Positions 1 through 59,201 of a stretch of 59,201 bases of DNA are shown here, in pieces. The stretch is from an uncultured Pseudomonadota bacterium. GTDB lineage: Bacteria > Myxococcota_A > UBA796 > SXON01. The position numbers were made by a program, and so were the translations under genes. The notes beneath the pieces are model-generated. The model ran no database searches. It saw only the letters and a list, made by a program, of their open reading frames with translations, and had not been told where the DNA came from. The stretch is taken from NCBI GenBank assembly GCA_903921785.1, contig CAIXRH010000340.1:1-59201 (forward strand), written 5' to 3'. The first letter of the stretch is position 1. Each line of letters begins with the position of its first letter.

Positions 1-2
1 CC

Positions 3-473
3 GAGCCGGCGCTCGCGCCCCTGGCCACGCCCCCGGCGGCGCCCGATCCCGTCGCCCCCGCGATGCCGCCGGTGAACCGCCCACGGCCGCTCCTGCCCGC
101 AGGGATGGAGCCGGAGCCGCCCCGTCCGGCGCCGCAGCTCGCGCCGCCGCCCGCCGCGCCCCCGGTCGCCGCGCCGATCGCCACCCCGCTGCCGCCCACC
201 CCGGCGGCGATGGGCGGGCCGAGCGCGCCCGAAGAGCCGGCCTTCGAGGCGCCCAAGAACTGGACCTACGAGCCCATCCCCCGGGCCCGGAGCGCCGCCC
301 AGCCCGAAGACCCCCCCTCCCAGGTGGACCTCGAGCCGGACGACGACGGTGAGCCCGGCCTCGTGCAGAAGCTGGCCGGGGCGATCACCAAAGACCCCTT
401 CGTGCTGGTGATGACGAGCCTCGGCGCGCTCATCGCCCTCCTCCTCCTCGTGTATCTGGCCATCCGGAGCTGA
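3..473 (+). CDS. Pro/Ala-rich protein with C-terminal membrane anchor (5' truncated)
   Basis: The reading frame is already open at the left edge, so the true start lies outside the window; an internal ATG at 63 is only the first methionine visible. The visible part is very rich in Pro and Ala for about 80 residues, then an acidic patch (DEDDDGEP-like), and ends in one hydrophobic segment of about 20 residues followed by a short basic tail (AIRS). This looks like a long low-complexity linker on a tail-anchored inner-membrane protein, but the functional domain is missing, so no function can be assigned. It ends 4 nt before pepA and is probably co-transcribed with it. Confidence 0.6.
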   Translation, partial: EPALAPLATPPAAPDPVAPAMPPVNRPRPLLPAGMEPEPPRPAPQLAPPPAAPPVAAPIATPLPPTPAAMGGPSAPEEPAFEAPKNWTYEPIPRARSAAQPEDPPSQVDLEPDDDGEPGLVQKLAGAITKDPFVLVMTSLGALIALLLLVYLAIRS

Positions 474-477
474 CCCC

Positions 478-1941
478 ATGTTGATCTCGTTCTCCGCGGC
501 GCGGCCGCTTGCCGCCGCCGCTGATGTTCTCGCGCTCGTCGTCCCCCAGGGGAAGGTCGCCGCGGCCCTCGCCGACCTGGATGGCGCCGACGGCTTCGGG
601 GGCGCCCTCGCCGCCGCCGCCAAGGACGATGGGTTCGACGGTCGCGCCGGCACGTCCTTCTGGAGCCCCGGCCTCGGCAAGATCGCCGCAAAGCGGCTGG
701 TGCTCCTCGGCGTGGGCAATGGCTCCACCAACGAGCTGCGCGCCGCCGCCGGGTCGCTCGGCAAAGACGTGCGCAACAAGGGCGCGAAGGTCGTGGCCAT
801 CGCCTCCGCCGAGACCAACGTCGCGCCGGCGCTCTCGCTGATGATCGAGGCGTACGCCGAGGGCAACTACCGGTTCGACAAGTACAAGCCCGTCGCCCAG
901 CGCAAGGCCCCCACCGACACCCTCACCTTCATCGGCGTCGCGGAGGACCCCCGCGCGGTGGCCCACGCCCTCGCGCTCGCGGCGGGCCAGGAGCTCGCCC
1001 GCAACCTCGTGAATGAGCCGGCCGCCGAGATCCATCCCGACAGCATCGCGGCGGTGGCCGAAGGGCTCGCCGGCGGTGAGGTCTCCGTGGTGGCATCGTG
1101 GGACTACGCCACGATCCAGGCCAAGAAGATGGGCGGCATCGTGGGCGTCGGCCAGGGCAGCGACAAGAAGCCCCGCTTCGTGCACCTGCGCTACGAGCCC
1201 GCGGGCGGCGCCCCGAAGGCGCACGTCGCGCTGGTCGGCAAGGGCGTCACCTTCGACTCGGGCGGCCTCTCGCTCAAGCCGAGCGACGGCATGCTCACCA
1301 TGCGCTGCGACATGGGCGGCGCGGCCGCGGTCATCGGCGCGATGAAGGCGATCGCGGCGATCAAGCCCAACGTCCGGGTGGACATGATCTTCGGCGCGGT
1401 CGAGAACATGCCCAGTGGCAACAGCTACAAGCTGGGCGACATCCTCACGATGTACAGCGGCAAGAAGGTGGAGATCCACAACACCGACGCCGAGGGCCGC
1501 CTCGTGCTCGCCGACTGCCTGCACTACGCGAGCGAGCTCAAGCCCGACGCCGTGGTGGACCTCGCCACGCTCACCGGCGCCGCCGTCGTCGCGCTCGGGG
1601 ACTGGTACTCCGCCCTCTACTCGCGCGAAGAGAGCGTGTCCGCCGGCCTGCTCTCCGCCGCGGAGACCAGCGGCGAGGCCGCCTGGCGCATGCCGCTCGC
1701 CGACATCTACCGCGACAAGATCAAGGCCGAGTGGGGCGAGACCAAGAACACTGGCGGCCGCAACGCCGGCTCGATCACCGCCGCGCTCTTCCTCAGCGAC
1801 TTCGTGACCACCCCGAAGTGGGCCCACGTCGACATCGCGGGCCCCGCCTTCCTCGACAGCCCGCTGCTCCACTACGTGCAGGGCGGCACCGGGATCATGG
1901 TGCGCACGCTCACGCGCTGGGTCGAGGGCCTCGGCCAGTAA
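478..1941 (+). CDS. pepA: Leucyl aminopeptidase, M17 family
   Basis: Cytosolic dinuclear-zinc exopeptidase that removes N-terminal residues, Leu preferentially, from peptides. At 487 residues it has normal family length. The C-terminal catalytic half carries all expected residues: K255 and D260 in GKGVTFDSGG, catalytic K267 in LSLKP, D278 in CDMGG, and D337, E339 and catalytic R341 in the signature NTDAEGRL. The N-terminal third (macro-like domain) is less conserved, as usual. It starts 4 nt after the preceding Pro-rich gene. Some M17 proteins also bind DNA; nothing here tests that. Confidence 0.96.
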   Translation: MLISFSAARPLAAAADVLALVVPQGKVAAALADLDGADGFGGALAAAAKDDGFDGRAGTSFWSPGLGKIAAKRLVLLGVGNGSTNELRAAAGSLGKDVRNKGAKVVAIASAETNVAPALSLMIEAYAEGNYRFDKYKPVAQRKAPTDTLTFIGVAEDPRAVAHALALAAGQELARNLVNEPAAEIHPDSIAAVAEGLAGGEVSVVASWDYATIQAKKMGGIVGVGQGSDKKPRFVHLRYEPAGGAPKAHVALVGKGVTFDSGGLSLKPSDGMLTMRCDMGGAAAVIGAMKAIAAIKPNVRVDMIFGAVENMPSGNSYKLGDILTMYSGKKVEIHNTDAEGRLVLADCLHYASELKPDAVVDLATLTGAAVVALGDWYSALYSREESVSAGLLSAAETSGEAAWRMPLADIYRDKIKAEWGETKNTGGRNAGSITAALFLSDFVTTPKWAHVDIAGPAFLDSPLLHYVQGGTGIMVRTLTRWVEGLGQ

Positions 1942-2080
1942 TCCGCGCCTCGGGGGCCAGGCTCGCCAACGCCGGTCGCGGTGCAACCACCGCGGCTCGC
2001 CGACGTGGGTCGTGGCTCGCGAGGGTGGAGGAGGGCCGGGAGGGGGGACAAAAACACAAGTTTGCACAGGCCAGCCTGTC

Positions 2081-2141
2081 CGGGCACCCGGTCTGCTCCC
2101 TCCCGGTCGCCCGAGGTCGTTCGGAGTCGGGCAGGTGCCCG
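2081..2141. terminator. Imperfect inverted repeat between convergent genes
   Basis: CGGGCACC at 2081-2088 is complementary to GGTGCCCG at 2134-2141, with extra CTGC/GCAG pairing inside. It lies in the roughly 230-nt space between pepA (plus) and the next minus-strand gene, where a bidirectional terminator is expected. There is no T-tract, so the role is inferred. The rest of the 1942-2172 spacer shows no gene that I can support. Confidence 0.3.
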
Positions 2142-2172
2142 CTGCGACGCCCTTCGGCAGCGCGGCGGCCCC

Positions 2173-2763
2173 TCACCCCGCGCGGTACGCCGCGTGCCCG
2201 TAGTACTTCGGCCGGTCGTCGAGGCGTACGTGCAACCACGCGACACCCGCCCCGGCCGTGCTGAGCCAGAGCGGGCGGTCGCCGAGCCGAATCGCCACCG
2301 CCTCCCCCACCGCCCTCCACAGCTCCGCCCGCTGATCCTCGGGGGCATCACGGAGGAAGCCGGCGAGGTGGACGTAGGCGGCGGGCGGGCCGCGGGGACT
2401 GGGGACCACGAGCGTCGCGTCGCCGCCGAGGTTGGTGAAGCGGACGAAGGGCGCCGACGGCGTGCGGCGAACGGCGTCGGCGAAGGCGGCGACATCCGGC
2501 GCGCGGGTGAGCCCGGGCGCGTCGAGGAGCACGTGTTCGTACGGATGCGAGAGGGTCGCCGTGGTGAGCACGGGGGTCTCCCACCGGAACGCGGAGTAGG
2601 GCGCGCCGGCGAGCAGGTGGGTGAACCAGCCGCGGAAGGCGGCGTCGCCGCGCCAGCCGGCGAGCACCTCCGCCCGCGTCGCGGGCCGCCCGTCGCGCAG
2701 GACCGCGTGGTGCAGCCCGCGGCCGGTCGGCAGCGGCGTGGGGATGGCGGACCAGTCGGACAT
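2173..2763 (-). CDS. DUF6940-like conserved protein
   Basis: Soluble protein of about 196 residues of unknown function. The C-terminal half has a run of conserved-looking aromatic and charged blocks (FVRFTNLGGDA, then WLSTAGAGVAWLHVRLDD, then PKYYGHAAY) that I associate with the DUF6940 family; that name is from memory and should be checked. I placed the start at ATG 2763, which has a GGAGGGAG site upstream; an upstream GTG at 2784 would add seven residues. No signal peptide or membrane segment. It is divergent from the PKD lipoprotein. Confidence 0.6.
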   Translation of the reverse strand: MSDWSAIPTPLPTGRGLHHAVLRDGRPATRAEVLAGWRGDAAFRGWFTHLLAGAPYSAFRWETPVLTTATLSHPYEHVLLDAPGLTRAPDVAAFADAVRRTPSAPFVRFTNLGGDATLVVPSPRGPPAAYVHLAGFLRDAPEDQRAELWRAVGEAVAIRLGDRPLWLSTAGAGVAWLHVRLDDRPKYYGHAAYRAG

Positions 2764-2786
2764 CGGCGGCCAGACTCCCTCCACCC

Positions 2787-2793
2787 GGCTATC
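2787..2793 (+). promoter_or_regulatory. Putative -10 for leaderless start of the PKD lipoprotein
   Basis: GGCTATC with the TA 12 nt before the ATG at 2802, and no Shine-Dalgarno between. One of a recurring set in this window. Confidence 0.4.
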
Positions 2794-2801
2794 GTGCGCC
2801 C

Positions 2802-3278
2802 ATGCGCCGCGTCCTCCTCCCGCTCTGCCTCGTCGCCTGCACCCCGCCCATCCTCGCCGACACCGCCGCGCCCGCGGACTCCGGCGACACCGGCGATTCC
2901 GCCGACACGGGCGACTCTGCCGACACCGCGGACACGGCAGACACGGCCGACACCGCCGACACCGCGGACACGGCGGACACCGCCGTCGCCCGGCCTACCG
3001 CCGACGCCGGCCCCGACCAGACGGTGACGCTCGGCGCGGAGGTGACGCTCGACGCCACCGGCAGCAGCGCGCCGGACGGCGGCGACCTCCAGTACAGCTG
3101 GGGAATCCAGGCGAAGCCCGCCATTTCCATCGTCACGAGCAGCGACCTGCACACCCCCGACGTGGCCCGCCCCACCTTCACCCCGGACGTGGCCGGCGAC
3201 TACACCCTCTCGGTCGCGGTGTACTGGAACTCCGAGTGGTCAAGCCCGGACATGGTGACGATCACCGTCAATCCCTGA
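2802..3278 (+). CDS. Asp-Thr-repeat lipoprotein with PKD domain
   Basis: Secreted lipoprotein of 158 residues. The N-terminus is a type II signal peptide with lipobox LVAC. Residues about 20-65 are a low-complexity tether of repeated Ala-Asp-Thr and Gly-Asp-Thr units, and the rest is one PKD/immunoglobulin-like domain (DAGPDQTVTLGAEVTLDATGS is the typical first strand pair). PKD domains generally mediate protein or carbohydrate contacts at the surface; no catalytic residues are seen. The tether suggests the domain is held away from the membrane. Confidence 0.75.
   Translation: MRRVLLPLCLVACTPPILADTAAPADSGDTGDSADTGDSADTADTADTADTADTADTADTAVARPTADAGPDQTVTLGAEVTLDATGSSAPDGGDLQYSWGIQAKPAISIVTSSDLHTPDVARPTFTPDVAGDYTLSVAVYWNSEWSSPDMVTITVNP
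2866..2990 (+). repeat. Degenerate triplet-phased tandem repeat encoding (A/G)DT units
   Basis: Repeats of GACACCGC/GGACACGG-type 9-mers encode the Asp-Thr tether of the lipoprotein. Such near-perfect DNA repeats can change length by slippage, in steps of 9 nt that keep the frame. Confidence 0.7.
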
Positions 3279-4520
<1,242 letters not shown>

Positions 4521-4665
4521 GTCTGCCTCCGCTCCGGCGTCAGCGCCGGACGGGCAACCTATCCGCGCGCCGGCATCGCGCCGGTGACGGACAGCGCGCC
4601 GTCCGTCGCGCCTCCGTGACGCCTCCGACGCGATCCGGCCCCAGCCCATCCCGGCCGAGGCGCTC

Positions 4666-4672
4666 GGGTTAG
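4666..4672 (+). promoter_or_regulatory. Putative -10 (GGGTTAG) for leaderless ppx-like start
   Basis: GGGTTAG with TA 12 nt before ATG 4682; the intervening CGGCCCGCC contains no ribosome binding site. Confidence 0.45.
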
Positions 4673-4681
4673 CGGCCCGCC

Positions 4682-5827
4682 ATGACCAGGCGTGCAGCCG
4701 TCGTCGACATCGGCTCCGGCTCCACCACCCTCGCGGTGTTCGAGGCGGGCAACGGGGGCTTTCTTGACCGCATCCACCAGGAGGGGGCGTCGCTTCGGCT
4801 CATCGAGAAGCTCGACGCGCGCGGGAGGCTCCCCGCGGCCGCCAGCCGCGAGCTGCTCACCACGGTAGACGGGTTCCTCGACCGCGCCCACGCCGAAGGC
4901 GCAGCCCAGGTGGAGATCGTGGCCACAAGCGCGATGCGCGACGCCGGCAATGGGGAGGCGCTCGTGGCGAAGCTCGGGGCGAGGCCGAACGTCCGCGCGA
5001 GGCTGGTCACGGGGGAGGAGGAGGGCCGCCTCGCCGCCCACACCGCCATGTGCACGCTGCCCTTCCGCAGCGGCGTCGTGCTGGACCTGGGCGGCGGCAG
5101 CCTCCAGCTCGTCCTCGTGCGCGCCCGGAAGGTGATCTCGTCGGTGTCGCTGCCCCTCGGCGCCCTCCGCCTCTACGACCAGTTCCTCTTCCGCCAGGAG
5201 GTCCCCTCCGCCGACGCGCTCTGCGCGCTCCGCCATCACGTCCTGGAGCAGCTCCGCACCATCCCCTGGCTGCGCAGCTGCGGCGAGTCGCTGGTGGCCG
5301 TCGGCGGCAGCGTGCGCACCCTCGCCAAGATCGAGCGCAAACGCCAGGGCTGGCCGGTCGGTCACGGCCACGGCTACCGATTGGACGGCGAGGCGCTCCT
5401 CGACGCCTACGAGCGCCTGAGCCGCGCCAGCCCGCGCGAACGTACGGAGACGCCCGGGCTGCCCGCCCACCGGGTGGACACGATCGTCACCGCGGCGCTC
5501 ACCCTCTCCACCGTCCTCCGGTTCGGCGGGTTCGGGGCGGTGCACCTCTCCACCTACGGCATCCGGGAGGGCGTGGCGTTCCGCGCGCTCTTCGGGGAAG
5601 CACCGATCAGCGATCCCGGCGGTGCCGGGCTCCGCGGCCGGCTGCGCGTCGTCCCCCTCGATCGCCCCCCGGCCGCCCCGGGGCTCACCCTCCGCGAACG
5701 CAGGCTCTACGCCGCAGCGATGGACCGCCCGATCGCCTGGCTGCTCGACAAGCCGATCCAGGGCTTCTGGCAGGAGGAGGTGCTGCGGGTGGCGCGCGTG
5801 CTGGAAGCCGAACGATCGCTGCGCTGA
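4682..5827 (+). CDS. Ppx/GppA family exopolyphosphatase / pppGpp phosphohydrolase
   Basis: ASKHA-fold phosphatase of 381 residues. Visible motifs are the N-terminal phosphate loop VVDIGSGSTTLAVFEAG, the LVTGEEEGRLA block with catalytic Glu, and VLDLGGGSLQL. Family members remove terminal phosphate from polyphosphate or from guanosine pentaphosphate; the length is that of the short Ppx/GppA forms without the C-terminal HD domain. Its 3' end faces ppk1 across 22 nt, so the two opposing polyphosphate activities are convergent neighbours. Ppx versus GppA cannot be decided from sequence alone, but the ppk1 partner favours polyphosphate. Confidence 0.88.
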   Translation: MTRRAAVVDIGSGSTTLAVFEAGNGGFLDRIHQEGASLRLIEKLDARGRLPAAASRELLTTVDGFLDRAHAEGAAQVEIVATSAMRDAGNGEALVAKLGARPNVRARLVTGEEEGRLAAHTAMCTLPFRSGVVLDLGGGSLQLVLVRARKVISSVSLPLGALRLYDQFLFRQEVPSADALCALRHHVLEQLRTIPWLRSCGESLVAVGGSVRTLAKIERKRQGWPVGHGHGYRLDGEALLDAYERLSRASPRERTETPGLPAHRVDTIVTAALTLSTVLRFGGFGAVHLSTYGIREGVAFRALFGEAPISDPGGAGLRGRLRVVPLDRPPAAPGLTLRERRLYAAAMDRPIAWLLDKPIQGFWQEEVLRVARVLEAERSLR

Positions 5828-5849
5828 GCGTCGGCTCGCCGACCCTCCG

Positions 5850-7904
5850 CTACTTCCGCCGCGCCTTCCGCATCAGCACGTCCTGGCTGCGGACCGGCTC
5901 GCCCACGGTGGGCACCCGCTCGTTGCTGCCGTCCGCGAGCAGGCGGGACGCCTTCACGTTGTCCGAGAGCTGAAGGGCCAGGTAGCCGTCGAGCTCCCGA
6001 CGGAGGCGGGCGTCCTGGATCGGGAAGGCCACCTCGATGCGCCCACCGAGGTTGCGCGGCATCCAGTCGGCCGAGCTCAGCCACACCTCGGGTTCGCCGC
6101 CGTTCTCGAAGCGGAACAGGCGTACGTGCTCCAAGAACCGGTCCACGATGCGCACCGCGGAGATGGTCTCCGACAGCCCCTTCACCCCCGGACGCAGGCA
6201 GCACACCCCGCGGATGATGAGCTGGATCGGCACCCCGGCCTTCGAGGCCGCGTAGAGCTCGCCGATGAGCTCGGGGTCGACCAGGGAATTGAGCTTCACC
6301 ACGATCCGCGCGGGCCGTCCGGCCTCGGCGTTCTCCACCTCCCGACGGATTCGCCGCACCAGCTCGTTGCGCAGGTGCATGGGCGCCACGAGCAGCTCCC
6401 CGAAGATGTCAGGGCGGGCGTAACCGGTGAGCAGGTTGAACAACCACGTCACGTCCTCGCCGATGCCCTCCCGCGCGGTGAACAGGCTGAAGTCGGCGTA
6501 GGTCTGGGCGTTGGACTCGTTGTAGTTGCCCGTGGCGAGGTGCACGTAGCGGCGGAGGCCATGCGGGGTTTTGCGTACCACCAGCGCCGCCTTGGCGTGG
6601 GTCTTGTACCCGGTGACCCCGTAGACCACGTGGGCGCCGGCGTTCTCCAGCCGCTTGGCCCACGCGATGTTCGACTCTTCGTTGAACCGGGCGCGGAGCT
6701 CCACCAACGCGGCCACCGACTTGCCGTTCTGCGCCGCGTTCACCAGGGCCTGGGCGATGCGGCTGTCGCGGGACATCCGGTAGAGGGTGATCTTGATGGC
6801 CAGCACGTCGGGGTCGGAGGCGGCGGCGTCGAGGAAGCGCACCACGTGGTCGAAGGTCTGGTACGGGTGGTGTACGAGCACGTCCCCCTTGTCGATCGCC
6901 GCGAACACGTCGCGCGAGCGGCTGAAGCGCGCGACGTGGGTCGGCGTCCACGGGCGGAACTTCAGGTCGGGCCGGTCGAGCATGCCGTAGAGCTGGCCGA
7001 GGTCGGCGAACGCGGTGAAGCCGGTCGCTTCGTACAGATCGTCGGGGTCGAGCTCGAGCTCGCGCTTGATGCGGTTGAGCTGCTCGGCGCTCACCTCGGG
7101 CTCGTATTGCAGGCGGATCGCGGCCCCGAGGCGCCGATTGCGCACGGCGACCTCGATGGTGCGGAGGAGGTCGTCGGGGCGGTCTTCGTCGAGGTCGAGC
7201 TCGGCGTCGCGGCTCACCCGGATGGCCCCGGCGCGGAGCACGGCGGCCTGGCGGAAGAGCAGGTCGAGGTGCTGACGGATCGCGTCTTCGAGCAGCGCCA
7301 CGTGCACCTCCCCGTCGGGCGCGGGCAACGCGAGGAAGCGGGGGAGCACGGCGGCGGGGATGTGGAGGATGCAGGTCTCGGCCGGCGCGAGGTCGTCCTC
7401 GTCGTCGTGCGGCTCCAGCTCCAACATCAGGCAGAGCGCCCGGTTGGCGATGTGGGGGAAGGGGTGCGCCGGGTCGATGGCGATGGGGGTGATGACCGGC
7501 AAGGCGTTGGCGAGGAACCACTTCCTCAGCCACGTCTCTTGTTCGGCGCTCCACTGCCCGCGCCGCTTGAGGTGGATCCCCTCGGAGGCCAGCGCCGGCA
7601 GCAGCTCATCCAGCATCAACCGGTGCTGTTCCGCCACCAGCTCATGGGCGCGCCGCGAGACCGCGCGGATCACCTCCCGGGGCGCCAGCCCGTCCGGGCC
7701 GGGAGTGGTGACGCCGGCGTCCACCTGCCGCCACACCCCCGCCACCCGGACCATGAAGAACTCATCGAGGTTCGAGGAGAAGATCGCCAGGAAGCGCAGC
7801 CGCTCCAAGAGCGGCACGCCCGGGTCCTTCGCCTCCTCCAGCACCCGACTGTTGAACTCCAGCCAGCTCAGCTCCCGATTGATCAGCTCGCGGTGCGCGG
7901 TCAT
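5850..7904 (-). CDS. ppk1: Polyphosphate kinase 1
   Basis: Makes long-chain polyphosphate from ATP, reversibly, usually at the membrane. I start it at ATG 7904 (684 residues) because the product then begins with the family's N-terminal RELINRELSWLEFNSRVLEEA; 36 upstream codons do not fit. The autophosphorylated His region is present (YVHLATGNYNESNA, followed by YADFSLFT), as are the second conserved His (DRFLEHVRLFRFENGG) and the LSSADWMPRNL block. Convergent with the ppx-like gene and divergent from a response-regulator gene 114 nt away. A phosphate-stress link with the PstS-like locus downstream is attractive but inferred. Confidence 0.96.
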   Translation of the reverse strand: MTAHRELINRELSWLEFNSRVLEEAKDPGVPLLERLRFLAIFSSNLDEFFMVRVAGVWRQVDAGVTTPGPDGLAPREVIRAVSRRAHELVAEQHRLMLDELLPALASEGIHLKRRGQWSAEQETWLRKWFLANALPVITPIAIDPAHPFPHIANRALCLMLELEPHDDEDDLAPAETCILHIPAAVLPRFLALPAPDGEVHVALLEDAIRQHLDLLFRQAAVLRAGAIRVSRDAELDLDEDRPDDLLRTIEVAVRNRRLGAAIRLQYEPEVSAEQLNRIKRELELDPDDLYEATGFTAFADLGQLYGMLDRPDLKFRPWTPTHVARFSRSRDVFAAIDKGDVLVHHPYQTFDHVVRFLDAAASDPDVLAIKITLYRMSRDSRIAQALVNAAQNGKSVAALVELRARFNEESNIAWAKRLENAGAHVVYGVTGYKTHAKAALVVRKTPHGLRRYVHLATGNYNESNAQTYADFSLFTAREGIGEDVTWLFNLLTGYARPDIFGELLVAPMHLRNELVRRIRREVENAEAGRPARIVVKLNSLVDPELIGELYAASKAGVPIQLIIRGVCCLRPGVKGLSETISAVRIVDRFLEHVRLFRFENGGEPEVWLSSADWMPRNLGGRIEVAFPIQDARLRRELDGYLALQLSDNVKASRLLADGSNERVPTVGEPVRSQDVLMRKARRK

Positions 7905-8017
7905 GGGAGCCAATGTCACGCGGCGGAGCACTCCGCCACGGCTCGTGTCGCATTCGTCGTGCAGGCTTCGCACGGTCGTCACCGGAGCGTCAGACGGGCG
8001 GGTGAGATTCAACGGGT

Positions 8018-8689
8018 ATGGCTGATGGGGTACTTCTGGTGTCCGCGGGGAACGGCCCCGAACTTCGCGCGCTCGCCGCGGCCCTGGGCAGGGATCGGCT
8101 TGAGGTCACGGAGGTCGCGAACGCGGGTGCCGCCCTGGAGGCCCTGCCGGGTGAACCCGCGGTGGTGATCATCGACGCCACCGGCCCCGCCGCGTTCGAC
8201 GGCGTCCGGCAGCTGGTCACCGACCCCTCCCGCGGCCGCTTCCCGCTCTTTGTGCTCACCGGCCCCGACGATCCCATCGCCCGCGTCGTCGCGCTGGAGC
8301 TCGGCGCGGACGATGTCGCTTCCCGTCCGTGGTCTACCCGGGAGGTCGCCCTCCGCGCCCGCGGCCTCCTGCGCCGCTGGCAGGCCCGACCGGTCACCGA
8401 AGGCGCCCTCCGCTACGGACCGCTCACGCTCGATGGCAGCGGCGCCAACGCCTCGGTGGACGGCCGCGCGCTCCGGCTCAGCTCGCTCGAAGGCCAGTTC
8501 CTCCAGGTGCTCGCGGCTCGTCACGGCGCGCGCGCTTCGCGGGAGGAGATCGAGGTCGCTTTGTGGGGGCGCAGCCCGGCCGGTGAGCGGGCCCTGGACA
8601 CGGCGGTCAAGCGCCTCCGTCGTAAGCTAGAAGGCACACCGCTGCGCCTCACGACGGTGCGCGGGGCCGGGTTTCGACTCGACTTCTAG
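8018..8689 (+). CDS. OmpR/PhoB-type winged-helix regulator with degenerate receiver
   Basis: DNA-binding regulator of 223 residues. Residues 1-120 have the receiver fold, with D53 at the phosphorylation position and T81 at the switch position. The N-terminal acidic pair is missing (LLVSAGNG instead of an Asp/Glu pair), and the invariant Lys is replaced by Arg (SRPW, R103). Residues about 130-223 are an OmpR-type winged helix (LSSLEGQFLQVL, then DTAVKRLRRKLE, then TVRGAGFRL). No histidine kinase lies next to it. It is divergent from ppk1, so it could control ppk1 or itself. Loss of Mg-binding residues suggests phosphorylation-independent action. Confidence 0.85.
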   Translation: MADGVLLVSAGNGPELRALAAALGRDRLEVTEVANAGAALEALPGEPAVVIIDATGPAAFDGVRQLVTDPSRGRFPLFVLTGPDDPIARVVALELGADDVASRPWSTREVALRARGLLRRWQARPVTEGALRYGPLTLDGSGANASVDGRALRLSSLEGQFLQVLAARHGARASREEIEVALWGRSPAGERALDTAVKRLRRKLEGTPLRLTTVRGAGFRLDF

Positions 8690-8733
8690 TCTTTCAATCA
8701 GGTAAACGGGCAAGCCACTGCGGGCGATCGTCC

Positions 8734-8783
8734 CCTCGCTCCCGCTCGCGGGGGGGTGGCGACTGGCCGAGCGGAGGGCGAGG
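8734..8783. terminator. GC-rich hairpin between convergent genes
   Basis: CCTCGCTCCCGCTCG (8734-8748) pairs with CGAGCGGAGGGCGAGG (8768-8783), with one small bulge. It sits in the 111-nt gap between the regulator (plus) and the cytochrome gene (minus), a natural place for a shared terminator. No T-tract. Confidence 0.4.
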
Positions 8784-8800
8784 CGAGGCGCGGTCCGCCC

Positions 8801-10684
8801 CTACAACGTCCGCAAGAACGCCTCGAGATCGTCAAGTTCGTCCTCGCTCAACGAGGAGGTGTCGCCCATCGCGCCGGTGCGGGTCTCCGCCAGCACGTCG
8901 CCGAGGGTCCCGGCGTGCCCGTCGTGGAAGTAGGGCGCAGTCGCGGCGATCCCCACCAACGACGGCGTGTCGACCGCCTCGAGCTCGAACATCGAGTGGG
9001 GAGCCCCATCGGTGTACCGCTCGCCGGAATGGCACTCCGAGCACCGGACGTCCGGGCGGTTGAACAGGGCGCGCCCGCGCTCGCTCGCCGCGCTGGAGGC
9101 TCCCTTTTCGGGGTGATCGATGTCGCGCGTCCAGTCGAGGAAGGCGGCGATCGCCGCGAAGTCGGCGTCGATGCCCCCCACCCCGCCGAGGCGCTCCTGG
9201 CTGGTGAGCCGCGCCTCCTCCGCCACCGTGGGCACCTCGGCCACCCAGGTGAACGGCGCGGTCAGCGAGATACGCCCGGCCAACGACGGCGTCTGGAAGG
9301 CGCCGGTGTCCACGGGCCAGGTCATCCCGTCGTTGCGGCCCTCGAAGTGGCAGGAGGAGCACGACAAGCCCGCGCTGGGTAGCGTGATCCTCGGGTTGTT
9401 CGCCGCGTAGAACAGGCTGCGCCCGAGCTCCACCTCCGCGTCGAGCCGCGCCTCGGTGAGCAGCACCGACGGTCCCGCGACGAACGACGCTTCGGGAACG
9501 GCCCCGGGCTCCAGCTCCCCGAGCGCGTCCGTGAGGGGGGCGAGCGCGATCGGCGCCGCCGAGCGGTTCAGGAAGGTGTGGGCCCACACCTCGCCGTCCG
9601 CCGCCAGCGCGACTTCGCGCGGACCGCCCGTCAGCCCGACCGCCAGCGTGGGCGCGAGGGTGAACCCCCCGTCGCCGTCCGCCCGCCGGTCCGGGGTGGC
9701 GTCCAGCACCAGGACATGGTCCGCGGCTTCGGCGGTCGCCAGGAGCAGATCGCCGGCAAAGCGGGCGCTGGAGAGGTAGCCCCGCACCACCGCGCCGTCG
9801 CCCGCGGGGCTCCACGCCTCGCCGTAGAGGACCTCGGCAACGGGACCGAGCGGGCGCCCAGCGGCGTCCACGTCCAGCAGCGCGATGCCCGGGTTGTTCG
9901 GCGACAACCCGAGCCCGAGTTTTGCGTACTTCGCCGCTTCGTCCCCGTGGCCGCCGCCGGGCACCGACTGGTCGTCCACCCACAGCCCCGGCACCGCGAG
10001 GCGGTCTCCCTCGGCGTCGAAGGCCGGGTCGCCGGTGAGCCGGCGAGCGAACGGCTGGTCGCCCGTGCGCGCCGCGCCGAGGATCGTCGGGAACGCGACG
10101 AGGGTCGGGGTGGGGTCGGGCTCGGTCAGGTCGATCCACGACAGCCCACCGCCCACGACAGCCGAGACGTAGAGCGAATCTTCGCTCGGATGCACCGCCA
10201 ACCACGACGGCCGCCCCGCCACCGCGAAGCTGCGGAGCGGCTGGAGGTCCCCGTCGAGCTCCACGACCTCGTCCTGCGTAGAGAGCGCCACCCACACCCG
10301 CTCGCCGTCGGCGCTGGCCGCGATGCCCAGCGGTTCGCTCCCGGTGGCGACACGCTCCGCCTCCACCAGCTCCGATCCGTCGAGCGCGAGGACGGCCAGC
10401 GCCCGCTCGGCACGCAGGGTCACCACCCAGTGGTCGCCCACCCGCGCCACCCGCGTCGGCTCCCCGCCCAGCTGAAGTTCACTCACGATCCCCGTGAGGG
10501 GGTCCAGGCGGCTCACCACGCCTTCGTTGGGCGAGGCGAAGACGAGCCCCTCGTCGACGCCAACCTCCCCCGCCACCGGCGACGAATCGTCGCGCGGCGT
10601 CGTACAGGCGAGCGCTGCGACAGCGAACGCCGGACCGAAGAGGCCGACGGGAGCCCGTCGCTCGCGGGTGGGTCCGTTGAGCAT
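8801..10684 (-). CDS. Lipoprotein: beta-propeller fused to dihaem cytochrome c peroxidase/MauG-like domain
   Basis: Secreted lipoprotein of 627 residues (lipobox VAALAC). Residues about 45-400 are a YVTN/WD-like propeller (repeats such as GLVFASPNEGVVSRLDPL and DGERVWVALS). Residues about 410-627 resemble dihaem cytochrome c peroxidases, with two c-type haem sites, C442-S-S-C445-H446 and C548-S-E-C551-H552, and a typical TPSL(A/V)GI block after each. Family members reduce peroxide or oxidise a partner protein in the periplasm. Haem ligands other than the CXXCH histidines cannot be fixed by eye. A propeller on the same chain suggests substrate docking. Monocistronic. Confidence 0.82.
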   Translation of the reverse strand: MLNGPTRERRAPVGLFGPAFAVAALACTTPRDDSSPVAGEVGVDEGLVFASPNEGVVSRLDPLTGIVSELQLGGEPTRVARVGDHWVVTLRAERALAVLALDGSELVEAERVATGSEPLGIAASADGERVWVALSTQDEVVELDGDLQPLRSFAVAGRPSWLAVHPSEDSLYVSAVVGGGLSWIDLTEPDPTPTLVAFPTILGAARTGDQPFARRLTGDPAFDAEGDRLAVPGLWVDDQSVPGGGHGDEAAKYAKLGLGLSPNNPGIALLDVDAAGRPLGPVAEVLYGEAWSPAGDGAVVRGYLSSARFAGDLLLATAEAADHVLVLDATPDRRADGDGGFTLAPTLAVGLTGGPREVALAADGEVWAHTFLNRSAAPIALAPLTDALGELEPGAVPEASFVAGPSVLLTEARLDAEVELGRSLFYAANNPRITLPSAGLSCSSCHFEGRNDGMTWPVDTGAFQTPSLAGRISLTAPFTWVAEVPTVAEEARLTSQERLGGVGGIDADFAAIAAFLDWTRDIDHPEKGASSAASERGRALFNRPDVRCSECHSGERYTDGAPHSMFELEAVDTPSLVGIAATAPYFHDGHAGTLGDVLAETRTGAMGDTSSLSEDELDDLEAFLRTL

Positions 10685-10692
10685 CCGGAGAG

Positions 10693-10701
10693 GCTACACC
10701 C
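10693..10701 (-). promoter_or_regulatory. Putative -10 for leaderless start of the cytochrome lipoprotein
   Basis: On the minus strand GGGTGTAGC, with TA 12-11 nt before ATG 10684 and CCTCTCCGG between; no Shine-Dalgarno. Confidence 0.45.
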
Positions 10702-10763
10702 GCCGTGTCCCCGGTGTCGAATCCGATGCGATCCAATGTTCAGACCGTCGCCTGATCCGTTCG

Positions 10764-11789
10764 TTACTCGACCTCGACGCGGTACCCGCCGAACGTGACC
10801 CCACCGCGCTCGTCGCGGAGCACCACACCGAGCCAGACCTCGCCGGCCGCGTCTGGCGCGGTCCACGTGTCGGCCACAGAAGCCTCCGACTCTTCCCCCG
10901 ATCGTCCGGCGCGCGCGAGCGCGAGGTCCCCACCGGTGGTGAACCATGTCGCGGAGATCGCTTCCCGACGGGTGGTCAGCTCGCCAGCCACCGCGTCCCA
11001 CACCACGTAGGACTCGGCGCCGCCGCAGCCGACCGGCGTGGTGCAGTCGTCCGGGCAGCTCTCGAGGTCCTCGTCCGCCGAGCAGACACCGTCGCCACAC
11101 TCGCCTTCGGCGGGGCACTCCGCCCACCCCACGCCGAGCTCCACCGCGGCCCCGGCCTTCACCACCGGCGGCGTGCCCGCCCCGTCGGCCGGGACCTCCA
11201 CCGGGCCATCGCCCGCGTCCAGCGTCAATCCGGCGATCTCGGGGTTCACGTTGTCGTGGTAGCGGGTGTTCCAGGCGACGTAGGTCTCCTGCGTCACATT
11301 GGCGAGCCCGCAGCGCAGCCGCGCCGCCACCAGCGTGCTGAGCTCGCCGTCCAGGAAGGTCACCGCCGGCTGGTAGTAGCCGCCCGTGACGTCCGGATCG
11401 GTCGGACGACCGCCGCTGGTCTCCCCCTCTTCGGCGGGCGGCGCGCTGGGGCCGAAGCGGCTGCACCCGTCGTCCGGGAGGGTGGCGGTCACCGTGAGGC
11501 CGGTGCCGATGTCCGCGAGGTCCGCCGAGCCGGCGTCCAGGCAGCTGCTGGCCACCGGACCGAGCTCGGCGAGCGGGCGGGGCGAGGTACAGAACGACCA
11601 GTCGAGCGGGGCGTCGGAGAGCGCGCCAGAGGCGTCAGCGTAGAGCGCCGTGAAGTCCACGGTGCCCCCGGCTTCCGCCTCGGGCGGGTCGGCGCGCACC
11701 GCGAGCACTCGCGGCGTGTCCACGAGCGAGGTCGGGTCGCTGAGCGGGCTGGTACACGCGGCGAGGAAGAGGAGGATCGACGCCCGCAT
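10764..11789 (-). CDS. Lipoprotein of the TonB locus, last gene
   Basis: Lipoprotein of 341 residues; signal peptide with lipobox LAAC (C13). Mostly beta-rich sequence without a family I recognise. Near residue 235 it has a short Cys-rich CGDGVCSADEDLESCPDDC motif of the calcium- or disulfide-stabilised kind seen in myxobacterial surface proteins. The start codon overlaps the TonB-dependent receptor stop as TGATG, so it is translationally coupled to that receptor. By position it may be a surface-exposed or periplasmic partner of the receptor, like lipoproteins in other TonB systems; that is inference. Confidence 0.75.
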   Translation of the reverse strand: MRASILLFLAACTSPLSDPTSLVDTPRVLAVRADPPEAEAGGTVDFTALYADASGALSDAPLDWSFCTSPRPLAELGPVASSCLDAGSADLADIGTGLTVTATLPDDGCSRFGPSAPPAEEGETSGGRPTDPDVTGGYYQPAVTFLDGELSTLVAARLRCGLANVTQETYVAWNTRYHDNVNPEIAGLTLDAGDGPVEVPADGAGTPPVVKAGAAVELGVGWAECPAEGECGDGVCSADEDLESCPDDCTTPVGCGGAESYVVWDAVAGELTTRREAISATWFTTGGDLALARAGRSGEESEASVADTWTAPDAAGEVWLGVVLRDERGGVTFGGYRVEVE

Positions 11790-14434
11790 CAGAAGCTCCA
11801 CCGCAGGCCGAGCACCGGGAGGATCGGCAAGCCGGTGATCGCCCCCTGCTCGGAGTAGTCCGCGTTGTAGGTGTACTCCTCGGTGTTCTGCGCGTTGGTC
11901 ACGTTCTGGACCTCCAGCGAGACCTCGAGCTTCGACGACTTGATCTCGAACGTCCGCGCGAGCCGGACGTCGGCCTGGAAGAACGTCGGCAGCCGGATGT
12001 CGTTCTCGCCACCGAAGAGCGGCTGGTAGAGGTCGCGGCGATCGTCGTAGTAGGCGCCGGCCACCGACGAACGCGGGTAGCCGGTGGCCACGCGGGCGCG
12101 GACGCCGGCTTCGAGCTCCCAAGGGAGCTCGTAGCCAACGAGCGCGGTGAGGACGTGCCGCTGATCGTAGTCGCTGGCGCGCCAAGCTGCGTCCTCGGTG
12201 TCCTTCCGCTCGCTCCAGGCCAGCGTGTAGCTCACCCAGCCGGTGAACCCGGCCGTCGCCTCCAGGCGGATCATCGACTGCACGCCGTAGGTGCGCCCGC
12301 TGCCGCTCGCGACCAGGGCCTCGCCCGCCTTCGGCTGCTCGGCGGTGCTGCGCATCGCGAGGTCCTCGGAGGTGGTGTAGAACCCGGTCACCTCGGCGGA
12401 CAAGGTCGGGATCGGCTTGAGGCCGCCGCCGAAGACGTAGTGCGTGCCGGCCGTGGCCGGGAGGGAGGGGTTCCCGAAGGACGCGGACAGGTCCGTCGGC
12501 GCCGGCTGGGCCCCGTACTCGCCGTAGGCGGCGGTGAGGTAGCCGACCTCGGAGGGCGCCCACCGGATGGCCAGGCGAGGTTCGGCGCGGAAGTCCGCGA
12601 GGAAGAGCCCGTAGGTCGGGCTGATGCCGACCTGGGGGAGCGCGCGGCTCACGCTCCGCGCGTAGGGGTCGAGGCGGAGCCCGGGGACGAGGTGAAGCGT
12701 GTCCTTGAACAGGCTGACGTCCGCCTCGGCGTAGGGCGCCACGTCGACCGTCATCACCGACCAGGCGTCGGCGGAGATCTGGTCGGGCGGGGGCTGGCCG
12801 AAAACCCGGGTGTCGCCTTCGCGGGCAGGGAGGCCGAGGGAGCCGGTGCGGGTCACGTCGGCGCCGGCCACCAACGCGTCCACGCCGCCTTCGAGGTTCA
12901 GCCAGGTCAATGCGCGGGCGCGGTAGTTGGCGCGGAGCCCGGCCAGCGTCGCAGCCGTGTCCACCGTGGTGGCGATCGCGCCGTAGCTCGCCGACTGGCT
13001 GTCCTGATCCGCGCCCGCGAACACCGTGGCGGCCACGGTGCTCCCGTCCCCGAGATCATGGGCATAACGCGCGTATATCCGCTGGAACTGGAGCGACTTC
13101 TTCTCCGTCGCCGTACGCGCCGGGTCTTCGCTGGGCGCGGTGGACGACGTCTGGTCCGTGGACACCAGCGCGGTCACGTCCAGGGTCTCACCGGGGCCGA
13201 GGTCGAGCCCGACCCGCGCCTGGGCGTCCGCGTAGTGGGGGATCGGGAAGTAGTCCTCGACCTCCGGGGCGAACGCAGCGAGGAGCGGGCCGGCGTAGCC
13301 GTAGCGCCCGGCGATCCCCAGGTTCACCGTCTTGGAGATCGGGCCGTGGATGGAGCCCGCGGCGTCGTACAGGTCCGCGCTCACCGAGCCGTGGAGCCCG
13401 TCGTCGAAGCGGTTGGTGCTCCCGGAGACCAGGCCGCCGAGGCCGCGGCCATAGGCGGCGCCGTAGCCGCCCGGCACCAGCTCCACGCTCTTCACGAAGT
13501 CCGGGCCGACGACCGACCGCAAGCCGCCGTCGTGGTACAGCCGCGGCACCGGCACCCCGTCAAGGTACACGCCGGTGTCGCCGGGGGCGGCGCCCCAGAC
13601 CACCAGCGCGCCCGTGCCGAGTGAAGCGCGAGCCACGCCCGGCAGGTTCTCGACGACGCGGAGCACATCACCCTGGGTTCCCGGCACCTTCCGCGCTTCG
13701 TCCGCCGGAATCTCCGTGGAGATCGCCTGCCGCTTGAGCGCCGGCGCGGAGACGAGGATCTCCATGTCGTCCGCTTCTTCGCCCTCCTCCGCCAGCTCCA
13801 CCTCGTAGACCGTGTCCAGGCGTTCACCGGCCACGAACGTCTCTTCGGTGGAGAGGGCCGTGAGCCGCTCGCCCTGGAGCGTGACCGCCAACGGACCCGG
13901 CGCGACGTCGGGGAACTCGAAGTGGCCGTCGGCGTCGGTGACGGCGCTGCGGCCGTCGGCCAGGGACACGGTCACGCCCGCGATGGGCGTGTGCGCGAAC
14001 CGGTCCTTCACCACGCCGCTGTAGATCGCGGTGGTGGGCACGGCCGCGCGCTCCACGAAGTCGTACCGGTAAAGGATGCGGATACGCGACGGCTTGCCGT
14101 CCACCTCGGCCGGGCTGAACACGAACTGTTTCGCCGCGGCGACCGCAGCGGCGTCGAACGCCGCGCCGGCCGTCTCCTGCACCACGGCGTCCTCGACGGT
14201 GCCGTCGGCGCGGATCGTGACCGCGAGCACCACCGAGCCGGTGTGACCGGTCTCTTCCGGCGGGAACGGCGCTTCCACGAAGGTGACCAGCGCGGGGGGC
14301 TTGGTGAGCTGGGGACCGGCGGGGGGCGGGGCAGCCGGAGCGGCGACCGCGATCGGCGACGCCGCGAGCCCGCAGAGCAGGGCAAGGGCCGCGCCACCGC
14401 GGGCTGCGGGGCGAAGGACGGGGTGCGCACGCAT
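11789..14434 (-). CDS. TonB-dependent receptor with N-terminal TonB-C-like domain
   Basis: Outer-membrane active transporter of 881 residues. A signal peptide (about 1-32) is followed by a TonB C-terminal-like domain (about 45-125: PPEETGHTGSVVLAVTIRA, then AAKQFVFSPAEVDG). Next come a carboxypeptidase-regulatory-like beta domain (about 135-210), a possible TonB box (DMEILVSAP), a plug (about 235-350; VVENLPGVARASLG, GVYLDGVPVP) and the barrel, ending in the outer-membrane signature GLRWSF. The start at 14434 overlaps the tonB stop (TGATG). The substrate is unknown; the locus context suggests the same ligand as the PstS-like protein. An energising-type domain on the receptor itself is unusual. 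Confidence 0.92.
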   Translation of the reverse strand: MRAHPVLRPAARGGAALALLCGLAASPIAVAAPAAPPPAGPQLTKPPALVTFVEAPFPPEETGHTGSVVLAVTIRADGTVEDAVVQETAGAAFDAAAVAAAKQFVFSPAEVDGKPSRIRILYRYDFVERAAVPTTAIYSGVVKDRFAHTPIAGVTVSLADGRSAVTDADGHFEFPDVAPGPLAVTLQGERLTALSTEETFVAGERLDTVYEVELAEEGEEADDMEILVSAPALKRQAISTEIPADEARKVPGTQGDVLRVVENLPGVARASLGTGALVVWGAAPGDTGVYLDGVPVPRLYHDGGLRSVVGPDFVKSVELVPGGYGAAYGRGLGGLVSGSTNRFDDGLHGSVSADLYDAAGSIHGPISKTVNLGIAGRYGYAGPLLAAFAPEVEDYFPIPHYADAQARVGLDLGPGETLDVTALVSTDQTSSTAPSEDPARTATEKKSLQFQRIYARYAHDLGDGSTVAATVFAGADQDSQSASYGAIATTVDTAATLAGLRANYRARALTWLNLEGGVDALVAGADVTRTGSLGLPAREGDTRVFGQPPPDQISADAWSVMTVDVAPYAEADVSLFKDTLHLVPGLRLDPYARSVSRALPQVGISPTYGLFLADFRAEPRLAIRWAPSEVGYLTAAYGEYGAQPAPTDLSASFGNPSLPATAGTHYVFGGGLKPIPTLSAEVTGFYTTSEDLAMRSTAEQPKAGEALVASGSGRTYGVQSMIRLEATAGFTGWVSYTLAWSERKDTEDAAWRASDYDQRHVLTALVGYELPWELEAGVRARVATGYPRSSVAGAYYDDRRDLYQPLFGGENDIRLPTFFQADVRLARTFEIKSSKLEVSLEVQNVTNAQNTEEYTYNADYSEQGAITGLPILPVLGLRWSF

Positions 14435-15099
14435 CAGAGGGTGAACCGGACGGCGACGGTGAAGGTGGACGGCGAAGGCACCCCGCAACGGGTGGCCGGA
14501 GTGAAGCTCGCGCCCTTGAGCGCGGCGACCGCGTTCTCGTCGAGCCCGTTGCCGAGGCCCTCGATGACCTTGGCGTCCACGACCTGCCCGGCGGCGTCGA
14601 GGTGCAGCTCCACCCGCACCTTGCCCTCGATGCCGGCGGCGCGGGCTTCGTCGGTGTAGGCGGGGCGCGGCATGTTGGTGGCCTTGGCCTTCACCTCGGC
14701 CTCGGTGCAGCCGGACTCGGGCTCCGGCGCCTTGGCGGTGAGCTTCTTGACGGTCTGGCGAACGGGCTCGGCCGCCTTGACCGGCGCCCCGACCGCGATG
14801 CCGCCCGCGCTGTCCGCCGAGCCCATCGCGAAGCCGAAGTCCGGCGCCGGGGGGGGCGCCTCGGGAGCGGCCTCGGGCGGCGGCGCGGCGGCCGGACGCG
14901 GCGGCGCCTTGGCGGCCGGGGGCTCGGGCTTGGGCTCCGGCGGCTTCGGCTTCTCCTTCTTCGGCTGCTCAAAGGTCTGCATCTCGACGATCTGCACGTC
15001 GGGAGGCGGCGGGGTCTTCACCGCGTTGAGCACCAGGGCACCCACGGCGTGGAAGGCGAAGCTCCCGACGTAGACCCAATGCATCGGGCGCAGCGCCAT
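14434..15099 (-). CDS. tonB: Energy transducer TonB
   Basis: Inner-membrane-anchored transducer of 221 residues. It has one N-terminal membrane helix (about 6-26), a Pro-Lys then Pro-Ala-rich periplasm-spanning linker (about 40-90), and a C-terminal TonB domain (about 140-221) with AYTDEARAAGIEGKVRVELHLD. It links the ExbB-ExbD motor to outer-membrane receptors. A GGGGAG site precedes ATG 15099, 6 nt after exbD. Being encoded between exbD and the receptor, it is probably dedicated to this system. Confidence 0.95.
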   Translation of the reverse strand: MALRPMHWVYVGSFAFHAVGALVLNAVKTPPPPDVQIVEMQTFEQPKKEKPKPPEPKPEPPAAKAPPRPAAAPPPEAAPEAPPPAPDFGFAMGSADSAGGIAVGAPVKAAEPVRQTVKKLTAKAPEPESGCTEAEVKAKATNMPRPAYTDEARAAGIEGKVRVELHLDAAGQVVDAKVIEGLGNGLDENAVAALKGASFTPATRCGVPSPSTFTVAVRFTL

Positions 15100-15105
15100 G
15101 GTCGG

Positions 15106-15522
15106 CTACTCCCCGCGCTCGACGGCGATGGCGAAGTGGGTGATCCCGGCGGCCTTCGCGAGGTCGAGAACGCGGACAACCCGGCCGTGTTGGGCCTTGG
15201 TGTCCCCGCTGACGACGACGTTCACGTCCGGATTGTCGGTGTGGGCGCCTTCCAGCTTCTTGGTGAGGTCGTCGTCGGAGAGCGGCGTGTCGTTCCACCC
15301 ATACGACCCGTCTTCCTTGATGGAGACGATCGCCACGGACGGCTGCGCGCGGTCGCCGTTGGCGGCCTTCGGCAGGTCCACGTTCATGGTCTGCGACACG
15401 ATGAAGTTCGCCGACACCATCATGATGACCAGCAGCACGAGCATGATGTCGACCATCGGGGTCACGTTGATCCCGGTGATCCCGCCGCGCTTCTTCCCGC
15501 CGGAGGAGGTGGTACCGGCCAT
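15106..15522 (-). CDS. exbD: ExbD/TolR biopolymer transport protein
   Basis: Small bitopic inner-membrane protein of 138 residues. It has a cytoplasmic Lys-rich N-tail, one membrane helix with the proton-carrying Asp (TPMVDIMLVLLVIMMV, D25), and a periplasmic ExbD domain. With ExbB it forms the proton-driven motor. Three nucleotides separate it from exbB. Confidence 0.95.
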   Translation of the reverse strand: MAGTTSSGGKKRGGITGINVTPMVDIMLVLLVIMMVSANFIVSQTMNVDLPKAANGDRAQPSVAIVSIKEDGSYGWNDTPLSDDDLTKKLEGAHTDNPDVNVVVSGDTKAQHGRVVRVLDLAKAAGITHFAIAVERGE

Positions 15523-15525
15523 GGC

Positions 15526-16254
15526 TCAGCCCGCCTGCTCAGGGGTGGTGGAGAGGGCGGCGTTGGAGTCGGCGGCCACAGGCGCGTGCACTTCCCCGTG
15601 GACGCGGATCACCGCGCCGCGCTCGTGGGTCTCGATCCACGCCGAGACCAGCTTGCCAAGGGAGGAGACATCCGCCTCGATCTTTCCGATCTTGGCCTGC
15701 ACCAGGTTGTAGGCGATGACCGCCGGGAGCGCGACGAAGATGCCAACGCCGGTGGCGATGAGCGCTTCGGCGATGCCGCTCATGACCTCGCCCATCGCGC
15801 CGGCCCGCGCGGCGGCGGTGCCCAGGTTGTGGAAGGCCACGATGACGCCGATGACCGTCCCGAACAGCCCGATGAACGGGGAGTTGTTTCCGATGGTGCC
15901 CAGGAAGTTCGTCCCCGTCTCGATGTCGCCGCGCACCCGGGACAGCTCGGACTCCAGCGCGTCGGCGAACGCGCTGGCGCCGCCTTCACGGAACGCCATG
16001 GCCCGGGCGACGACGCCGCCCTCCACCGTTTGACTGTCACGCAAAAGGGTCTCGGCCTGGTCGGGATGGTTGGCGCGCAAGGCGCCGAGCACCTTCTCCC
16101 GAAGGGCGTCGCCGCCCCCGCGGCCGTTGCGCCAGAAGAAGTACACCCGCTCCGCAACCACGCCGAGCGAGATGACCGAGAGGGCGAGGAGCAGCCACAG
16201 CACCCAGGAGCTGCCGAGGAGGGCGACCTTGAGGAGCGCGTCGACGATGTTCAT
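15526..16254 (-). CDS. exbB: ExbB/TolQ/MotA proton-channel family protein
   Basis: Inner-membrane motor subunit of 242 residues with three membrane helices: about 14-35, then a pair in the second half containing the family core NNSPFIGLFGTVIGVIVAFHNL and GIFVALPAVIAYNL. Its start overlaps the upstream lipoprotein stop as ATGA at 16251-16254. TolQ is the paralogous alternative, but the adjacent TonB and receptor favour ExbB function. Confidence 0.94.
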   Translation of the reverse strand: MNIVDALLKVALLGSSWVLWLLLALSVISLGVVAERVYFFWRNGRGGGDALREKVLGALRANHPDQAETLLRDSQTVEGGVVARAMAFREGGASAFADALESELSRVRGDIETGTNFLGTIGNNSPFIGLFGTVIGVIVAFHNLGTAAARAGAMGEVMSGIAEALIATGVGIFVALPAVIAYNLVQAKIGKIEADVSSLGKLVSAWIETHERGAVIRVHGEVHAPVAADSNAALSTTPEQAG

Positions 16255-17195
16255 GGGAGGGTGACCGTGGTGAGGAAGGTTCCGAGGGACTCGCCGCCGT
16301 CGGCCTGATCGGCGACGAGCTCCCCGCCGCCGAGGAGAGTGGTCTCCACGGGGTGGGTGCCATCGTCGGCGTCGGTGCGGACGTACTCAGCGAGGGAGAA
16401 GTTCACATACGACTGGCCGCAGGGGTCGTGGAGATCGGCGTACACCTGGTAGTCGCCGGCCGGCGGCTCGCCGGGGAAGATGAGCGACTCGAGGTTCATC
16501 GCGTCGATCGTGCAGTCCGCGTTGGAGTCGCGGGAGAGGCGGCCGGTGGTGGCGTCCTTTACCACCTCCTTGGGGACCTCGCTGCCGTCCACGTCGCCCG
16601 TCGTGGGGGCGTCGTAGCGGACGACCTTTCCGCTCGGGGTCACCACGACGAGGTCGAGGTCCACCGGCGTATCCCAACGCAACGAGATCACGGCGTTCTG
16701 CGGGGTCACTTCGTCGCTACACGCGGCGAGGTTGTTCTCCGAGTAGTCGGGGAGCACACAGATGGGGCTGTCGTACTCCGGTCCGGGGTGACCCTCCTCG
16801 TCGAACGCCACGAAGCGCAGGGTCTGCAGCCCATACGGAACCTCCGGGAGGAAGTCCACGGTCACCTTGAAGATGAGCGCGTTGTCCTGGGTCACGTCGG
16901 GCCCCTGGACCGGCATCACCCAGTAGCCGTCGCTGATGTCCGTCGCGGCCACGGCCACGCTGAACGCTTCCGGAGAAGCGAGGCCGCTGTAGCCGATGTT
17001 CCCGACGCCCTGGGTCACGATGTAGGTCTTGCCGGCCGCGGACACGATCGTCGGCGCCGTCGCGCCGTCGTCCACCGGGAGCTCGCCGGACTTGAACGTG
17101 GCGCCCCGCACCTGGATCGCCTCGCCGCGACCCGCGGAATATTCCGTAGATGGTTCACACGCTGCGAACGCGAGGAGCAGCACGGCGGGCGTCAT
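16251..17195 (-). CDS. DUF2135/YfaP-like lipoprotein of the TonB locus
   Basis: Lipoprotein of 314 residues (lipobox AFAAC). The C-terminal half carries a VISLRWDTPVDLDLVVVTPSGKVV-type strand and a later GDYQVYADLHDPC strand. I recognise these as a DUF2135/YfaP-like beta-sandwich with Asp-rich loops that could bind calcium. No catalytic motif. It begins at the porin stop (TGATG at 17193-17197) and ends inside exbB (ATGA), so it is tightly coupled to both and probably stoichiometric with them. The role within the uptake system is unknown. Confidence 0.75.
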   Translation of the reverse strand: MTPAVLLLAFAACEPSTEYSAGRGEAIQVRGATFKSGELPVDDGATAPTIVSAAGKTYIVTQGVGNIGYSGLASPEAFSVAVAATDISDGYWVMPVQGPDVTQDNALIFKVTVDFLPEVPYGLQTLRFVAFDEEGHPGPEYDSPICVLPDYSENNLAACSDEVTPQNAVISLRWDTPVDLDLVVVTPSGKVVRYDAPTTGDVDGSEVPKEVVKDATTGRLSRDSNADCTIDAMNLESLIFPGEPPAGDYQVYADLHDPCGQSYVNFSLAEYVRTDADDGTHPVETTLLGGGELVADQADGGESLGTFLTTVTLP

Positions 17196-18712
17196 CAGAA
17201 CTCCCCCTGGAGGCGGACGGTCCACTGGTCGTTCGCGAGGTCCACCGGGGCGCCGGTCACGTCGCGCGACAGGTGGTCCGACACATAGTCGTACTGCACC
17301 ATCAGCCGGCCGAAGCCCGGCAGGCGGGCGCCGGCGATGGGCGAGAGGGTGAGCACCGACGTGTCCAGCGGGATGAACTCGCCACGCCGCGCATCGAAGA
17401 GGTCACTCGAGGGGTCGTAGCTGTCGACGCGGAAGCCGACGAGCGCCCAGGGGGTGACCTCTTGCGTGGCGCCCGCGTTCCAGCCGAACTCCCGGACGTC
17501 GTAGCCGGTGCTCACCGGATCGGCGGTGAACCAGTTGCGATCCAGGTTCGTGGCCATGGTGGCCTCGCCGTAGACCCGGCTCCAGCCCAGCGGCGTGTGG
17601 AAGGCGACACTCAGGTCGCCGCCCACCGCCCAGCGGGTGAACGTCGTGGAGCTCGTCGCGGCCTGGCCGATGACGGTGCTCAGCTCGTCGAGGGTGACGA
17701 ACCCGTCCTGGTTGCTGTCCGACCAGGCGAGCTGCGACTTGGTGGCGGGGGTTCCCTCGTGCAGACCGGTGCCCTGCAGGAACGAGACACCGCCCGCGAA
17801 CTTCACCGCCTCCTCCTTCCCGAAGTCGGCGCCGAGGCGACCAACGAACGTCGGCTCGGAGGCGAGCGGCAGCGTGCTGGTGGAGGGGTTGTCGCTCACC
17901 GGCTGGCCGTTGGTGGCGGCGACCGCGTAGCGGAGCGGCCCAAGCGCGCCCCCCAACTGAGCGCCCACGTCCGGCTCTCCGGCGAAGAACGCCCGGGAGG
18001 CCAGCGAGCGCTCCATGAACACCCGCGAGCGGCTGCCCTCGGTGAGCTCCGCCCCGAACGGGACGTCGCTGAGGCCCACGAGGAGCTGCGCGGGCGAGGG
18101 CCGGTCGTCCTTGCCCGGAACGAAGAGCGCAAGCTCCGCGTGCCGGAGGTCGAGCGCGGGGCCGCGGACGGTGTTGGCGTCGATCTCCATGGTCGCGCGG
18201 GCGAAGTGGAAAGAACGCTCCACCTTCAGGCGAGCCCGGCGGACCAGGAAGCGGTCCTGGTTCAGCGGATCGCCGTCCACGTCCACCTCGTCTTCACTCT
18301 GCTCAGAGGAGAAGTACTGGACCTGTGCGTAGCCGGAGACCTTCAGGTCCAGGGCGCCGAGCCACGCGGCAGAGCCGACCTTGGCGGCGGGCTCGACGGC
18401 GGGCGTGGCCGAAGCGGGCGTGGCCGGAGCCGTCGGCGCGGGGGCGGGCGTGGCCGGAGCTGCAGGCGGCACCGGCGCCGAGGGCGCGGCCGGAGCGGGC
18501 GTCGCGGGCGGCGTCGTCGGGGCGGGCGGGGCCGGAGTCGGCGCAGGAGGAGGAGGCGCAGGCGGCGTCGGAGGCGGCGTTGTCACCGTAGAGGGGGCCG
18601 CGTCGATCTCCATCTCCTCGTCGTCACCGGCCCGCGCGGGCGCCGACACCGAGAGCGCGACGAGCGTCACAGTCAGGGGAGCGAACTTGCGCCAGGGTCG
18701 GGGGAGGTGCAC
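17195..18712 (-). CDS. Phosphate-selective porin O/P-like outer-membrane barrel with Pro/Ala linker
   Basis: 505-residue outer-membrane protein. Signal peptide about 1-29, then about 80 residues of Pro/Ala/Thr-rich linker, then a barrel that begins LKVSGYAQVQYF and has the porin O/P-type pattern RFLVRRARLKVERSF, LLVGLSDVPFG and ERSLASRAF. It ends in the outer-membrane signature LQGEF. OprP/OprO relatives conduct phosphate or polyphosphate; this specificity is plausible because a PstS-like gene is upstream, but the phosphate-binding Arg ladder cannot be judged by eye. GTG start at 18712. The long periplasmic linker is atypical for this family. Confidence 0.82.
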   Translation of the reverse strand: MHLPRPWRKFAPLTVTLVALSVSAPARAGDDEEMEIDAAPSTVTTPPPTPPAPPPPAPTPAPPAPTTPPATPAPAAPSAPVPPAAPATPAPAPTAPATPASATPAVEPAAKVGSAAWLGALDLKVSGYAQVQYFSSEQSEDEVDVDGDPLNQDRFLVRRARLKVERSFHFARATMEIDANTVRGPALDLRHAELALFVPGKDDRPSPAQLLVGLSDVPFGAELTEGSRSRVFMERSLASRAFFAGEPDVGAQLGGALGPLRYAVAATNGQPVSDNPSTSTLPLASEPTFVGRLGADFGKEEAVKFAGGVSFLQGTGLHEGTPATKSQLAWSDSNQDGFVTLDELSTVIGQAATSSTTFTRWAVGGDLSVAFHTPLGWSRVYGEATMATNLDRNWFTADPVSTGYDVREFGWNAGATQEVTPWALVGFRVDSYDPSSDLFDARRGEFIPLDTSVLTLSPIAGARLPGFGRLMVQYDYVSDHLSRDVTGAPVDLANDQWTVRLQGEF

Positions 18713-18824
18713 GGCGGGTCGTCCAGGGTTGGGGGAGCGGGGTACGGCGCAGCGGGAGCGTCGTTCGCAACTGGCGTGCCAGCATGAAAGCCGGCGTATG
18801 ACGAGCGTCCGAAGACGCAGGGCC

Positions 18825-18859
18825 CGCGGATCCAGGACGGGAAAGTCCGTGGATCCGCG
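18825..18859 (-). terminator. Strong intercistronic hairpin between lipoprotein and porin genes
   Basis: CGCGGATCCAGGAC (18825-18838) pairs with GTCC-G-TGGATCCGCG (18845-18859) around a 6-nt GGGAAA loop; only one base is bulged. It starts 13 nt after the lipoprotein stop and lies about 110 nt before the porin start. There is no U-tract, so it may be a partial terminator, processing site or 3' stabiliser that sets a different expression level for the two halves of the locus. Confidence 0.6.
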
Positions 18860-18871
18860 AGCCGCGAGGGG

Positions 18872-19231
18872 TTAGACGGGGGGGAGGTCCGTGCCGGGCA
18901 CCCAGGTGCTCGACGGGATGCGCGTCGCGTTGTCGAACTTCACATAGCTGGCGTTGGAGCACTGGTTGTAGAACTTCAACGAGTCGCCTTCCGCGGAGGT
19001 CGGCAGCGCGCAGTCCCAGCAGGTGCCTTCGTCCCACGCCACCCAGCACTCTTCGGCCGTGTCGCCGGTGTCGGCGGTGTCCGTGTCGGAGGTGTCGGTG
19101 TCGGCGGTGTCCGTGTCGGTGTCGACCCCGGTGTCGGTGTCGTCCGACCCGCTGGTGTCAGGGTCCGTGCCCTCGTCCTTGCAGGCGACGAAGGAGAGCG
19201 CGGCGAGGGTGATGAAGAGGGAGGTGCGCAT
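18872..19231 (-). CDS. Asp-Thr-repeat lipoprotein with Cys-containing C-terminal domain
   Basis: 119-residue lipoprotein (lipobox SFVAC). After the lipid anchor comes a tether of about 40 residues made of Asp-Thr dipeptides, then a compact 55-residue domain with four Cys (ECWVAWDEGTCWDCALPT, then NQC) that suggests two disulfides. Its start is 1 nt after the stop of the PstS-like gene, so the two are co-translated. It could hold the PstS-like protein at the cell surface or membrane; this is inference from position and shape. No family recognised. Confidence 0.72.
   Translation of the reverse strand: MRTSLFITLAALSFVACKDEGTDPDTSGSDDTDTGVDTDTDTADTDTSDTDTADTGDTAEECWVAWDEGTCWDCALPTSAEGDSLKFYNQCSNASYVKFDNATRIPSSTWVPGTDLPPV
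19065..19150 (-). repeat. Tandem repeat encoding DT units
   Basis: On the plus strand, repeated GTGTCGGCG/GTGTCCGTGTCGG units; on the minus strand these encode the Asp-Thr tether of the lipoprotein. Likely length-variable. Confidence 0.65.
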
Positions 19232-19232
19232 C

Positions 19233-20453
19233 TCAGTGAGCCTCACAGAAGCCGAGGCGACAGACATCGCTCCCGGAGCAGGGGTTGGCATCGTCGCAGG
19301 ACTGGCACGTCGTGCCGCCCGTGTTCGTGTAGTCGAAGTAGCAGTCGCACGGCTCGGCCGGCTCCGAGGCGTAGGTCGGGCCGAGGTCGAGGTCGCGGGC
19401 CACGTGCATGGCGCACATCGGGACCAGCTTCTTCTTCGTCGCGGCCTCGGTGATGGTCTCACTCGCGCCGGCGGGCTGGGCGACCCCGCCGAAGTAGTCG
19501 CCGAGCACCTTCACATCGGGGTCCGCGTACGTGCCCGCGCCGGAGCCTTCGTACGCGTAGAAGTCGACGTTGGCCCACACGGCGTACTGGCCGCTGCGGA
19601 CGTTCGCCTTGTCAAACGTCGTGGCGTCGGAGTCGGGCCAGTAGCCCACGTCCTGCCCCGGGGCCTGCCAGGCGAGGTTGCGGACCACGTCACGGTGACC
19701 ATCCGCCGTGGAGGCGGTGGCGAAGCCGATGCCCGCTTCGGGATCGGTGAGCGCGGCGAGGTTGTTCACCAGGGTGGAACCGCCGCCCGCGTCGGTGCCG
19801 ATGTACTTGTTCGTCGGGAGGCTGGAGGCCAGCGAGAACATCAGCTGGGTGCCCGAGTCTTCGTTGCGGCGCTGGAAGTAGGTCGCGTCGTCCTTGGTCC
19901 AGGGCTCGATGCCGGCGGTCGCGCCGAAGCCGTAGAGCAGGTAGAACGCCTCCGCGCTGATCACCTGCTGGGTGGAGCCGACCGGCACGAGGGCGGCCGC
20001 GGGATTCACCGCGCCCTGCACCTCGACCAGGTCGCTGAGGAGGCTGTCGTCGTAGTCGATGAGCGGGCAGTTCTCGGCCTTCACGTCGGTGAAGGCGAAG
20101 TCCACCGACACCCCTTCGAGGGGGAGGTTGCAGGCGGTCTTGGCGCCGCTGGTGGGGTCCCAGTAGTTCGCGGAGCCGGTGAGCGTGGGCGAGGCGAGCC
20201 CCACCATCGCGTACGGCCCGGTGCAGGCGCCCTGGTCCTGGTAGACGACGAAGACCGGATCGTCGGCGTTGGCGAGGACGATCGCCATCTCACCGATGAG
20301 GTCACGGGGGCCGGTGGCGCCCGCGCCGTAGATGATGGGGGCACCGCCGGAGATGCTGTCACAATCGGGGGTGTCGGCGTGCGCCGCGCCGCTGACGGCG
20401 AGCGCCGTCAGGAGCGACAGGGCCCCGAACACACGAGGAGCGAGCTGAGTCAC
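19233..20453 (-). CDS. PstS-like substrate-binding protein with Cys-rich C-terminal tail
   Basis: 406-residue exported protein. GTG 20453 follows a good GGAGG site; the signal peptide ends near SGAAHA. The mature part has the PBP-type-2 phosphate-binding hallmarks: GAGATGPRDLIGE at the start and RRNEDSGTQLMF (the R-x-x-SGT phosphate loop) in the middle. The last about 45 residues form a Cys-rich knot (CDCYF, CQSCDD, CSGSDVCRLGFC). PstS normally feeds PstCAB, but no permease or ATPase gene is nearby; instead a porin, ExbBD, TonB and a receptor follow on the same strand. The first gene of the locus. Confidence 0.85.
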   Translation of the reverse strand: MTQLAPRVFGALSLLTALAVSGAAHADTPDCDSISGGAPIIYGAGATGPRDLIGEMAIVLANADDPVFVVYQDQGACTGPYAMVGLASPTLTGSANYWDPTSGAKTACNLPLEGVSVDFAFTDVKAENCPLIDYDDSLLSDLVEVQGAVNPAAALVPVGSTQQVISAEAFYLLYGFGATAGIEPWTKDDATYFQRRNEDSGTQLMFSLASSLPTNKYIGTDAGGGSTLVNNLAALTDPEAGIGFATASTADGHRDVVRNLAWQAPGQDVGYWPDSDATTFDKANVRSGQYAVWANVDFYAYEGSGAGTYADPDVKVLGDYFGGVAQPAGASETITEAATKKKLVPMCAMHVARDLDLGPTYASEPAEPCDCYFDYTNTGGTTCQSCDDANPCSGSDVCRLGFCEAH

Positions 20454-20885
20454 GAGAGCCTCCGCTGGAGTAGAGTCTAGGGTCTTGGTTGGCGACGCTG
20501 ATTTACTCCGGCCCAAGACGAAGGCGGGCGACGTTTCCGGGGCTTCGCCGATCCATGTCAGTGACGGTCCCGCGCCTCCGGTGACGATTGCTACGACGAG
20601 TTGAACGGATTGTCGGCTTCATCGTTGCGTCCCGCCCGCGCTCGCGCCCCATTGACGTCACCGGCAGCCCGGCGGCTGTCACACGCTCGGCGCCGGAGCC
20701 TTCATTTGACGCACGGATGTCACATTGGGCCTCAGGTGACGAACCCGATCACGGCGACTGCCCGCCGGCCGGGCCGGCGGGCACCGGGCTCTCCGGTCGG
20801 CCCCGAGGGCCTCCCTCCGATCCCTGTCGCGGCGCCGCCGGGGCGCTTCCCGCGATCACCACTGTCCGGCCGCCGACTCGGACCC
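20454..20885 (-). promoter_or_regulatory. Control region upstream of the PstS/TonB locus
   Basis: 432 nt without a supportable gene. It holds seven GTGAC/TGACG-type half-sites in 180 nt (about 20561, 20581, 20652, 20676, 20705, 20717 and 20735). One is a perfect TGACGTCA palindrome, and one pair on the minus strand, TGTGACA and TGCGTCA, starts 11 nt apart, the spacing used by PhoB-type regulators. The part near 20760-20880 is GC-rich with inverted repeats such as GCCGGCCGGGCCGGCGGGC, possibly a terminator for the upstream MopE-like gene. Confidence 0.4.
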
Positions 20886-22814
20886 TCACCACGCTCCCGG
20901 GCCGCCGTACGCCCCGATGTCCGCCCGTGATCCGTCCGCGTCGAGGATGCGCGGATCTCCAGCATCGACGAGCGGAGACGTCGGGTCAAGGTGGTAGTCG
21001 GAGTCGACGACGACGGGGTCGACCGACACGTTGCCATGGGCGCCCGTGGGGTCGGACAGGCCCCAGAAGTCGGCGGGGGCGTTGCCCCAGACATCGGAGT
21101 AGCGGAAGCGGACGGCGCTCGACTCGGCTTCGACACCCGCGTGGCCCCGACCGGTGGTGGACCCGACGGTCGCGCACACGAGGGCGTTGGTCAACACCGC
21201 GACGGAGTCGTCCGCGCGCAGCCCCTCCCCGCCGAGGTAGCCCGTGTTGTCGCAGATCGTCGCGTTGGTGGCCGAGAGGATCGAGGAGTCCAAAACGATG
21301 CCGCCGCCGGGTACCGAGTCCCAGCCCATGGAGGAGAAGTTGTCGACGACCGCGACGTTCTTCATCCGCAACGTGGTGGTCACGGTGGAGATGCCGCCTC
21401 CGACACCCCAGTTGCCCGCCGCATAGTTCCCACGCAGGACCACGTCCGTCAGGCTGAGCGCCGCGCTCCACGCCTGGATCCCCGCTCCACCGCCGCCCGC
21501 GTAGCAGTCCTCGACGACCACGTGGTCGAGGAGCGCGGAGCCCCCCCGGAAGTTGAAGCCGCCCCCATCCCCTTCGGACTTCGGGCCCACCGACACGGAC
21601 GCGTTGCGCACGATGACATCCCAGAAGGCAGGGCTCCCTCCTCTGGAGGTGATGGCTCCGTTCCACGAGCCGTCGAAGGTGTCCTGCACCACGACGTCGA
21701 CCAGCGTCGGCGACGCGCCCACGATGTCCACGTGGCTTCCCCCCTCGATGGTGAAGCCCTCCAGGACCGACCCGCGCCCTTCGCCGGCCGAGAAGGTCAC
21801 CGCCCCTCGATCGGTGCCCGGAGCGAGCACCGTCGCGGCGGAGCCCCCCGACCCCACGAGCGTGATGGCCTTGCCGTCGAACACCACGTACTCGTCGTAG
21901 GTCCCCGGCTCCACACAGACCGTGTCGCCGTCCTGCGCCGAGACGATCGCGCGGCGGATCGTGGCCACCTGCGACGGAACAGTCCAGTCGCAGTGGTCGT
22001 CGACGCAGACCAGATCCGTCGTGCCGTCGCAGTCGTTGTCGAGGCCGTCGCCGCAGAGCTCGGGGGCGCCCGCGGCCACCCGCACCTGGCCGTCGTCGCA
22101 GTCGCCCGCGCAGATCGGCTGCCCATCCGCGTCGGCGTCGACGTCCGTCGGGTCCACGACTCCGTCGCAGTCATCGTCCCAGCCGTCGCACCGCTCCTCG
22201 GCGCCCGGGTGGATCGAGTCGTCGAGGTCCTGGCAGTCGGTCCCGTCGACGACGTAGTGGGCGTCGTGGGTACAGGAGTGGAGGAGCGGGTCCCCGTAGC
22301 CGTCGCCGTCGACGTCCAGGTACCACCGCGGCCAGTTGCCTTCGTCGATGATCCCGTCGCAGTCGTTGTCGCTGAGGTCGCACACCTCGGTGCCGCCCGG
22401 ATGCGCGGTCGGGTTCCCGTCTTCGCAGTCCCCCCCGACCGAGGCGTAGCCATTGGGCACGCTGCACGCGGGGGGCGCGGCCGTCGAGGCGCCGTACCCG
22501 TCGCCGTCGTCGTCCCGGTAGAAAACCTTGGTCACCCCCTCGTCCACGGCGCCGTCACAGTTGTCGTCGACGCCGTTGCAGAGCTCGACGGCGCCCGGGT
22601 ACACGTAGGGCCTGGCGTCGGCGCAGTCGTCCGGCGCGCACCACCCGTCCGCGTCGTCGTCGGTGCACGGCGGGGCCGAATCGGCGCTGTCGACCGAGTC
22701 CCCGACGACCGGACGCGCCGAGTCGCCCCCGTCGAGCGAATCTTCCGTAGGCGAATCCGCCGTGGGCGAGCCGCAGGCGGTGAGCCCGAGGAGGGAGGCG
22801 AGGAGCAGCTTCAT
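20886..22814 (-). CDS. Lipoprotein with MopE-type metal-binding repeats and right-handed beta-helix
   Basis: 642-residue lipoprotein (MKLLLASLLGLTAC). Residues about 40-265 hold four or more repeats of the type DxDxDG(Y/W) ... PGA.E.CNGVDDNCDGAVDEG, the 'putative metal-binding motif' of MopE-like and myxobacterial proteins (Asp-rich loops likely bind Ca2+ or another metal; paired Cys). Residues about 270-640 are a parallel beta-helix (VATIRRAIVSAQDGDTVCV, many short repeats, ending SPLVDAGDPRILDADG and IGAYGG). This architecture suits surface adhesion or polysaccharide binding; no lyase residues could be assigned. GGAGG precedes ATG 22814. Confidence 0.85.
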   Translation of the reverse strand: MKLLLASLLGLTACGSPTADSPTEDSLDGGDSARPVVGDSVDSADSAPPCTDDDADGWCAPDDCADARPYVYPGAVELCNGVDDNCDGAVDEGVTKVFYRDDDGDGYGASTAAPPACSVPNGYASVGGDCEDGNPTAHPGGTEVCDLSDNDCDGIIDEGNWPRWYLDVDGDGYGDPLLHSCTHDAHYVVDGTDCQDLDDSIHPGAEERCDGWDDDCDGVVDPTDVDADADGQPICAGDCDDGQVRVAAGAPELCGDGLDNDCDGTTDLVCVDDHCDWTVPSQVATIRRAIVSAQDGDTVCVEPGTYDEYVVFDGKAITLVGSGGSAATVLAPGTDRGAVTFSAGEGRGSVLEGFTIEGGSHVDIVGASPTLVDVVVQDTFDGSWNGAITSRGGSPAFWDVIVRNASVSVGPKSEGDGGGFNFRGGSALLDHVVVEDCYAGGGGAGIQAWSAALSLTDVVLRGNYAAGNWGVGGGISTVTTTLRMKNVAVVDNFSSMGWDSVPGGGIVLDSSILSATNATICDNTGYLGGEGLRADDSVAVLTNALVCATVGSTTGRGHAGVEAESSAVRFRYSDVWGNAPADFWGLSDPTGAHGNVSVDPVVVDSDYHLDPTSPLVDAGDPRILDADGSRADIGAYGGPGAW

Positions 22815-23104
22815 TCCCGACCTCCGCGAATCTGGACTTCACGAGCCTACACCCGGCGGCCCGACGTCGCAAGCACCGGTCCCCAATCCCCCGCCCCCGC
22901 CGCGCCTCGCGCGACGAGCGGACCCGACCCCGGGGTGCGGGAGCACCCGGCGGCGCCCGCCCGCGCCCGGACCCTGCATCCCCCAAAAAACCCCCGCCGG
23001 TCGCGGACCCCGCCCAAACCCGAAACTCCGCCGATCGAACTTGCCCCTTCCGTCCAACTCACGGTACAGTCTCGACTCGACGGTCGGAAAGTCGTCGCGT
23101 GCCC
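22815..23104. other. Divergent intergenic region
   Basis: About 340 nt between the MopE-like gene (minus) and the carboxypeptidase gene (plus). On the minus strand GGGTGTAGG about 30 nt before ATG 22814 may be a -10 with a short leader. It also contains a C-run/A-run/C-run around 22980. I see no gene in it. Confidence 0.4.
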
Positions 23105-23133
23105 TTGACACGTCAACGATTCCTTGATCTAAT
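23105..23133 (+). promoter_or_regulatory. Canonical sigma70-type promoter of the D,D-carboxypeptidase gene
   Basis: TTGACA (23105-23110), 17-nt spacer, TCTAAT (23128-23133); the best consensus promoter in the window. It predicts a leader of about 18 nt carrying GGAGG before ATG 23158. Confidence 0.75.
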
Positions 23134-23157
23134 GGCTGCTCTTCGGCGGAGGCGGTG

Positions 23158-24228
23158 ATGAAGTTGGCCATGCGTGCGGCGGCGACCCTGTGGACCGGGA
23201 GCATCGCCGTGCTCGCCCTCTGGGTCACCAGCCCGCTCCTCGCCGCCAAGGCCGTCACCCCCGGGGACACCGGCTACCGCCCCTCCGAGCCCGAAGAAGA
23301 GGCGACCTACGCCCCGGTTCCACCCGCCGGCTCCGCCGGTCCCGCCTACGGCTACCGCACCCCCGGCGAGGCCGACGCCGAGCTGGCCGTCGTTCCGCCC
23401 TCCGAATTCGTCGCCCCCGCCTGGTACCCGGCCGACGCCGAGGTGCTCGCCCTCGGCGAGATGGACCAGGACGGCCCCACCAGCGGCCCCTCGGTGCGCA
23501 GCCGCAGCGCCTTCGTCTACGATCTCGACGCGGGCGTGGTCCTCTACGAGAAGAACCCCGACGTGCCGCGGCCGGTCGCCAGCATCACCAAGCTGGTGAG
23601 CAGCCTCGCCCTCGCGAGCACCAACCCCGATCTCACCCGCGAATTCTGCATCGGCGCCGAGCAGTACCCCACCCGCAGCGGCGCCACCTCCCGCCTCTCC
23701 ACCGGCGACTGCACCACCGGCTGGGACGTGCTCGGGGCCGCCCTCGTGGCGAGCGACAACCGCGCCGCCCTGAGCATGGCCGCCGCGGCCGGCATGCACC
23801 TCGACGAGTTTGTGGGCCGCATGAACCGCGTGAGCGTGGAGCTGGGCATGACCCGCTCCAGCTGGGTCGACCCGTCCGGCCTCGAAGACGAGAACCTCTC
23901 CACCGCGCGCGACATCGCGAAGGCCACCGTGGCCGTGGCCAACCACCCGTTGCTCCAGCCGGTGGCCAGCGCCCCGTTCTGGGACCTCTGGCGGAGCAAC
24001 CGGGCCTACGTGCGTCGCCTGAATTCCACCGACCACCTCGTTGGCCGAGACGACCTCGAGATCGTGGCGGCGAAGACGGGCTACACGGATACCGCGCGGT
24101 ACAACTTCACGACGGTGGTGCGCACCGAAGCGGGACGCCACCTCGCGATCACGCTCCTCGGCGCCGATGGGAAGCAGACCCGGTGGGCGGACATGTCCCG
24201 CATCCTCGACTGGGTCGAGCGCGGCTGA
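23158..24228 (+). CDS. D-alanyl-D-alanine carboxypeptidase, S11 family
   Basis: Periplasmic penicillin-binding serine peptidase that trims peptidoglycan pentapeptides. 356 residues: a signal sequence or membrane anchor at about 10-30, a Pro/Glu-rich linker to about 110, then the catalytic domain with all three active-site motifs, S-I-T-K (in VASITKLVSS), S-D-N (in VASDNRAA) and K-T-G (in AAKTGYTD). ATG 23158 has GGAGG at 5-nt spacing; a GTG three bases earlier is an alternative. The usual C-terminal beta domain of DacA-type enzymes is absent, making it a short form. Confidence 0.92.
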   Translation: MKLAMRAAATLWTGSIAVLALWVTSPLLAAKAVTPGDTGYRPSEPEEEATYAPVPPAGSAGPAYGYRTPGEADAELAVVPPSEFVAPAWYPADAEVLALGEMDQDGPTSGPSVRSRSAFVYDLDAGVVLYEKNPDVPRPVASITKLVSSLALASTNPDLTREFCIGAEQYPTRSGATSRLSTGDCTTGWDVLGAALVASDNRAALSMAAAAGMHLDEFVGRMNRVSVELGMTRSSWVDPSGLEDENLSTARDIAKATVAVANHPLLQPVASAPFWDLWRSNRAYVRRLNSTDHLVGRDDLEIVAAKTGYTDTARYNFTTVVRTEAGRHLAITLLGADGKQTRWADMSRILDWVERG

Positions 24229-24268
24229 GGGCGGACGATCCCCCGGCGGCGGACGCCGCGACGGGCGA

Positions 24269-24295
24269 GTGATACATCGATGATACATGTGTCGC
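24269..24295. other. Low-GC GATACAT-containing patch
   Basis: TGATACATCGATGATACAT followed by GTGTC, AT-rich in a GC-rich setting, within the 210-nt gap before the second porin gene. Two GATACAT copies are arranged as direct repeats 12 nt apart. Possible operator or remnant of an inserted element. Confidence 0.35.
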
Positions 24296-24438
24296 GAACC
24301 ACGCGCCGGCGGGTGAATCACGCTGAACCACCGCGCCCGCGCCCTCCATACTTCTGTGGATAGCCGGCCTACTCCGCCGTAACTGACTCAAGGACCTCCC
24401 CGCGCCGCCCGATGGGAACGCAGCCCGTCGGAGGCCCG

Positions 24439-25512
24439 ATGCTCATCCTCTCCGCGCTCCTCGTCTCGCAGCCGGCCTTCGCGGTGCCCATCCCAGTGGG
24501 CGACGACGCCAGCCTCGACGTCGGGGGCCTCGTGCAGACCCAGGCGGTCGTCACCGAGGCTGGCGCGCCCGACGGCACGTCCGCGGGCCTCGACCTGTTC
24601 GTGCGCCGCGCCCGCCTCGTGGTCAACGGCACCCTCGGCAAACACTGGGCGTTCACCTTCGTGACCGACAGCCCCAACCTCGGCAAGGGCGGCGACTGGA
24701 CGGGGCGGATCCTGGTGCAAGACGCCCTGGTCTCGGCGAAGGTGGCCCGTGAGCTCACGGTGGACACCGGGCTCATCCTCCTGCCGTTCGGCCACCACGG
24801 GATGCAGTCGGCCGGCACCCTCGGCACACTCGACTACCACAGCGCCGAGCTGCTCTATCCGCTGAACACCACCCAGACCTGGCGGGACGTGGGCTTCCAG
24901 CTCCGCGGGCTCGCGTTCAAGGATCGCCTCCACTATCGGGTGGGGGTCTTCAATGGCCTCGAGGGTGGGCCAGCGATCCCCGACACGGACCAGGGCACCA
25001 CCAACCCCAAGGACGCGCCCCGCCTCGCCGGCCAGCTCCGCGTGAACGTCCTCGGCGTGGAAGACCGGATGTACCTGGGCGGGATCTACTTCGCAGACAA
25101 GCCCATGCTCTCCATCGGCGCGAGCGGGATCGTCCAGCCCGACGCGGTCGGCTCGGGCGCCGATCTCGCGCCGTGGGTGGGCCTCAACGGGGATGTTTTC
25201 GCCGACGTGCCGATCGGGAAGAACCAGGAGCTCATCGCCCAGGCCGCCGTGGTGCACTACGCGGCCGGCGAAGGCGCCGCGACCTCCGGGACCGGCGGCT
25301 GGGTGGAGCTCGGCTACCGCATCGGCCTCGTGGAGCCGGTGGTGAGCGCCGAGACCTTCGCCTCCGACGCCGAGGCCGCCGATTCCCGCGCCTACAAGTT
25401 CGGGGTGAACACCTGGATCAAACGGCATACTGCCAATGTGAAGGCGGAGGTCGCCATCACCCAGCTCGGGGACCTTGCGGTGGCGCCGGAGGGGATCACC
25501 GGCACGCTCTAG
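24439..25512 (+). CDS. Porin O/P-like outer-membrane protein
   Basis: 357-residue barrel protein. I chose ATG 24439 since GGAGG lies 4 nt before it and the product then opens with a clean signal peptide (MLILSALLVSQPAFA). The mature part starts SLDVGGLVQTQAV and shows the porin O/P pattern: LDLFVRRARLVVNGTLG, LVQDALVSAKV, TGLILLPFGHHG, VGFQLRGLAF. It is shorter than the porin of the TonB locus and lacks its Pro/Ala linker. Phosphate or other anion selectivity is possible but untested. Confidence 0.8.
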   Translation: MLILSALLVSQPAFAVPIPVGDDASLDVGGLVQTQAVVTEAGAPDGTSAGLDLFVRRARLVVNGTLGKHWAFTFVTDSPNLGKGGDWTGRILVQDALVSAKVARELTVDTGLILLPFGHHGMQSAGTLGTLDYHSAELLYPLNTTQTWRDVGFQLRGLAFKDRLHYRVGVFNGLEGGPAIPDTDQGTTNPKDAPRLAGQLRVNVLGVEDRMYLGGIYFADKPMLSIGASGIVQPDAVGSGADLAPWVGLNGDVFADVPIGKNQELIAQAAVVHYAAGEGAATSGTGGWVELGYRIGLVEPVVSAETFASDAEAADSRAYKFGVNTWIKRHTANVKAEVAITQLGDLAVAPEGITGTL

Positions 25513-25544
25513 ACGCAGCTGAGCTTCTGAGCTCGCCTCTCATC

Positions 25545-25652
25545 CCGACCGGCCGTGACCACCGCTCGCCCGGCGAGGACGCGGCGCCGTGGGGGCGGGG
25601 TTCCCGGCGCCGCGACGTGTGAACGAACCTCATCAAGCACGGACCGTATCAG
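25545..25652 (+). repeat. Dispersed repeat family 1, copy 1
   Basis: A core of about 72 nt (25545-25616), beginning CGACCGGCCGTGACC and containing the palindrome CTCGCCCGGCGAG and two GGCGCC arms, plus a 34-nt tail (25619-25652). The tail overlaps the stop codon of the AAA-peptidase gene. It fills the gap between convergent genes. Other copies are at 29311 and 35015. Confidence 0.7.
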
Positions 25653-27760
25653 CGCCTCCGCGCCGGCTCCTGCACCGGCGCCCGGGGGAGGAGCTTGCGG
25701 AGCGCTGCGCCCTCCACGACCTTCTGCACCAGGAGGGCGTCGGTGAGCACGTCGAGGGCGAGGCGGTGCGTGCGCACGGCGTCCCGGGCCAGGACCCACG
25801 CCTCCGCCAGCATCTCCGCCACTTCCTTGCGGGCCTGGCCGCTCATCGTGCGGATGTCGGAGGAGCTCGCGCCGCTGAGCACGTACTCGCTGAGCGCCTT
25901 GTCCGAGCTGTCCTCGGAGAGTCCCGCCTTCAGCGCGTGAAGGAGGATGCGCTCGGCCATGCCGAGGTCGCCGATCGCGCCAGCGGACGGCGACCCGTAG
26001 ACCTCCTCCTCCGCCGCCCTCCCGCCCAGCGCTGAAGCGGCCATGGCGATCAGGTCCCGTCGCTGGAGGATCGGGCGCTCGTCGGCCGCGAAGAACGTGC
26101 GCCCGAGCGCCCGGCCGCTCGGCACGATGGTGACCAGAACCGGCGGCGGCGCGCCCACGACCTGCCGAACCAGCGCGTGCCCCGCCTCGTGCACCGCCAC
26201 CACCTCCGCGTGGTCGGGGGCGAGGGTGTCGAGCGCCGGGTTCCCCAGCTCCGACCAGGTGACGTCCTGCACCTCCACCCGCTTGAGATCGGTCGAGCTC
26301 AGGGTGGCGCCCGCGTCCATCCGGGCGGCGAGGCGCACGGAGAGGGCGCCGAGGGTGTCGTCCACCACGTTGCGCACCTCGCGGGCGTTGCCGAACGAAC
26401 GTTCGTCGGCGCCGGCGCGGAGCAGCTCGCAGAGCTCGCGGGCGCGCACCGCCGCGGCCGGTGTGAGCTCGAAACCTTGCTGGCGGAACATCGCCACCAG
26501 GATCGCGTTGAGCTCGCTCGCTGCGTAGCCCCGGAAGTCGATCACCGTCGGCACTCGGCTGCGCAAGCCGGGATTGGTGTCGAGGAGCTTCTGCATCTCC
26601 TCGGCGTACCCGGCGAGCACCACCACCAGGCGCTTGCGGTCGTCCTCCATCCGCTTGAGCAGGGTCGCGATCGCCTCGTGACCGAAGTCATTGCCGGACG
26701 TCGGCGCGAGCGCGTAGGCTTCGTCCACGAAGAGCACCCCGCCGATCGCCTCGTCCACCTTGGCGTTCACCTTGGGCGCGGTCTGCCCGACGTACTGCGC
26801 GACCAGTCCGCTGCGGTCGGTCTCGATGAGCTTGTCGGTGGGGAGGATTCCGAGGGCGCGGAAGATGCGGCCGAGGAGGCGGGCGACCGTGGTCTTCCCG
26901 GTGCCCGGCGGCCCCATGAACGCCATGTGATACACGCCCTCGGGGACCGGGAGCCCGGCCTCGTGCCTCGCCTCGCGCACGCGGAGCTGGGCGACGAGCC
27001 GGTGAACCTGGAGCTTCACCCCTTGAAGGCCCGTGAGCTGGTCGAGCTCGGCGAGCGCCGCGGCCAACGCCGCCTTGTCTGCGGTGCCGCCGCGGGTCGA
27101 GAGCGCCTTCATCACCCCGTCCGCGTCGCTGGACACGGCGCGCAGCAGCACCCGCTCTTCATCTTCGAGGTCCTTCCGATCGGTGGCGATCTCGCGAAGG
27201 AGCGCGGTGTTCGTGCTGCGCTGCGACTCGGTGAGCTCCGCCCAGAGCGGCCGGAGCCCCTCCAGCACCACCGGCGCCCGCTCCTTCCACGCCGCGAGCG
27301 CGGCGACGTTCGCCCGGTAGCCGCGCATCGACTCCCCCGAATACCCTGCCTTCACCGCCCAATCCAGCATCTCACCGGCGTAGCGGATGGCGAGCTCCCC
27401 TTCCCCCAGGGAATGGACGAGCAGGGACAGGAGCTGCCGCCACCACACCTGGTTCGCCATGCGCAGGTCGGTGCCCACGATCTCCAGGGCTTCTTCCAGG
27501 GACTTACGCCCCCGGACGGCCTCCGTGCGCGTCCACCGGGCCTTGCGGCCGTAGAGGGCCAGCGCGTGGGCGTACTCCAGCGAGCGCGCGCCGTGCTTCT
27601 GCTTCATCTCGGCCGCGAAGGTGTCGATCCCCTCCCACGTGAGGTCGGCAGGCTTGCCGTCGAGGGCTTCATAGCGGTCGGCGATCTCGGGGCGTACGGG
27701 CAAGGGACTCCGCGGGGTGGCCGCGAAACATGCCCCGGCAACGCAGGGTCGGCCATCCAC
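25649..27760 (-). CDS. CbxX/CfxQ-type AAA ATPase fused to FtsH-type M41 peptidase
   Basis: 703 residues. Residues 1-240 are helical, TPR-like in feel. Residues about 245-480 are a CbxX/SpoVK-type AAA domain: Walker A GPPGTGKT (283-290), Walker B GVLFVDEA (341-348), DFGHEAIATLLKRMEDD, NPGLRSRV. Residues about 510-690 are an M41 zinc-peptidase domain: HEAGH (524-528), VTIVPSGRALG, LGGRAAEEEVYG and SAGAIGDL (D598 as third ligand). FtsH has a different AAA type and two membrane helices; none is seen here, so this would be a soluble ATP-driven protease. The start is GTG 27760 (GGAGG 3 nt before) or TTG 27703. Confidence 0.85.
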   Translation of the reverse strand: MDGRPCVAGACFAATPRSPLPVRPEIADRYEALDGKPADLTWEGIDTFAAEMKQKHGARSLEYAHALALYGRKARWTRTEAVRGRKSLEEALEIVGTDLRMANQVWWRQLLSLLVHSLGEGELAIRYAGEMLDWAVKAGYSGESMRGYRANVAALAAWKERAPVVLEGLRPLWAELTESQRSTNTALLREIATDRKDLEDEERVLLRAVSSDADGVMKALSTRGGTADKAALAAALAELDQLTGLQGVKLQVHRLVAQLRVREARHEAGLPVPEGVYHMAFMGPPGTGKTTVARLLGRIFRALGILPTDKLIETDRSGLVAQYVGQTAPKVNAKVDEAIGGVLFVDEAYALAPTSGNDFGHEAIATLLKRMEDDRKRLVVVLAGYAEEMQKLLDTNPGLRSRVPTVIDFRGYAASELNAILVAMFRQQGFELTPAAAVRARELCELLRAGADERSFGNAREVRNVVDDTLGALSVRLAARMDAGATLSSTDLKRVEVQDVTWSELGNPALDTLAPDHAEVVAVHEAGHALVRQVVGAPPPVLVTIVPSGRALGRTFFAADERPILQRRDLIAMAASALGGRAAEEEVYGSPSAGAIGDLGMAERILLHALKAGLSEDSSDKALSEYVLSGASSSDIRTMSGQARKEVAEMLAEAWVLARDAVRTHRLALDVLTDALLVQKVVEGAALRKLLPRAPVQEPARRR

Positions 27761-27804
27761 AGACCTCCGTGCGGGCGCACGCGGTGCCGAACCGCAGCGG
27801 TCAC

Positions 27805-27811
27805 CTTAGAG
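27805..27811 (+). promoter_or_regulatory. Putative -10 for the arylsulfotransferase-like gene
   Basis: CTTAGAG with TA 11 nt before ATG 27818; here a G-run (AGGGGGG) that could act as ribosome binding site also lies between. Confidence 0.3.
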
Positions 27812-27817
27812 GGGGGC

Positions 27818-29164
27818 ATGCGGTGGATGTCTCGATGCTTCGGGGCCGGGTTCGTCGGCACGCTGGTGGCCTGTGACTCGGGCCCGACGGGGGAGAGTGC
27901 CGCCCGAATCGAAGTTTCGACGGAGGTCCACGAGGACGTCCCCACCGTCGTCACCGTACGGTGGACCACCCCCGAGGCCGTCCGCTCCCACCTCGAATAC
28001 GGGCTGGAGGGTCCAGGCGAGGTCGTCCTGGCGGAGGAGGCTGAGCCCGGCCGGGAGCACGAACGGGTGGTGCTCGGGCTGCGCGCGGAGACCGAGTACG
28101 ACGCTCGCGTCGTCACCGAGGACGGATCGACCGCCGAATTCACCCTCGAGACCGGCGCCCTCGACCCCGAGCTGGCCCGGCTCACTGTCACCGGCACCGC
28201 CGATCTGGGTGCGCCGTTCGTCCTCGCCAGCACCGCGGGGACCACGTGGGGCCCCATCGTGCTCGACGCCGAGGGCAACATCGTGTGGTGGCACCGCGAA
28301 ACCGAAGACTTCGCGACCACCCGCGCGTGGCTCTCCCGAGATGGCACGGCCATCTTCTACAACGCGATGCACGACACCCACAACGAGCTGAGCGAGGCCG
28401 CCGACGGCCACCTCGTGCGGGTCCCGCTGGACGGCGGCCCGGTGGTGAACATCCCGGTGCCGTACCTCAGCCACGACTTCCTCGAGCTCCCGGACGGGTC
28501 CTTCGCCGCGATTGTGCTCAACCAGGCAGACATCGACGGCGCCCCCGTGATCGGCAATGCGCTGGTGGAGGTCACCGCTGACGGCTCGGGCTCCCGCGAG
28601 GTGTGGAACGCCTTCGAGACGCTGGACCCGCGCACGACCACCCGCGAGGACGACTCCCTGAGCGACTGGACGCACGCCAACGCCCTGGACTACGACGAGT
28701 CGGCCGACGCGTGGTACCTCTCGCTGCGCAACTTCGGGTCCATCCTCAAGATCGATCGCCCGACCGGCACCCTCGACTGGGCCTTGAGCGGCTCCGTCAA
28801 CACCTTCACCTTCGACGATCCCGCCGGCCGCTTCCGGGTCTCCCACCAGTTCGAGTACCGGGACGGGCACATGCTCGTCTTCGACAACGGCGACGCCACC
28901 CGACCGTACTCCCGCGTCCTCGACCTCGCCGTCGATGAGGCCGCGCTCACCGCCTCGCTGAGCGGGGTCTACGAACCTGATACATTCGTGTATATCCTAG
29001 GGGACGTCCACACCCTCGAGGACGGCTCGCGCCTGCTCGCGCTGGGCACCTCTGGCGAAATCCGGCGTATTTCCGCCGATGGGACGGTCCTCTGCTCCGC
29101 GGTCGCCGACCTGGGCCACGGCTTCGGTTACCTCCAACCGCTGGACCGTTTCGGCCCTCCGTAG
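27818..29164 (+). CDS. Arylsulfotransferase (ASST)-like lipoprotein
   Basis: 448-residue secreted lipoprotein (lipobox LVAC). An N-terminal fibronectin-like beta domain (about 28-115; VPTVVTVRWTTPE, GLRAETEYDARV) is followed by a propeller of the ASST type (GNIVWWHRE, LSHDFLELPDGS, DWTHANALDYDESADAWYLSLRNFGSILKID, SHQFEYRDGHMLVFDNG). ASST enzymes use a His to move sulfate between phenols; H-containing motifs (SHDF, THAN, SHQF) are present, but which one acts cannot be fixed. Many members may be non-catalytic binding proteins. ATG 27818 is preceded by AGGGGGG. Confidence 0.82.
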   Translation: MRWMSRCFGAGFVGTLVACDSGPTGESAARIEVSTEVHEDVPTVVTVRWTTPEAVRSHLEYGLEGPGEVVLAEEAEPGREHERVVLGLRAETEYDARVVTEDGSTAEFTLETGALDPELARLTVTGTADLGAPFVLASTAGTTWGPIVLDAEGNIVWWHRETEDFATTRAWLSRDGTAIFYNAMHDTHNELSEAADGHLVRVPLDGGPVVNIPVPYLSHDFLELPDGSFAAIVLNQADIDGAPVIGNALVEVTADGSGSREVWNAFETLDPRTTTREDDSLSDWTHANALDYDESADAWYLSLRNFGSILKIDRPTGTLDWALSGSVNTFTFDDPAGRFRVSHQFEYRDGHMLVFDNGDATRPYSRVLDLAVDEAALTASLSGVYEPDTFVYILGDVHTLEDGSRLLALGTSGEIRRISADGTVLCSAVADLGHGFGYLQPLDRFGPP

Positions 29165-29206
29165 GCGGTGGGCGGCGCCGCGGTGCTTCACGCCCTCGCA
29201 GGTGCG

Positions 29207-29279
29207 AAGGGGCTGGTGGTTCCCCACCGACCTTCCCCCGGCCGACGTCGGCGGTCGAGGAACCGCCGGGGCGAGAAGG
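29207..29279 (+). repeat. Dispersed repeat family 2, copy A
   Basis: 73-nt element running from AAGGGGCTGGTGG to GGGGCGAGAAGG. It holds two short hairpins (GGTGG...CCACC and CGGCGGT...ACCGCCG). It lies 42 nt downstream of the arylsulfotransferase-like stop, in the same orientation as that gene. Copies B and C are at 40736 and 44050. Confidence 0.7.
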
Positions 29280-29310
29280 GCACGCCGGGCACGCTCCCGC
29301 GCTGCCTCGT

Positions 29311-29526
29311 ACCAAACGGCCGTGAACACCGCTCGCCCGGCGAGGACGCGGCGCCCCGGGGGGGCGGGACTCCCGTCGTCGCGAGTCGCACCGTTGTGGC
29401 CGCGGAAACAGCGAGCGTCCGCACTGGGTCCGCCTACGCGGCCGGCCGCCGTCATGGACGGGCGGTCGCTTCGCTCCGCGTCGCCGCGTCCGGTGAACGA
29501 TCCTCGTGAAACACGGACGGTATCAG
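29311..29526 (+). repeat. Dispersed repeat family 1, copy 2 (with internal extension)
   Basis: Core at 29311-29385 (AACGGCCGTGAACACCGCTC start, CTCGCCCGGCGAG palindrome) and tail at 29492-29526, which matches the tail of copy 1 at most positions. About 105 nt of extra palindrome-rich sequence separates core and tail here. The tail again covers the stop codon of the minus-strand gene. Together with the family 2 copy it accounts for nearly all of the 358-nt gap 29165-29522. Confidence 0.65.
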
Positions 29527-30800
29527 GTATGGAACCGCTGGTGCGCCGCCGCTTCGAGGTGCTCGCGGTGGTTCGGGTGCGCGATGGCGATGAGCGCCGC
29601 CGCGCGCTGCCGGAGCGTCTTGCCGTAGAGGTCGGCGACCCCGAACTCTGTCACCACGTAGCGCACATGCGCGCGCGTCGTGACCACCCCGCCCCCCGCC
29701 TTGATGTGGGGCACGATGCGGGACTCCGCACGCGAAGTCTGGCTCGGGAGCGCGAGGATCGCCTTGCCGCCCTCCGAGAGCGTGGCGCCGCGGATGAAGT
29801 CCATCTGACCACCGACGCCGGAGAAGATGCGCTCGCCGATGGAGTCGGAGACCACCTGCCCGGTGAGGTCCACCTCAATGCAGGAGTTGATCGCCGTGAC
29901 CTTCGGGTGTTTCCGGATGACCGCCGTGTCGTTCACGTAGCTGCACTCGCGGAACTCCACGCTGGCATTGTCGTGGACGAAGTCGTAGAGCCGCCGCGAG
30001 CCGTTGATGAAGCTGGTGACGGTCTTTCCCTGCTGGCGGTGCTTGAACTCGTTGGTGACCACCCCCTTCTCGATGAGCGGGAGCAGGCCGTCGGAGAACA
30101 TCTCGGTGTGCACGCCGAGGCCACGGTGGTTGCCGAGCGCGCGGAGCACGGCGTCGGGGATGGAGCCGATGCCCATCTGGAGCGTGGCGCCGTCGTCCAC
30201 CAGACCGGCCACGAGCTCGCCGATCGCGTTCTCCACCGGGCCGCCCTCGCCAGAGGCGGGGTGCTCGGGGAGCGGCACGTCCACCGGGACGAGCGCCGTG
30301 AGCTTGGAGACGTGGATCGCGCCGTCCCCGAGGGTGCGGGGCATCCGCGGGTTCACCTGGGCGATGGTGATCCGCGCCGTGTCCGCCGCGGCGCGGGCGG
30401 CGTCCACCGCGGTGCCGAGGGAGACGAAGCCGTGCACGTCGGGCAGCGAGACGTGGAGCAGCGCCACGTCGAGCGGGAGCACACCCCGGCGGAAGAGCAG
30501 CGGCACCTCCGAGAGGAAGACTGGCATGTAGTCGGCGCGGCCCGAAGCGACGGCCTCCCGGAGGTTGGCCCCGGTGAACAGCGAGGTGGCCCGGATGTGG
30601 CCCGCCATCTCGGGCGCCACGTGCGGCGCCGTTCCTTCCAGGTGCAGGTGGACGGTCTCCACCGCCTCGACCTCGGGGCCCCGGCGCGCCAGCGCGTCGA
30701 GAAGCACCATCGGTGTTGCCGAAGAGCCCTGCACGAACACCCGGTGACCCGACTCGACCAGCCGGAGGGCTTCGTCGGGGCTCATGTAGCTGCCAGCCAT
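29523..30800 (-). CDS. Acetyl-CoA hydrolase/transferase family (4-hydroxybutyrate CoA-transferase-like)
   Basis: 425-residue cytosolic CoA-transferase. Family blocks: VFVQGSSATPMVLLDAL near the N-terminus, FLSEVPLLF, DVALLHVSLPD, the GIGSIPDAVLRAL loop, VHTEMFSDG with the likely catalytic Glu, and the C-terminal VRYVVTEFGVADLYGKTLRQRA. These enzymes shift CoA between acetate and another short acid, or hydrolyse acetyl-CoA. ATG 30800 has AGGAG at 5-nt spacing. The stop lies within a dispersed repeat. Neighbours do not reveal the acyl substrate. Confidence 0.9.
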   Translation of the reverse strand: MAGSYMSPDEALRLVESGHRVFVQGSSATPMVLLDALARRGPEVEAVETVHLHLEGTAPHVAPEMAGHIRATSLFTGANLREAVASGRADYMPVFLSEVPLLFRRGVLPLDVALLHVSLPDVHGFVSLGTAVDAARAAADTARITIAQVNPRMPRTLGDGAIHVSKLTALVPVDVPLPEHPASGEGGPVENAIGELVAGLVDDGATLQMGIGSIPDAVLRALGNHRGLGVHTEMFSDGLLPLIEKGVVTNEFKHRQQGKTVTSFINGSRRLYDFVHDNASVEFRECSYVNDTAVIRKHPKVTAINSCIEVDLTGQVVSDSIGERIFSGVGGQMDFIRGATLSEGGKAILALPSQTSRAESRIVPHIKAGGGVVTTRAHVRYVVTEFGVADLYGKTLRQRAAALIAIAHPNHREHLEAAAHQRFHT

Positions 30801-30872
30801 CTCGTCTCCTGAGCGGGGGCGGCGGCTATCCGATGGCGGGGCGGAGGGGTAGGGGCTGCGGCGCCGGGACCC

Positions 30873-30894
30873 CGATCGTAGCGCGATCGTAGCG
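30873..30894 (-). promoter_or_regulatory. Perfect tandem 11-bp direct repeat upstream of the CoA-transferase gene
   Basis: CGATCGTAGCG occurs twice back to back (30873-30883 and 30884-30894), 73-94 nt before the start codon. A one-helical-turn direct repeat is the classic layout for an OmpR/PhoB-class operator, but the regulator is unknown. Confidence 0.4.
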
Positions 30895-31006
30895 GGTCGC
30901 TTCAACTCGCCAGCCCATGCGCGGCGTACACGACGGACAACCGGCACAAAGGCGAGCCGAACCGGGCGCGGACGTCCGGTTGGCGCCCGCGATGGCCGGG
31001 GGTAGC

Positions 31007-32641
31007 TTACCGACCCACGCTGGACGTGAGCGCGACCCACGCCGCCACCCCCGCCGCGGACGCCTCGATCAGCCCCATGCTCGCGGCGTTCCGCCCCGTG
31101 TCCCGGCGCTCCACCCGCGCCGATGGCTCCTGCTCCCGGAGCGCCGCCAGGAGGCTGGCCGCAATGCGGTGCGGCAGGACCCGGCAGGAGACCGCCAGCT
31201 CCGCCAGCCGCCGGCCGCTCCCCTCCCCCGCGAACCACGCCGCCGCGACCAGCCCGTGATCGGCGAGCCGGTCGCGGCAGGTCGCCACCCAGAGGTCCGC
31301 GCCAGGCCCGTCCAGCGACGCCGGCAGGGGCTCCCCCGTGAGCCGGAGCTGGGTCGTCCGGGCGACGAGCTCGCGCACCCGCGGCAGGTCCTCCGCCACG
31401 GCCCGCCGGAGCTCCACCGCCAGGTGGAGCCCAGACAGGAAGGCCACCAGCGCCGCCTCCCCCTCGGCCTCCGCGTCCACGGCCGCCACCCGGCTGGCCC
31501 AGGAGCCGAGCCGGAGCGCCTGCTCCGGAGTGCGCTCCCAGACGAAGAAGCCCTCTCCCCCGAGCAGCGTCTCCGGGAAGTCGGCCACCTCCCCCTCGAT
31601 CACCCGCACCCCTCCCCCGTTGGCCTCGACCTCTGCGCGCTCGACCGGGCTGTCGTCGAAGAACGCGAGGCTGTCGGGGCGCACGCCGAGACGGGCGGCG
31701 ATGCGGCAACAGGCGGCCGACTTCGCGCCGAACCCGGCCTCCACGACCACGAAGTCCGACACATCAACACATGTGTCATGTATCGCCGCGCTCCACGGCG
31801 ACGCCGCAGGAGGGCGGCGTCGGAACCGGGCCCGAACGAGGGCCGGGTCGTTGCGGGTGCACAGGGCCAAGGCGATCCCCCGAGACTGACACACCCTGAG
31901 CGCCTGATGTATCGCGCGCGGCGCTCGCCACCACCCGGCCTCGTCCTCACCCCCGTCCGCGTCCCAGGCAGGGTTCAGGCTGCCGAAGTCGGGCGCAGCG
32001 AGCTCCCCGTGGACGAGGACCCCGTCGAGGTCCATCACCACGGCCTTCACGGTCTCCCCCCGCCGCGCCGCCCGCCAGGCGAGCACCAGCTCGGCCTCCA
32101 GCGCCTCAGCGGTCTGCCCGGTGCGTCGACTGAGCCCGAGCGGCGCGAACTCCGCCTCGCCGTGGCCGGCGCCGAAGCGCACCCCGTCGGCGAGGATGCC
32201 GTGTCGGGCCCAGAGCCCGGCGACATCCACCACGCGGTGACCGGCGAGGAGCGCGTCGGCGGCCGCATAGACCGCTTCGAGCGCCGACGGCAGCCCCACG
32301 TCCAGGCCGAACGCGCCCGCCGGGGGCCGGCGCGGCCCACGCAGCACGAGCGGGAAGGGCGCCAGCGCCGCGAGCGTGGCGCGTGATACATCGATCGGGT
32401 CAATCCATACAACGTTATCGTTCGATACTGCTGCCCCCTCGCTGCGCACCGGTCGCGCAGCGAACGCCGCCGCCACCCGCGGCATCGCCCACGTCGCGTC
32501 GAAGAGGTCCGCGTAGACCAACTCCGGCGCCAGCGAACGAAGGACCGTCGGGTCTGGAGGGACGACCGCGACCGTCTCACCCAACTCGCGCAGCGCGGCA
32601 GCGAGCCGCTCCAGGCCGCAGCGCCCGACGAGGGCGATCAC
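31007..32641 (-). CDS. FkbH-like HAD-IIIC phosphatase with C-terminal acyltransferase domain
   Basis: 544 residues, GTG start at 32641 overlapping the upstream stop (GTGA). Residues about 1-195 are an N-terminal domain with RFGAGHGEAEFAPLGLS. Residues about 199-370 are a HAD domain with nucleophile motif VVMDLDGVLV (D204, D206) and FFDDSPVERAEVEANG. Residues about 380-544 are GNAT-like (VRELVARTTQLRLTGEPL, the FkbH 'TNQFN'-type block). FkbH proteins load a glyceryl unit from 1,3-bisphosphoglycerate onto a carrier protein; here the usual DLDNTLWGG is DLDGVLVHG, so chemistry may differ. No carrier protein is adjacent. Three AT-rich patches stand out in the gene. Confidence 0.8.
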   Translation of the reverse strand: MIALVGRCGLERLAAALRELGETVAVVPPDPTVLRSLAPELVYADLFDATWAMPRVAAAFAARPVRSEGAAVSNDNVVWIDPIDVSRATLAALAPFPLVLRGPRRPPAGAFGLDVGLPSALEAVYAAADALLAGHRVVDVAGLWARHGILADGVRFGAGHGEAEFAPLGLSRRTGQTAEALEAELVLAWRAARRGETVKAVVMDLDGVLVHGELAAPDFGSLNPAWDADGGEDEAGWWRAPRAIHQALRVCQSRGIALALCTRNDPALVRARFRRRPPAASPWSAAIHDTCVDVSDFVVVEAGFGAKSAACCRIAARLGVRPDSLAFFDDSPVERAEVEANGGGVRVIEGEVADFPETLLGGEGFFVWERTPEQALRLGSWASRVAAVDAEAEGEAALVAFLSGLHLAVELRRAVAEDLPRVRELVARTTQLRLTGEPLPASLDGPGADLWVATCRDRLADHGLVAAAWFAGEGSGRRLAELAVSCRVLPHRIAASLLAALREQEPSARVERRDTGRNAASMGLIEASAAGVAAWVALTSSVGR

Positions 32642-33549
32642 GGCGCGTCGGGGGGCCAGAACCACCAGCCGGAGAGCGTCCAGCGCGGGCGGGAGACCGG
32701 CGGCTCCACCGCGTGCCACGTGCCGGCCGCCGGGGCGAAGATGAGGGCGTCTCCGAGGTGGGGGAGCCAGCGGGAGCGCACCACGAGCCCCTCCGGCCCC
32801 GGGTCGCCGAAGGCGATGGCGCCGCCGTCCCCCGCGGTCCACTCGCGGTCGAGGCCGATGGCGACGGTGCCGGCGTAGCGGGCACCGTCGGGGTGCACGG
32901 CCATGCGCTCCCCCGGCGCGAGGCGCCACAGGTTGAGGTGGAGCGGCCCGGTCAGCGACCGGCCAAGCGCGGCACCGACCGCCACGCGAGTGGAGGGATC
33001 GCCGAGCAGGGCCCGAAGCGCGCCCAGCGCGCCCCCGACCGTGTCGTCCACGACCGCCCGGTTGGCGCTGACCACCGCCGAGCGGAGAGGCTGCAGCGGG
33101 AGCGCCTCGGCCTGGGCGAGCGCCGCGGCGGCGTGCTCCGGTTCGAGGAGCCCCTCCAGCGGGAGGAGCAGGTTCCCCGCCCGCCCCGCCTCGACCCACC
33201 GGCGCCACCGCTCCGGCTCCCGCCACGCCCGTCCCCACCCGAGCGCCGCCACGGCGGCCGCGACCCCCGAGAGCTCGGCGCGCGGGACCACCGGCGCACA
33301 CGGCTCCGGACGCAAGCGCGCGTACCAGGCGGCGCGTCGCGCGGCGTCCGCCACCGGGCTCTCCCGGAGGAGCCGGTCGTCGAGGGCCTCCAGCGCGCCA
33401 GGCTCCCCGGCGTCGAGCGCGCGGACCGTCGCGGCGTCGAGGTGGTCGATGCGCTCGTAGAGGGGGTCCAACAGGTCGACCCCACCGTCGGCGCGCGGCT
33501 CCACCATCACCTCACGGCGCAGGCCCCAGCGGACAGCGGACGGACGCAT
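32638..33549 (-). CDS. 2-oxoglutarate/Fe(II) oxygenase with possible PqqD-like N-terminal domain
   Basis: 303 residues. The C-terminal half (about 120-303) is a prolyl-4-hydroxylase-type double-stranded beta-helix: LHLNLWRLAPGERMAVHPD gives H219 and D221, then GTWHAVEP gives H279, and RWTLSGWWF gives R289 for the 2-oxoglutarate carboxylate. Residues about 5-70 (GGVDLLDPLYERIDHLDAAT then short helices) resemble a PqqD/RRE winged-helix used for peptide recognition; this is a weak call. Translationally coupled to the FkbH-like gene (GTGA), so the two likely act in one modification route. Confidence 0.72.
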   Translation of the reverse strand: MRPSAVRWGLRREVMVEPRADGGVDLLDPLYERIDHLDAATVRALDAGEPGALEALDDRLLRESPVADAARRAAWYARLRPEPCAPVVPRAELSGVAAAVAALGWGRAWREPERWRRWVEAGRAGNLLLPLEGLLEPEHAAAALAQAEALPLQPLRSAVVSANRAVVDDTVGGALGALRALLGDPSTRVAVGAALGRSLTGPLHLNLWRLAPGERMAVHPDGARYAGTVAIGLDREWTAGDGGAIAFGDPGPEGLVVRSRWLPHLGDALIFAPAAGTWHAVEPPVSRPRWTLSGWWFWPPDAP

Positions 33550-33555
33550 CGCGGC

Positions 33556-33561
33556 AACGTA
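33556..33561 (-). promoter_or_regulatory. Putative -10 (TACGTT) for leaderless start of the oxygenase gene
   Basis: TACGTT on the minus strand, TA 12-11 nt before ATG 33549; no Shine-Dalgarno. Faces a similar element for the divergent transporter gene 15 nt away. Confidence 0.45.
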
Positions 33562-33570
33562 TCGCGGGCG

Positions 33571-33577
33571 GGGTTAC
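33571..33577 (+). promoter_or_regulatory. Putative -10 (GGGTTAC) for the AmpG-like gene
   Basis: GGGTTAC with TA 11 nt before ATG 33586. The whole divergent gap is only 36 nt. Confidence 0.4.
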
Positions 33578-33585
33578 CCGAGGGC

Positions 33586-34794
33586 ATGGCCCCGTCCCGC
33601 GGCACCCTCGGCCGCGCCGCGCTCCTCGCGTCCCTCTACGTGGCCCAGGGGCTCCCCTTCGGCCTGTTCACCCAGGCGCTCCCGGTGATGCTCCGGCAGG
33701 CGGGCACCTCCTTGGAGGGCATCGGCCTGAGCAACCTCCTGGCGTTGCCCTGGGCGCTGAAGTTCTTGTGGGCCCCGGCCGTGGACCGGATCCCCGGCGC
33801 GAGGGCGCGGGTGATCACCCCGCTGAACCTCGCCGCCGCCGCCCTCCTGGTCGCGCTCGCGTTCGTGACCCCCGGCGCGGTCGTCCCGCTGATGGGGGTG
33901 GTCTTCGGCTGCAACCTCTTCGCCGCCAGCCAGGACATCGCCACCGACGCGCTCGCGGTGGAGCTGCTCCCCGACGAAGAGCGGGGCCTCGGCAACGGGG
34001 TGCAGGTGGCCGGCTACCGGCTGGGGATGGTGCTCGGCGGCGGCGTCCTGCTCAAGCTGTTCGACGCCGCGGGGTGGCAGGAGACCTTCCTCGTGGCCGC
34101 GGCCGCGGTGGTGGTGGCGTCCCTCCCGGTGCTCGTCGGCCCCTCCCCGCCGCGCCTCCCCCCTGAGCGCCCTGAAGCGGGGCGGGACGCGTTGCGTTGG
34201 GATCGGTGGTTCTCTGGGAGCGAGGGCCTCCGTTGGTTCCTCCTCTTGTTCACCTTCAAGTTCGGGGAGTCGTTCGGGGGCTCGATGGTGCGGCCGATGT
34301 TCGTCGACCAGGGGCTCACCCTGGGCGACATCGGCGGGATCCTCGGGCTCTGGGGCTCGGGCGCCGGCATGGCGGGCGCGCTGCTCGGCGGGCTCCTCCT
34401 CAACCGCCTCGGCGAGCGCACCGCGCTGCTCGGCTTCGGCGTGCTCCAGGCGCTGACGCTGCTCACCTACGCGGCCCTCGCCGTGGCGGGCCCCGCGTGG
34501 GCCGTCCCGGCGGTCGTGATCGAGCACCTCTTCTCGGGGATGGCCACCGCCGCGCTGTTCACGGTGATGATGCGCGCCTGCCGCCCCGGCCACGCGGGCG
34601 CCGACTACACGGTGCAGGCCTCCGTCGTGGTGCTTGCCCAGGGGATCGCGGGAGTGGCGAGCGGGTGGAGCGCCGCGAACCTCGGCTACGTCGGACACTT
34701 CCTCCTCGGGGTGGCGCTTTGTGCGGCAGCCGTCCCGGTCGTTGCGAGCCTGCCCCGCCATCGCGGCCGGTTCGGTCTGGGCGGGGCCGGTTAG
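33586..34794 (+). CDS. AmpG-like MFS permease
   Basis: 402-residue inner-membrane transporter with about 12 helices. AmpG-type motifs are clear: YVAQGLPFGLFTQALPV in helix 1, LLALPWALKFLWAPAVDR, the strongly conserved ASQDIATDALAVELLPDEERG, and GNGVQVAGYRLGMVLGGG. AmpG imports anhydro-muropeptides in peptidoglycan recycling; acetyl-CoA transporters of the same superfamily share these motifs. It may connect with the D,D-carboxypeptidase in function, but recycling enzymes are not nearby. Confidence 0.88.
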   Translation: MAPSRGTLGRAALLASLYVAQGLPFGLFTQALPVMLRQAGTSLEGIGLSNLLALPWALKFLWAPAVDRIPGARARVITPLNLAAAALLVALAFVTPGAVVPLMGVVFGCNLFAASQDIATDALAVELLPDEERGLGNGVQVAGYRLGMVLGGGVLLKLFDAAGWQETFLVAAAAVVVASLPVLVGPSPPRLPPERPEAGRDALRWDRWFSGSEGLRWFLLLFTFKFGESFGGSMVRPMFVDQGLTLGDIGGILGLWGSGAGMAGALLGGLLLNRLGERTALLGFGVLQALTLLTYAALAVAGPAWAVPAVVIEHLFSGMATAALFTVMMRACRPGHAGADYTVQASVVVLAQGIAGVASGWSAANLGYVGHFLLGVALCAAAVPVVASLPRHRGRFGLGGAG

Positions 34795-34802
34795 GGAGCC
34801 GC

Positions 34803-35006
34803 ATGGGAATCTGGTTCTCGCGCAGCTTTGGCTTCGGCCCCTTCCGGCTCCACGCCGGCACCAGCGGGCTCGGGCTCTCCTTCGGCTTCTGGGGGCTCCG
34901 CATCGGCATCAACCGGCTCGGGGTCTACTTCAGCCTCAACAAGGCCGGGTTCCACTACCGCACCTACCTCACGGGGCGGAAGGAGCGGCTCGACCGGGAC
35001 GACTGA
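34803..35006 (+). CDS. Small DUF4236-like protein
   Basis: 67 residues, starting 8 nt after the transporter stop with GGGAG before the ATG. The pattern FGFGPFRLHAGTSGLGLSFG, then GLRIGINRLGVYFSLNKAGFHYRTYL is the compact repeat of short Gly-rich strands seen in DUF4236 proteins. Function unknown. No signal peptide or membrane helix. Co-transcribed with the AmpG-like gene. Confidence 0.7.
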   Translation: MGIWFSRSFGFGPFRLHAGTSGLGLSFGFWGLRIGINRLGVYFSLNKAGFHYRTYLTGRKERLDRDD

Positions 35007-35014
35007 TTCGCATA

Positions 35015-35084
35015 CCGACCGGCCGTGATCCCCGCTCGCCCGGCGGGGACGCGGCGCCGGGGGGCGGGCTTCCCGGCGTCCCGA
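35015..35084 (+). repeat. Dispersed repeat family 1, copy 3
   Basis: Starts GACCGGCCGTGATCC, contains CTCGCCCGGCGGGGACGCGG and ends TTCCCGGCGTCC. It lacks the tail present in copies 1 and 2. It occupies almost the entire gap between convergent genes, beginning 9 nt after the DUF4236-like stop and ending next to the minus-strand stop. Confidence 0.7.
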
Positions 35085-35085
35085 A

Positions 35086-35493
35086 TTACCCGCCCGTGTA
35101 GAACAGCGCCGCGAGCACGAACGCGACGGTGATCACCGAGGCCGCCAGCCCGGTGATGGCGAGGAGCGCGCCCGACAACGCGGCCGTGCCCACCCCCGCC
35201 GCAGCGACCATGCCCCCCGCCACCACAGCGTCCGCCGCCGGCGTGGCGTCCGGTCCATCCGCAGCCTCGGCCCGCCGGCTCAACCACCACGCGACGGCGA
35301 AGCCCAAGGGCGCGATCAGCGGGAAGGCCAGCACGCCCACCAGGGAGACGCCGAGCGCGACGTCGTGCCCGTCCCCAAGGCGGTTGATGAGCCAGTCCCA
35401 CCCGGCGAACCCGGCACAGAGCACACAAGGCGAGGCCACGACGCTCACGAGGGTGGCAATGAGCAGTGCGCGAGCGCGGGAGGCTGCAGCCAT
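35086..35493 (-). CDS. Hypothetical membrane protein
   Basis: 135 residues with about four hydrophobic helices (about 8-30, 45-70, 88-110, 113-132) and a short charged loop (RRAEAADGPDAT) between the second and third. No family recognised. TACGAT lies with TA 12 nt before ATG 35493, fitting the leaderless pattern. Confidence 0.6.
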   Translation of the reverse strand: MAAASRARALLIATLVSVVASPCVLCAGFAGWDWLINRLGDGHDVALGVSLVGVLAFPLIAPLGFAVAWWLSRRAEAADGPDATPAADAVVAGGMVAAAGVGTAALSGALLAITGLAASVITVAFVLAALFYTGG

Positions 35494-35499
35494 CGCCCC

Positions 35500-35505
35500 A
35501 TCGTA
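35500..35505 (-). promoter_or_regulatory. Putative -10 (TACGAT) for leaderless start of the membrane protein
   Basis: TA 12-11 nt before ATG 35493, minus strand; no Shine-Dalgarno. Confidence 0.45.
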
Positions 35506-35624
35506 ACGCGGCCGCGCGCAAACTCGGCTCCATCGGCCACGATCCGGGGGGCGTTACGGGGGGCGGAGCCCCCCGTCCCAAGATCCACGTCGCCCCAGCC
35601 GTGCCGCGCGCCCGCCGGCCGAAT

Positions 35625-35672
35625 GACGCATGATACATACATCGATACATGCGTCAAGCATGCATCACCAAA
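35625..35672. other. AT-rich palindromic patch with GATACAT copies
   Basis: TGACGCAT and ATGCGTCA form an outer inverted repeat around GATACATACATCGATAC, followed by GCATGC. Located between two minus-strand genes, just after the stop of the lipoprotein gene. Candidate operator or inserted palindromic element. Confidence 0.4.
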
Positions 35673-35673
35673 G

Positions 35674-36639
35674 CTATCCTGGAAGCTCCTTGAACGTAGA
35701 AACATCCACGAGCCAGCCACGTGATGCGTCGAACCACGCGCCGCTGCCGACACACTGCCCCGCGTAGCAGCCGCTCAGCGAGACGGGCGCCGCCACTTCG
35801 GGCGTCGTCGGCGTGGCCATCGCCGGCGTGGGAACGATCCGCAGCGCGGTCCCGACGAACGCCGGATCCGGCTCACCCGCGAAGTCGTAACGCCGCGCTT
35901 CGACGTCGATGGTGGGGACCAGGGCGCCCGCGACACTCCAGCACCCGCGCTCGACGCCATCCCCACACCGCGGCGCCGCAAAACAAGCGTCCGTCGCGGA
36001 GAGTGCGGTCACACCGGAGGCCGGGCACGGCGGTTGCCCGTCGAAGGCGTAGACCACCGCGGTCAGCCCCTCCCACCGCGCGTCCGCCAGCTCCGCCGCC
36101 AACGACGGCAGCGCGTCGGCCCGCGTGTGGGTCGGCGTGCCAATCCCCGGAGAGAGCTTCACCGCGAGGTGCACGCCGCCGGCCCCCGCCGCCGAGAACA
36201 GGTGCGGGGTGTACCAGCCGGTCGCGCGAGTCGGCGCCACAGGGGCGTCGTAGGCCCACGAGACCGTATGCGCGACCCGCTGCGCGACCGCCTGCGGATC
36301 GACCATCTCCTCGCTCAAAAGAGGTGTTTCTCCCGCTGGCGACGCGCCGTTCTCCCAACGACAGGGCACGAGGTCGTGGACCACCAGGACCGCACCATCG
36401 GCGCGTCGCAGCCAGTGTTGGTCCGCCATGCCGCCCGACGCCGCCCCCGGGCCACAGCTCGCCACGATCTCCTGCGTGGTCGTGGCGCCGTCCGCCGTGA
36501 AGGTGGCCGCGCTACGGACGCTGTAGGCGCCGGAGCCCTCCGGGGTTTGCATTTCTCCGCCACATCCGCCGAGGATTCCAAACCCGATCCAACTGATCGT
36601 CGGGAGGCACCGGATGAAGGTTGGGCTTGGCGACGACAT
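35674..36639 (-). CDS. Hypothetical lipoprotein
   Basis: 321-residue lipoprotein with lipobox LGGC after a hydrophobic stretch. The mature protein is beta-rich with four to six scattered Cys (SGVTALSATDACFAAPRCGDGVERGCW; SLSGCYAGQC) that probably form disulfides. No catalytic motif or family recognised. I use ATG 36639, with a GGGGG stretch just upstream, because the 16 codons before it do not suit a signal peptide. Confidence 0.6.
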   Translation of the reverse strand: MSSPSPTFIRCLPTISWIGFGILGGCGGEMQTPEGSGAYSVRSAATFTADGATTTQEIVASCGPGAASGGMADQHWLRRADGAVLVVHDLVPCRWENGASPAGETPLLSEEMVDPQAVAQRVAHTVSWAYDAPVAPTRATGWYTPHLFSAAGAGGVHLAVKLSPGIGTPTHTRADALPSLAAELADARWEGLTAVVYAFDGQPPCPASGVTALSATDACFAAPRCGDGVERGCWSVAGALVPTIDVEARRYDFAGEPDPAFVGTALRIVPTPAMATPTTPEVAAPVSLSGCYAGQCVGSGAWFDASRGWLVDVSTFKELPG

Positions 36640-36687
36640 GCTACCCCCTGCCCGGGGCAACGTACACCCGCTTCCCCGCCCCGGCAC

Positions 36688-38232
36688 TCACCCGCCGTTC
36701 GCTGCCCGCCAACGCTCGGCCAGCTTCCCGAAGACCTCCGCCACCTCCGGAGGATGATCCGCGGGGCCGCCGTACCGTTCGAGCAGGTGATCCAGAAGGT
36801 TGAAGCACATCGAGTCCCGCCCGGCGCGGATCACGGCCTCCCGCTGCAGGGCGTTGTCCCACCAGAGGGTCGTGTCCATCCGCGCGGCCACGTCGAGGTC
36901 GCGGCGGACGACGTCGGTCGGCGCGGGGAGGCCGGCGGCGACGAGGCGGGCGGCGTCGCGCGCGCGGTCAGGGAGATCGTCGACCAGGCTGGCCACGACC
37001 TTGCCAGCGACTCGCTCATCCTGCCAGGCGTGCGCGTAGCTCAACCGACGAATGCGCTTCACGAAGATGTCCGTCGTCAGCGGCGCGAGCGACCGCAGCC
37101 GCACCCGGAGGAAGTGCAGGACGTGGTTCACCCCGAGCATCCCGAGGCGCGTGTGGTGGGCCGGCGGAACGTGGTCGAGCACCAGTCGGTAAAACCCATT
37201 GAGCGTATAGGCCCCGCCAACGCCGATGAGCGCCACGATCGCCGCCAGCCCCACGTCGATCGCCGCGTACGTCGTGTTCCCCTGCATCGCCACCCAGGTC
37301 GCCTGGGCGAGCAGCACGAAGATCACCGTGAGCAGGGCGAACGACGCGAGGATCACCGCCATTCCGACCGACATTCCGCCGATCCGTGGCGGCGGCGGCG
37401 GCTCGTAGAACCCCTCGGGCGGCGGCGCCGGCGACGCGTCGCTCACCAGCAGCAACCCAGGCGGATCGCCCGTGCCGGCACGATCCAGAAGCAGCGACTC
37501 AGTGCCTTGATTGTCGTAGATCCCGCCGTCCATCAGCGCCACGGGGCCGCGGCGATCCGGATGGCCGGCGAAGCGGACGGTCACCGGCGGGGCCCCCGCG
37601 CCCTCTGGAGCGACGAAGTCGTCCGGGAGCAACAACGGCTCGAAGCCCCCCGGGAAACACGAGGAGGCGGCGACGATGTCCGCGAGGCGGAGCCCCTCGG
37701 CCTGGTCCCGGGGGATGCTCACGTCGCCGTTGCCGATCACGAGCCCGCTCCCGGGCCCGCGTTGAAAGCGGAAGTCGGTGCCCGAGTAGAGCTCCGTGGT
37801 GTTGAAGCAGATCGTGGGCGGCGCCTGCTCGGCGCCGAATACGTCGCCGAGGCGGGCGGGCCGCTCTTTCCCGTCGGCGCCCCGCACGCGGAGCAGCTTC
37901 TCGGCGTACACCCGGGCTACGGCGCGGATGAGCGACGGCTCGCGGCCGTCCGGACGATCGAGGAGCGCGAGCAGCGTGCAGTTGGCGAGGTTGTTCCGGG
38001 TGAGGAACGCGCCGAAGCGGTCGGAGAACGTCTCGAACGGCTCGCCCTGGGCGAGGGAGAGCGTCCACGCCGCGCCGACCAACGTGCCGCCCGAGACGGT
38101 GGAGATCGCCCGCACATGGGGGAGCAGCCCCACCTCGTGGAGCACCTGAATGCCCCCAAAGTGGAACCCGGCGGCGCGGAAACCACCCCCGGAGAGCGCG
38201 AGGTCGATGGGCCAGGGGGGCGCAGGCGGCAT
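36688..38232 (-). CDS. Patatin-like phospholipase with central membrane helices
   Basis: 514 residues. Patatin hydrolase core at the N-terminus: oxyanion loop GGGFRA (15-20), nucleophile S47 in TVSGGT, and catalytic D235 in MDGGIYDNQG. The nucleophile elbow is V-S-G-G rather than the usual G-x-S-x-G, as in some cytosolic-PLA2-like members. Two hydrophobic helices follow the catalytic domain (GMAVILASFALLTVIFVLLA and a second about 25 residues later), so it is membrane-tethered. Cleaves acyl esters of lipids by family analogy. TACACT with TA 12 nt before the ATG suggests a leaderless start. Confidence 0.85.
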   Translation of the reverse strand: MPPAPPWPIDLALSGGGFRAAGFHFGGIQVLHEVGLLPHVRAISTVSGGTLVGAAWTLSLAQGEPFETFSDRFGAFLTRNNLANCTLLALLDRPDGREPSLIRAVARVYAEKLLRVRGADGKERPARLGDVFGAEQAPPTICFNTTELYSGTDFRFQRGPGSGLVIGNGDVSIPRDQAEGLRLADIVAASSCFPGGFEPLLLPDDFVAPEGAGAPPVTVRFAGHPDRRGPVALMDGGIYDNQGTESLLLDRAGTGDPPGLLLVSDASPAPPPEGFYEPPPPPRIGGMSVGMAVILASFALLTVIFVLLAQATWVAMQGNTTYAAIDVGLAAIVALIGVGGAYTLNGFYRLVLDHVPPAHHTRLGMLGVNHVLHFLRVRLRSLAPLTTDIFVKRIRRLSYAHAWQDERVAGKVVASLVDDLPDRARDAARLVAAGLPAPTDVVRRDLDVAARMDTTLWWDNALQREAVIRAGRDSMCFNLLDHLLERYGGPADHPPEVAEVFGKLAERWRAANGG

Positions 38233-38238
38233 CGGGAG

Positions 38239-38244
38239 AGTGTA
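38239..38244 (-). promoter_or_regulatory. Putative -10 (TACACT) for leaderless patatin start
   Basis: TA 12-11 nt before ATG 38232; the spacer CTCCCG has no ribosome binding site. Confidence 0.5.
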
Positions 38245-38261
38245 CGCGATCTGGTGCCACC

Positions 38262-38268
38262 GGATTAG
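38262..38268 (+). promoter_or_regulatory. Putative -10 (GGATTAG) for the beta-helix gene
   Basis: TA 13 nt before ATG 38279, no Shine-Dalgarno; divergent partner promoter lies 18 nt to the left. Confidence 0.45.
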
Positions 38269-38278
38269 TCCGCCCCCG

Positions 38279-39490
38279 ATGTCTGCCCGCCCCGCCCGAG
38301 TGCTCCGCGTCCGCACCGGCACCGTCGTCGCCCCGTGGAACCAGCCGGCCCGGGAGCTCACGATCCTTGGCCGCCCGCTGTCCGAACGCCAGGAGATCGT
38401 CCTGCGTCGCCTCGGCCTCCGGGTGGACGGCGAGGTAGAACCCGACGAAGCGGGCGCCGACGCCTCGGCCCTCTACCTCGACGACGACCTCGACCTCGCT
38501 GCCGGCACCCTCCGCGCGTGGTTGAAGGTGGCGGAGAGCGGCGCCGCGATGGCGATCGCCGAACGACCGAAGCGCCTCGGCGAGCTCGAGGTGGAACGCC
38601 AGGCCTGGTACCGGGACAGCGCCGTGGGCGACGAGATGCTGCCCGGCGCCGAGCCCGTGCGAGCCCTCGGCGTTCGCTGGGGCAACGGCGCGCGGCTGGT
38701 GCGCGTGGAGCCGCTCGGGCTCACCGGCAAAGGCACCCTCCCCGGCCCGTTCGGCGACGGGCAGACGTTGGAGTGGGCGATCGACATGCGCACCGGCGTG
38801 ACCGTACGCCACTGGGTCCACCGGCTCCGGGCCACCTACGCCGCGATCGGCGTGGAGATCTGGGAGCGGATGGTGCTGCGCCCCTGGTCCACGCTGTGGA
38901 CGATCGCGCGGTGGCCACTGCATCCACGCCTCTCCCTCGTGGGTCGAAACTGCCAGATCCACCCCACCGCGGTGCTCGATGGCTGCATCCTCGGCGACGG
39001 GGTGCACATCGGCGCCTACAGCGTGCTCCGCGGCTGCTGGGTGGGCGACGGCACCCACGTGGAGGACCACGTCACGGCGCGACTCAGCGCCATCGGCCCC
39101 CGCGCCCACGTCGGCAACTACTCGATGTTCAACCTCAGCACGATCGGCGAACGTTCGAGCATCGGCCACATCGGGGCCCAGGCCTGCGCGATCGGGGACG
39201 ACTGTTTTGTGAGCACGTTCGCCACGCTCCACGACCTGAACCTCCGCGGCAACGTCCGCGTGCGATGGGGCGACCGGGTGCTGGACACCGGCGTGCCGTT
39301 CCTCGGCGTTGCCCTTGGCAATGGGGTCCGGCTCGGCGCGGGCGTCACCATCGCCTCGGGGCGGGACGTCCCCAACGGGGTGCACGTGGTCGCCGAAGGG
39401 GCGATCGGGCGGATCCCCGCCGATCTCGCGCCGGGCGAGTACCGCGCGGTCGGCGGCCGGCTGGTGGCCGAAACGGACGAGGCGACGTGA
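38279..39490 (+). CDS. Left-handed beta-helix (hexapeptide-repeat) protein, nucleotidyltransferase-like
   Basis: 403 residues. The C-terminal part (about 225-395) is a left-handed beta-helix of hexapeptide repeats (IHPTAVLDGCILGDGVHIGAYSVLRGCWVGD, then GNYSMFNLSTIGERSSIGHIG, GVTIASGRDVPNGVHVVAEG). The N-terminal part has LTILGRPLSERQEIVLRRLGL and ALYLDDDLDL, reminiscent of sugar-phosphate nucleotidyltransferases but without a clear nucleotide-binding motif. Such proteins make or acylate nucleotide sugars. A glycosyltransferase gene follows 25 nt later, so a glycan role is likely. Confidence 0.72.
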   Translation: MSARPARVLRVRTGTVVAPWNQPARELTILGRPLSERQEIVLRRLGLRVDGEVEPDEAGADASALYLDDDLDLAAGTLRAWLKVAESGAAMAIAERPKRLGELEVERQAWYRDSAVGDEMLPGAEPVRALGVRWGNGARLVRVEPLGLTGKGTLPGPFGDGQTLEWAIDMRTGVTVRHWVHRLRATYAAIGVEIWERMVLRPWSTLWTIARWPLHPRLSLVGRNCQIHPTAVLDGCILGDGVHIGAYSVLRGCWVGDGTHVEDHVTARLSAIGPRAHVGNYSMFNLSTIGERSSIGHIGAQACAIGDDCFVSTFATLHDLNLRGNVRVRWGDRVLDTGVPFLGVALGNGVRLGAGVTIASGRDVPNGVHVVAEGAIGRIPADLAPGEYRAVGGRLVAETDEAT

Positions 39491-39515
39491 GGCGACACGC
39501 CGACGGGTCGCGAGG

Positions 39516-40712
39516 ATGAGCGCCGGCGCGGTCACCTTCTGGCTGGTTGCCGGCGGAGGAACCCTGTTTCGCCTCCTCGCCGCGCGACACATCGCCGGTG
39601 TATTGGCCCCGCGGTGGCGTATCGAGCCGGCGCCTCCAGACGCGCCGGACCCGCCGGTGAAGGTGAGCGTCTGCGTCCCCGCTCGCGACGAAGCCGCGGT
39701 GATTGATCGCCTGCTGACCTCGCTCGACGCGCAGGACCACGCCGCGCTGGAGGTGGTGGTGGTGGACGACCGCTCCACGGACGACACCGGCGAGCGGGCC
39801 CGCCGGCACCGCTGTAGCGTCGTCGCCGGCAGCGAGCCTCCTGAAGGCTGGCTCGGCAAGCAGTGGGCGTGTTCGCGCGCCGCGGACGCCGCGACGGGCG
39901 ACCTCCTCTGCTTCGTCGACGCCGACACCTGGCATCACCCTGCCGCGATCCGCACCTGCGCGGCCGAGATGGAACGGCACGGGCTCGATGTGCTGGTGGT
40001 GGTGAGCGGTCACGCCCTCGGCACCTGGAGTGAGCGGCTGGTCATGCCCTTCTTCTGGGCTGCACTCCTCTCGTTTCTAAACGTGGCCAACGCCGATGAT
40101 CCGGCACGTCCGGACGACGCCATGGGCAACGGACAGTTCTGGATGGTGAGGAAGAACACGTATGATACATTCGGCGGTCACGCGGCGGTGAAGGACCGGC
40201 TGGCGGAGGATGTCGCGATCGTCCGGGGGCTCAAACACGCGGGCGCGAAGTACCGGCTTCGTTTCGGGCCGGAGGTCACCCGCACCCGGATGTACACGAG
40301 CTTCGCGACGTTGTGGAAGGGGTTCCAGAAGAACGCCGCAGTGGTGGACCCGGCGCAGCCGAAGCTGTCGCTCACGCTCACGCTGATCGCCGCGATCCTG
40401 GCGGCGCAGGCGGAGCTCTGGCCGTGGCTGGTCTTCCTGCTCGCGCCGACGCTCGGGGGGCTCTGGGCCCACCCGGTGGCGCTCGCCCTCGCGCTCGTTC
40501 AATTGGGAGCGATCATCCTTGGGCGTGCGCGGGTCCTCGCGGCGCTCTGCGATGGGCCGAGCGACGCGGCGATCAGCCGCAACCCATGGGTGCACCTGGG
40601 CCAGCCGCTGGGCGCCTCCCTCGGGATCCTCGCGATGCTCAACTCCTGTCAGGCGCAGCTTCGTGGCGCCACGACGTGGAAGGGCCGGCGCGTGCGCGGG
40701 CGGAGCTTGTAG
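39516..40712 (+). CDS. Family 2 glycosyltransferase, membrane-bound
   Basis: 398 residues. GT-A catalytic domain with VSVCVPARDEAAVIDRLLTSL, VVVVDDRSTDDT, GWLGKQWACSRAA and the DxD motif CFVDADT. Then DAMGNGQFWMVRK and DRLAEDVAIVRGLK (acceptor-site ED), and C-terminal membrane helices (about 285-350). It most resembles processive or carotenoid-glucosyl-type GT2 enzymes. It follows the beta-helix gene and probably forms an operon with it. A GATACAT patch lies within the gene at 40164. Confidence 0.85.
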   Translation: MSAGAVTFWLVAGGGTLFRLLAARHIAGVLAPRWRIEPAPPDAPDPPVKVSVCVPARDEAAVIDRLLTSLDAQDHAALEVVVVDDRSTDDTGERARRHRCSVVAGSEPPEGWLGKQWACSRAADAATGDLLCFVDADTWHHPAAIRTCAAEMERHGLDVLVVVSGHALGTWSERLVMPFFWAALLSFLNVANADDPARPDDAMGNGQFWMVRKNTYDTFGGHAAVKDRLAEDVAIVRGLKHAGAKYRLRFGPEVTRTRMYTSFATLWKGFQKNAAVVDPAQPKLSLTLTLIAAILAAQAELWPWLVFLLAPTLGGLWAHPVALALALVQLGAIILGRARVLAALCDGPSDAAISRNPWVHLGQPLGASLGILAMLNSCQAQLRGATTWKGRRVRGRSL

Positions 40713-40735
40713 GCCGAGCCGACCGAACGTGTGGC

Positions 40736-40807
40736 AAGGGGCTGGTGGCGCTCCACCGCCCATCCCGGGGGCGCGTCGGCGGTCGAGCAGCCGCCGCGGC
40801 GAGCCTG
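40736..40807 (+). repeat. Dispersed repeat family 2, copy B
   Basis: AAGGGGCTGGTGGCGCTCC ... GTCGGCGGTCGAGCAGCCGC ... GGCGAGC. It lies 24 nt after the glycosyltransferase stop, same orientation, within the 175-nt gap before the next plus-strand gene. Same two-hairpin layout as copies A and C. Confidence 0.7.
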
Positions 40808-40871
40808 GCTGGGCGGACGACCTGGGCGGCCCGGGCCCCAGCCGGGCTTACGCGCCTCCATCGCCCGGACC

Positions 40872-40878
40872 GGGATAG
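40872..40878 (+). promoter_or_regulatory. Putative -10 (GGGATAG) for leaderless start of the membrane/transglutaminase-like gene
   Basis: TA 12 nt before ATG 40888; spacer TCCGCGGGC, no Shine-Dalgarno. Confidence 0.45.
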
Positions 40879-40887
40879 TCCGCGGGC

Positions 40888-42480
40888 ATGGAAACCCCGC
40901 CGGAGCCGATCGAGCTGGGCACGCTCGGCAAGCTCGCCGCCTTCTTGTGCTTCACCGCCGGCACCGCCGCGATCTTCGCGGGCGGACAGATCGCCGCGGT
41001 GATCATCTTCCGAGAGTCGTGGCAGGAAGTGCTGCCGTGGCTTCAGGTGGGCCTGGGGGTGGCAGCGACCTACTTGTCTACCCAGCTGGCGTATCCGCGG
41101 CGTTGGGCGGTGCCGATCGCGGCGGCTGTGCTCTTCGCGCTCACCTGCGGGGGCGTCCCCTGGGCGTTCTGGCTGATGTACAACGGGGTGTTCACGGCGC
41201 TCACGGTCTTCTCCCCGGGGTGGGCTACGCTCGCGGCGTTGGTCCTCGCGATCAGCCTGCCTTCGTTCTTGAAGATCGGCGCGGCCCGCGCTCGCGCCGA
41301 CGCGGAGACCGCCCGGCTCACCCAGCAAGCCCAGTCCGCCGGCTACGGCTACGCCCGGCCGCCGCGCGGCGACCGCGGCTGGTTGCTCCCCCTGATCTAC
41401 GGGGTCCTGCTCGTGCCGGTCACCGGGTTGATCCTGGCGATCGGCTGGCCGGACACCTGGGCCCCCATCCAGCTCCGGGCGCTCGCGCTGCTCCACGGCC
41501 GCCCCCCCTGGGCCGGGTTCGTGGAGGACCGGAAGGAGTACCCGTACCCGTACAGCCCGTTCCAACACTACGCGGCCTACGAAGCGAAGTTCCGCCCACT
41601 CAACGAGCACGACGTTGTCGCCTTCGCCGACTCGGTCGCCGCCGATGTGGCCTTCGCGCTCACCGCGGAGACCGGCGAACGAGACCTTCAGGAGGCCGAG
41701 GCCGCGCTGTGGGCCGAGGGGAACCAGAAGCAGCTCCCCTTGTGGATCGCGGCGTCGCTCCGCCGCCACCAGGCGTTCACCTACGTCGAGAGCCTGCTCT
41801 CCCGAAGCTTCGACCCTACGATCCACCGTCACCCCGACGCGGTGCACTTCGACTGCGACCAGCTCGTGTACCTGTTCATGCACGTGGGCTACCGGCTCGA
41901 CCTCGCGATGCATCCGCTCCCGGCGCCGCTACATCTCTACCTGCGCTACGATGGGCCCGCGGGGTCCACGCCGCTCTACGTCGAGACCACCCACTTCCCC
42001 GACGTGGACGACGACGGCAACGCCCAACCCGACTCGGGAGACGTCCACTTCTTCGTGGACGAAGGCTACTATCGCCGCGGCGACGGCGGCAGCTACGCCT
42101 CCGAGGAGGTCACCGCGGCGGCCCGGCTCTACGAGCCTTTCAGCGAGCGAGACATCGACGACGAGATCGCCGCGAACGTCATCGAGGGGCTCTCGGAGGA
42201 GAGGGAGGACGTGCCGTATTCCGAGATCGAGCCGCGTCTCACCGGCACCCGCTCGGTCACCCTCGTGGCGAACCTGTACAAGCGGTACGTCCGCGACGCG
42301 AAGCGGGGGATGGACGCCGGAGACCTCGAGACCGCCCGAACGTTCGCCCAGAAGGCGCACGACCTCCGGCAGACGCAGGGGGCCCTGGTGATCTACGGCG
42401 ACGCCGAGGAGGAAGGCATCCTCGCGATGGTGAACGCCGGGGGCAGCGGCATTCCCGTCGAGGTCGAGGGGAGCCCGTGA
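40888..42480 (+). CDS. Polytopic membrane protein with transglutaminase-like C-terminal domain
   Basis: 530 residues. About four to five membrane helices in residues 12-195, then a large soluble domain. In it, FDCDQLVYLFMHVGYRLDLAM (C323) followed by PLHLYLRYDG (H349) and YVETTHF resembles the Cys-His-acid layout of transglutaminase-like/SirB1 proteins. The C-terminal about 60 residues look like one TPR pair (AKRGMDAGDLETARTFAQKAHDLRQ). Function unknown. The stop overlaps the xerD start (GTGA), so the two are coupled, probably by compactness rather than pathway. Confidence 0.62.
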   Translation: METPPEPIELGTLGKLAAFLCFTAGTAAIFAGGQIAAVIIFRESWQEVLPWLQVGLGVAATYLSTQLAYPRRWAVPIAAAVLFALTCGGVPWAFWLMYNGVFTALTVFSPGWATLAALVLAISLPSFLKIGAARARADAETARLTQQAQSAGYGYARPPRGDRGWLLPLIYGVLLVPVTGLILAIGWPDTWAPIQLRALALLHGRPPWAGFVEDRKEYPYPYSPFQHYAAYEAKFRPLNEHDVVAFADSVAADVAFALTAETGERDLQEAEAALWAEGNQKQLPLWIAASLRRHQAFTYVESLLSRSFDPTIHRHPDAVHFDCDQLVYLFMHVGYRLDLAMHPLPAPLHLYLRYDGPAGSTPLYVETTHFPDVDDDGNAQPDSGDVHFFVDEGYYRRGDGGSYASEEVTAAARLYEPFSERDIDDEIAANVIEGLSEEREDVPYSEIEPRLTGTRSVTLVANLYKRYVRDAKRGMDAGDLETARTFAQKAHDLRQTQGALVIYGDAEEEGILAMVNAGGSGIPVEVEGSP

Positions 42481-43409
42481 AGGTGCGCGTCACCCGGCGC
42501 CGGGAGCCGGACACCCGGCCCGTCCCCCTGGCGTGGGCGGGCGCGATCCAGGGGTACCTCGCGTGGATCGTCGGCGAACGTGCGCTCGCCACGAACACCC
42601 GCCTCGCCTACGGCGCGGACCTCGCCCGCGCCGCTCGCTGGATGGGCGACGCCGGCCGTGAGGACCCGGCGGCCGTCCGCCACGAAGACCTCGCGGCCTA
42701 CATGGTCGCGCTGCACGACGCCGGGCTCGATCCCCGTTCCCTCGCCCGCCACCGGAGCGCCATCCGCCAGCTTTTCCGGTGGATGCTCACCGAGAACCTC
42801 CTCGCCGACGACCCGAGCGTGCTCATCGGCGCCCCGCGGGTCGGTCGCCGCGTCCCCACGGTCTTCTCCGAGGCGCAGGTGGAGGCGATCCTCGCCGCCC
42901 CCAGCGACCTCGACCCGCTCGGCGTGCGCGACCGCGCGATGATCGAGCTGATGTACGCCACGGGGCTGCGCGTCACCGAGCTGGTGACGCTCCCGCTCAA
43001 GGGGGTTCACCTCGAAGGCGGGTTTCTCCGGGTCCGCGGCAAGGGCAACAAGGAGCGCATGGTGCCGATGGGGGATGTGGCCCGCGATCGTCTCCTCGAG
43101 TACCTCCGCGACGTTCGGCCTCCGAGCGGCGACGGGCCGGTCTTCCTCAGCCGCCTCGGCCGGGCGATGACCCGCCAGAACTTCTGGGAGCGGCTGGTCC
43201 GCTACGCTCGCCTCGCCGGGCTCCGCGGCAAGGTGAGCCCGCACGTGCTCCGCCACAGCTTCGCCACCCACCTCCTCAATCATGGCGCGGACCTGCGCGT
43301 GGTGCAGGCGATGCTCGGCCACGCCGACATCTCCACCACCCAGATCTACACCCACGTCACCCGCGAGCGGCTCAAAGCGGTGCACGCACAATTCCATCCA
43401 CGCGGGTAG
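42477..43409 (+). CDS. xerD: Tyrosine recombinase XerD
   Basis: 310-residue tyrosine recombinase that resolves chromosome dimers at dif together with XerC. Core-binding domain about 20-115; catalytic domain has R165 (ATGLRVTEL), K189 (RGKGNKER), H256 and R259 (HVLRHSFATHLL), H282 (LGHADIST) and nucleophile Y291 (QIYTHV). Start is GTG 42477 with GGGGAG before it, overlapping the upstream stop. Length and motifs fit XerC/D rather than a phage integrase, and there are no att-like repeats nearby; XerD rather than XerC is the closer look. Confidence 0.92.
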   Translation: MKVRVTRRREPDTRPVPLAWAGAIQGYLAWIVGERALATNTRLAYGADLARAARWMGDAGREDPAAVRHEDLAAYMVALHDAGLDPRSLARHRSAIRQLFRWMLTENLLADDPSVLIGAPRVGRRVPTVFSEAQVEAILAAPSDLDPLGVRDRAMIELMYATGLRVTELVTLPLKGVHLEGGFLRVRGKGNKERMVPMGDVARDRLLEYLRDVRPPSGDGPVFLSRLGRAMTRQNFWERLVRYARLAGLRGKVSPHVLRHSFATHLLNHGADLRVVQAMLGHADISTTQIYTHVTRERLKAVHAQFHPRG

Positions 43410-43429
43410 ACTGGCGCGCAGAGGACCGG

Positions 43430-44035
43430 ATGCGGAACAGCGGGTTCATCGGGGCGCTGACCCTGGGGCTGATGGCGTGCGCGTCGGGCGGAGACAGCCC
43501 CGCCGCGAAGGCGCCCGAGGCGGCGGTGGCCGCGAAGTCCGTCGCGCCGACGGTGCGCAGCGCGCCGGCCGCGACGCCTCAATCCGGCTCCACCGCCCCG
43601 AACGTGGCGTTGGTGTCGGTCGAAGACGGGAAGGTCTGGAACCTCCAGGAGGGCCTGGACCCCGAGGGCACCTCCTCGCCGAAGGGCTACGTGCTCGCGT
43701 TCATGGCGTCCTGGTGCACCTACTGCACCCGCTCGCTCCCGACGCTGGTCCAGCTCGAGAAGGACAACCCGGACCTGGAGATCGTCACCGTGTCGATCGA
43801 CGCGGGGCCCGAGGCGCAGCAGGAGGAGCTTTTGAAGGTCCGAAAGTTCGGGCTCCAAGGGCCCGTGGTCGCGGCGGACAAGGCGACGATCGACGCCTGG
43901 ATCGGCGGGGGCCGCTCCGTGCCCAAGTACTACTTCATCGACCACAACGGCACCATCGTCGCCCGCGACGACGGCTTCGGGGACAAGGTGGAGCCGATGA
44001 TGGCGAAACAGGCGGCGCGGGCGCTCCGAGACTGA
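43430..44035 (+). CDS. Thioredoxin-like (TlpA/ResA type) lipoprotein
   Basis: 201-residue lipoprotein (lipobox LMAC, C17), a Pro/Ala/Ser linker to about residue 57, then a thioredoxin fold with active site W95-C96-T97-Y98-C99 and a cis-Pro region GRSVPKYYFID. It probably reduces or transfers disulfides outside the cytoplasm, for example in cytochrome c maturation. TAGACT 23 nt upstream of the ATG and AGAGGA make a promoter with a very short leader likely. It begins 20 nt after xerD. Confidence 0.85.
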   Translation: MRNSGFIGALTLGLMACASGGDSPAAKAPEAAVAAKSVAPTVRSAPAATPQSGSTAPNVALVSVEDGKVWNLQEGLDPEGTSSPKGYVLAFMASWCTYCTRSLPTLVQLEKDNPDLEIVTVSIDAGPEAQQEELLKVRKFGLQGPVVAADKATIDAWIGGGRSVPKYYFIDHNGTIVARDDGFGDKVEPMMAKQAARALRD

Positions 44036-44049
44036 GCGCGCCCGTCCGG

Positions 44050-44122
44050 CCATTCTCGCCGCGGCGGCTCCTCGACCGCCGGCGTGGCTGGGGGAAGGTC
44101 GGTGGGGCGCCACCAGCCCCTT
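44050..44122 (-). repeat. Dispersed repeat family 2, copy C
   Basis: Reverse orientation of copies A and B: on the minus strand it reads AAGGGGCTGGTGGCGCCCC ... CGGCGGTCGAGGAGCCGCCG ... GGCGAGAATGG. It begins 11 nt after the stop of the minus-strand membrane protein, so it is again co-oriented with the gene it follows. Confidence 0.7.
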
Positions 44123-44132
44123 GTCGTGCTCG

Positions 44133-45653
44133 TCATTCCCCTTCGGTCGTCCACCACTCCACCTCGCCCGAGACGGTGGGACCGCCGAGAACGCGGCTCA
44201 AGCAGGCCTCGGTCTTCTCCCGCACGGGACAGCCGGCGTGCCGATGCAGCACCACGGCGGTGTATTCGGTCAGCAAGGGGGGCAGGACCTCGGCGCAGTT
44301 GGGGGCGTCGAACGCCTCCTGGAGCGCTCTGGCATGGTCCTGACGATCGCCCCACGCATCCTCGCTCGACCGGAGCAGGAGCGGGCTCGGGCGTCCGCTC
44401 CGCCCCGCCTCCGTCAGGTAGTGCGCCGCGGCCTCCCGGCAGCCCCGACCCACCAGGGGCACGTCGAGCACGGGTCCGGTACCTTCCGCCGCCAACGCCG
44501 GGCTTGATGCGTCCAACGACACTGGGTTGAGGGCGAACGGCAGGGGGCGCGGGTCGACGAGCAGGGTCTCCGCGATCGAGACCGCGAGCACCAGCGGCGC
44601 CCACCGGGAGTCCGCCACCACCGCCGCGAAGGCCACGATCACGCCGAGCATGAACCGGTAGGGCGTGCCGCTCGCGGCGAGCGTCGGGGAGAGCAGCGTG
44701 AGCAGGTGGAACGGCCCCGCGTCTCCAAACGCCAGCACCAGGAGCACGAACCCCGCCGCAAACGCCCAGGGACGCCGCCGCGCGTTGACCAGCGCGGCGA
44801 GACCGAGGACCGGTCCCAGGTACGCGAGGTGCACCACCCAAGGGGGTTTTCCCGGTGGGGTGCGGGCGCGGAAGAACAGGTCGCTCAGGAGCGCCGCGCG
44901 CTTGGGCTGGGGGCCGTTGTGAGCGTCCAAGAGCCCGAAGGGGGCGAAGAAGTGGGCGATCGAGGTATCAAAGCCGGGTCCGTGGTACTGGCTCACCAGC
45001 CAGCCGCCGAGCAGCGCGGATGCGGCGACCGGGATGCGCTTCGACCACGCAGTCCGCGACGCCACCGCCCAGACGCCCACGATCGCCAGCGCCGCCAACG
45101 TGACGTGGGGGGCCGAGATGCCTGCGAGGGTGAACGCGGGGAGGAGCAGCGCGGCCCTCCACCTCGGGCCACCCTCCGCCCACAGCGCGAGGGCGAGGAG
45201 CGCGGCGGCGACCCCGAGCACCGCCTGCTCCGGTTGGCCGTTCTGCAGGGTGGTGCGCACCCACGGCGGAAGGGCGAGGAGCGCCCCGAGCCACACGGCG
45301 GCCGCGCCCCGCCCGTAGATCACCCGCCCGAGCGCCCACCCCCCGAGCACGTTGAGCACCGGCACCAGCAAGACCGTGAGATCGTACGCCGCGAGGGGGC
45401 CCACGAGGTGCGCGAGGGCGATGGAAGGCCACAGGAGCGGCCGGAAGTCCGCCCCGCTCGGCCAGCCCGAGAGGTCCGTGTGCACCGACCAGGGCGGGAC
45501 GTGTGTGGCCACCGACAGGGCGGCGAGGTGCCCGCCCGTGAAAACGCTGACCGGCGCCGAATCCCCGAGGTGTAGGGCCAAGGGCCAGCTCATCGCCACG
45601 GAGGCGGCGAGCGCCGCGGCGCAGGCAACGAGCAGGGGTACGACGGGACGCAC
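44133..45653 (-). CDS. Polytopic membrane protein, GT-C glycosyltransferase-like
   Basis: About 506 residues with ten or more hydrophobic helices in the first 390 residues, and a soluble C-terminal domain with several Cys (VGRGCREAAAHYL, DAPNCAEVL, HAGCPVREKTEACLS). The first periplasmic loop (VHTDLSGWPSGADFRPLLWP) resembles the lumenal loop of GT-C/YfhO-type transferases, but no certain DxD motif is seen. I favour GTG 45653 because TACCTT sits with TA 11 nt before it; GTG 45680 would add nine residues. Divergent from a GT87 gene, so both may serve one glycan. Confidence 0.65.
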   Translation of the reverse strand: MRPVVPLLVACAAALAASVAMSWPLALHLGDSAPVSVFTGGHLAALSVATHVPPWSVHTDLSGWPSGADFRPLLWPSIALAHLVGPLAAYDLTVLLVPVLNVLGGWALGRVIYGRGAAAVWLGALLALPPWVRTTLQNGQPEQAVLGVAAALLALALWAEGGPRWRAALLLPAFTLAGISAPHVTLAALAIVGVWAVASRTAWSKRIPVAASALLGGWLVSQYHGPGFDTSIAHFFAPFGLLDAHNGPQPKRAALLSDLFFRARTPPGKPPWVVHLAYLGPVLGLAALVNARRRPWAFAAGFVLLVLAFGDAGPFHLLTLLSPTLAASGTPYRFMLGVIVAFAAVVADSRWAPLVLAVSIAETLLVDPRPLPFALNPVSLDASSPALAAEGTGPVLDVPLVGRGCREAAAHYLTEAGRSGRPSPLLLRSSEDAWGDRQDHARALQEAFDAPNCAEVLPPLLTEYTAVVLHRHAGCPVREKTEACLSRVLGGPTVSGEVEWWTTEGE

Positions 45654-45658
45654 GCGCC

Positions 45659-45664
45659 AAGGTA
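45659..45664 (-). promoter_or_regulatory. Putative -10 (TACCTT) for the GT-C-like gene
   Basis: Minus strand, TA 11-10 nt before GTG 45653. Confidence 0.35.
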
Positions 45665-45675
45665 GCGCGCCACGA

Positions 45676-45681
45676 TACACA
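45676..45681 (+). promoter_or_regulatory. Putative -10 (TACACA) for the GT87 gene
   Basis: TA 13-12 nt before GTG 45689; opposes the minus-strand element 12 nt away. Confidence 0.35.
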
Positions 45682-45688
45682 GGCGCCG

Positions 45689-46855
45689 GTGGACCGCCTC
45701 CGCGCCCGGCTCCCTTGGACGTTCCCGGCGCTCGCCGCGCTCGCGCTCGCGTGGGCTTTTACCACCGCGACGCTGCCGGGGCTGCGCACCACCCCCGCCG
45801 CCGCCATGGACTTCCTCCCGCTGTGGCTCGGCGCCGGGTTGATCGAGGCCGGGCGGGACCCCAACGACGCGACCGAGGCCGAGGCCGAGTTCCGCGCGGA
45901 GAAGCTGCCTGCGCGCCCAGGTGGGTTCTACAGCTACTACCCTCCGACCGCGCCGCTGGTGGCGATACCGCTGCGCCCGTTGGGGTTTCGCAGCGCCGTT
46001 CAGGTCTGGCGTGCGTTGGGGGTTTTCAGCCTCGTCGCGGGGACCGCGGTCGCGGCGCTGGCCGGCTTCGGTCGCCGACTCTCCCCTGCAGCGCTCGGGA
46101 CCGCTGGGCTGCTCGCCGCGTTCGCCCTGCTCTCCCGCCCGGCGCGGGTGGTGATCCCCACGGGGCAGCCGGGCCCGCTGGTCGTCGGCCTCACCGGGGT
46201 CGCGCTCTGGCTCCTCGCGGGGGAGCGCACCCGGCGGGCGGCGGCCGTCGCAGCCCTCGGCACCGCGGTCAAGCTCGTGCCGATGGTGCTCCTCCCCGTG
46301 CTCCTGGTGCGCCGCGCGTGGGCGGCGGCGCTCACGTTCGCGGCGGTGCTGGTCGCGCTCGTGGCGGTGCTCCTCGCGTTCGGCGTCCCCCTCCACCCGC
46401 TCCCCTGGGCGCGAGAGTTGTTGGCGTTCTCCTCTCGCGACCCGCTCCCGGGCTGGCGGGGGCAGACGCTGCTCTTCGCGCTGTGGCAGGCGCGCACGCC
46501 CCTGGTCGTGGCGGGCTCGGTGGCGCTCCTCTGGCGCCTGTGGCGCGCCCCTCGCCCCGGCGCGGCGCTCGACACGACGGCCGCGCTCGTCGCGGCGGTC
46601 GGGGTGCTGGTCGCCGGGTCGTCGCACTACCACGAGGCGCTGGTGCTGCTCCCGGCGATCGCGCACGCGCTGGCCTGGCCGGCGCAGGCGCCGCGGGCAC
46701 GTGTGGCTTGGGGCGGGGCGGCATCGATTCTGGCGGTCTGCGCGGCCCAACCGGCGGCGTTCGCGCGCGGCGGACGCCCCGATTCGCTGGCCTGGGTGGG
46801 GATCGGCCTGGTGGTGTGGACCGTCAGCGCGATTCGGGCGTGGCGGCGCCCGTGA
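45689..46855 (+). CDS. GT87-family (DUF2029) polyprenyl-phosphate-dependent glycosyltransferase
   Basis: 388-residue inner-membrane protein with about ten helices. Family features: the first loop Asp (AMDFLPLWLGAGL), FYSYYPPTAPLVAIPL, VIPTGQPGPLVVGLTGVAL and GTAVKLVPMVLLPVLLVRRAW. GT87 enzymes add mannose or related sugars from a lipid-phosphate donor on the outer face. GTG start. Its last 32 nt overlap the convergent coaE gene. Confidence 0.82.
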   Translation: MDRLRARLPWTFPALAALALAWAFTTATLPGLRTTPAAAMDFLPLWLGAGLIEAGRDPNDATEAEAEFRAEKLPARPGGFYSYYPPTAPLVAIPLRPLGFRSAVQVWRALGVFSLVAGTAVAALAGFGRRLSPAALGTAGLLAAFALLSRPARVVIPTGQPGPLVVGLTGVALWLLAGERTRRAAAVAALGTAVKLVPMVLLPVLLVRRAWAAALTFAAVLVALVAVLLAFGVPLHPLPWARELLAFSSRDPLPGWRGQTLLFALWQARTPLVVAGSVALLWRLWRAPRPGAALDTTAALVAAVGVLVAGSSHYHEALVLLPAIAHALAWPAQAPRARVAWGGAASILAVCAAQPAAFARGGRPDSLAWVGIGLVVWTVSAIRAWRRP

Positions 46856-47423
46856 GCTCGGCCCACGCCTTTTGGATCGCCTCGGCGAGCTGCTCCGGCC
46901 CACCGTCGTTGCGAATCACGGCGCTGGCGAGGCGCTCCTTCTCCGCCAGGGGGAGCTGGGCCGCGAGCCACTTCTCCACGGTGTCCGCGTCGTAGCCCTC
47001 GCGGGCGGCGAGGCGGCGGCGCTGGATGTCGGGGGCGCAGGTGACCACGAGCAGCTTGTCGTAGCGACGCCAGCTCCCGGTCTCGACCATCAGCGCGGCC
47101 TCCACCACCACGGCGGGCGCGGTCTGCGCCGCGAGCCAGGCCTCCATCGCCGCCCAGATGCGCGGGTGGGTGATGGCCTCGAGCTCGCGCCGTGCGGCGG
47201 GGTCCGCCACGACGAGCGCGCCGAGGGCTTTCCGGTCGAGCGCGCCGTCCCGCACCACGGCGGGCCAGCGGCGGGCAATCTCGGCGAGTCCATCCGTACC
47301 CGGGGCCACCACCTCGCGAGACACCCGATCGAGGTCGAGCACGGGGACACCGGCCTCCGCGAGCCGCGCAGCCACGGTGCTTTTGCCGCAGGCGATCCCG
47401 CCGGTGAGGCCGACGGTGATCAT
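46824..47423 (-). CDS. coaE: Dephospho-CoA kinase
   Basis: 199-residue P-loop kinase that phosphorylates dephospho-CoA in the last step of CoA synthesis. Walker A in GLTGGIACGKSTVA (8-16), then DLDRVSREVV, ITHPRIWAAME and VVEAALMVETG. Normal length. It starts in an ATGA overlap with the preceding exported-protein gene and runs 32 nt into the convergent GT87 gene at its 3' end. Confidence 0.95.
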   Translation of the reverse strand: MITVGLTGGIACGKSTVAARLAEAGVPVLDLDRVSREVVAPGTDGLAEIARRWPAVVRDGALDRKALGALVVADPAARRELEAITHPRIWAAMEAWLAAQTAPAVVVEAALMVETGSWRRYDKLLVVTCAPDIQRRRLAAREGYDADTVEKWLAAQLPLAEKERLASAVIRNDGGPEQLAEAIQKAWAELTGAATPESR

Positions 47424-48001
47424 GGCGTGACGGGCGCCGGGGGGACGGAGGACGGAGCGACCGACGTCGCGGAAGGCGGGACGACATCGAGGGTGCCGGC
47501 CGCGCCGGGGCCCGCGGACAGGGCCTGGAGGCGCGCCACGGCCGCGTCGAACCGCTTGAGCGGCCCCTTCCCGGTGAGGGTCGGGCGCGCCGCCAGGAGC
47601 GCGGGCAGCGCCTCGGTGCGCTCGAGGTCGGCGAGGACCTCCGCGCAGGGAACCGCGGAGTTCGGGAACCGCAACGCCGCGACACAGCCGCTCGGGGCGC
47701 GCGCGTCGATCTCCACCATGGCGGACTGCGCGTCGAGCCAGGCGATCGAGTCTTCCTTACCGGAGTTGATCGCCCGGAGCGCCCGCTTTGTCTCGAAGCG
47801 CACGGTGTGGACGGCGTACATCCGCTTCGAGCTCTCTTCGCTCGAGAGATCGCTGAGGTAGTCCCGAAGGGTCTTGGTTTCCCCCGAAGGACCGGCGCCC
47901 TCGCCCGGGTTGTCCGGGTCCACCGCGTGGGCTTGTTGAGGAACGGCGAAGGCGGCCACGAGGGCCGCCGCGAAGAAGATGCGCGTGAGGAGGGGCTTCA
48001 C
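47420..48001 (-). CDS. Hypothetical periplasmic protein
   Basis: 193 residues with a signal peptide (MKPLLTRIFFAAALVAAFA, cleavage near AHA). The mature part is helical with charged repeats (LRDYLSDLSSEESSKRMYAVHTV, LADLERTEALPALLAARP) that could be HEAT-like; the C-terminal 40 residues are Pro/Ser/Val-rich. GTG start at 48001 with TTATCC upstream (TA 13 nt before). No family recognised. Confidence 0.6.
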   Translation of the reverse strand: MKPLLTRIFFAAALVAAFAVPQQAHAVDPDNPGEGAGPSGETKTLRDYLSDLSSEESSKRMYAVHTVRFETKRALRAINSGKEDSIAWLDAQSAMVEIDARAPSGCVAALRFPNSAVPCAEVLADLERTEALPALLAARPTLTGKGPLKRFDAAVARLQALSAGPGAAGTLDVVPPSATSVAPSSVPPAPVTP

Positions 48002-48008
48002 GGGCGCG

Positions 48009-48017
48009 GGGATAACC
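48009..48017 (-). promoter_or_regulatory. Putative -10 (GGTTATCCC) for the periplasmic protein-coaE operon
   Basis: TA 13-12 nt before GTG 48001, minus strand; spacer CCCGCGCCC. Confidence 0.4.
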
Positions 48018-48140
48018 TCTCCGGCCGCCGGTATTCCCCTCCGTGGCGAAGCGGGACAACTCGGTCAAAGGGGCTCCAGTCACGCCGGGCCTACCCGATC
48101 AGGCAGGCGCGAGGGTCCTTGCCCCGGCCCCTTCCGCGGA

Positions 48141-48146
48141 TAGCTT
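48141..48146 (+). promoter_or_regulatory. Putative -10 (TAGCTT) of lon
   Basis: Fits TAnnnT; implies a leader of about 20 nt that carries the GGAG site 5 nt before ATG 48171. No heat-shock-type element could be confirmed upstream. Confidence 0.35.
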
Positions 48147-48170
48147 CGCCCCAAGACCCATAGGAGCTCC

Positions 48171-50618
48171 ATGGCCTTCGACCCGCCCAGCTACGAACAG
48201 GGCGCCCCTCCGAACCTCCCCGCCGAACTCGATCTGCCGATCCTCGCGATCCGCAACACCGTCATCTTCCCGGTCCTCGCCTTCCCGATCAACGTCGGCC
48301 GCGACAAGTCCCTCGAAGCCGTGGAACGCGCCCTCGCGGGCGACAAGCTGCTCGGCATCGTCGCCCAGCAGGACGCCAAGAACGAAGACCCCGACACGTC
48401 GGAGCTCTACCTCACCGGCACGGTGGTGAAGATCCTCAAGTCGGTGAAGATGCCGGGCAACAAGCTCAACGTCATCATCCAGGGCCTCGCCCGGGTGAAG
48501 ATCGAGCGGTGGACGAACACCTCGCCCACCCTCGCCGCACACGTGCGGGTCTTCCCCGAGTCGCAGGACACCAGCCCCGAGCTGGAGTCGCTGATGGCCA
48601 CGATGCGGGAGCTGGCGCAGAAGATCATCGATCTGAGCCCGCACATCCCGTCGGAAGCGAGCTTCCTCGTCCGCAGCATCGACAATCCGGGCGTGCTCGC
48701 CGACATCGTCGCGAGCAACCTGTCCATCGGCGTGGAGGAGAAGCAGGAGCTGCTCGACACGCTCGACAACAAGGAGCGCATCTCCAAGGTCATCGCGCTC
48801 CTGAACAAGGAGATCCAGGTCCTCGAGCTGAGCAACAAGATCCAGACCGAGGTCAAGGGCGAGATGGACAAGGCTCAGCGGGAGTACTTCCTGCGTGAGC
48901 AGCTCAAGGCGATCCAGAAGGAGCTCGGCGAGACCGACGACCGCCAGGAGGAGTTCGAAGAGCTCAAGAAGAACATCAAGAAGGCGCGGATGCCGAAGGA
49001 CGTGGAGAAGGTCGCCTACAAGGAGCTCAAGCGGATGAGCCGCATGAGCCCCGGCGCGGCCGAGTACACGGTGAGCCGCACCTACATCGACTGGCTGGTG
49101 GAGCTGCCCTGGGCCACCCAGACCGAAGACCTGATGGACGTCAACGAGGCCGCCCGCATCCTCGACGAAGACCACTACGGCCTGGAGAAGGTGAAGCAGC
49201 GCATCCTCGAGTACCTCGCGGTGCGGAAGCTGAAGAAGGACATGAAGGGCCCGATCCTCTGCCTCGTCGGCCCCCCGGGCGTCGGCAAGACCTCGCTCGC
49301 GAAGTCCGTCGCGCGCGCCCTCGGCCGGAAGATGGTGCGCATCTCCCTCGGCGGCGTGCGCGACGAGGCGGAGATCCGCGGGCACCGGCGCACCTACATC
49401 GGGTCGCTACCTGGAAAGGTGATCAAGGGCATCAAGAAGGCGGGGACGAACAATCCGGTCTTCGTGCTCGACGAGATCGACAAGCTCGGCGCCGACTACC
49501 GCGGTGATCCGTCCAGCGCGCTTCTGGAGGTGCTCGACCCCGAGCAGAACGACACCTTCAACGACCACTACCTCGACGTTCCGTTCGACCTCTCGAAGGT
49601 GCTCTTCATCGCCACGGCCAACCTCGCCGATCCCATCCCCGGGCCGCTTCGCGACCGTATGGAGGTGATCGACATCCCCGGCTACACGATGGAGGAGAAG
49701 CTCAAGATCGCGAGGAACTACCTTCTCCCCGAAGCGGTGGAGGAGCACGGGCTCACCAAGGATCAGGTCACCTTCCCCGACGAAGCGCTGAAGTTCCTCA
49801 TCGCCAGCTACACGCGTGAAGCGGGCGTCCGGAGCCTCAAGCGGGAGATCGCGGCGGTGGCGCGGTGGATCGCCAAGGAGGTGGCCTCGAACCGGGTCGG
49901 CGCCGAATTCACGGTGACCGCCGAGAAGATCGAGGAGATCCGTGGGCCGATCCACTTCTTCGCCGAAGTGGCGGGGCGCACCAGCGTTCCGGGCGTGGCC
50001 ACCGGCCTCGCGTGGACCGCCGCGGGTGGCGACATCCTCTTCATCGAAGCCACGAAGATGAAGGGCAAGGGCGGCATCCAGCTCTCCGGCTCGCTCGGCG
50101 ACGTGATGAAGGAGTCCGTGGGCGTGGCGCGCAGCTACATCCGCGCCTCCGCCACCGATCTCGGCATTGATCCCGACGTCTTCGAGAACACCGACATCCA
50201 CGTGCACGTCCCGTCCGGGGCCATCCCCAAGGACGGGCCGAGCGCGGGCGTGACGATGCTCACGGCGATGGTCTCCCTGCTCACCGGCCTCACGGTCGAT
50301 CCCACCGTGGCGATGACCGGCGAAGCGACGCTTCGCGGGGCCGTCCTCCCCGTCGGTGGGATCAAGGAGAAGGTGCTCGCGGCCCATCGCGCGGGCATCC
50401 GCACGGTGCTCTTGCCGGAGAAGTGCAAGAAGGACCTCGTGGAGGTGCCCAAGGAGATCCGCGACGACATGACCTTCCACTTCTGCTCGAAGATGGAGGA
50501 GGTGCTCGGCTTCGCCCTCGGGGCGGAGAACATCGCCGCCCGCAAGGCGGAGGTGTCCGCGGAGCTGGCGCGCCGCGCGGCGAAGCCGGCGAGCGGGCCG
50601 CCGGAAGCGCAAGCCTGA
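48171..50618 (+). CDS. lon: ATP-dependent protease Lon
   Basis: 815-residue LonA protease for misfolded and regulatory proteins. N-terminal LON substrate-recognition domain (about 20-215), coiled coil (about 225-290), AAA+ module with Walker A GPPGVGKT (367-374) and [11 protein letters not shown], then the protease domain with catalytic S691 ([11 protein letters not shown]) and K734. The 43-residue Ser-Lys distance equals that in E. coli Lon. GGAG precedes the ATG. Monocistronic, closed by a strong hairpin. Confidence 0.97.
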
Positions 50619-50625
50619 GCGAAGG

Positions 50626-50667
50626 GCGGCCCGGGGGGGAAGAACAACTCTTCCCCTCCCGGGCCGC
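50626..50667. terminator. Long GC-rich hairpin after lon
   Basis: An 18-bp stem with one bulge and a 5-nt ACAAC loop; GCGGCCCGGG on the left, CCCGGGCCGC on the right. Shared by lon (plus) and the convergent small gene (minus). No strong T-tract follows on either strand. Confidence 0.65.
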
Positions 50668-50721
50668 TGGGCTCGGCAACCCAGAGGGAGGCCCGACGGA
50701 CCGGGCCCCGCTCGGCGATTG

Positions 50722-50994
50722 TCAGCGCCCGGGGATCGCGAACTCCACGTTGGTGATCTCATCGTCGTCGTACGCGGCCACCGGGCGGTATGCCGGCGCG
50801 AGCGCCGCCACCGCCTCCCGCGAACGCGCCGGAAGCCCGAGGCTGAACGGGACGATCGCGCTCGCCGGATCGCCCGTCTCTTCCTCATCGAAGGTGACGC
50901 TCGTGCGCAGCCGATCTGCGCCGGCGGCGACGCGGTAGCCGCTGGTAGCGCCCTCCTCACGGAGGGTGAACGCGAAGGTGGAGACGTCGTGCAT
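50722..50994 (-). CDS. Hypothetical 90-residue protein
   Basis: Soluble acidic protein of 90 residues with no signal peptide, Cys or recognised motif; it begins MHDVSTFAFTLREEG and is predicted beta-rich. A plausible promoter and an AGGGTG site before ATG 50992-50994 support expression. Function unknown. Confidence 0.6.
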   Translation of the reverse strand: MHDVSTFAFTLREEGATSGYRVAAGADRLRTSVTFDEEETGDPASAIVPFSLGLPARSREAVAALAPAYRPVAAYDDDEITNVEFAIPGR

Positions 50995-51019
50995 CGGTCA
51001 CCCTGTTGTGGACTTTATG

Positions 51020-51049
51020 AGTATATGCAGAATTGACGCTTATGCGCAA
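51020..51049 (-). promoter_or_regulatory. Promoter of the 90-residue protein gene
   Basis: On the minus strand TTGCGC (51044-51049), 18-nt spacer, TATACT (51020-51025); a strong -10 in an unusually AT-rich patch, with a leader of about 20 nt. Confidence 0.55.
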
Positions 51050-51061
51050 GACCGCGACCCC

Positions 51062-51067
51062 GGTTAG
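51062..51067 (+). promoter_or_regulatory. Putative -10 (GGTTAG) for leaderless DUF1295 start
   Basis: TA 12 nt before ATG 51077; spacer TGCGCGCGG without ribosome binding site. Confidence 0.45.
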
Positions 51068-51076
51068 TGCGCGCGG

Positions 51077-51886
51077 ATGCCCCCCGAGCTCGTCCTCCCG
51101 GCCACCATCGCGGCGGCCGTGGCCACCGCCTGCCTGGTCCTCTCCTGGATCTTCCACGAATATTCCTGGGTCGACCGGACGTGGTCCATCGTCCCGCCGG
51201 TGTACATCGGCACGTTCGCGGCGGGCGCCGGATGGGCCGATCCTCGCCTGAACCTGATGACGATCCTCACGGCGGCGTGGGGCGCGCGCCTGACGTTCAA
51301 CTACGCCCGAAAGGGGGGGTACGCGCCCGGCGGCGAGGACTACCGCTGGTCCATCCTCAAGGCGCGGATGCCCGGCTGGGCCTGGCACCTGTTCAACGTG
51401 TTCTTCATCGCGGGCTACCAGCACTTCCTGCTGTTCCTCCTCGCGTTGCCGGCGTGGCGCGCCGCTCAGCACCCGACGCCCCTGGGCCCCCTCGACGCCG
51501 TGGCCGCGATCGGGTTTGCCGCCCTGCTGGTGGGAGAGACCTGGGCCGACCAGCAACAGTGGACCTTCCATCAGGCCAAGCGCGCGCGCGCGGCCCGCGG
51601 GGAGCCGGTCGGCAAGGGCTTCTGCGACACCGGGATGTGGTCGTGGTCCCGCCACCCCAACTTCTTCTGCGAGCAGGGGCAGTGGTGGATGGTCTACCTG
51701 TTCGCCGTGGCCGCGACGGGCACCTGGATCGACCTGACGATCGTCGGGCCGGCCCTGCTCACCCTGCTCTTCGACGGCTCCGCCCGGTTCACCGAGTCGA
51801 TCACCGCCGCCAAGTACCCGGACTACGCCACCTACCAGAAGCGCGTCTCGCGGATGATGCCGCTCCCCTCCCGCGGGAGCCGTTGA
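51077..51886 (+). CDS. DUF1295 / steroid 5-alpha-reductase-like membrane protein
   Basis: 269 residues, about six to seven membrane helices. Family blocks: EYSWVDRTWSIVPPVY near the N-terminus, GARLTFNYARKGGY, EDYRWSILK and, near the C-terminus, GLWSWSRHPNFF-type sequence (GMWSWSRHPNFFCEQGQWW) with KYPDYATYQKRVS. Members are presumed NAD(P)H-dependent lipid or isoprenoid reductases or methyltransferase relatives; the substrate here is unknown. It ends 20 nt before guaA. Confidence 0.88.
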   Translation: MPPELVLPATIAAAVATACLVLSWIFHEYSWVDRTWSIVPPVYIGTFAAGAGWADPRLNLMTILTAAWGARLTFNYARKGGYAPGGEDYRWSILKARMPGWAWHLFNVFFIAGYQHFLLFLLALPAWRAAQHPTPLGPLDAVAAIGFAALLVGETWADQQQWTFHQAKRARAARGEPVGKGFCDTGMWSWSRHPNFFCEQGQWWMVYLFAVAATGTWIDLTIVGPALLTLLFDGSARFTESITAAKYPDYATYQKRVSRMMPLPSRGSR

Positions 51887-51890
51887 TCCG

Positions 51891-51896
51891 GGTTAG
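51891..51896 (+). promoter_or_regulatory. Putative -10 (GGTTAG) for leaderless guaA start
   Basis: TA 13 nt before ATG 51907; spacer CCGCCCGGCG, no Shine-Dalgarno. It overlaps the tail of the preceding gene's spacer, so guaA may be transcribed independently. Confidence 0.45.
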
Positions 51897-51906
51897 CCGC
51901 CCGGCG

Positions 51907-53424
51907 ATGTCGACCCACCAGCTCGTCCTGATCCTCGACTTCGGCTCCCAGGTCACCCAGCTCATCGCGCGGCGCATCCGCGAGCTGGGCGTGTACTGCG
52001 AGATCCACCCGTGCAACCTGCCGCCCCGTCGGTTCGACGGGTTGGTGGGCATCGTGCTCTCCGGCGGGCCCAGCAGCGTCTACGACGCCGACGCTCCGCC
52101 GTTTCACGACGGGTGGCTCGCGATGGGTGTGCCGGTCCTCGGCATCTGCTACGGCATGCAGCTGCTCACCCAACGCCAGGGTGGCGAGGTGAAGCCCGCG
52201 GGCGCCCGGGAATTCGGACTCGCGCACGTGAAGGTCTCCGGCGGTGCGCTCTTCGCCGGGCTCGGGGAAGACATCCCCGTGTGGATGAGCCACGGCGACC
52301 AGGTGGCGAAGATGCCCGACGGTTTTGTGGGCGTGGCCTCCACCGACACCTGCCCCCTCGCCGCGTTCGAAGACCCGGTCCGGCGGCAATACGGGATCCA
52401 GTTCCACCCCGAGGTCACCCACACCCGGGACGGCGCGGCGATGCTGCGCAACTTCGTCCAGGGGGTGTGCGGGGCCCGGGGCGACTGGTCGATGAAGGGC
52501 TTCGTGGACGAGCAGGTGGAGCGCATCCGCGCCCAGGTGGGCGACGGCGAGGTGATCTGCGCGCTCTCCGGCGGGGTGGACAGCTCCGTCACCGCCGCGA
52601 TCCTCCACAAGGCCATCGGCAAGCAGCTGCACTGCATCTTCGTGGACAACGGCCTGCTCCGCAAGGGCGAACGCGAGGCGGTCCGCGCCGAATTCCAGGA
52701 CTTCGACCTCACCGTGATCGACGCCGAAGCGCGCTTCCTCAACGCCCTGTCCGGGGTGACCGAGCCCGAGCGGAAGCGGAAGATCATCGGCGAGACCTTC
52801 ATCCGCATCTTCGAAGAGCAGGCTCGCCGGTTCACCAAGGCGCACTGGCTCGCCCAGGGCACGCTCTACCCGGACGTGATCGAGTCCGTGAGCTTCCGTG
52901 GCCCGAGCGCCACCATCAAGTCCCACCACAACGTGGGCGGGCTCCCGCCCGACATGAAGATGGAGCTCGTGGAGCCGCTGCGCGAGCTGTTCAAGGACGA
53001 GGTGCGGCAGCTCGGTCGTGAGCTCGGCCTCAGCGACGGCCGGGTGGATCGCCAGCCCTTCCCCGGCCCGGGCCTCGCGGTGCGCTGCCTCGGCGACCTC
53101 ACCCCGCAGCGGCTGTTCGTGCTCCGCGAAGCCGACGCGATCGTGCAGGCGGAGCTCGAACCGCTGAACCTCGGTCTCTGGCAGGGCTTCGCGGTGCTCC
53201 TCCCCGTCCGCAGCGTGGGCGTGATGGGCGACGCCCGCACCTACGAAGAGGTCTGCGCGGTCCGCTGCGTGCACAGCACCGACGGGATGACCGCGCACGT
53301 GGCCGACATCCCGATGAGCGTGCTCACCCGCATCGCGAGCCGGATCATCAACGAGGTCCGCGGGATCAACCGGGTGGTGTACGACGTCTCCACCAAGCCG
53401 CCCGCCACCATCGAGTGGGAGTGA
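51907..53424 (+). CDS. guaA: GMP synthase (glutamine-hydrolysing)
   Basis: 505-residue enzyme converting XMP to GMP with glutamine and ATP. Class I amidotransferase domain with C81 (GICYGMQ), H167 and E169 (FHPEV); ATP pyrophosphatase domain with P-loop SGGVDSS (221-227); C-terminal dimerisation domain with FPGPGLAVR and the terminal KPPATIEWE. Full length. The next gene begins 8 nt after its stop. Confidence 0.97.
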   Translation: MSTHQLVLILDFGSQVTQLIARRIRELGVYCEIHPCNLPPRRFDGLVGIVLSGGPSSVYDADAPPFHDGWLAMGVPVLGICYGMQLLTQRQGGEVKPAGAREFGLAHVKVSGGALFAGLGEDIPVWMSHGDQVAKMPDGFVGVASTDTCPLAAFEDPVRRQYGIQFHPEVTHTRDGAAMLRNFVQGVCGARGDWSMKGFVDEQVERIRAQVGDGEVICALSGGVDSSVTAAILHKAIGKQLHCIFVDNGLLRKGEREAVRAEFQDFDLTVIDAEARFLNALSGVTEPERKRKIIGETFIRIFEEQARRFTKAHWLAQGTLYPDVIESVSFRGPSATIKSHHNVGGLPPDMKMELVEPLRELFKDEVRQLGRELGLSDGRVDRQPFPGPGLAVRCLGDLTPQRLFVLREADAIVQAELEPLNLGLWQGFAVLLPVRSVGVMGDARTYEEVCAVRCVHSTDGMTAHVADIPMSVLTRIASRIINEVRGINRVVYDVSTKPPATIEWE

Positions 53425-53431
53425 GCCGAGG

Positions 53432-54841
53432 ATGGCGGCCACACCCTCGGGGTGGCGCGCGTACGGACCCGGCGTAGCGGGGCTCGGCTTCGCCGTGCTC
53501 GCCGCGCCGTCATTGGCGTGGCACCAGGGGGTGATCGCCGGAGTCGGCGGACTCCTCGCCCTCTTTCTCCCCCTCCCCTGGGCCCGGTTGCCGCTGGCGA
53601 TCGGCCTCGCCGCCGCCGCCCTCCCCGCCGAACCCAAGGTGCGCGTCGCCGCGGCGATCGGCGCGCTCGCGCTGCACGGGCTGGGCCGCCTCGCCGACGC
53701 CGACCCGCTCGGCGCCGTCGACCCCGCCCGGTTCGCCGCCGACGCCCGCCTCCGACGCACCCTTCGTGCAGCCGGTGCGCTCGCGGTGACCGCAGGCATG
53801 GTCCTCGCCGCCAAACAGCACGTGGCCGCGCGGGCGCTCGCCGCGGCGGAGGGCGCGAGCGGGAACGCGCTGGCGCTCGGCCTCGCCGCGGGCGCCGGGC
53901 TCCTCGCCGCCGCCGCCCTGCCTTTCCCCTCCCCTGCGCGTCCGCGGGAGGGTTACCGCGGGGTGTCCGTCCACGCTGGGGGCGACCAACCGGCGGCGGC
54001 GGAGCGACTCCGCGCCGCGCTGACCGGCCCCAGCCCGCTCGCGGTGGCGCTCTTGCTCGTGGGCGTCGCGGCGGGGGCGCGCCTCGCGCGGCTCGGCACG
54101 CTCCCTGGGCCCACACGCCTCGTCGCCGCCCAGGAGATCGGCGCGGTGAACCTCGTGTACGCCGACGTGCTCGCCGCCGCGTCGAGCCCGAAGGACCCCA
54201 CCACGCTCCTCGCCCTGGTCGAGGCGGCGCCCGACCGGGACGAAGCGGCGCTCGCGCTCGGCTGGGAAGCGGCGCTGAAGGTCGGATGGCGGCCGGCGCG
54301 GGCGGAGGGCGTGGCCCTCCCCGTGGCGCGCGCCTTGGAAGCCGGAGGACGCGGCGGGGAGGCGCTCCGATTGCTCGCCCGACACCCGCGAGAGGGCGAG
54401 GTGGACGGGCTGCGGGCGCTCTTCGAGCGCACCCAGGGGGTGCCGGTGGGCTGGAAGGGCGGGGTCCTCGGGACGAACACGCCGCCCGGTGGCCGCACCG
54501 AACTGCTCGACGCGCCGCTCGAGTTCACCCATGACGACGCACGAACCCTGGAGATCACCGCCCCGGTGGCGCTGGGTGTGGACTCGGCCCTGACCCTCGA
54601 CTGCGACGGGACGGCGTTCGAGGGGCCGCCCGTGCTCGAGCTGCAATGGGACGCCGGCGCCGTGCAGCGGGTGGAGTGCCCGGCGCGCGGCTGGGGCGAA
54701 GCGCTCGATCTTGCGGCGGGGCCACACCGCCTCCGCGTGGCGTTCGTGAACGACGCAGCGGGCCCCGATGGCGACCGGAACCTGCGCGTGAGCCGCCTGG
54801 CCGTCGTGCCCGCGGAGGACGTGTTCGGGGCCCCTCCGTAG
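53432..54841 (+). CDS. Hypothetical membrane protein with periplasmic domain
   Basis: 469 residues. About five hydrophobic helices (about 14-35, 42-62, 64-84, 113-130, 142-165), one more near 200-220, then a soluble part of about 245 residues, helical first (LALVEAAPDRDEAALALGWEAALK; TPR-like) and beta-rich at the end (LTLDCDGTAFEGPPVLELQW). No catalytic motif or family recognised. It starts 8 nt after guaA and is probably co-transcribed. Confidence 0.62.
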   Translation: MAATPSGWRAYGPGVAGLGFAVLAAPSLAWHQGVIAGVGGLLALFLPLPWARLPLAIGLAAAALPAEPKVRVAAAIGALALHGLGRLADADPLGAVDPARFAADARLRRTLRAAGALAVTAGMVLAAKQHVAARALAAAEGASGNALALGLAAGAGLLAAAALPFPSPARPREGYRGVSVHAGGDQPAAAERLRAALTGPSPLAVALLLVGVAAGARLARLGTLPGPTRLVAAQEIGAVNLVYADVLAAASSPKDPTTLLALVEAAPDRDEAALALGWEAALKVGWRPARAEGVALPVARALEAGGRGGEALRLLARHPREGEVDGLRALFERTQGVPVGWKGGVLGTNTPPGGRTELLDAPLEFTHDDARTLEITAPVALGVDSALTLDCDGTAFEGPPVLELQWDAGAVQRVECPARGWGEALDLAAGPHRLRVAFVNDAAGPDGDRNLRVSRLAVVPAEDVFGAPP

Positions 54842-54956
54842 CGACGCGCCGTGCTGCGTTCGGAGGCCGCGGAAGCTGTCCACCGCGGAACAGACGTGCT
54901 ATTAGTCGGCTCCCTCCGCGCGACCTTCCCCGGTCGCCCGCCTCCCCGGCCACTGC

Positions 54957-57296
54957 ATGGAACTGACCCCGACTCCCCTGCCGCTCGCAGAGGCCGCGCG
55001 ACGCCGCTACCTCAGCTACGCGCTCTCCGTCATCAAGTCCCGCGCGCTGCCCGACGTACGCGATGGGCTCAAGCCGGTGCACCGGCGCATCCTCTACGCG
55101 ATGTTCCACGACCAGAAGCTCACGCCGGAGTCGCGCTACAAGAAGTGCGCGGCGATCGTCGGGGATGTGCTGGGGAAGTACCACCCGCACGGCGACAGCT
55201 CGGTGTACGAAGCGCTGGTACGGATGGCACAGCCGTTCTCGCTGCTGCACACGCTGGTGGATGGCCAGGGCAACTTCGGCAGTATTGACGGGGATAATGC
55301 CGCAGCCTACCGGTATACCGAGGCCAAGCTCACCCCGATCGCGGTGGAGCTGCTCGCGGAGCTCAAGCAGAACACCGTCGACACCCGGAAGACCTACGAC
55401 GGGCAGAACAACGAACCGGTGGTGCTCCCGGCTCAATTCCCGAACCTGCTGGTGAACGGGAGCGAGGGTATCGCGGTGGGCATGGCCACCTCCATCCCCC
55501 CGCACAACCTCCGGGAGGTGATCGACGCCTGCGTGATCCTCTTGGACACGCCCGACGCCCCGATCTCCGCGCTCACCAAGAAGGTGAAGGGGCCGGACCT
55601 GCCCACCGGCGGCGAGATCATCACCCCGGTGGACGAGCTCCGGCAGATCTACGAGCTCGGCAACGGCGCCGTGAAGGTACGATCCACCTGGGAGCTGGAG
55701 CAGAAGGCCCGCAAACACTTCGTGATCGTCACCAGCGTGCCGTACGGGGTGAACAAGGCGAAGGTGGTCGAGGAGATCGGCGAGCTCATCAGCCAGAAGA
55801 AGATCCCGCAGCTCGTCGATGTGCGCGACGAGAGCACCGACGTGGTGCGCGTGGTGCTGGAGCTCCGCCAGCAGGGCGACGAGAACGCGGCGATGGCCTT
55901 CCTCTTCAAGCACACCCGGCTCGAAGAGACCATCCACGTCAACATGACGGCGTTGGTCCCCACCAACAACCCGGACGCCGCCGCCCCCGAGAAGCTGGAC
56001 CTCAAGCGGATGTTGCAGCTCTGGCTGGACTTCCGCATCGAGACGGTGCGCCGGCGGATCGAGTACGAGCTCGGTCGGCTGCGCGAGCGCATCCACATCC
56101 TCGAAGGCTTCGCGAAGATTTTCGACTGCCTCGATGAAGCGATCAAGATCATCCGCGCCTCCGAGGGCCGTCGGGACGCCGCGGAGAAGCTCATGCTCCG
56201 CTTCGACCTCGACGACGTCCAAGCTGACGCCATCCTGGAGTTGAAGCTCTACCGCCTCGCGAAGCTGGAGATCCTGGTCATCCAGGAGGAGCTCGGCGAG
56301 AAGCGGGCCGAAGCCGAGCGCCTCGCGGCGATCGTCGGCAGCCGACAAGCGCTGCGAGACCTCGTGAAGGAGGAGCTCGGCAACATCCGTCAGCAGTACG
56401 GGCAGGCCCGGCGTACCCGCATCGGCGGGGAGACCCCCGTGGTCGTCTACGAAGAAGACGCGTACGTCGTGGCCGAAGACGCCGTCGTCGTCGTCACGCG
56501 GGATGGATGGGTGAAGCGCCAGGGAACGATCACCGGCGTGGAGAAGGTCCGCGTGCGCGAAGGCGACAGCATCGGCTGGGCGTTCCGCACGTCCACCCGC
56601 CACACGGTCACGCTGTTCACCACCCACGGCAGCGCCTACTCCACGCGGGTCGATGCGCTCCCTGCCACCACCGGCTACGGCGAGCCGATCCAGAAGTTCT
56701 TCGCCTTCGCCGACGGGGAGAAGGTGGTCGGGGTGATCTCGCACGACCCCCGGAACCTCCCCGCGCTGCCCCCTCCCCCGGCCCAGGCGTCGCTCCTCCC
56801 CTCCGAGGACCCGCCGCCGCCGTACTTCGTCGCCGTGTCCAAAAACGGGAAGATCGTGCGGCTGCCGGTGGCGATGGTCGCCGAGCCGTCGAACAAGAAC
56901 GGGCGCACGGTGATGCGGCTCGACCCGGCGCCCGACGCCGTGCTCGCCGCCTACGTGAGCGATGGCGAAGAGTCGGTGTGCCTCGCGAGCACCCAGGGCA
57001 ACGTGCTGGCCTTCCCGGTGGGCGAGGTGCCGGTGCTCAAGGGCGCGGGCAAGGGCGTGATGGCGATCAAGCTCCGCGACGACGACACGACGTTCGCCTA
57101 CGAGCTGCACCGCGACAAAGGCACGGGGCCGGCGGTGCTCACGCAGCTCGGCCGCGAGGAGGTCGTCACCGCCAAGAAGTACGGTGGTGCGCGCGCCGAC
57201 CGCGGCGCCCAGCTCTTCCGCCGCGGCTACTTCGCGATGTGGAAACGACTGCCGGAGATCGCGCTGGGCAAGCCCGCGGGCGAAGGGGAGGCGTAG
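54957..57296 (+). CDS. parC: DNA topoisomerase IV subunit A (ParC/GyrA family)
   Basis: 779-residue type IIA topoisomerase breakage-reunion subunit. Winged-helix with catalytic Y120 ([11 protein letters not shown]), QRDR block [19 protein letters not shown] (S81/S82 and E85 as in susceptible enzymes), a long coiled-coil arm, and a C-terminal beta-pinwheel region (about 500-779). I see no GyrA-box (QRRGGKG), and the partner parE follows 4 nt later, both favouring topoisomerase IV over gyrase. It decatenates daughter chromosomes. TATTAG at 54900 may be the -10 of a longer-leader promoter. Confidence 0.92.
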
Positions 57297-57299
57297 GCC

Positions 57300-59201
57300 A
57301 TGGCCGAGTACAGCGGCAGCGACATCCAGGTCCTCGAGGGGCTCGAGCCGGTCCGCAAGCGGCCCGGCATGTACATCGGCGGCACCGGCGCCGATGGCTA
57401 CCACCACCTCCTCTGGGAGATCGTGGACAACTCGGTGGACGAGGCCATGAACGGCCACGCCACCACCATCTCCGTGACGCTCCACGCCGACGGCCGCAGC
57501 GCCACGGTGACCGACAACGGCCGCGGCATCCCGGTGGACATCCACCCCAAGATGAAGCGGCCGACCCTCGAGGTCATCCTCTGCACGCTGCACGCGGGCG
57601 GGAAGTTCGACAACAAGGCCTACTCCGCGTCCGGCGGCCTCCACGGCGTCGGCTCCAGCGTGGTCAACGCGCTCTCCGAGGAGCTGGTCGCGAGCGTGAA
57701 GCGCGGGGGCAGCGAGTACCGGATGGTTTTCCGGCGCGGCAAGGCGCGCGGCGGGCTGGACAAGGTCGGCGAAGCACGCGGCACCGGCACCACCATCAAG
57801 TTCCGGCCCGACACCGAGATCTTCGGCGACCTCAGCTTCGAGTCCGACCGCGTGCGCGAGCGCCTGGAGGTGATCTCCTACATCCACAAGGGCCTGCGCA
57901 TCGTGCTCAAGGACGAGATGTCCGGCACGAACGAAGAATTCAAGGCCGAGGGCGGCATCCGCGACTGGGCGCTGGTGCTGGCCAAGCGCAACGGGCGGGC
58001 GCCCCTGGTGCCCGAGCCGTTCTACTGCACCAAGCAGAACGGGGTGCGCATCGAGTTGGCGCTCTTGTGGACCGACGGCACGCGCGAGCTGTTCGCCAGC
58101 TACGCCAACGGCATCCCCACCAGCGCCGGCGGCACCCACGAGCAGGGCTCGCGCGACGCCGTGACCCGCGCCGTGCGCACCTACATCGAGACCCACGAGC
58201 TCCAGCCGCGCGGCATCACGTTGCAGGCGGAGGACATCCGCGAGGGCATCGTGGCGGTGACCAGCGTCTTCCTCGCCGAGCCCCAGTTCCAGGGGCAGAC
58301 CAAGGAGAAGCTGAACAACCCCGAGATGCGCGGCATCGTGGAGTCGGCGGTGCGCGGGGCGCTCGAGCAGTTCCTCAACCACAACCGCACGATCGCCGAC
58401 CTCGTGGTGAACCGGGTGATCCAGGCGGCGCGCGCCCGCATGGCGAGCCGGAGCGCCGAGGACCAGGTGCGGCGGAAGTCGCCGGTGAACAACCGGCTGA
58501 ACCTGCCGGGCAAGCTGGCCGACTGCTCCAGCAACGACCCGTCGGACAGCGAGCTGTTCATCGTCGAAGGCGACAGCGCAGGCGGCTCCGCCAAGCAGGG
58601 CCGCGATCGCGAGAACCAGGCGATCCTCCCGCTGCGGGGCAAGGTGCTCAACACCGAGCAGGCGTCGCTCAAGAAGCTCCTGGAGAACAAGGAGCTCTCC
58701 GACATCGTGAGCGCGCTCGGCTGCGGCATCGGCAAGGACTTCCTCAAGGAGCGCCTGCGGTACCATCGCATCGTCCTGCTCATGGACGCCGACGTGGACG
58801 GCCACCACATCGCGACCTTGCTCCTCACCTTCTTCTACCGGTACATGCCGGAGCTGATCGCCGGCGGGTTCCTCTACATCGCCCAGCCGCCGCTCTACAA
58901 GATTGAGGTCGGCCACAACACCATGTGGGCCGGCGACGATCGCGAGAAGGAGCGCATCCTCCACAAGCTCTCGGTGAGCCAGCGGGAGAAGGCGGAGATC
59001 AGCCGATTCAAGGGCCTCGGCGAGATGCCGCCCAAGGTGCTCTACGACACCACGCTCGACCCCAAGAAGCGCCGCCTGCTCCGGGTGACTGTCCCCGACG
59101 GCGCCGCCGTGGCCACCGATCAGATGATCTCCGACCTCATGGGCAAGGACGCGGCGCCCCGGTACCACGCGATCATGGAAGCAGGTCCGGAGATCGACGA
59201 C
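57300..59201 (+). CDS. parE: DNA topoisomerase IV subunit B (ParE/GyrB family), 3' truncated
   Basis: 634 codons are visible and the frame is still open at the window edge; the protein is nearly complete. GHKL ATPase with LWEIVDNSVDEAMNGHA, VTDNGRGIPVDIH and SGGLHGVGSSVVNAL; transducer domain; Toprim domain with EGDSAGGSAKQGRD and LMDADVDGHHI. It lacks the roughly 165-residue insert of enterobacterial GyrB. It starts 4 nt after parC, in one operon. Confidence 0.94.
   Translation, partial: MAEYSGSDIQVLEGLEPVRKRPGMYIGGTGADGYHHLLWEIVDNSVDEAMNGHATTISVTLHADGRSATVTDNGRGIPVDIHPKMKRPTLEVILCTLHAGGKFDNKAYSASGGLHGVGSSVVNALSEELVASVKRGGSEYRMVFRRGKARGGLDKVGEARGTGTTIKFRPDTEIFGDLSFESDRVRERLEVISYIHKGLRIVLKDEMSGTNEEFKAEGGIRDWALVLAKRNGRAPLVPEPFYCTKQNGVRIELALLWTDGTRELFASYANGIPTSAGGTHEQGSRDAVTRAVRTYIETHELQPRGITLQAEDIREGIVAVTSVFLAEPQFQGQTKEKLNNPEMRGIVESAVRGALEQFLNHNRTIADLVVNRVIQAARARMASRSAEDQVRRKSPVNNRLNLPGKLADCSSNDPSDSELFIVEGDSAGGSAKQGRDRENQAILPLRGKVLNTEQASLKKLLENKELSDIVSALGCGIGKDFLKERLRYHRIVLLMDADVDGHHIATLLLTFFYRYMPELIAGGFLYIAQPPLYKIEVGHNTMWAGDDREKERILHKLSVSQREKAEISRFKGLGEMPPKVLYDTTLDPKKRRLLRVTVPDGAAVATDQMISDLMGKDAAPRYHAIMEAGPEIDD

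Follow-up and report, generated by a model that had tools for sequence, protein, structure and literature searches.

A conserved myxobacterial gene block uniting a PstS-like protein with a TonB motor and receptor: a candidate module for taking up phosphate or a related oxyanion through the outer membrane

Nine consecutive minus-strand genes, running from 20453 to 10764 of the 59,201-nucleotide stretch of DNA analyzed here (the window), encode a PstS-like protein (PSTS), a small lipoprotein (LP2), a porin O/P-like barrel (OPR), a second lipoprotein (LP4), ExbB, ExbD, TonB, a TonB-dependent receptor (TBDR), and a third lipoprotein (LP9). These genes form a genuinely conserved unit and are not grouped by chance. 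On the basis of fold, binding pocket, and gene context, we consider it probable, at roughly 0.6, that the block is a module for the TonB-dependent acquisition, across the outer membrane, of phosphate or of a related oxyanion or phosphorus compound; the ligand, the direction of transport, the protein locations, and the hand-over between components are those that we infer for such a module.

The gene calls and Pfam matches agree with the initial annotation, which had listed nine same-strand genes that include ExbB, ExbD, TonB, and a receptor. Its remark that most are joined by overlaps of 1–4 nt is roughly right; with the longest starts, the gaps along the block are +1, +159, −31, −4, +3, +6, −55, and −10, spanning −55 to +159. 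PSTS (19233..20453) is a 406-residue protein with a GTG start, a Sec signal peptide, and a Cys-rich C-terminal tail. LP2 (18872..19231; 119 residues) has an Asp/Thr-rich linker and the lipobox MRTSLFITLAALSFVAC, and OPR (17195..18712; 505 residues) has a Pro/Ala-rich N-terminal linker. LP4 (16251..17225) ends in a DUF2135/PPC-like domain. By Pfam domains, the TonB-ExbBD-type gene set is complete: ExbB (15526..16254; MotA_ExbB, E = 2e-29), ExbD (15106..15522; ExbD, E = 2e-31), in which the membrane Asp is kept in VTPMVDIMLVLLVIMM, TonB (14434..15099), composed of a Pro-rich linker and a TonB_C domain (E = 8e-17), and the plug-barrel receptor TBDR (11789..14488), in which N-terminal TonB_C and CarboxypepD_reg domains precede the plug (Plug, E = 8e-8) and barrel. 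LP9 (10764..11798) is a lipoprotein modeled by AlphaFold as Ig-like beta domains (pLDDT 92). Directly upstream of the block, on the same strand, lies a lipoprotein gene with four MopE-type metal-binding motifs (20886-22814), and farther upstream is a plus-strand gene for a second Porin_O_P protein (24412..25512; E = 5e-7, above the cut-off). The gene directly after the block (8801-10684) encodes a beta-propeller protein whose C-terminal domain is a MauG/MbnH-like cytochrome c; it was rejected as a tenth member because it does not adjoin the block in relatives.

Conservation of the block was examined by a pattern-based scan of one genome per species across 84,980 species. The patterns, which were derived from myxobacterial copies, retrieved 58 loci with PSTS relatives, all in Myxococcota or in metagenome-assembled genomes labeled delta/proteobacterium. 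Hosts of the block include the cultivated Minicystis rosea, Nannocystis exedens, Polyangium species, and Plesiocystis pacifica. A lack of co-occurrence in related genomes had been named beforehand as one finding that would refute the initial annotation, but the block recurs: of the 52 loci in which 3.5 kb or more of sequence follows PSTS, 41 have a porin or receptor on the same strand. The order PSTS-(LP2)-OPR-LP4-[ExbB-ExbD-TonB]-TBDR-LP9 is kept in all 25 long loci, defined as those that have a porin and 9 kb or more of sequence, and LP9 comes after TBDR in those that reach that far. An LP2 homologue at the matching place was detected in a minority of relatives. The motor is present in 14 of the 25 long loci and absent from 11; on the PSTS tree its presence is clustered, yet several changes are needed to explain it. 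Within the phylum, PSTS occurs in 52 of 379 genomes, and full-length LP4 and full-length LP9 (43 genomes each) are confined to these 52, with none in the other 327 (Fisher p = 3e-48, uncorrected for shared ancestry; E-value bounds for presence were placed at a clear gap in the score lists). Among genomes related to that of the window the block is patchy (PSTS gene in 6 of 58), a distribution that fits repeated loss or transfer. Additional copies were observed in the window's own genome, where contig C34 carries near its end a second PSTS-like gene (L003:10364-11578; 52% identical) without the rest of the block, and in L030:1-3474, where a small lipoprotein-like gene separates two tandem PSTS-like genes.

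The window copy of PSTS alone gave no match in sequence searches of Pfam, NCBIfam, or the PDB, and the Pfam model PBP_like_2 matches 2 of 48 family members (best E = 0.0036). An AlphaFold model built from an alignment of the 48 relatives has a mean pLDDT of 93.6. When its Foldseek matches were realigned with VIA-align, the top 38 PDB entries were PstS, phosphate-binding, or DING proteins, with Z scores from 26 (4ecf, the best match) to 17, as compared to about 15 for ModA and about 14 for sulfate-binding proteins. PstS chains make up four of the five PDB matches of the family profile, at E values of 0.1–0.9 that are weak alone, and hhalign relates the family to canonical myxobacterial PstS with 93% probability (E = 4e-7). 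The model thus indicates that PSTS has the two-lobed PstS fold, and the profile comparison agrees, bearing out the initial assignment of a phosphate-type binding protein. Despite this shared fold, PSTS is less than 20% identical to the PstS and DING proteins of PstSCAB systems, and it differs from them in an invariant DKxNVRDGxY-type segment and in its Cys-rich C-terminal tail, which is invariant in the family and unusual for a periplasmic PstS.

The aligned pocket of the window copy is T47-A76-D123-R196-S200-G201-T202. Six of these seven positions match the set T-S-D-R-S-G-T, which we take to be the phosphate contacts of E. coli PstS, and the two loops singled out by the initial annotation, which read GAGAT and R-x-x-x-SGT, do sit at phosphate-binding positions. 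PhoX of Xanthomonas citri makes its contacts through Ser34, Ser62, Asp80, Arg159, Gly164, Thr165, and Asn201 (PMC5439949). The pocket Arg does not vary across the 48 members, and many of them have the full contact set; canonical-pocket copies are spread across several lineages, solo genes included. Most relatives in the window's own clade have the pocket S-A-G-R-S-A-A, in which the Asp and the SGT loop are lost, whereas the window copy and its sister, from genome G011, carry the phosphate-type D and SGT. In a Polyangium/Kofleriaceae group the pocket reads D-S-A/I-R-K-S/G-T, with Lys replacing Ser. Either the ligand may have changed between subclades, or the window/G011 pair may have reverted to an ancestral pocket; the simplest common denominator of the pocket classes would be a shared anion-binding role. 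Because the pocket diverges in subclades, ligands may differ, and because it is not uniformly phosphate-like, the term phosphate cannot extend to all copies. The loss of Asp and SGT in most of the window copy's close relatives is counted against the proposed phosphate module.

The block itself contains no PstC, PstA, or PstB and thereby departs from PstSCAB systems. The window's genome carries a separate, complete pstSCAB-phoU with its own PstS on another contig, so PSTS is an extra binder. The initial annotation had noted that no ABC permease or ATPase is nearby. This is true of the 10 kb of the block in the window, but importers adjoin the block in several relatives. A PhoB-PhoR-PhoU-PstB-SBP-PstC cluster adjoins it in L038 and a PhoR-PstS-permease-PstB-PhoU cluster in L052, where the neighboring PstS is of the E. 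coli type. In L057 (at a contig end), L067, and L070, PhnD-PhnC-PhnE lies head-to-head with the PSTS-like gene, and in L066 it follows LP9; these PhnD proteins match models of phosphate/phosphite/phosphonate and "putative selenate" binding proteins. Pst or Phn clusters thus occur at six loci, representing about three independent lineages, in the 0.88 Mb examined, against a chance expectation of about 0.3 by our own estimate, which assumes two or three such clusters in a genome of about 8 Mb. Counted on the other side, at most loci no phosphate gene lies within 10 kb. Scanning the regions upstream of 57 PSTS-like genes for Pho boxes gave one at p ≤ 0.05, which is no signal and also stands against the phosphate module. 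Recurring response regulators, protein kinases, and generic ABC ATPases were discounted because they belong to large families. At L069:9953-14280, a solo PSTS-like gene has a molybdate-type permease (TIGR02141, above the cut-off) and an ATPase about 3 kb downstream.

In the window, an exopolyphosphatase (Ppx/GppA, 4682..5827, plus strand; Pfam Ppx-GppA, E = 5e-43) and a polyphosphate kinase (PPK1, 5850..8012, minus strand; Pfam PP_kinase domains) lie 3–6 kb from the block. Beside PPK1 is a response regulator with an OmpR/PhoB-type DNA-binding domain and a weak receiver domain (8018-8689). The two polyphosphate enzymes were rejected as parts of the system because they are not conserved beside the block in its nearest relative, G011, an absence that likewise counts against the phosphate module.

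The outer-membrane components resemble known families to different degrees. The initial annotation described OPR as an OprP-like barrel. The match of the window copy to Pfam Porin_O_P is weak (E = 0.0024; 17.6 bits, under the curated cut-off of 20.9), but 9 of 41 family members match at E ≤ 0.001 (best 1e-8) and to that extent resemble the phosphate and polyphosphate porins OprP and OprO. The OPR profile reached no porin in the PDB. Porin O/P proteins are not necessarily phosphate-selective, and this too was weighed against the phosphate module. The LP4 family alignment has conserved motifs of the form DLDLHVxxPxG...DSNAxC...ENVVW; one relative matches DUF2135 and one matches PPC, and a profile search of the PDB yielded nothing useful. 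Foldseek comparison of the LP9 model gave weak, low-TM matches to Ig-like/beta-sandwich proteins, with no SusD among the matches listed. ExbB scores under the equivalog cut-offs of both TolQ and ExbB in NCBIfam. Nearly all receptors from motor-bearing blocks carry the N-terminal TonB_C/CarboxypepD_reg extension, which is absent from most receptors of motor-less blocks; the receptors of L029 (4867-7647) and L063 carry the TonB_C extension in blocks without ExbBD-TonB.

Among named receptor families, TBDR gives weak matches to siderophore receptors (TIGR01783, 2e-9; 1fep, 2e-7), and its N-terminal TonB_C domain is MxcH-like. These features point to the alternative that survives best, which we nonetheless regard as unlikely: a TonB-receptor system for another nutrient, such as a metal chelate, heme, glycan, or peptide, with the PstS fold reused for a ligand that is not an oxyanion. 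The loss of key phosphate residues in PSTS subclades would suit such a role, as would the Fbp/2-aminoethylphosphonate-like ABC importer that is divergent from the block in G011 and scores far under the model cut-offs. Against it, the pocket Arg never varies and the window PSTS keeps both Asp and SGT, the importers beside relatives' blocks are of the Pst and Phn types, and siderophore or iron-regulator genes were not recognized in the neighborhoods examined.

The closest known arrangement is the PUMA3/Hxc phosphate-starvation locus of Pseudomonas aeruginosa, a region that encodes LapA (a phosphate-binding-type exoprotein), the uncharacterized ExbB2-ExbD2-TonB4, and the putative porin PA0696 and that is induced by phosphate starvation via PhoB and the sigma factor VreI (PMC7035377, PMC4971064, PMC4899797, PMC2729926). 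PA0696 is likened to OPR, and LapA to PSTS, by their descriptions. In PUMA3/Hxc they are accompanied by sigma/anti-sigma genes and by two kinds of secretion system, the Hxc type II system and a two-partner one, and LP4 and LP9 are not reported there; the myxobacterial block instead combines TBDR with two conserved lipoproteins and has no secretion system. Neither a VreAIR sigma system nor Hxc type II secretion genes were recognized between 478 and 27760 of the window. In Caulobacter, ElpS with the CC0171 receptor ties TonB receptors to phosphate starvation (PMC2996285), and PhoB controls TonB receptors thought to import phosphorus compounds (PMC11208175); as far as described there, the operons of these receptors include neither a PstS-fold protein nor a porin or a motor of their own. 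SusCD pairs resemble the long loci in that a receptor is followed by a conserved lipoprotein, but the Ig-like beta fold modeled for LP9 would differ from the helical fold of SusD, and TBDR scores well under the SusC model (TIGR04056, 13 bits against a cut-off of 368).

The extracellular location of LapA (PMC4899797) bears on a second alternative, that TBDR exports or displays a disulfide-rich PSTS as an extracellular scavenger like LapA or DING. The Cys-rich tail of PSTS, invariant in the family and atypical of periplasmic PstS proteins, is consistent with export, and the barrel model OMP_b-brl_4 matches 12 of 26 receptors. Oar has reportedly been found to export or display PopC in Myxococcus, which would be a precedent. 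However, the barrel match of the window TBDR falls under the curated cut-off, the block has no secretion genes, and a dedicated porin would serve no purpose in export; we hold this alternative to be distinctly improbable. Less plausible again, and in our judgment very unlikely, is a sensor in which ligand-loaded PSTS and TBDR report surface phosphate through the receptor's TonB_C/CarboxypepD_reg extension: that extension is nearly universal on motor-bearing receptors and solo PSTS copies lie near kinase genes at other loci, but the block has no sigma/anti-sigma pair, the extension is no Secretin/STN signaling domain, and transport better accounts for the porin and the motor.

Our preferred reading, an acquisition module, draws on the fixed gene order, the co-inheritance of LP4 and LP9, the PstS fold, the pocket of the window copy, and the adjoining Pst and Phn importers. 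It draws also on PPX and PPK1 near the window copy, on the separate pstSCAB-phoU, and on the precedents of the exbB2-exbD2-tonB4 locus and the PhoB-controlled Caulobacter receptors. In the proposed mechanism, TBDR, partnered by the lipoproteins LP4 and LP9, would take up the ligand, with force supplied by the dedicated ExbB-ExbD-TonB motor, and OPR would offer a second, passive path for anions. PSTS would capture the ligand in the periplasm, or possibly at the surface, and pass it on to an ABC importer of the inner membrane whose genes lie outside the block. The receiving importer may be PstSCAB in the window's genome and, in some relatives, the Pst or Phn-type importer that adjoins the block. 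The TonB-energized route for phosphate or another oxyanion that was proposed initially is thus upheld in part, by the conserved unit, the fold of a binder separate from pstSCAB-phoU, and the importers near some relatives; the divergent pockets keep the word phosphate from applying to every copy.

A broader interpretation is more tentative, and we rate it as possible rather than favored: the block may represent a phylum-wide family of TonB-energized outer-membrane importers centered on a PstS-fold binder. Its three or more pocket classes would serve different oxyanions or phosphorus compounds and deliver them to different inner-membrane ABC importers. From residue patterns, the putative classes would be the canonical phosphate type, the Asp-less S-A-G-R-S-A-A type, and the Lys-bearing D-S-A/I-R-K-S/G-T type. 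TonB systems, PstS, and OprP are known families; their fixed union with two conserved lipoproteins appears to be new. A literature search on myxobacteria and Bacteroidota, with most subscription journals outside its reach, found no description of the block, which has probably gone undescribed so far.

The usual view is that phosphate enters passively, through porins in the outer membrane. If the proposed module is correct, the presence of a TonB motor and a PstS-fold protein in one operon makes active uptake of phosphate, phosphonate, or another oxyanion across the outer membrane testable. A role could then also be suggested for the uncharacterized ExbB2-ExbD2-TonB4 of the P. aeruginosa phosphate-starvation locus.
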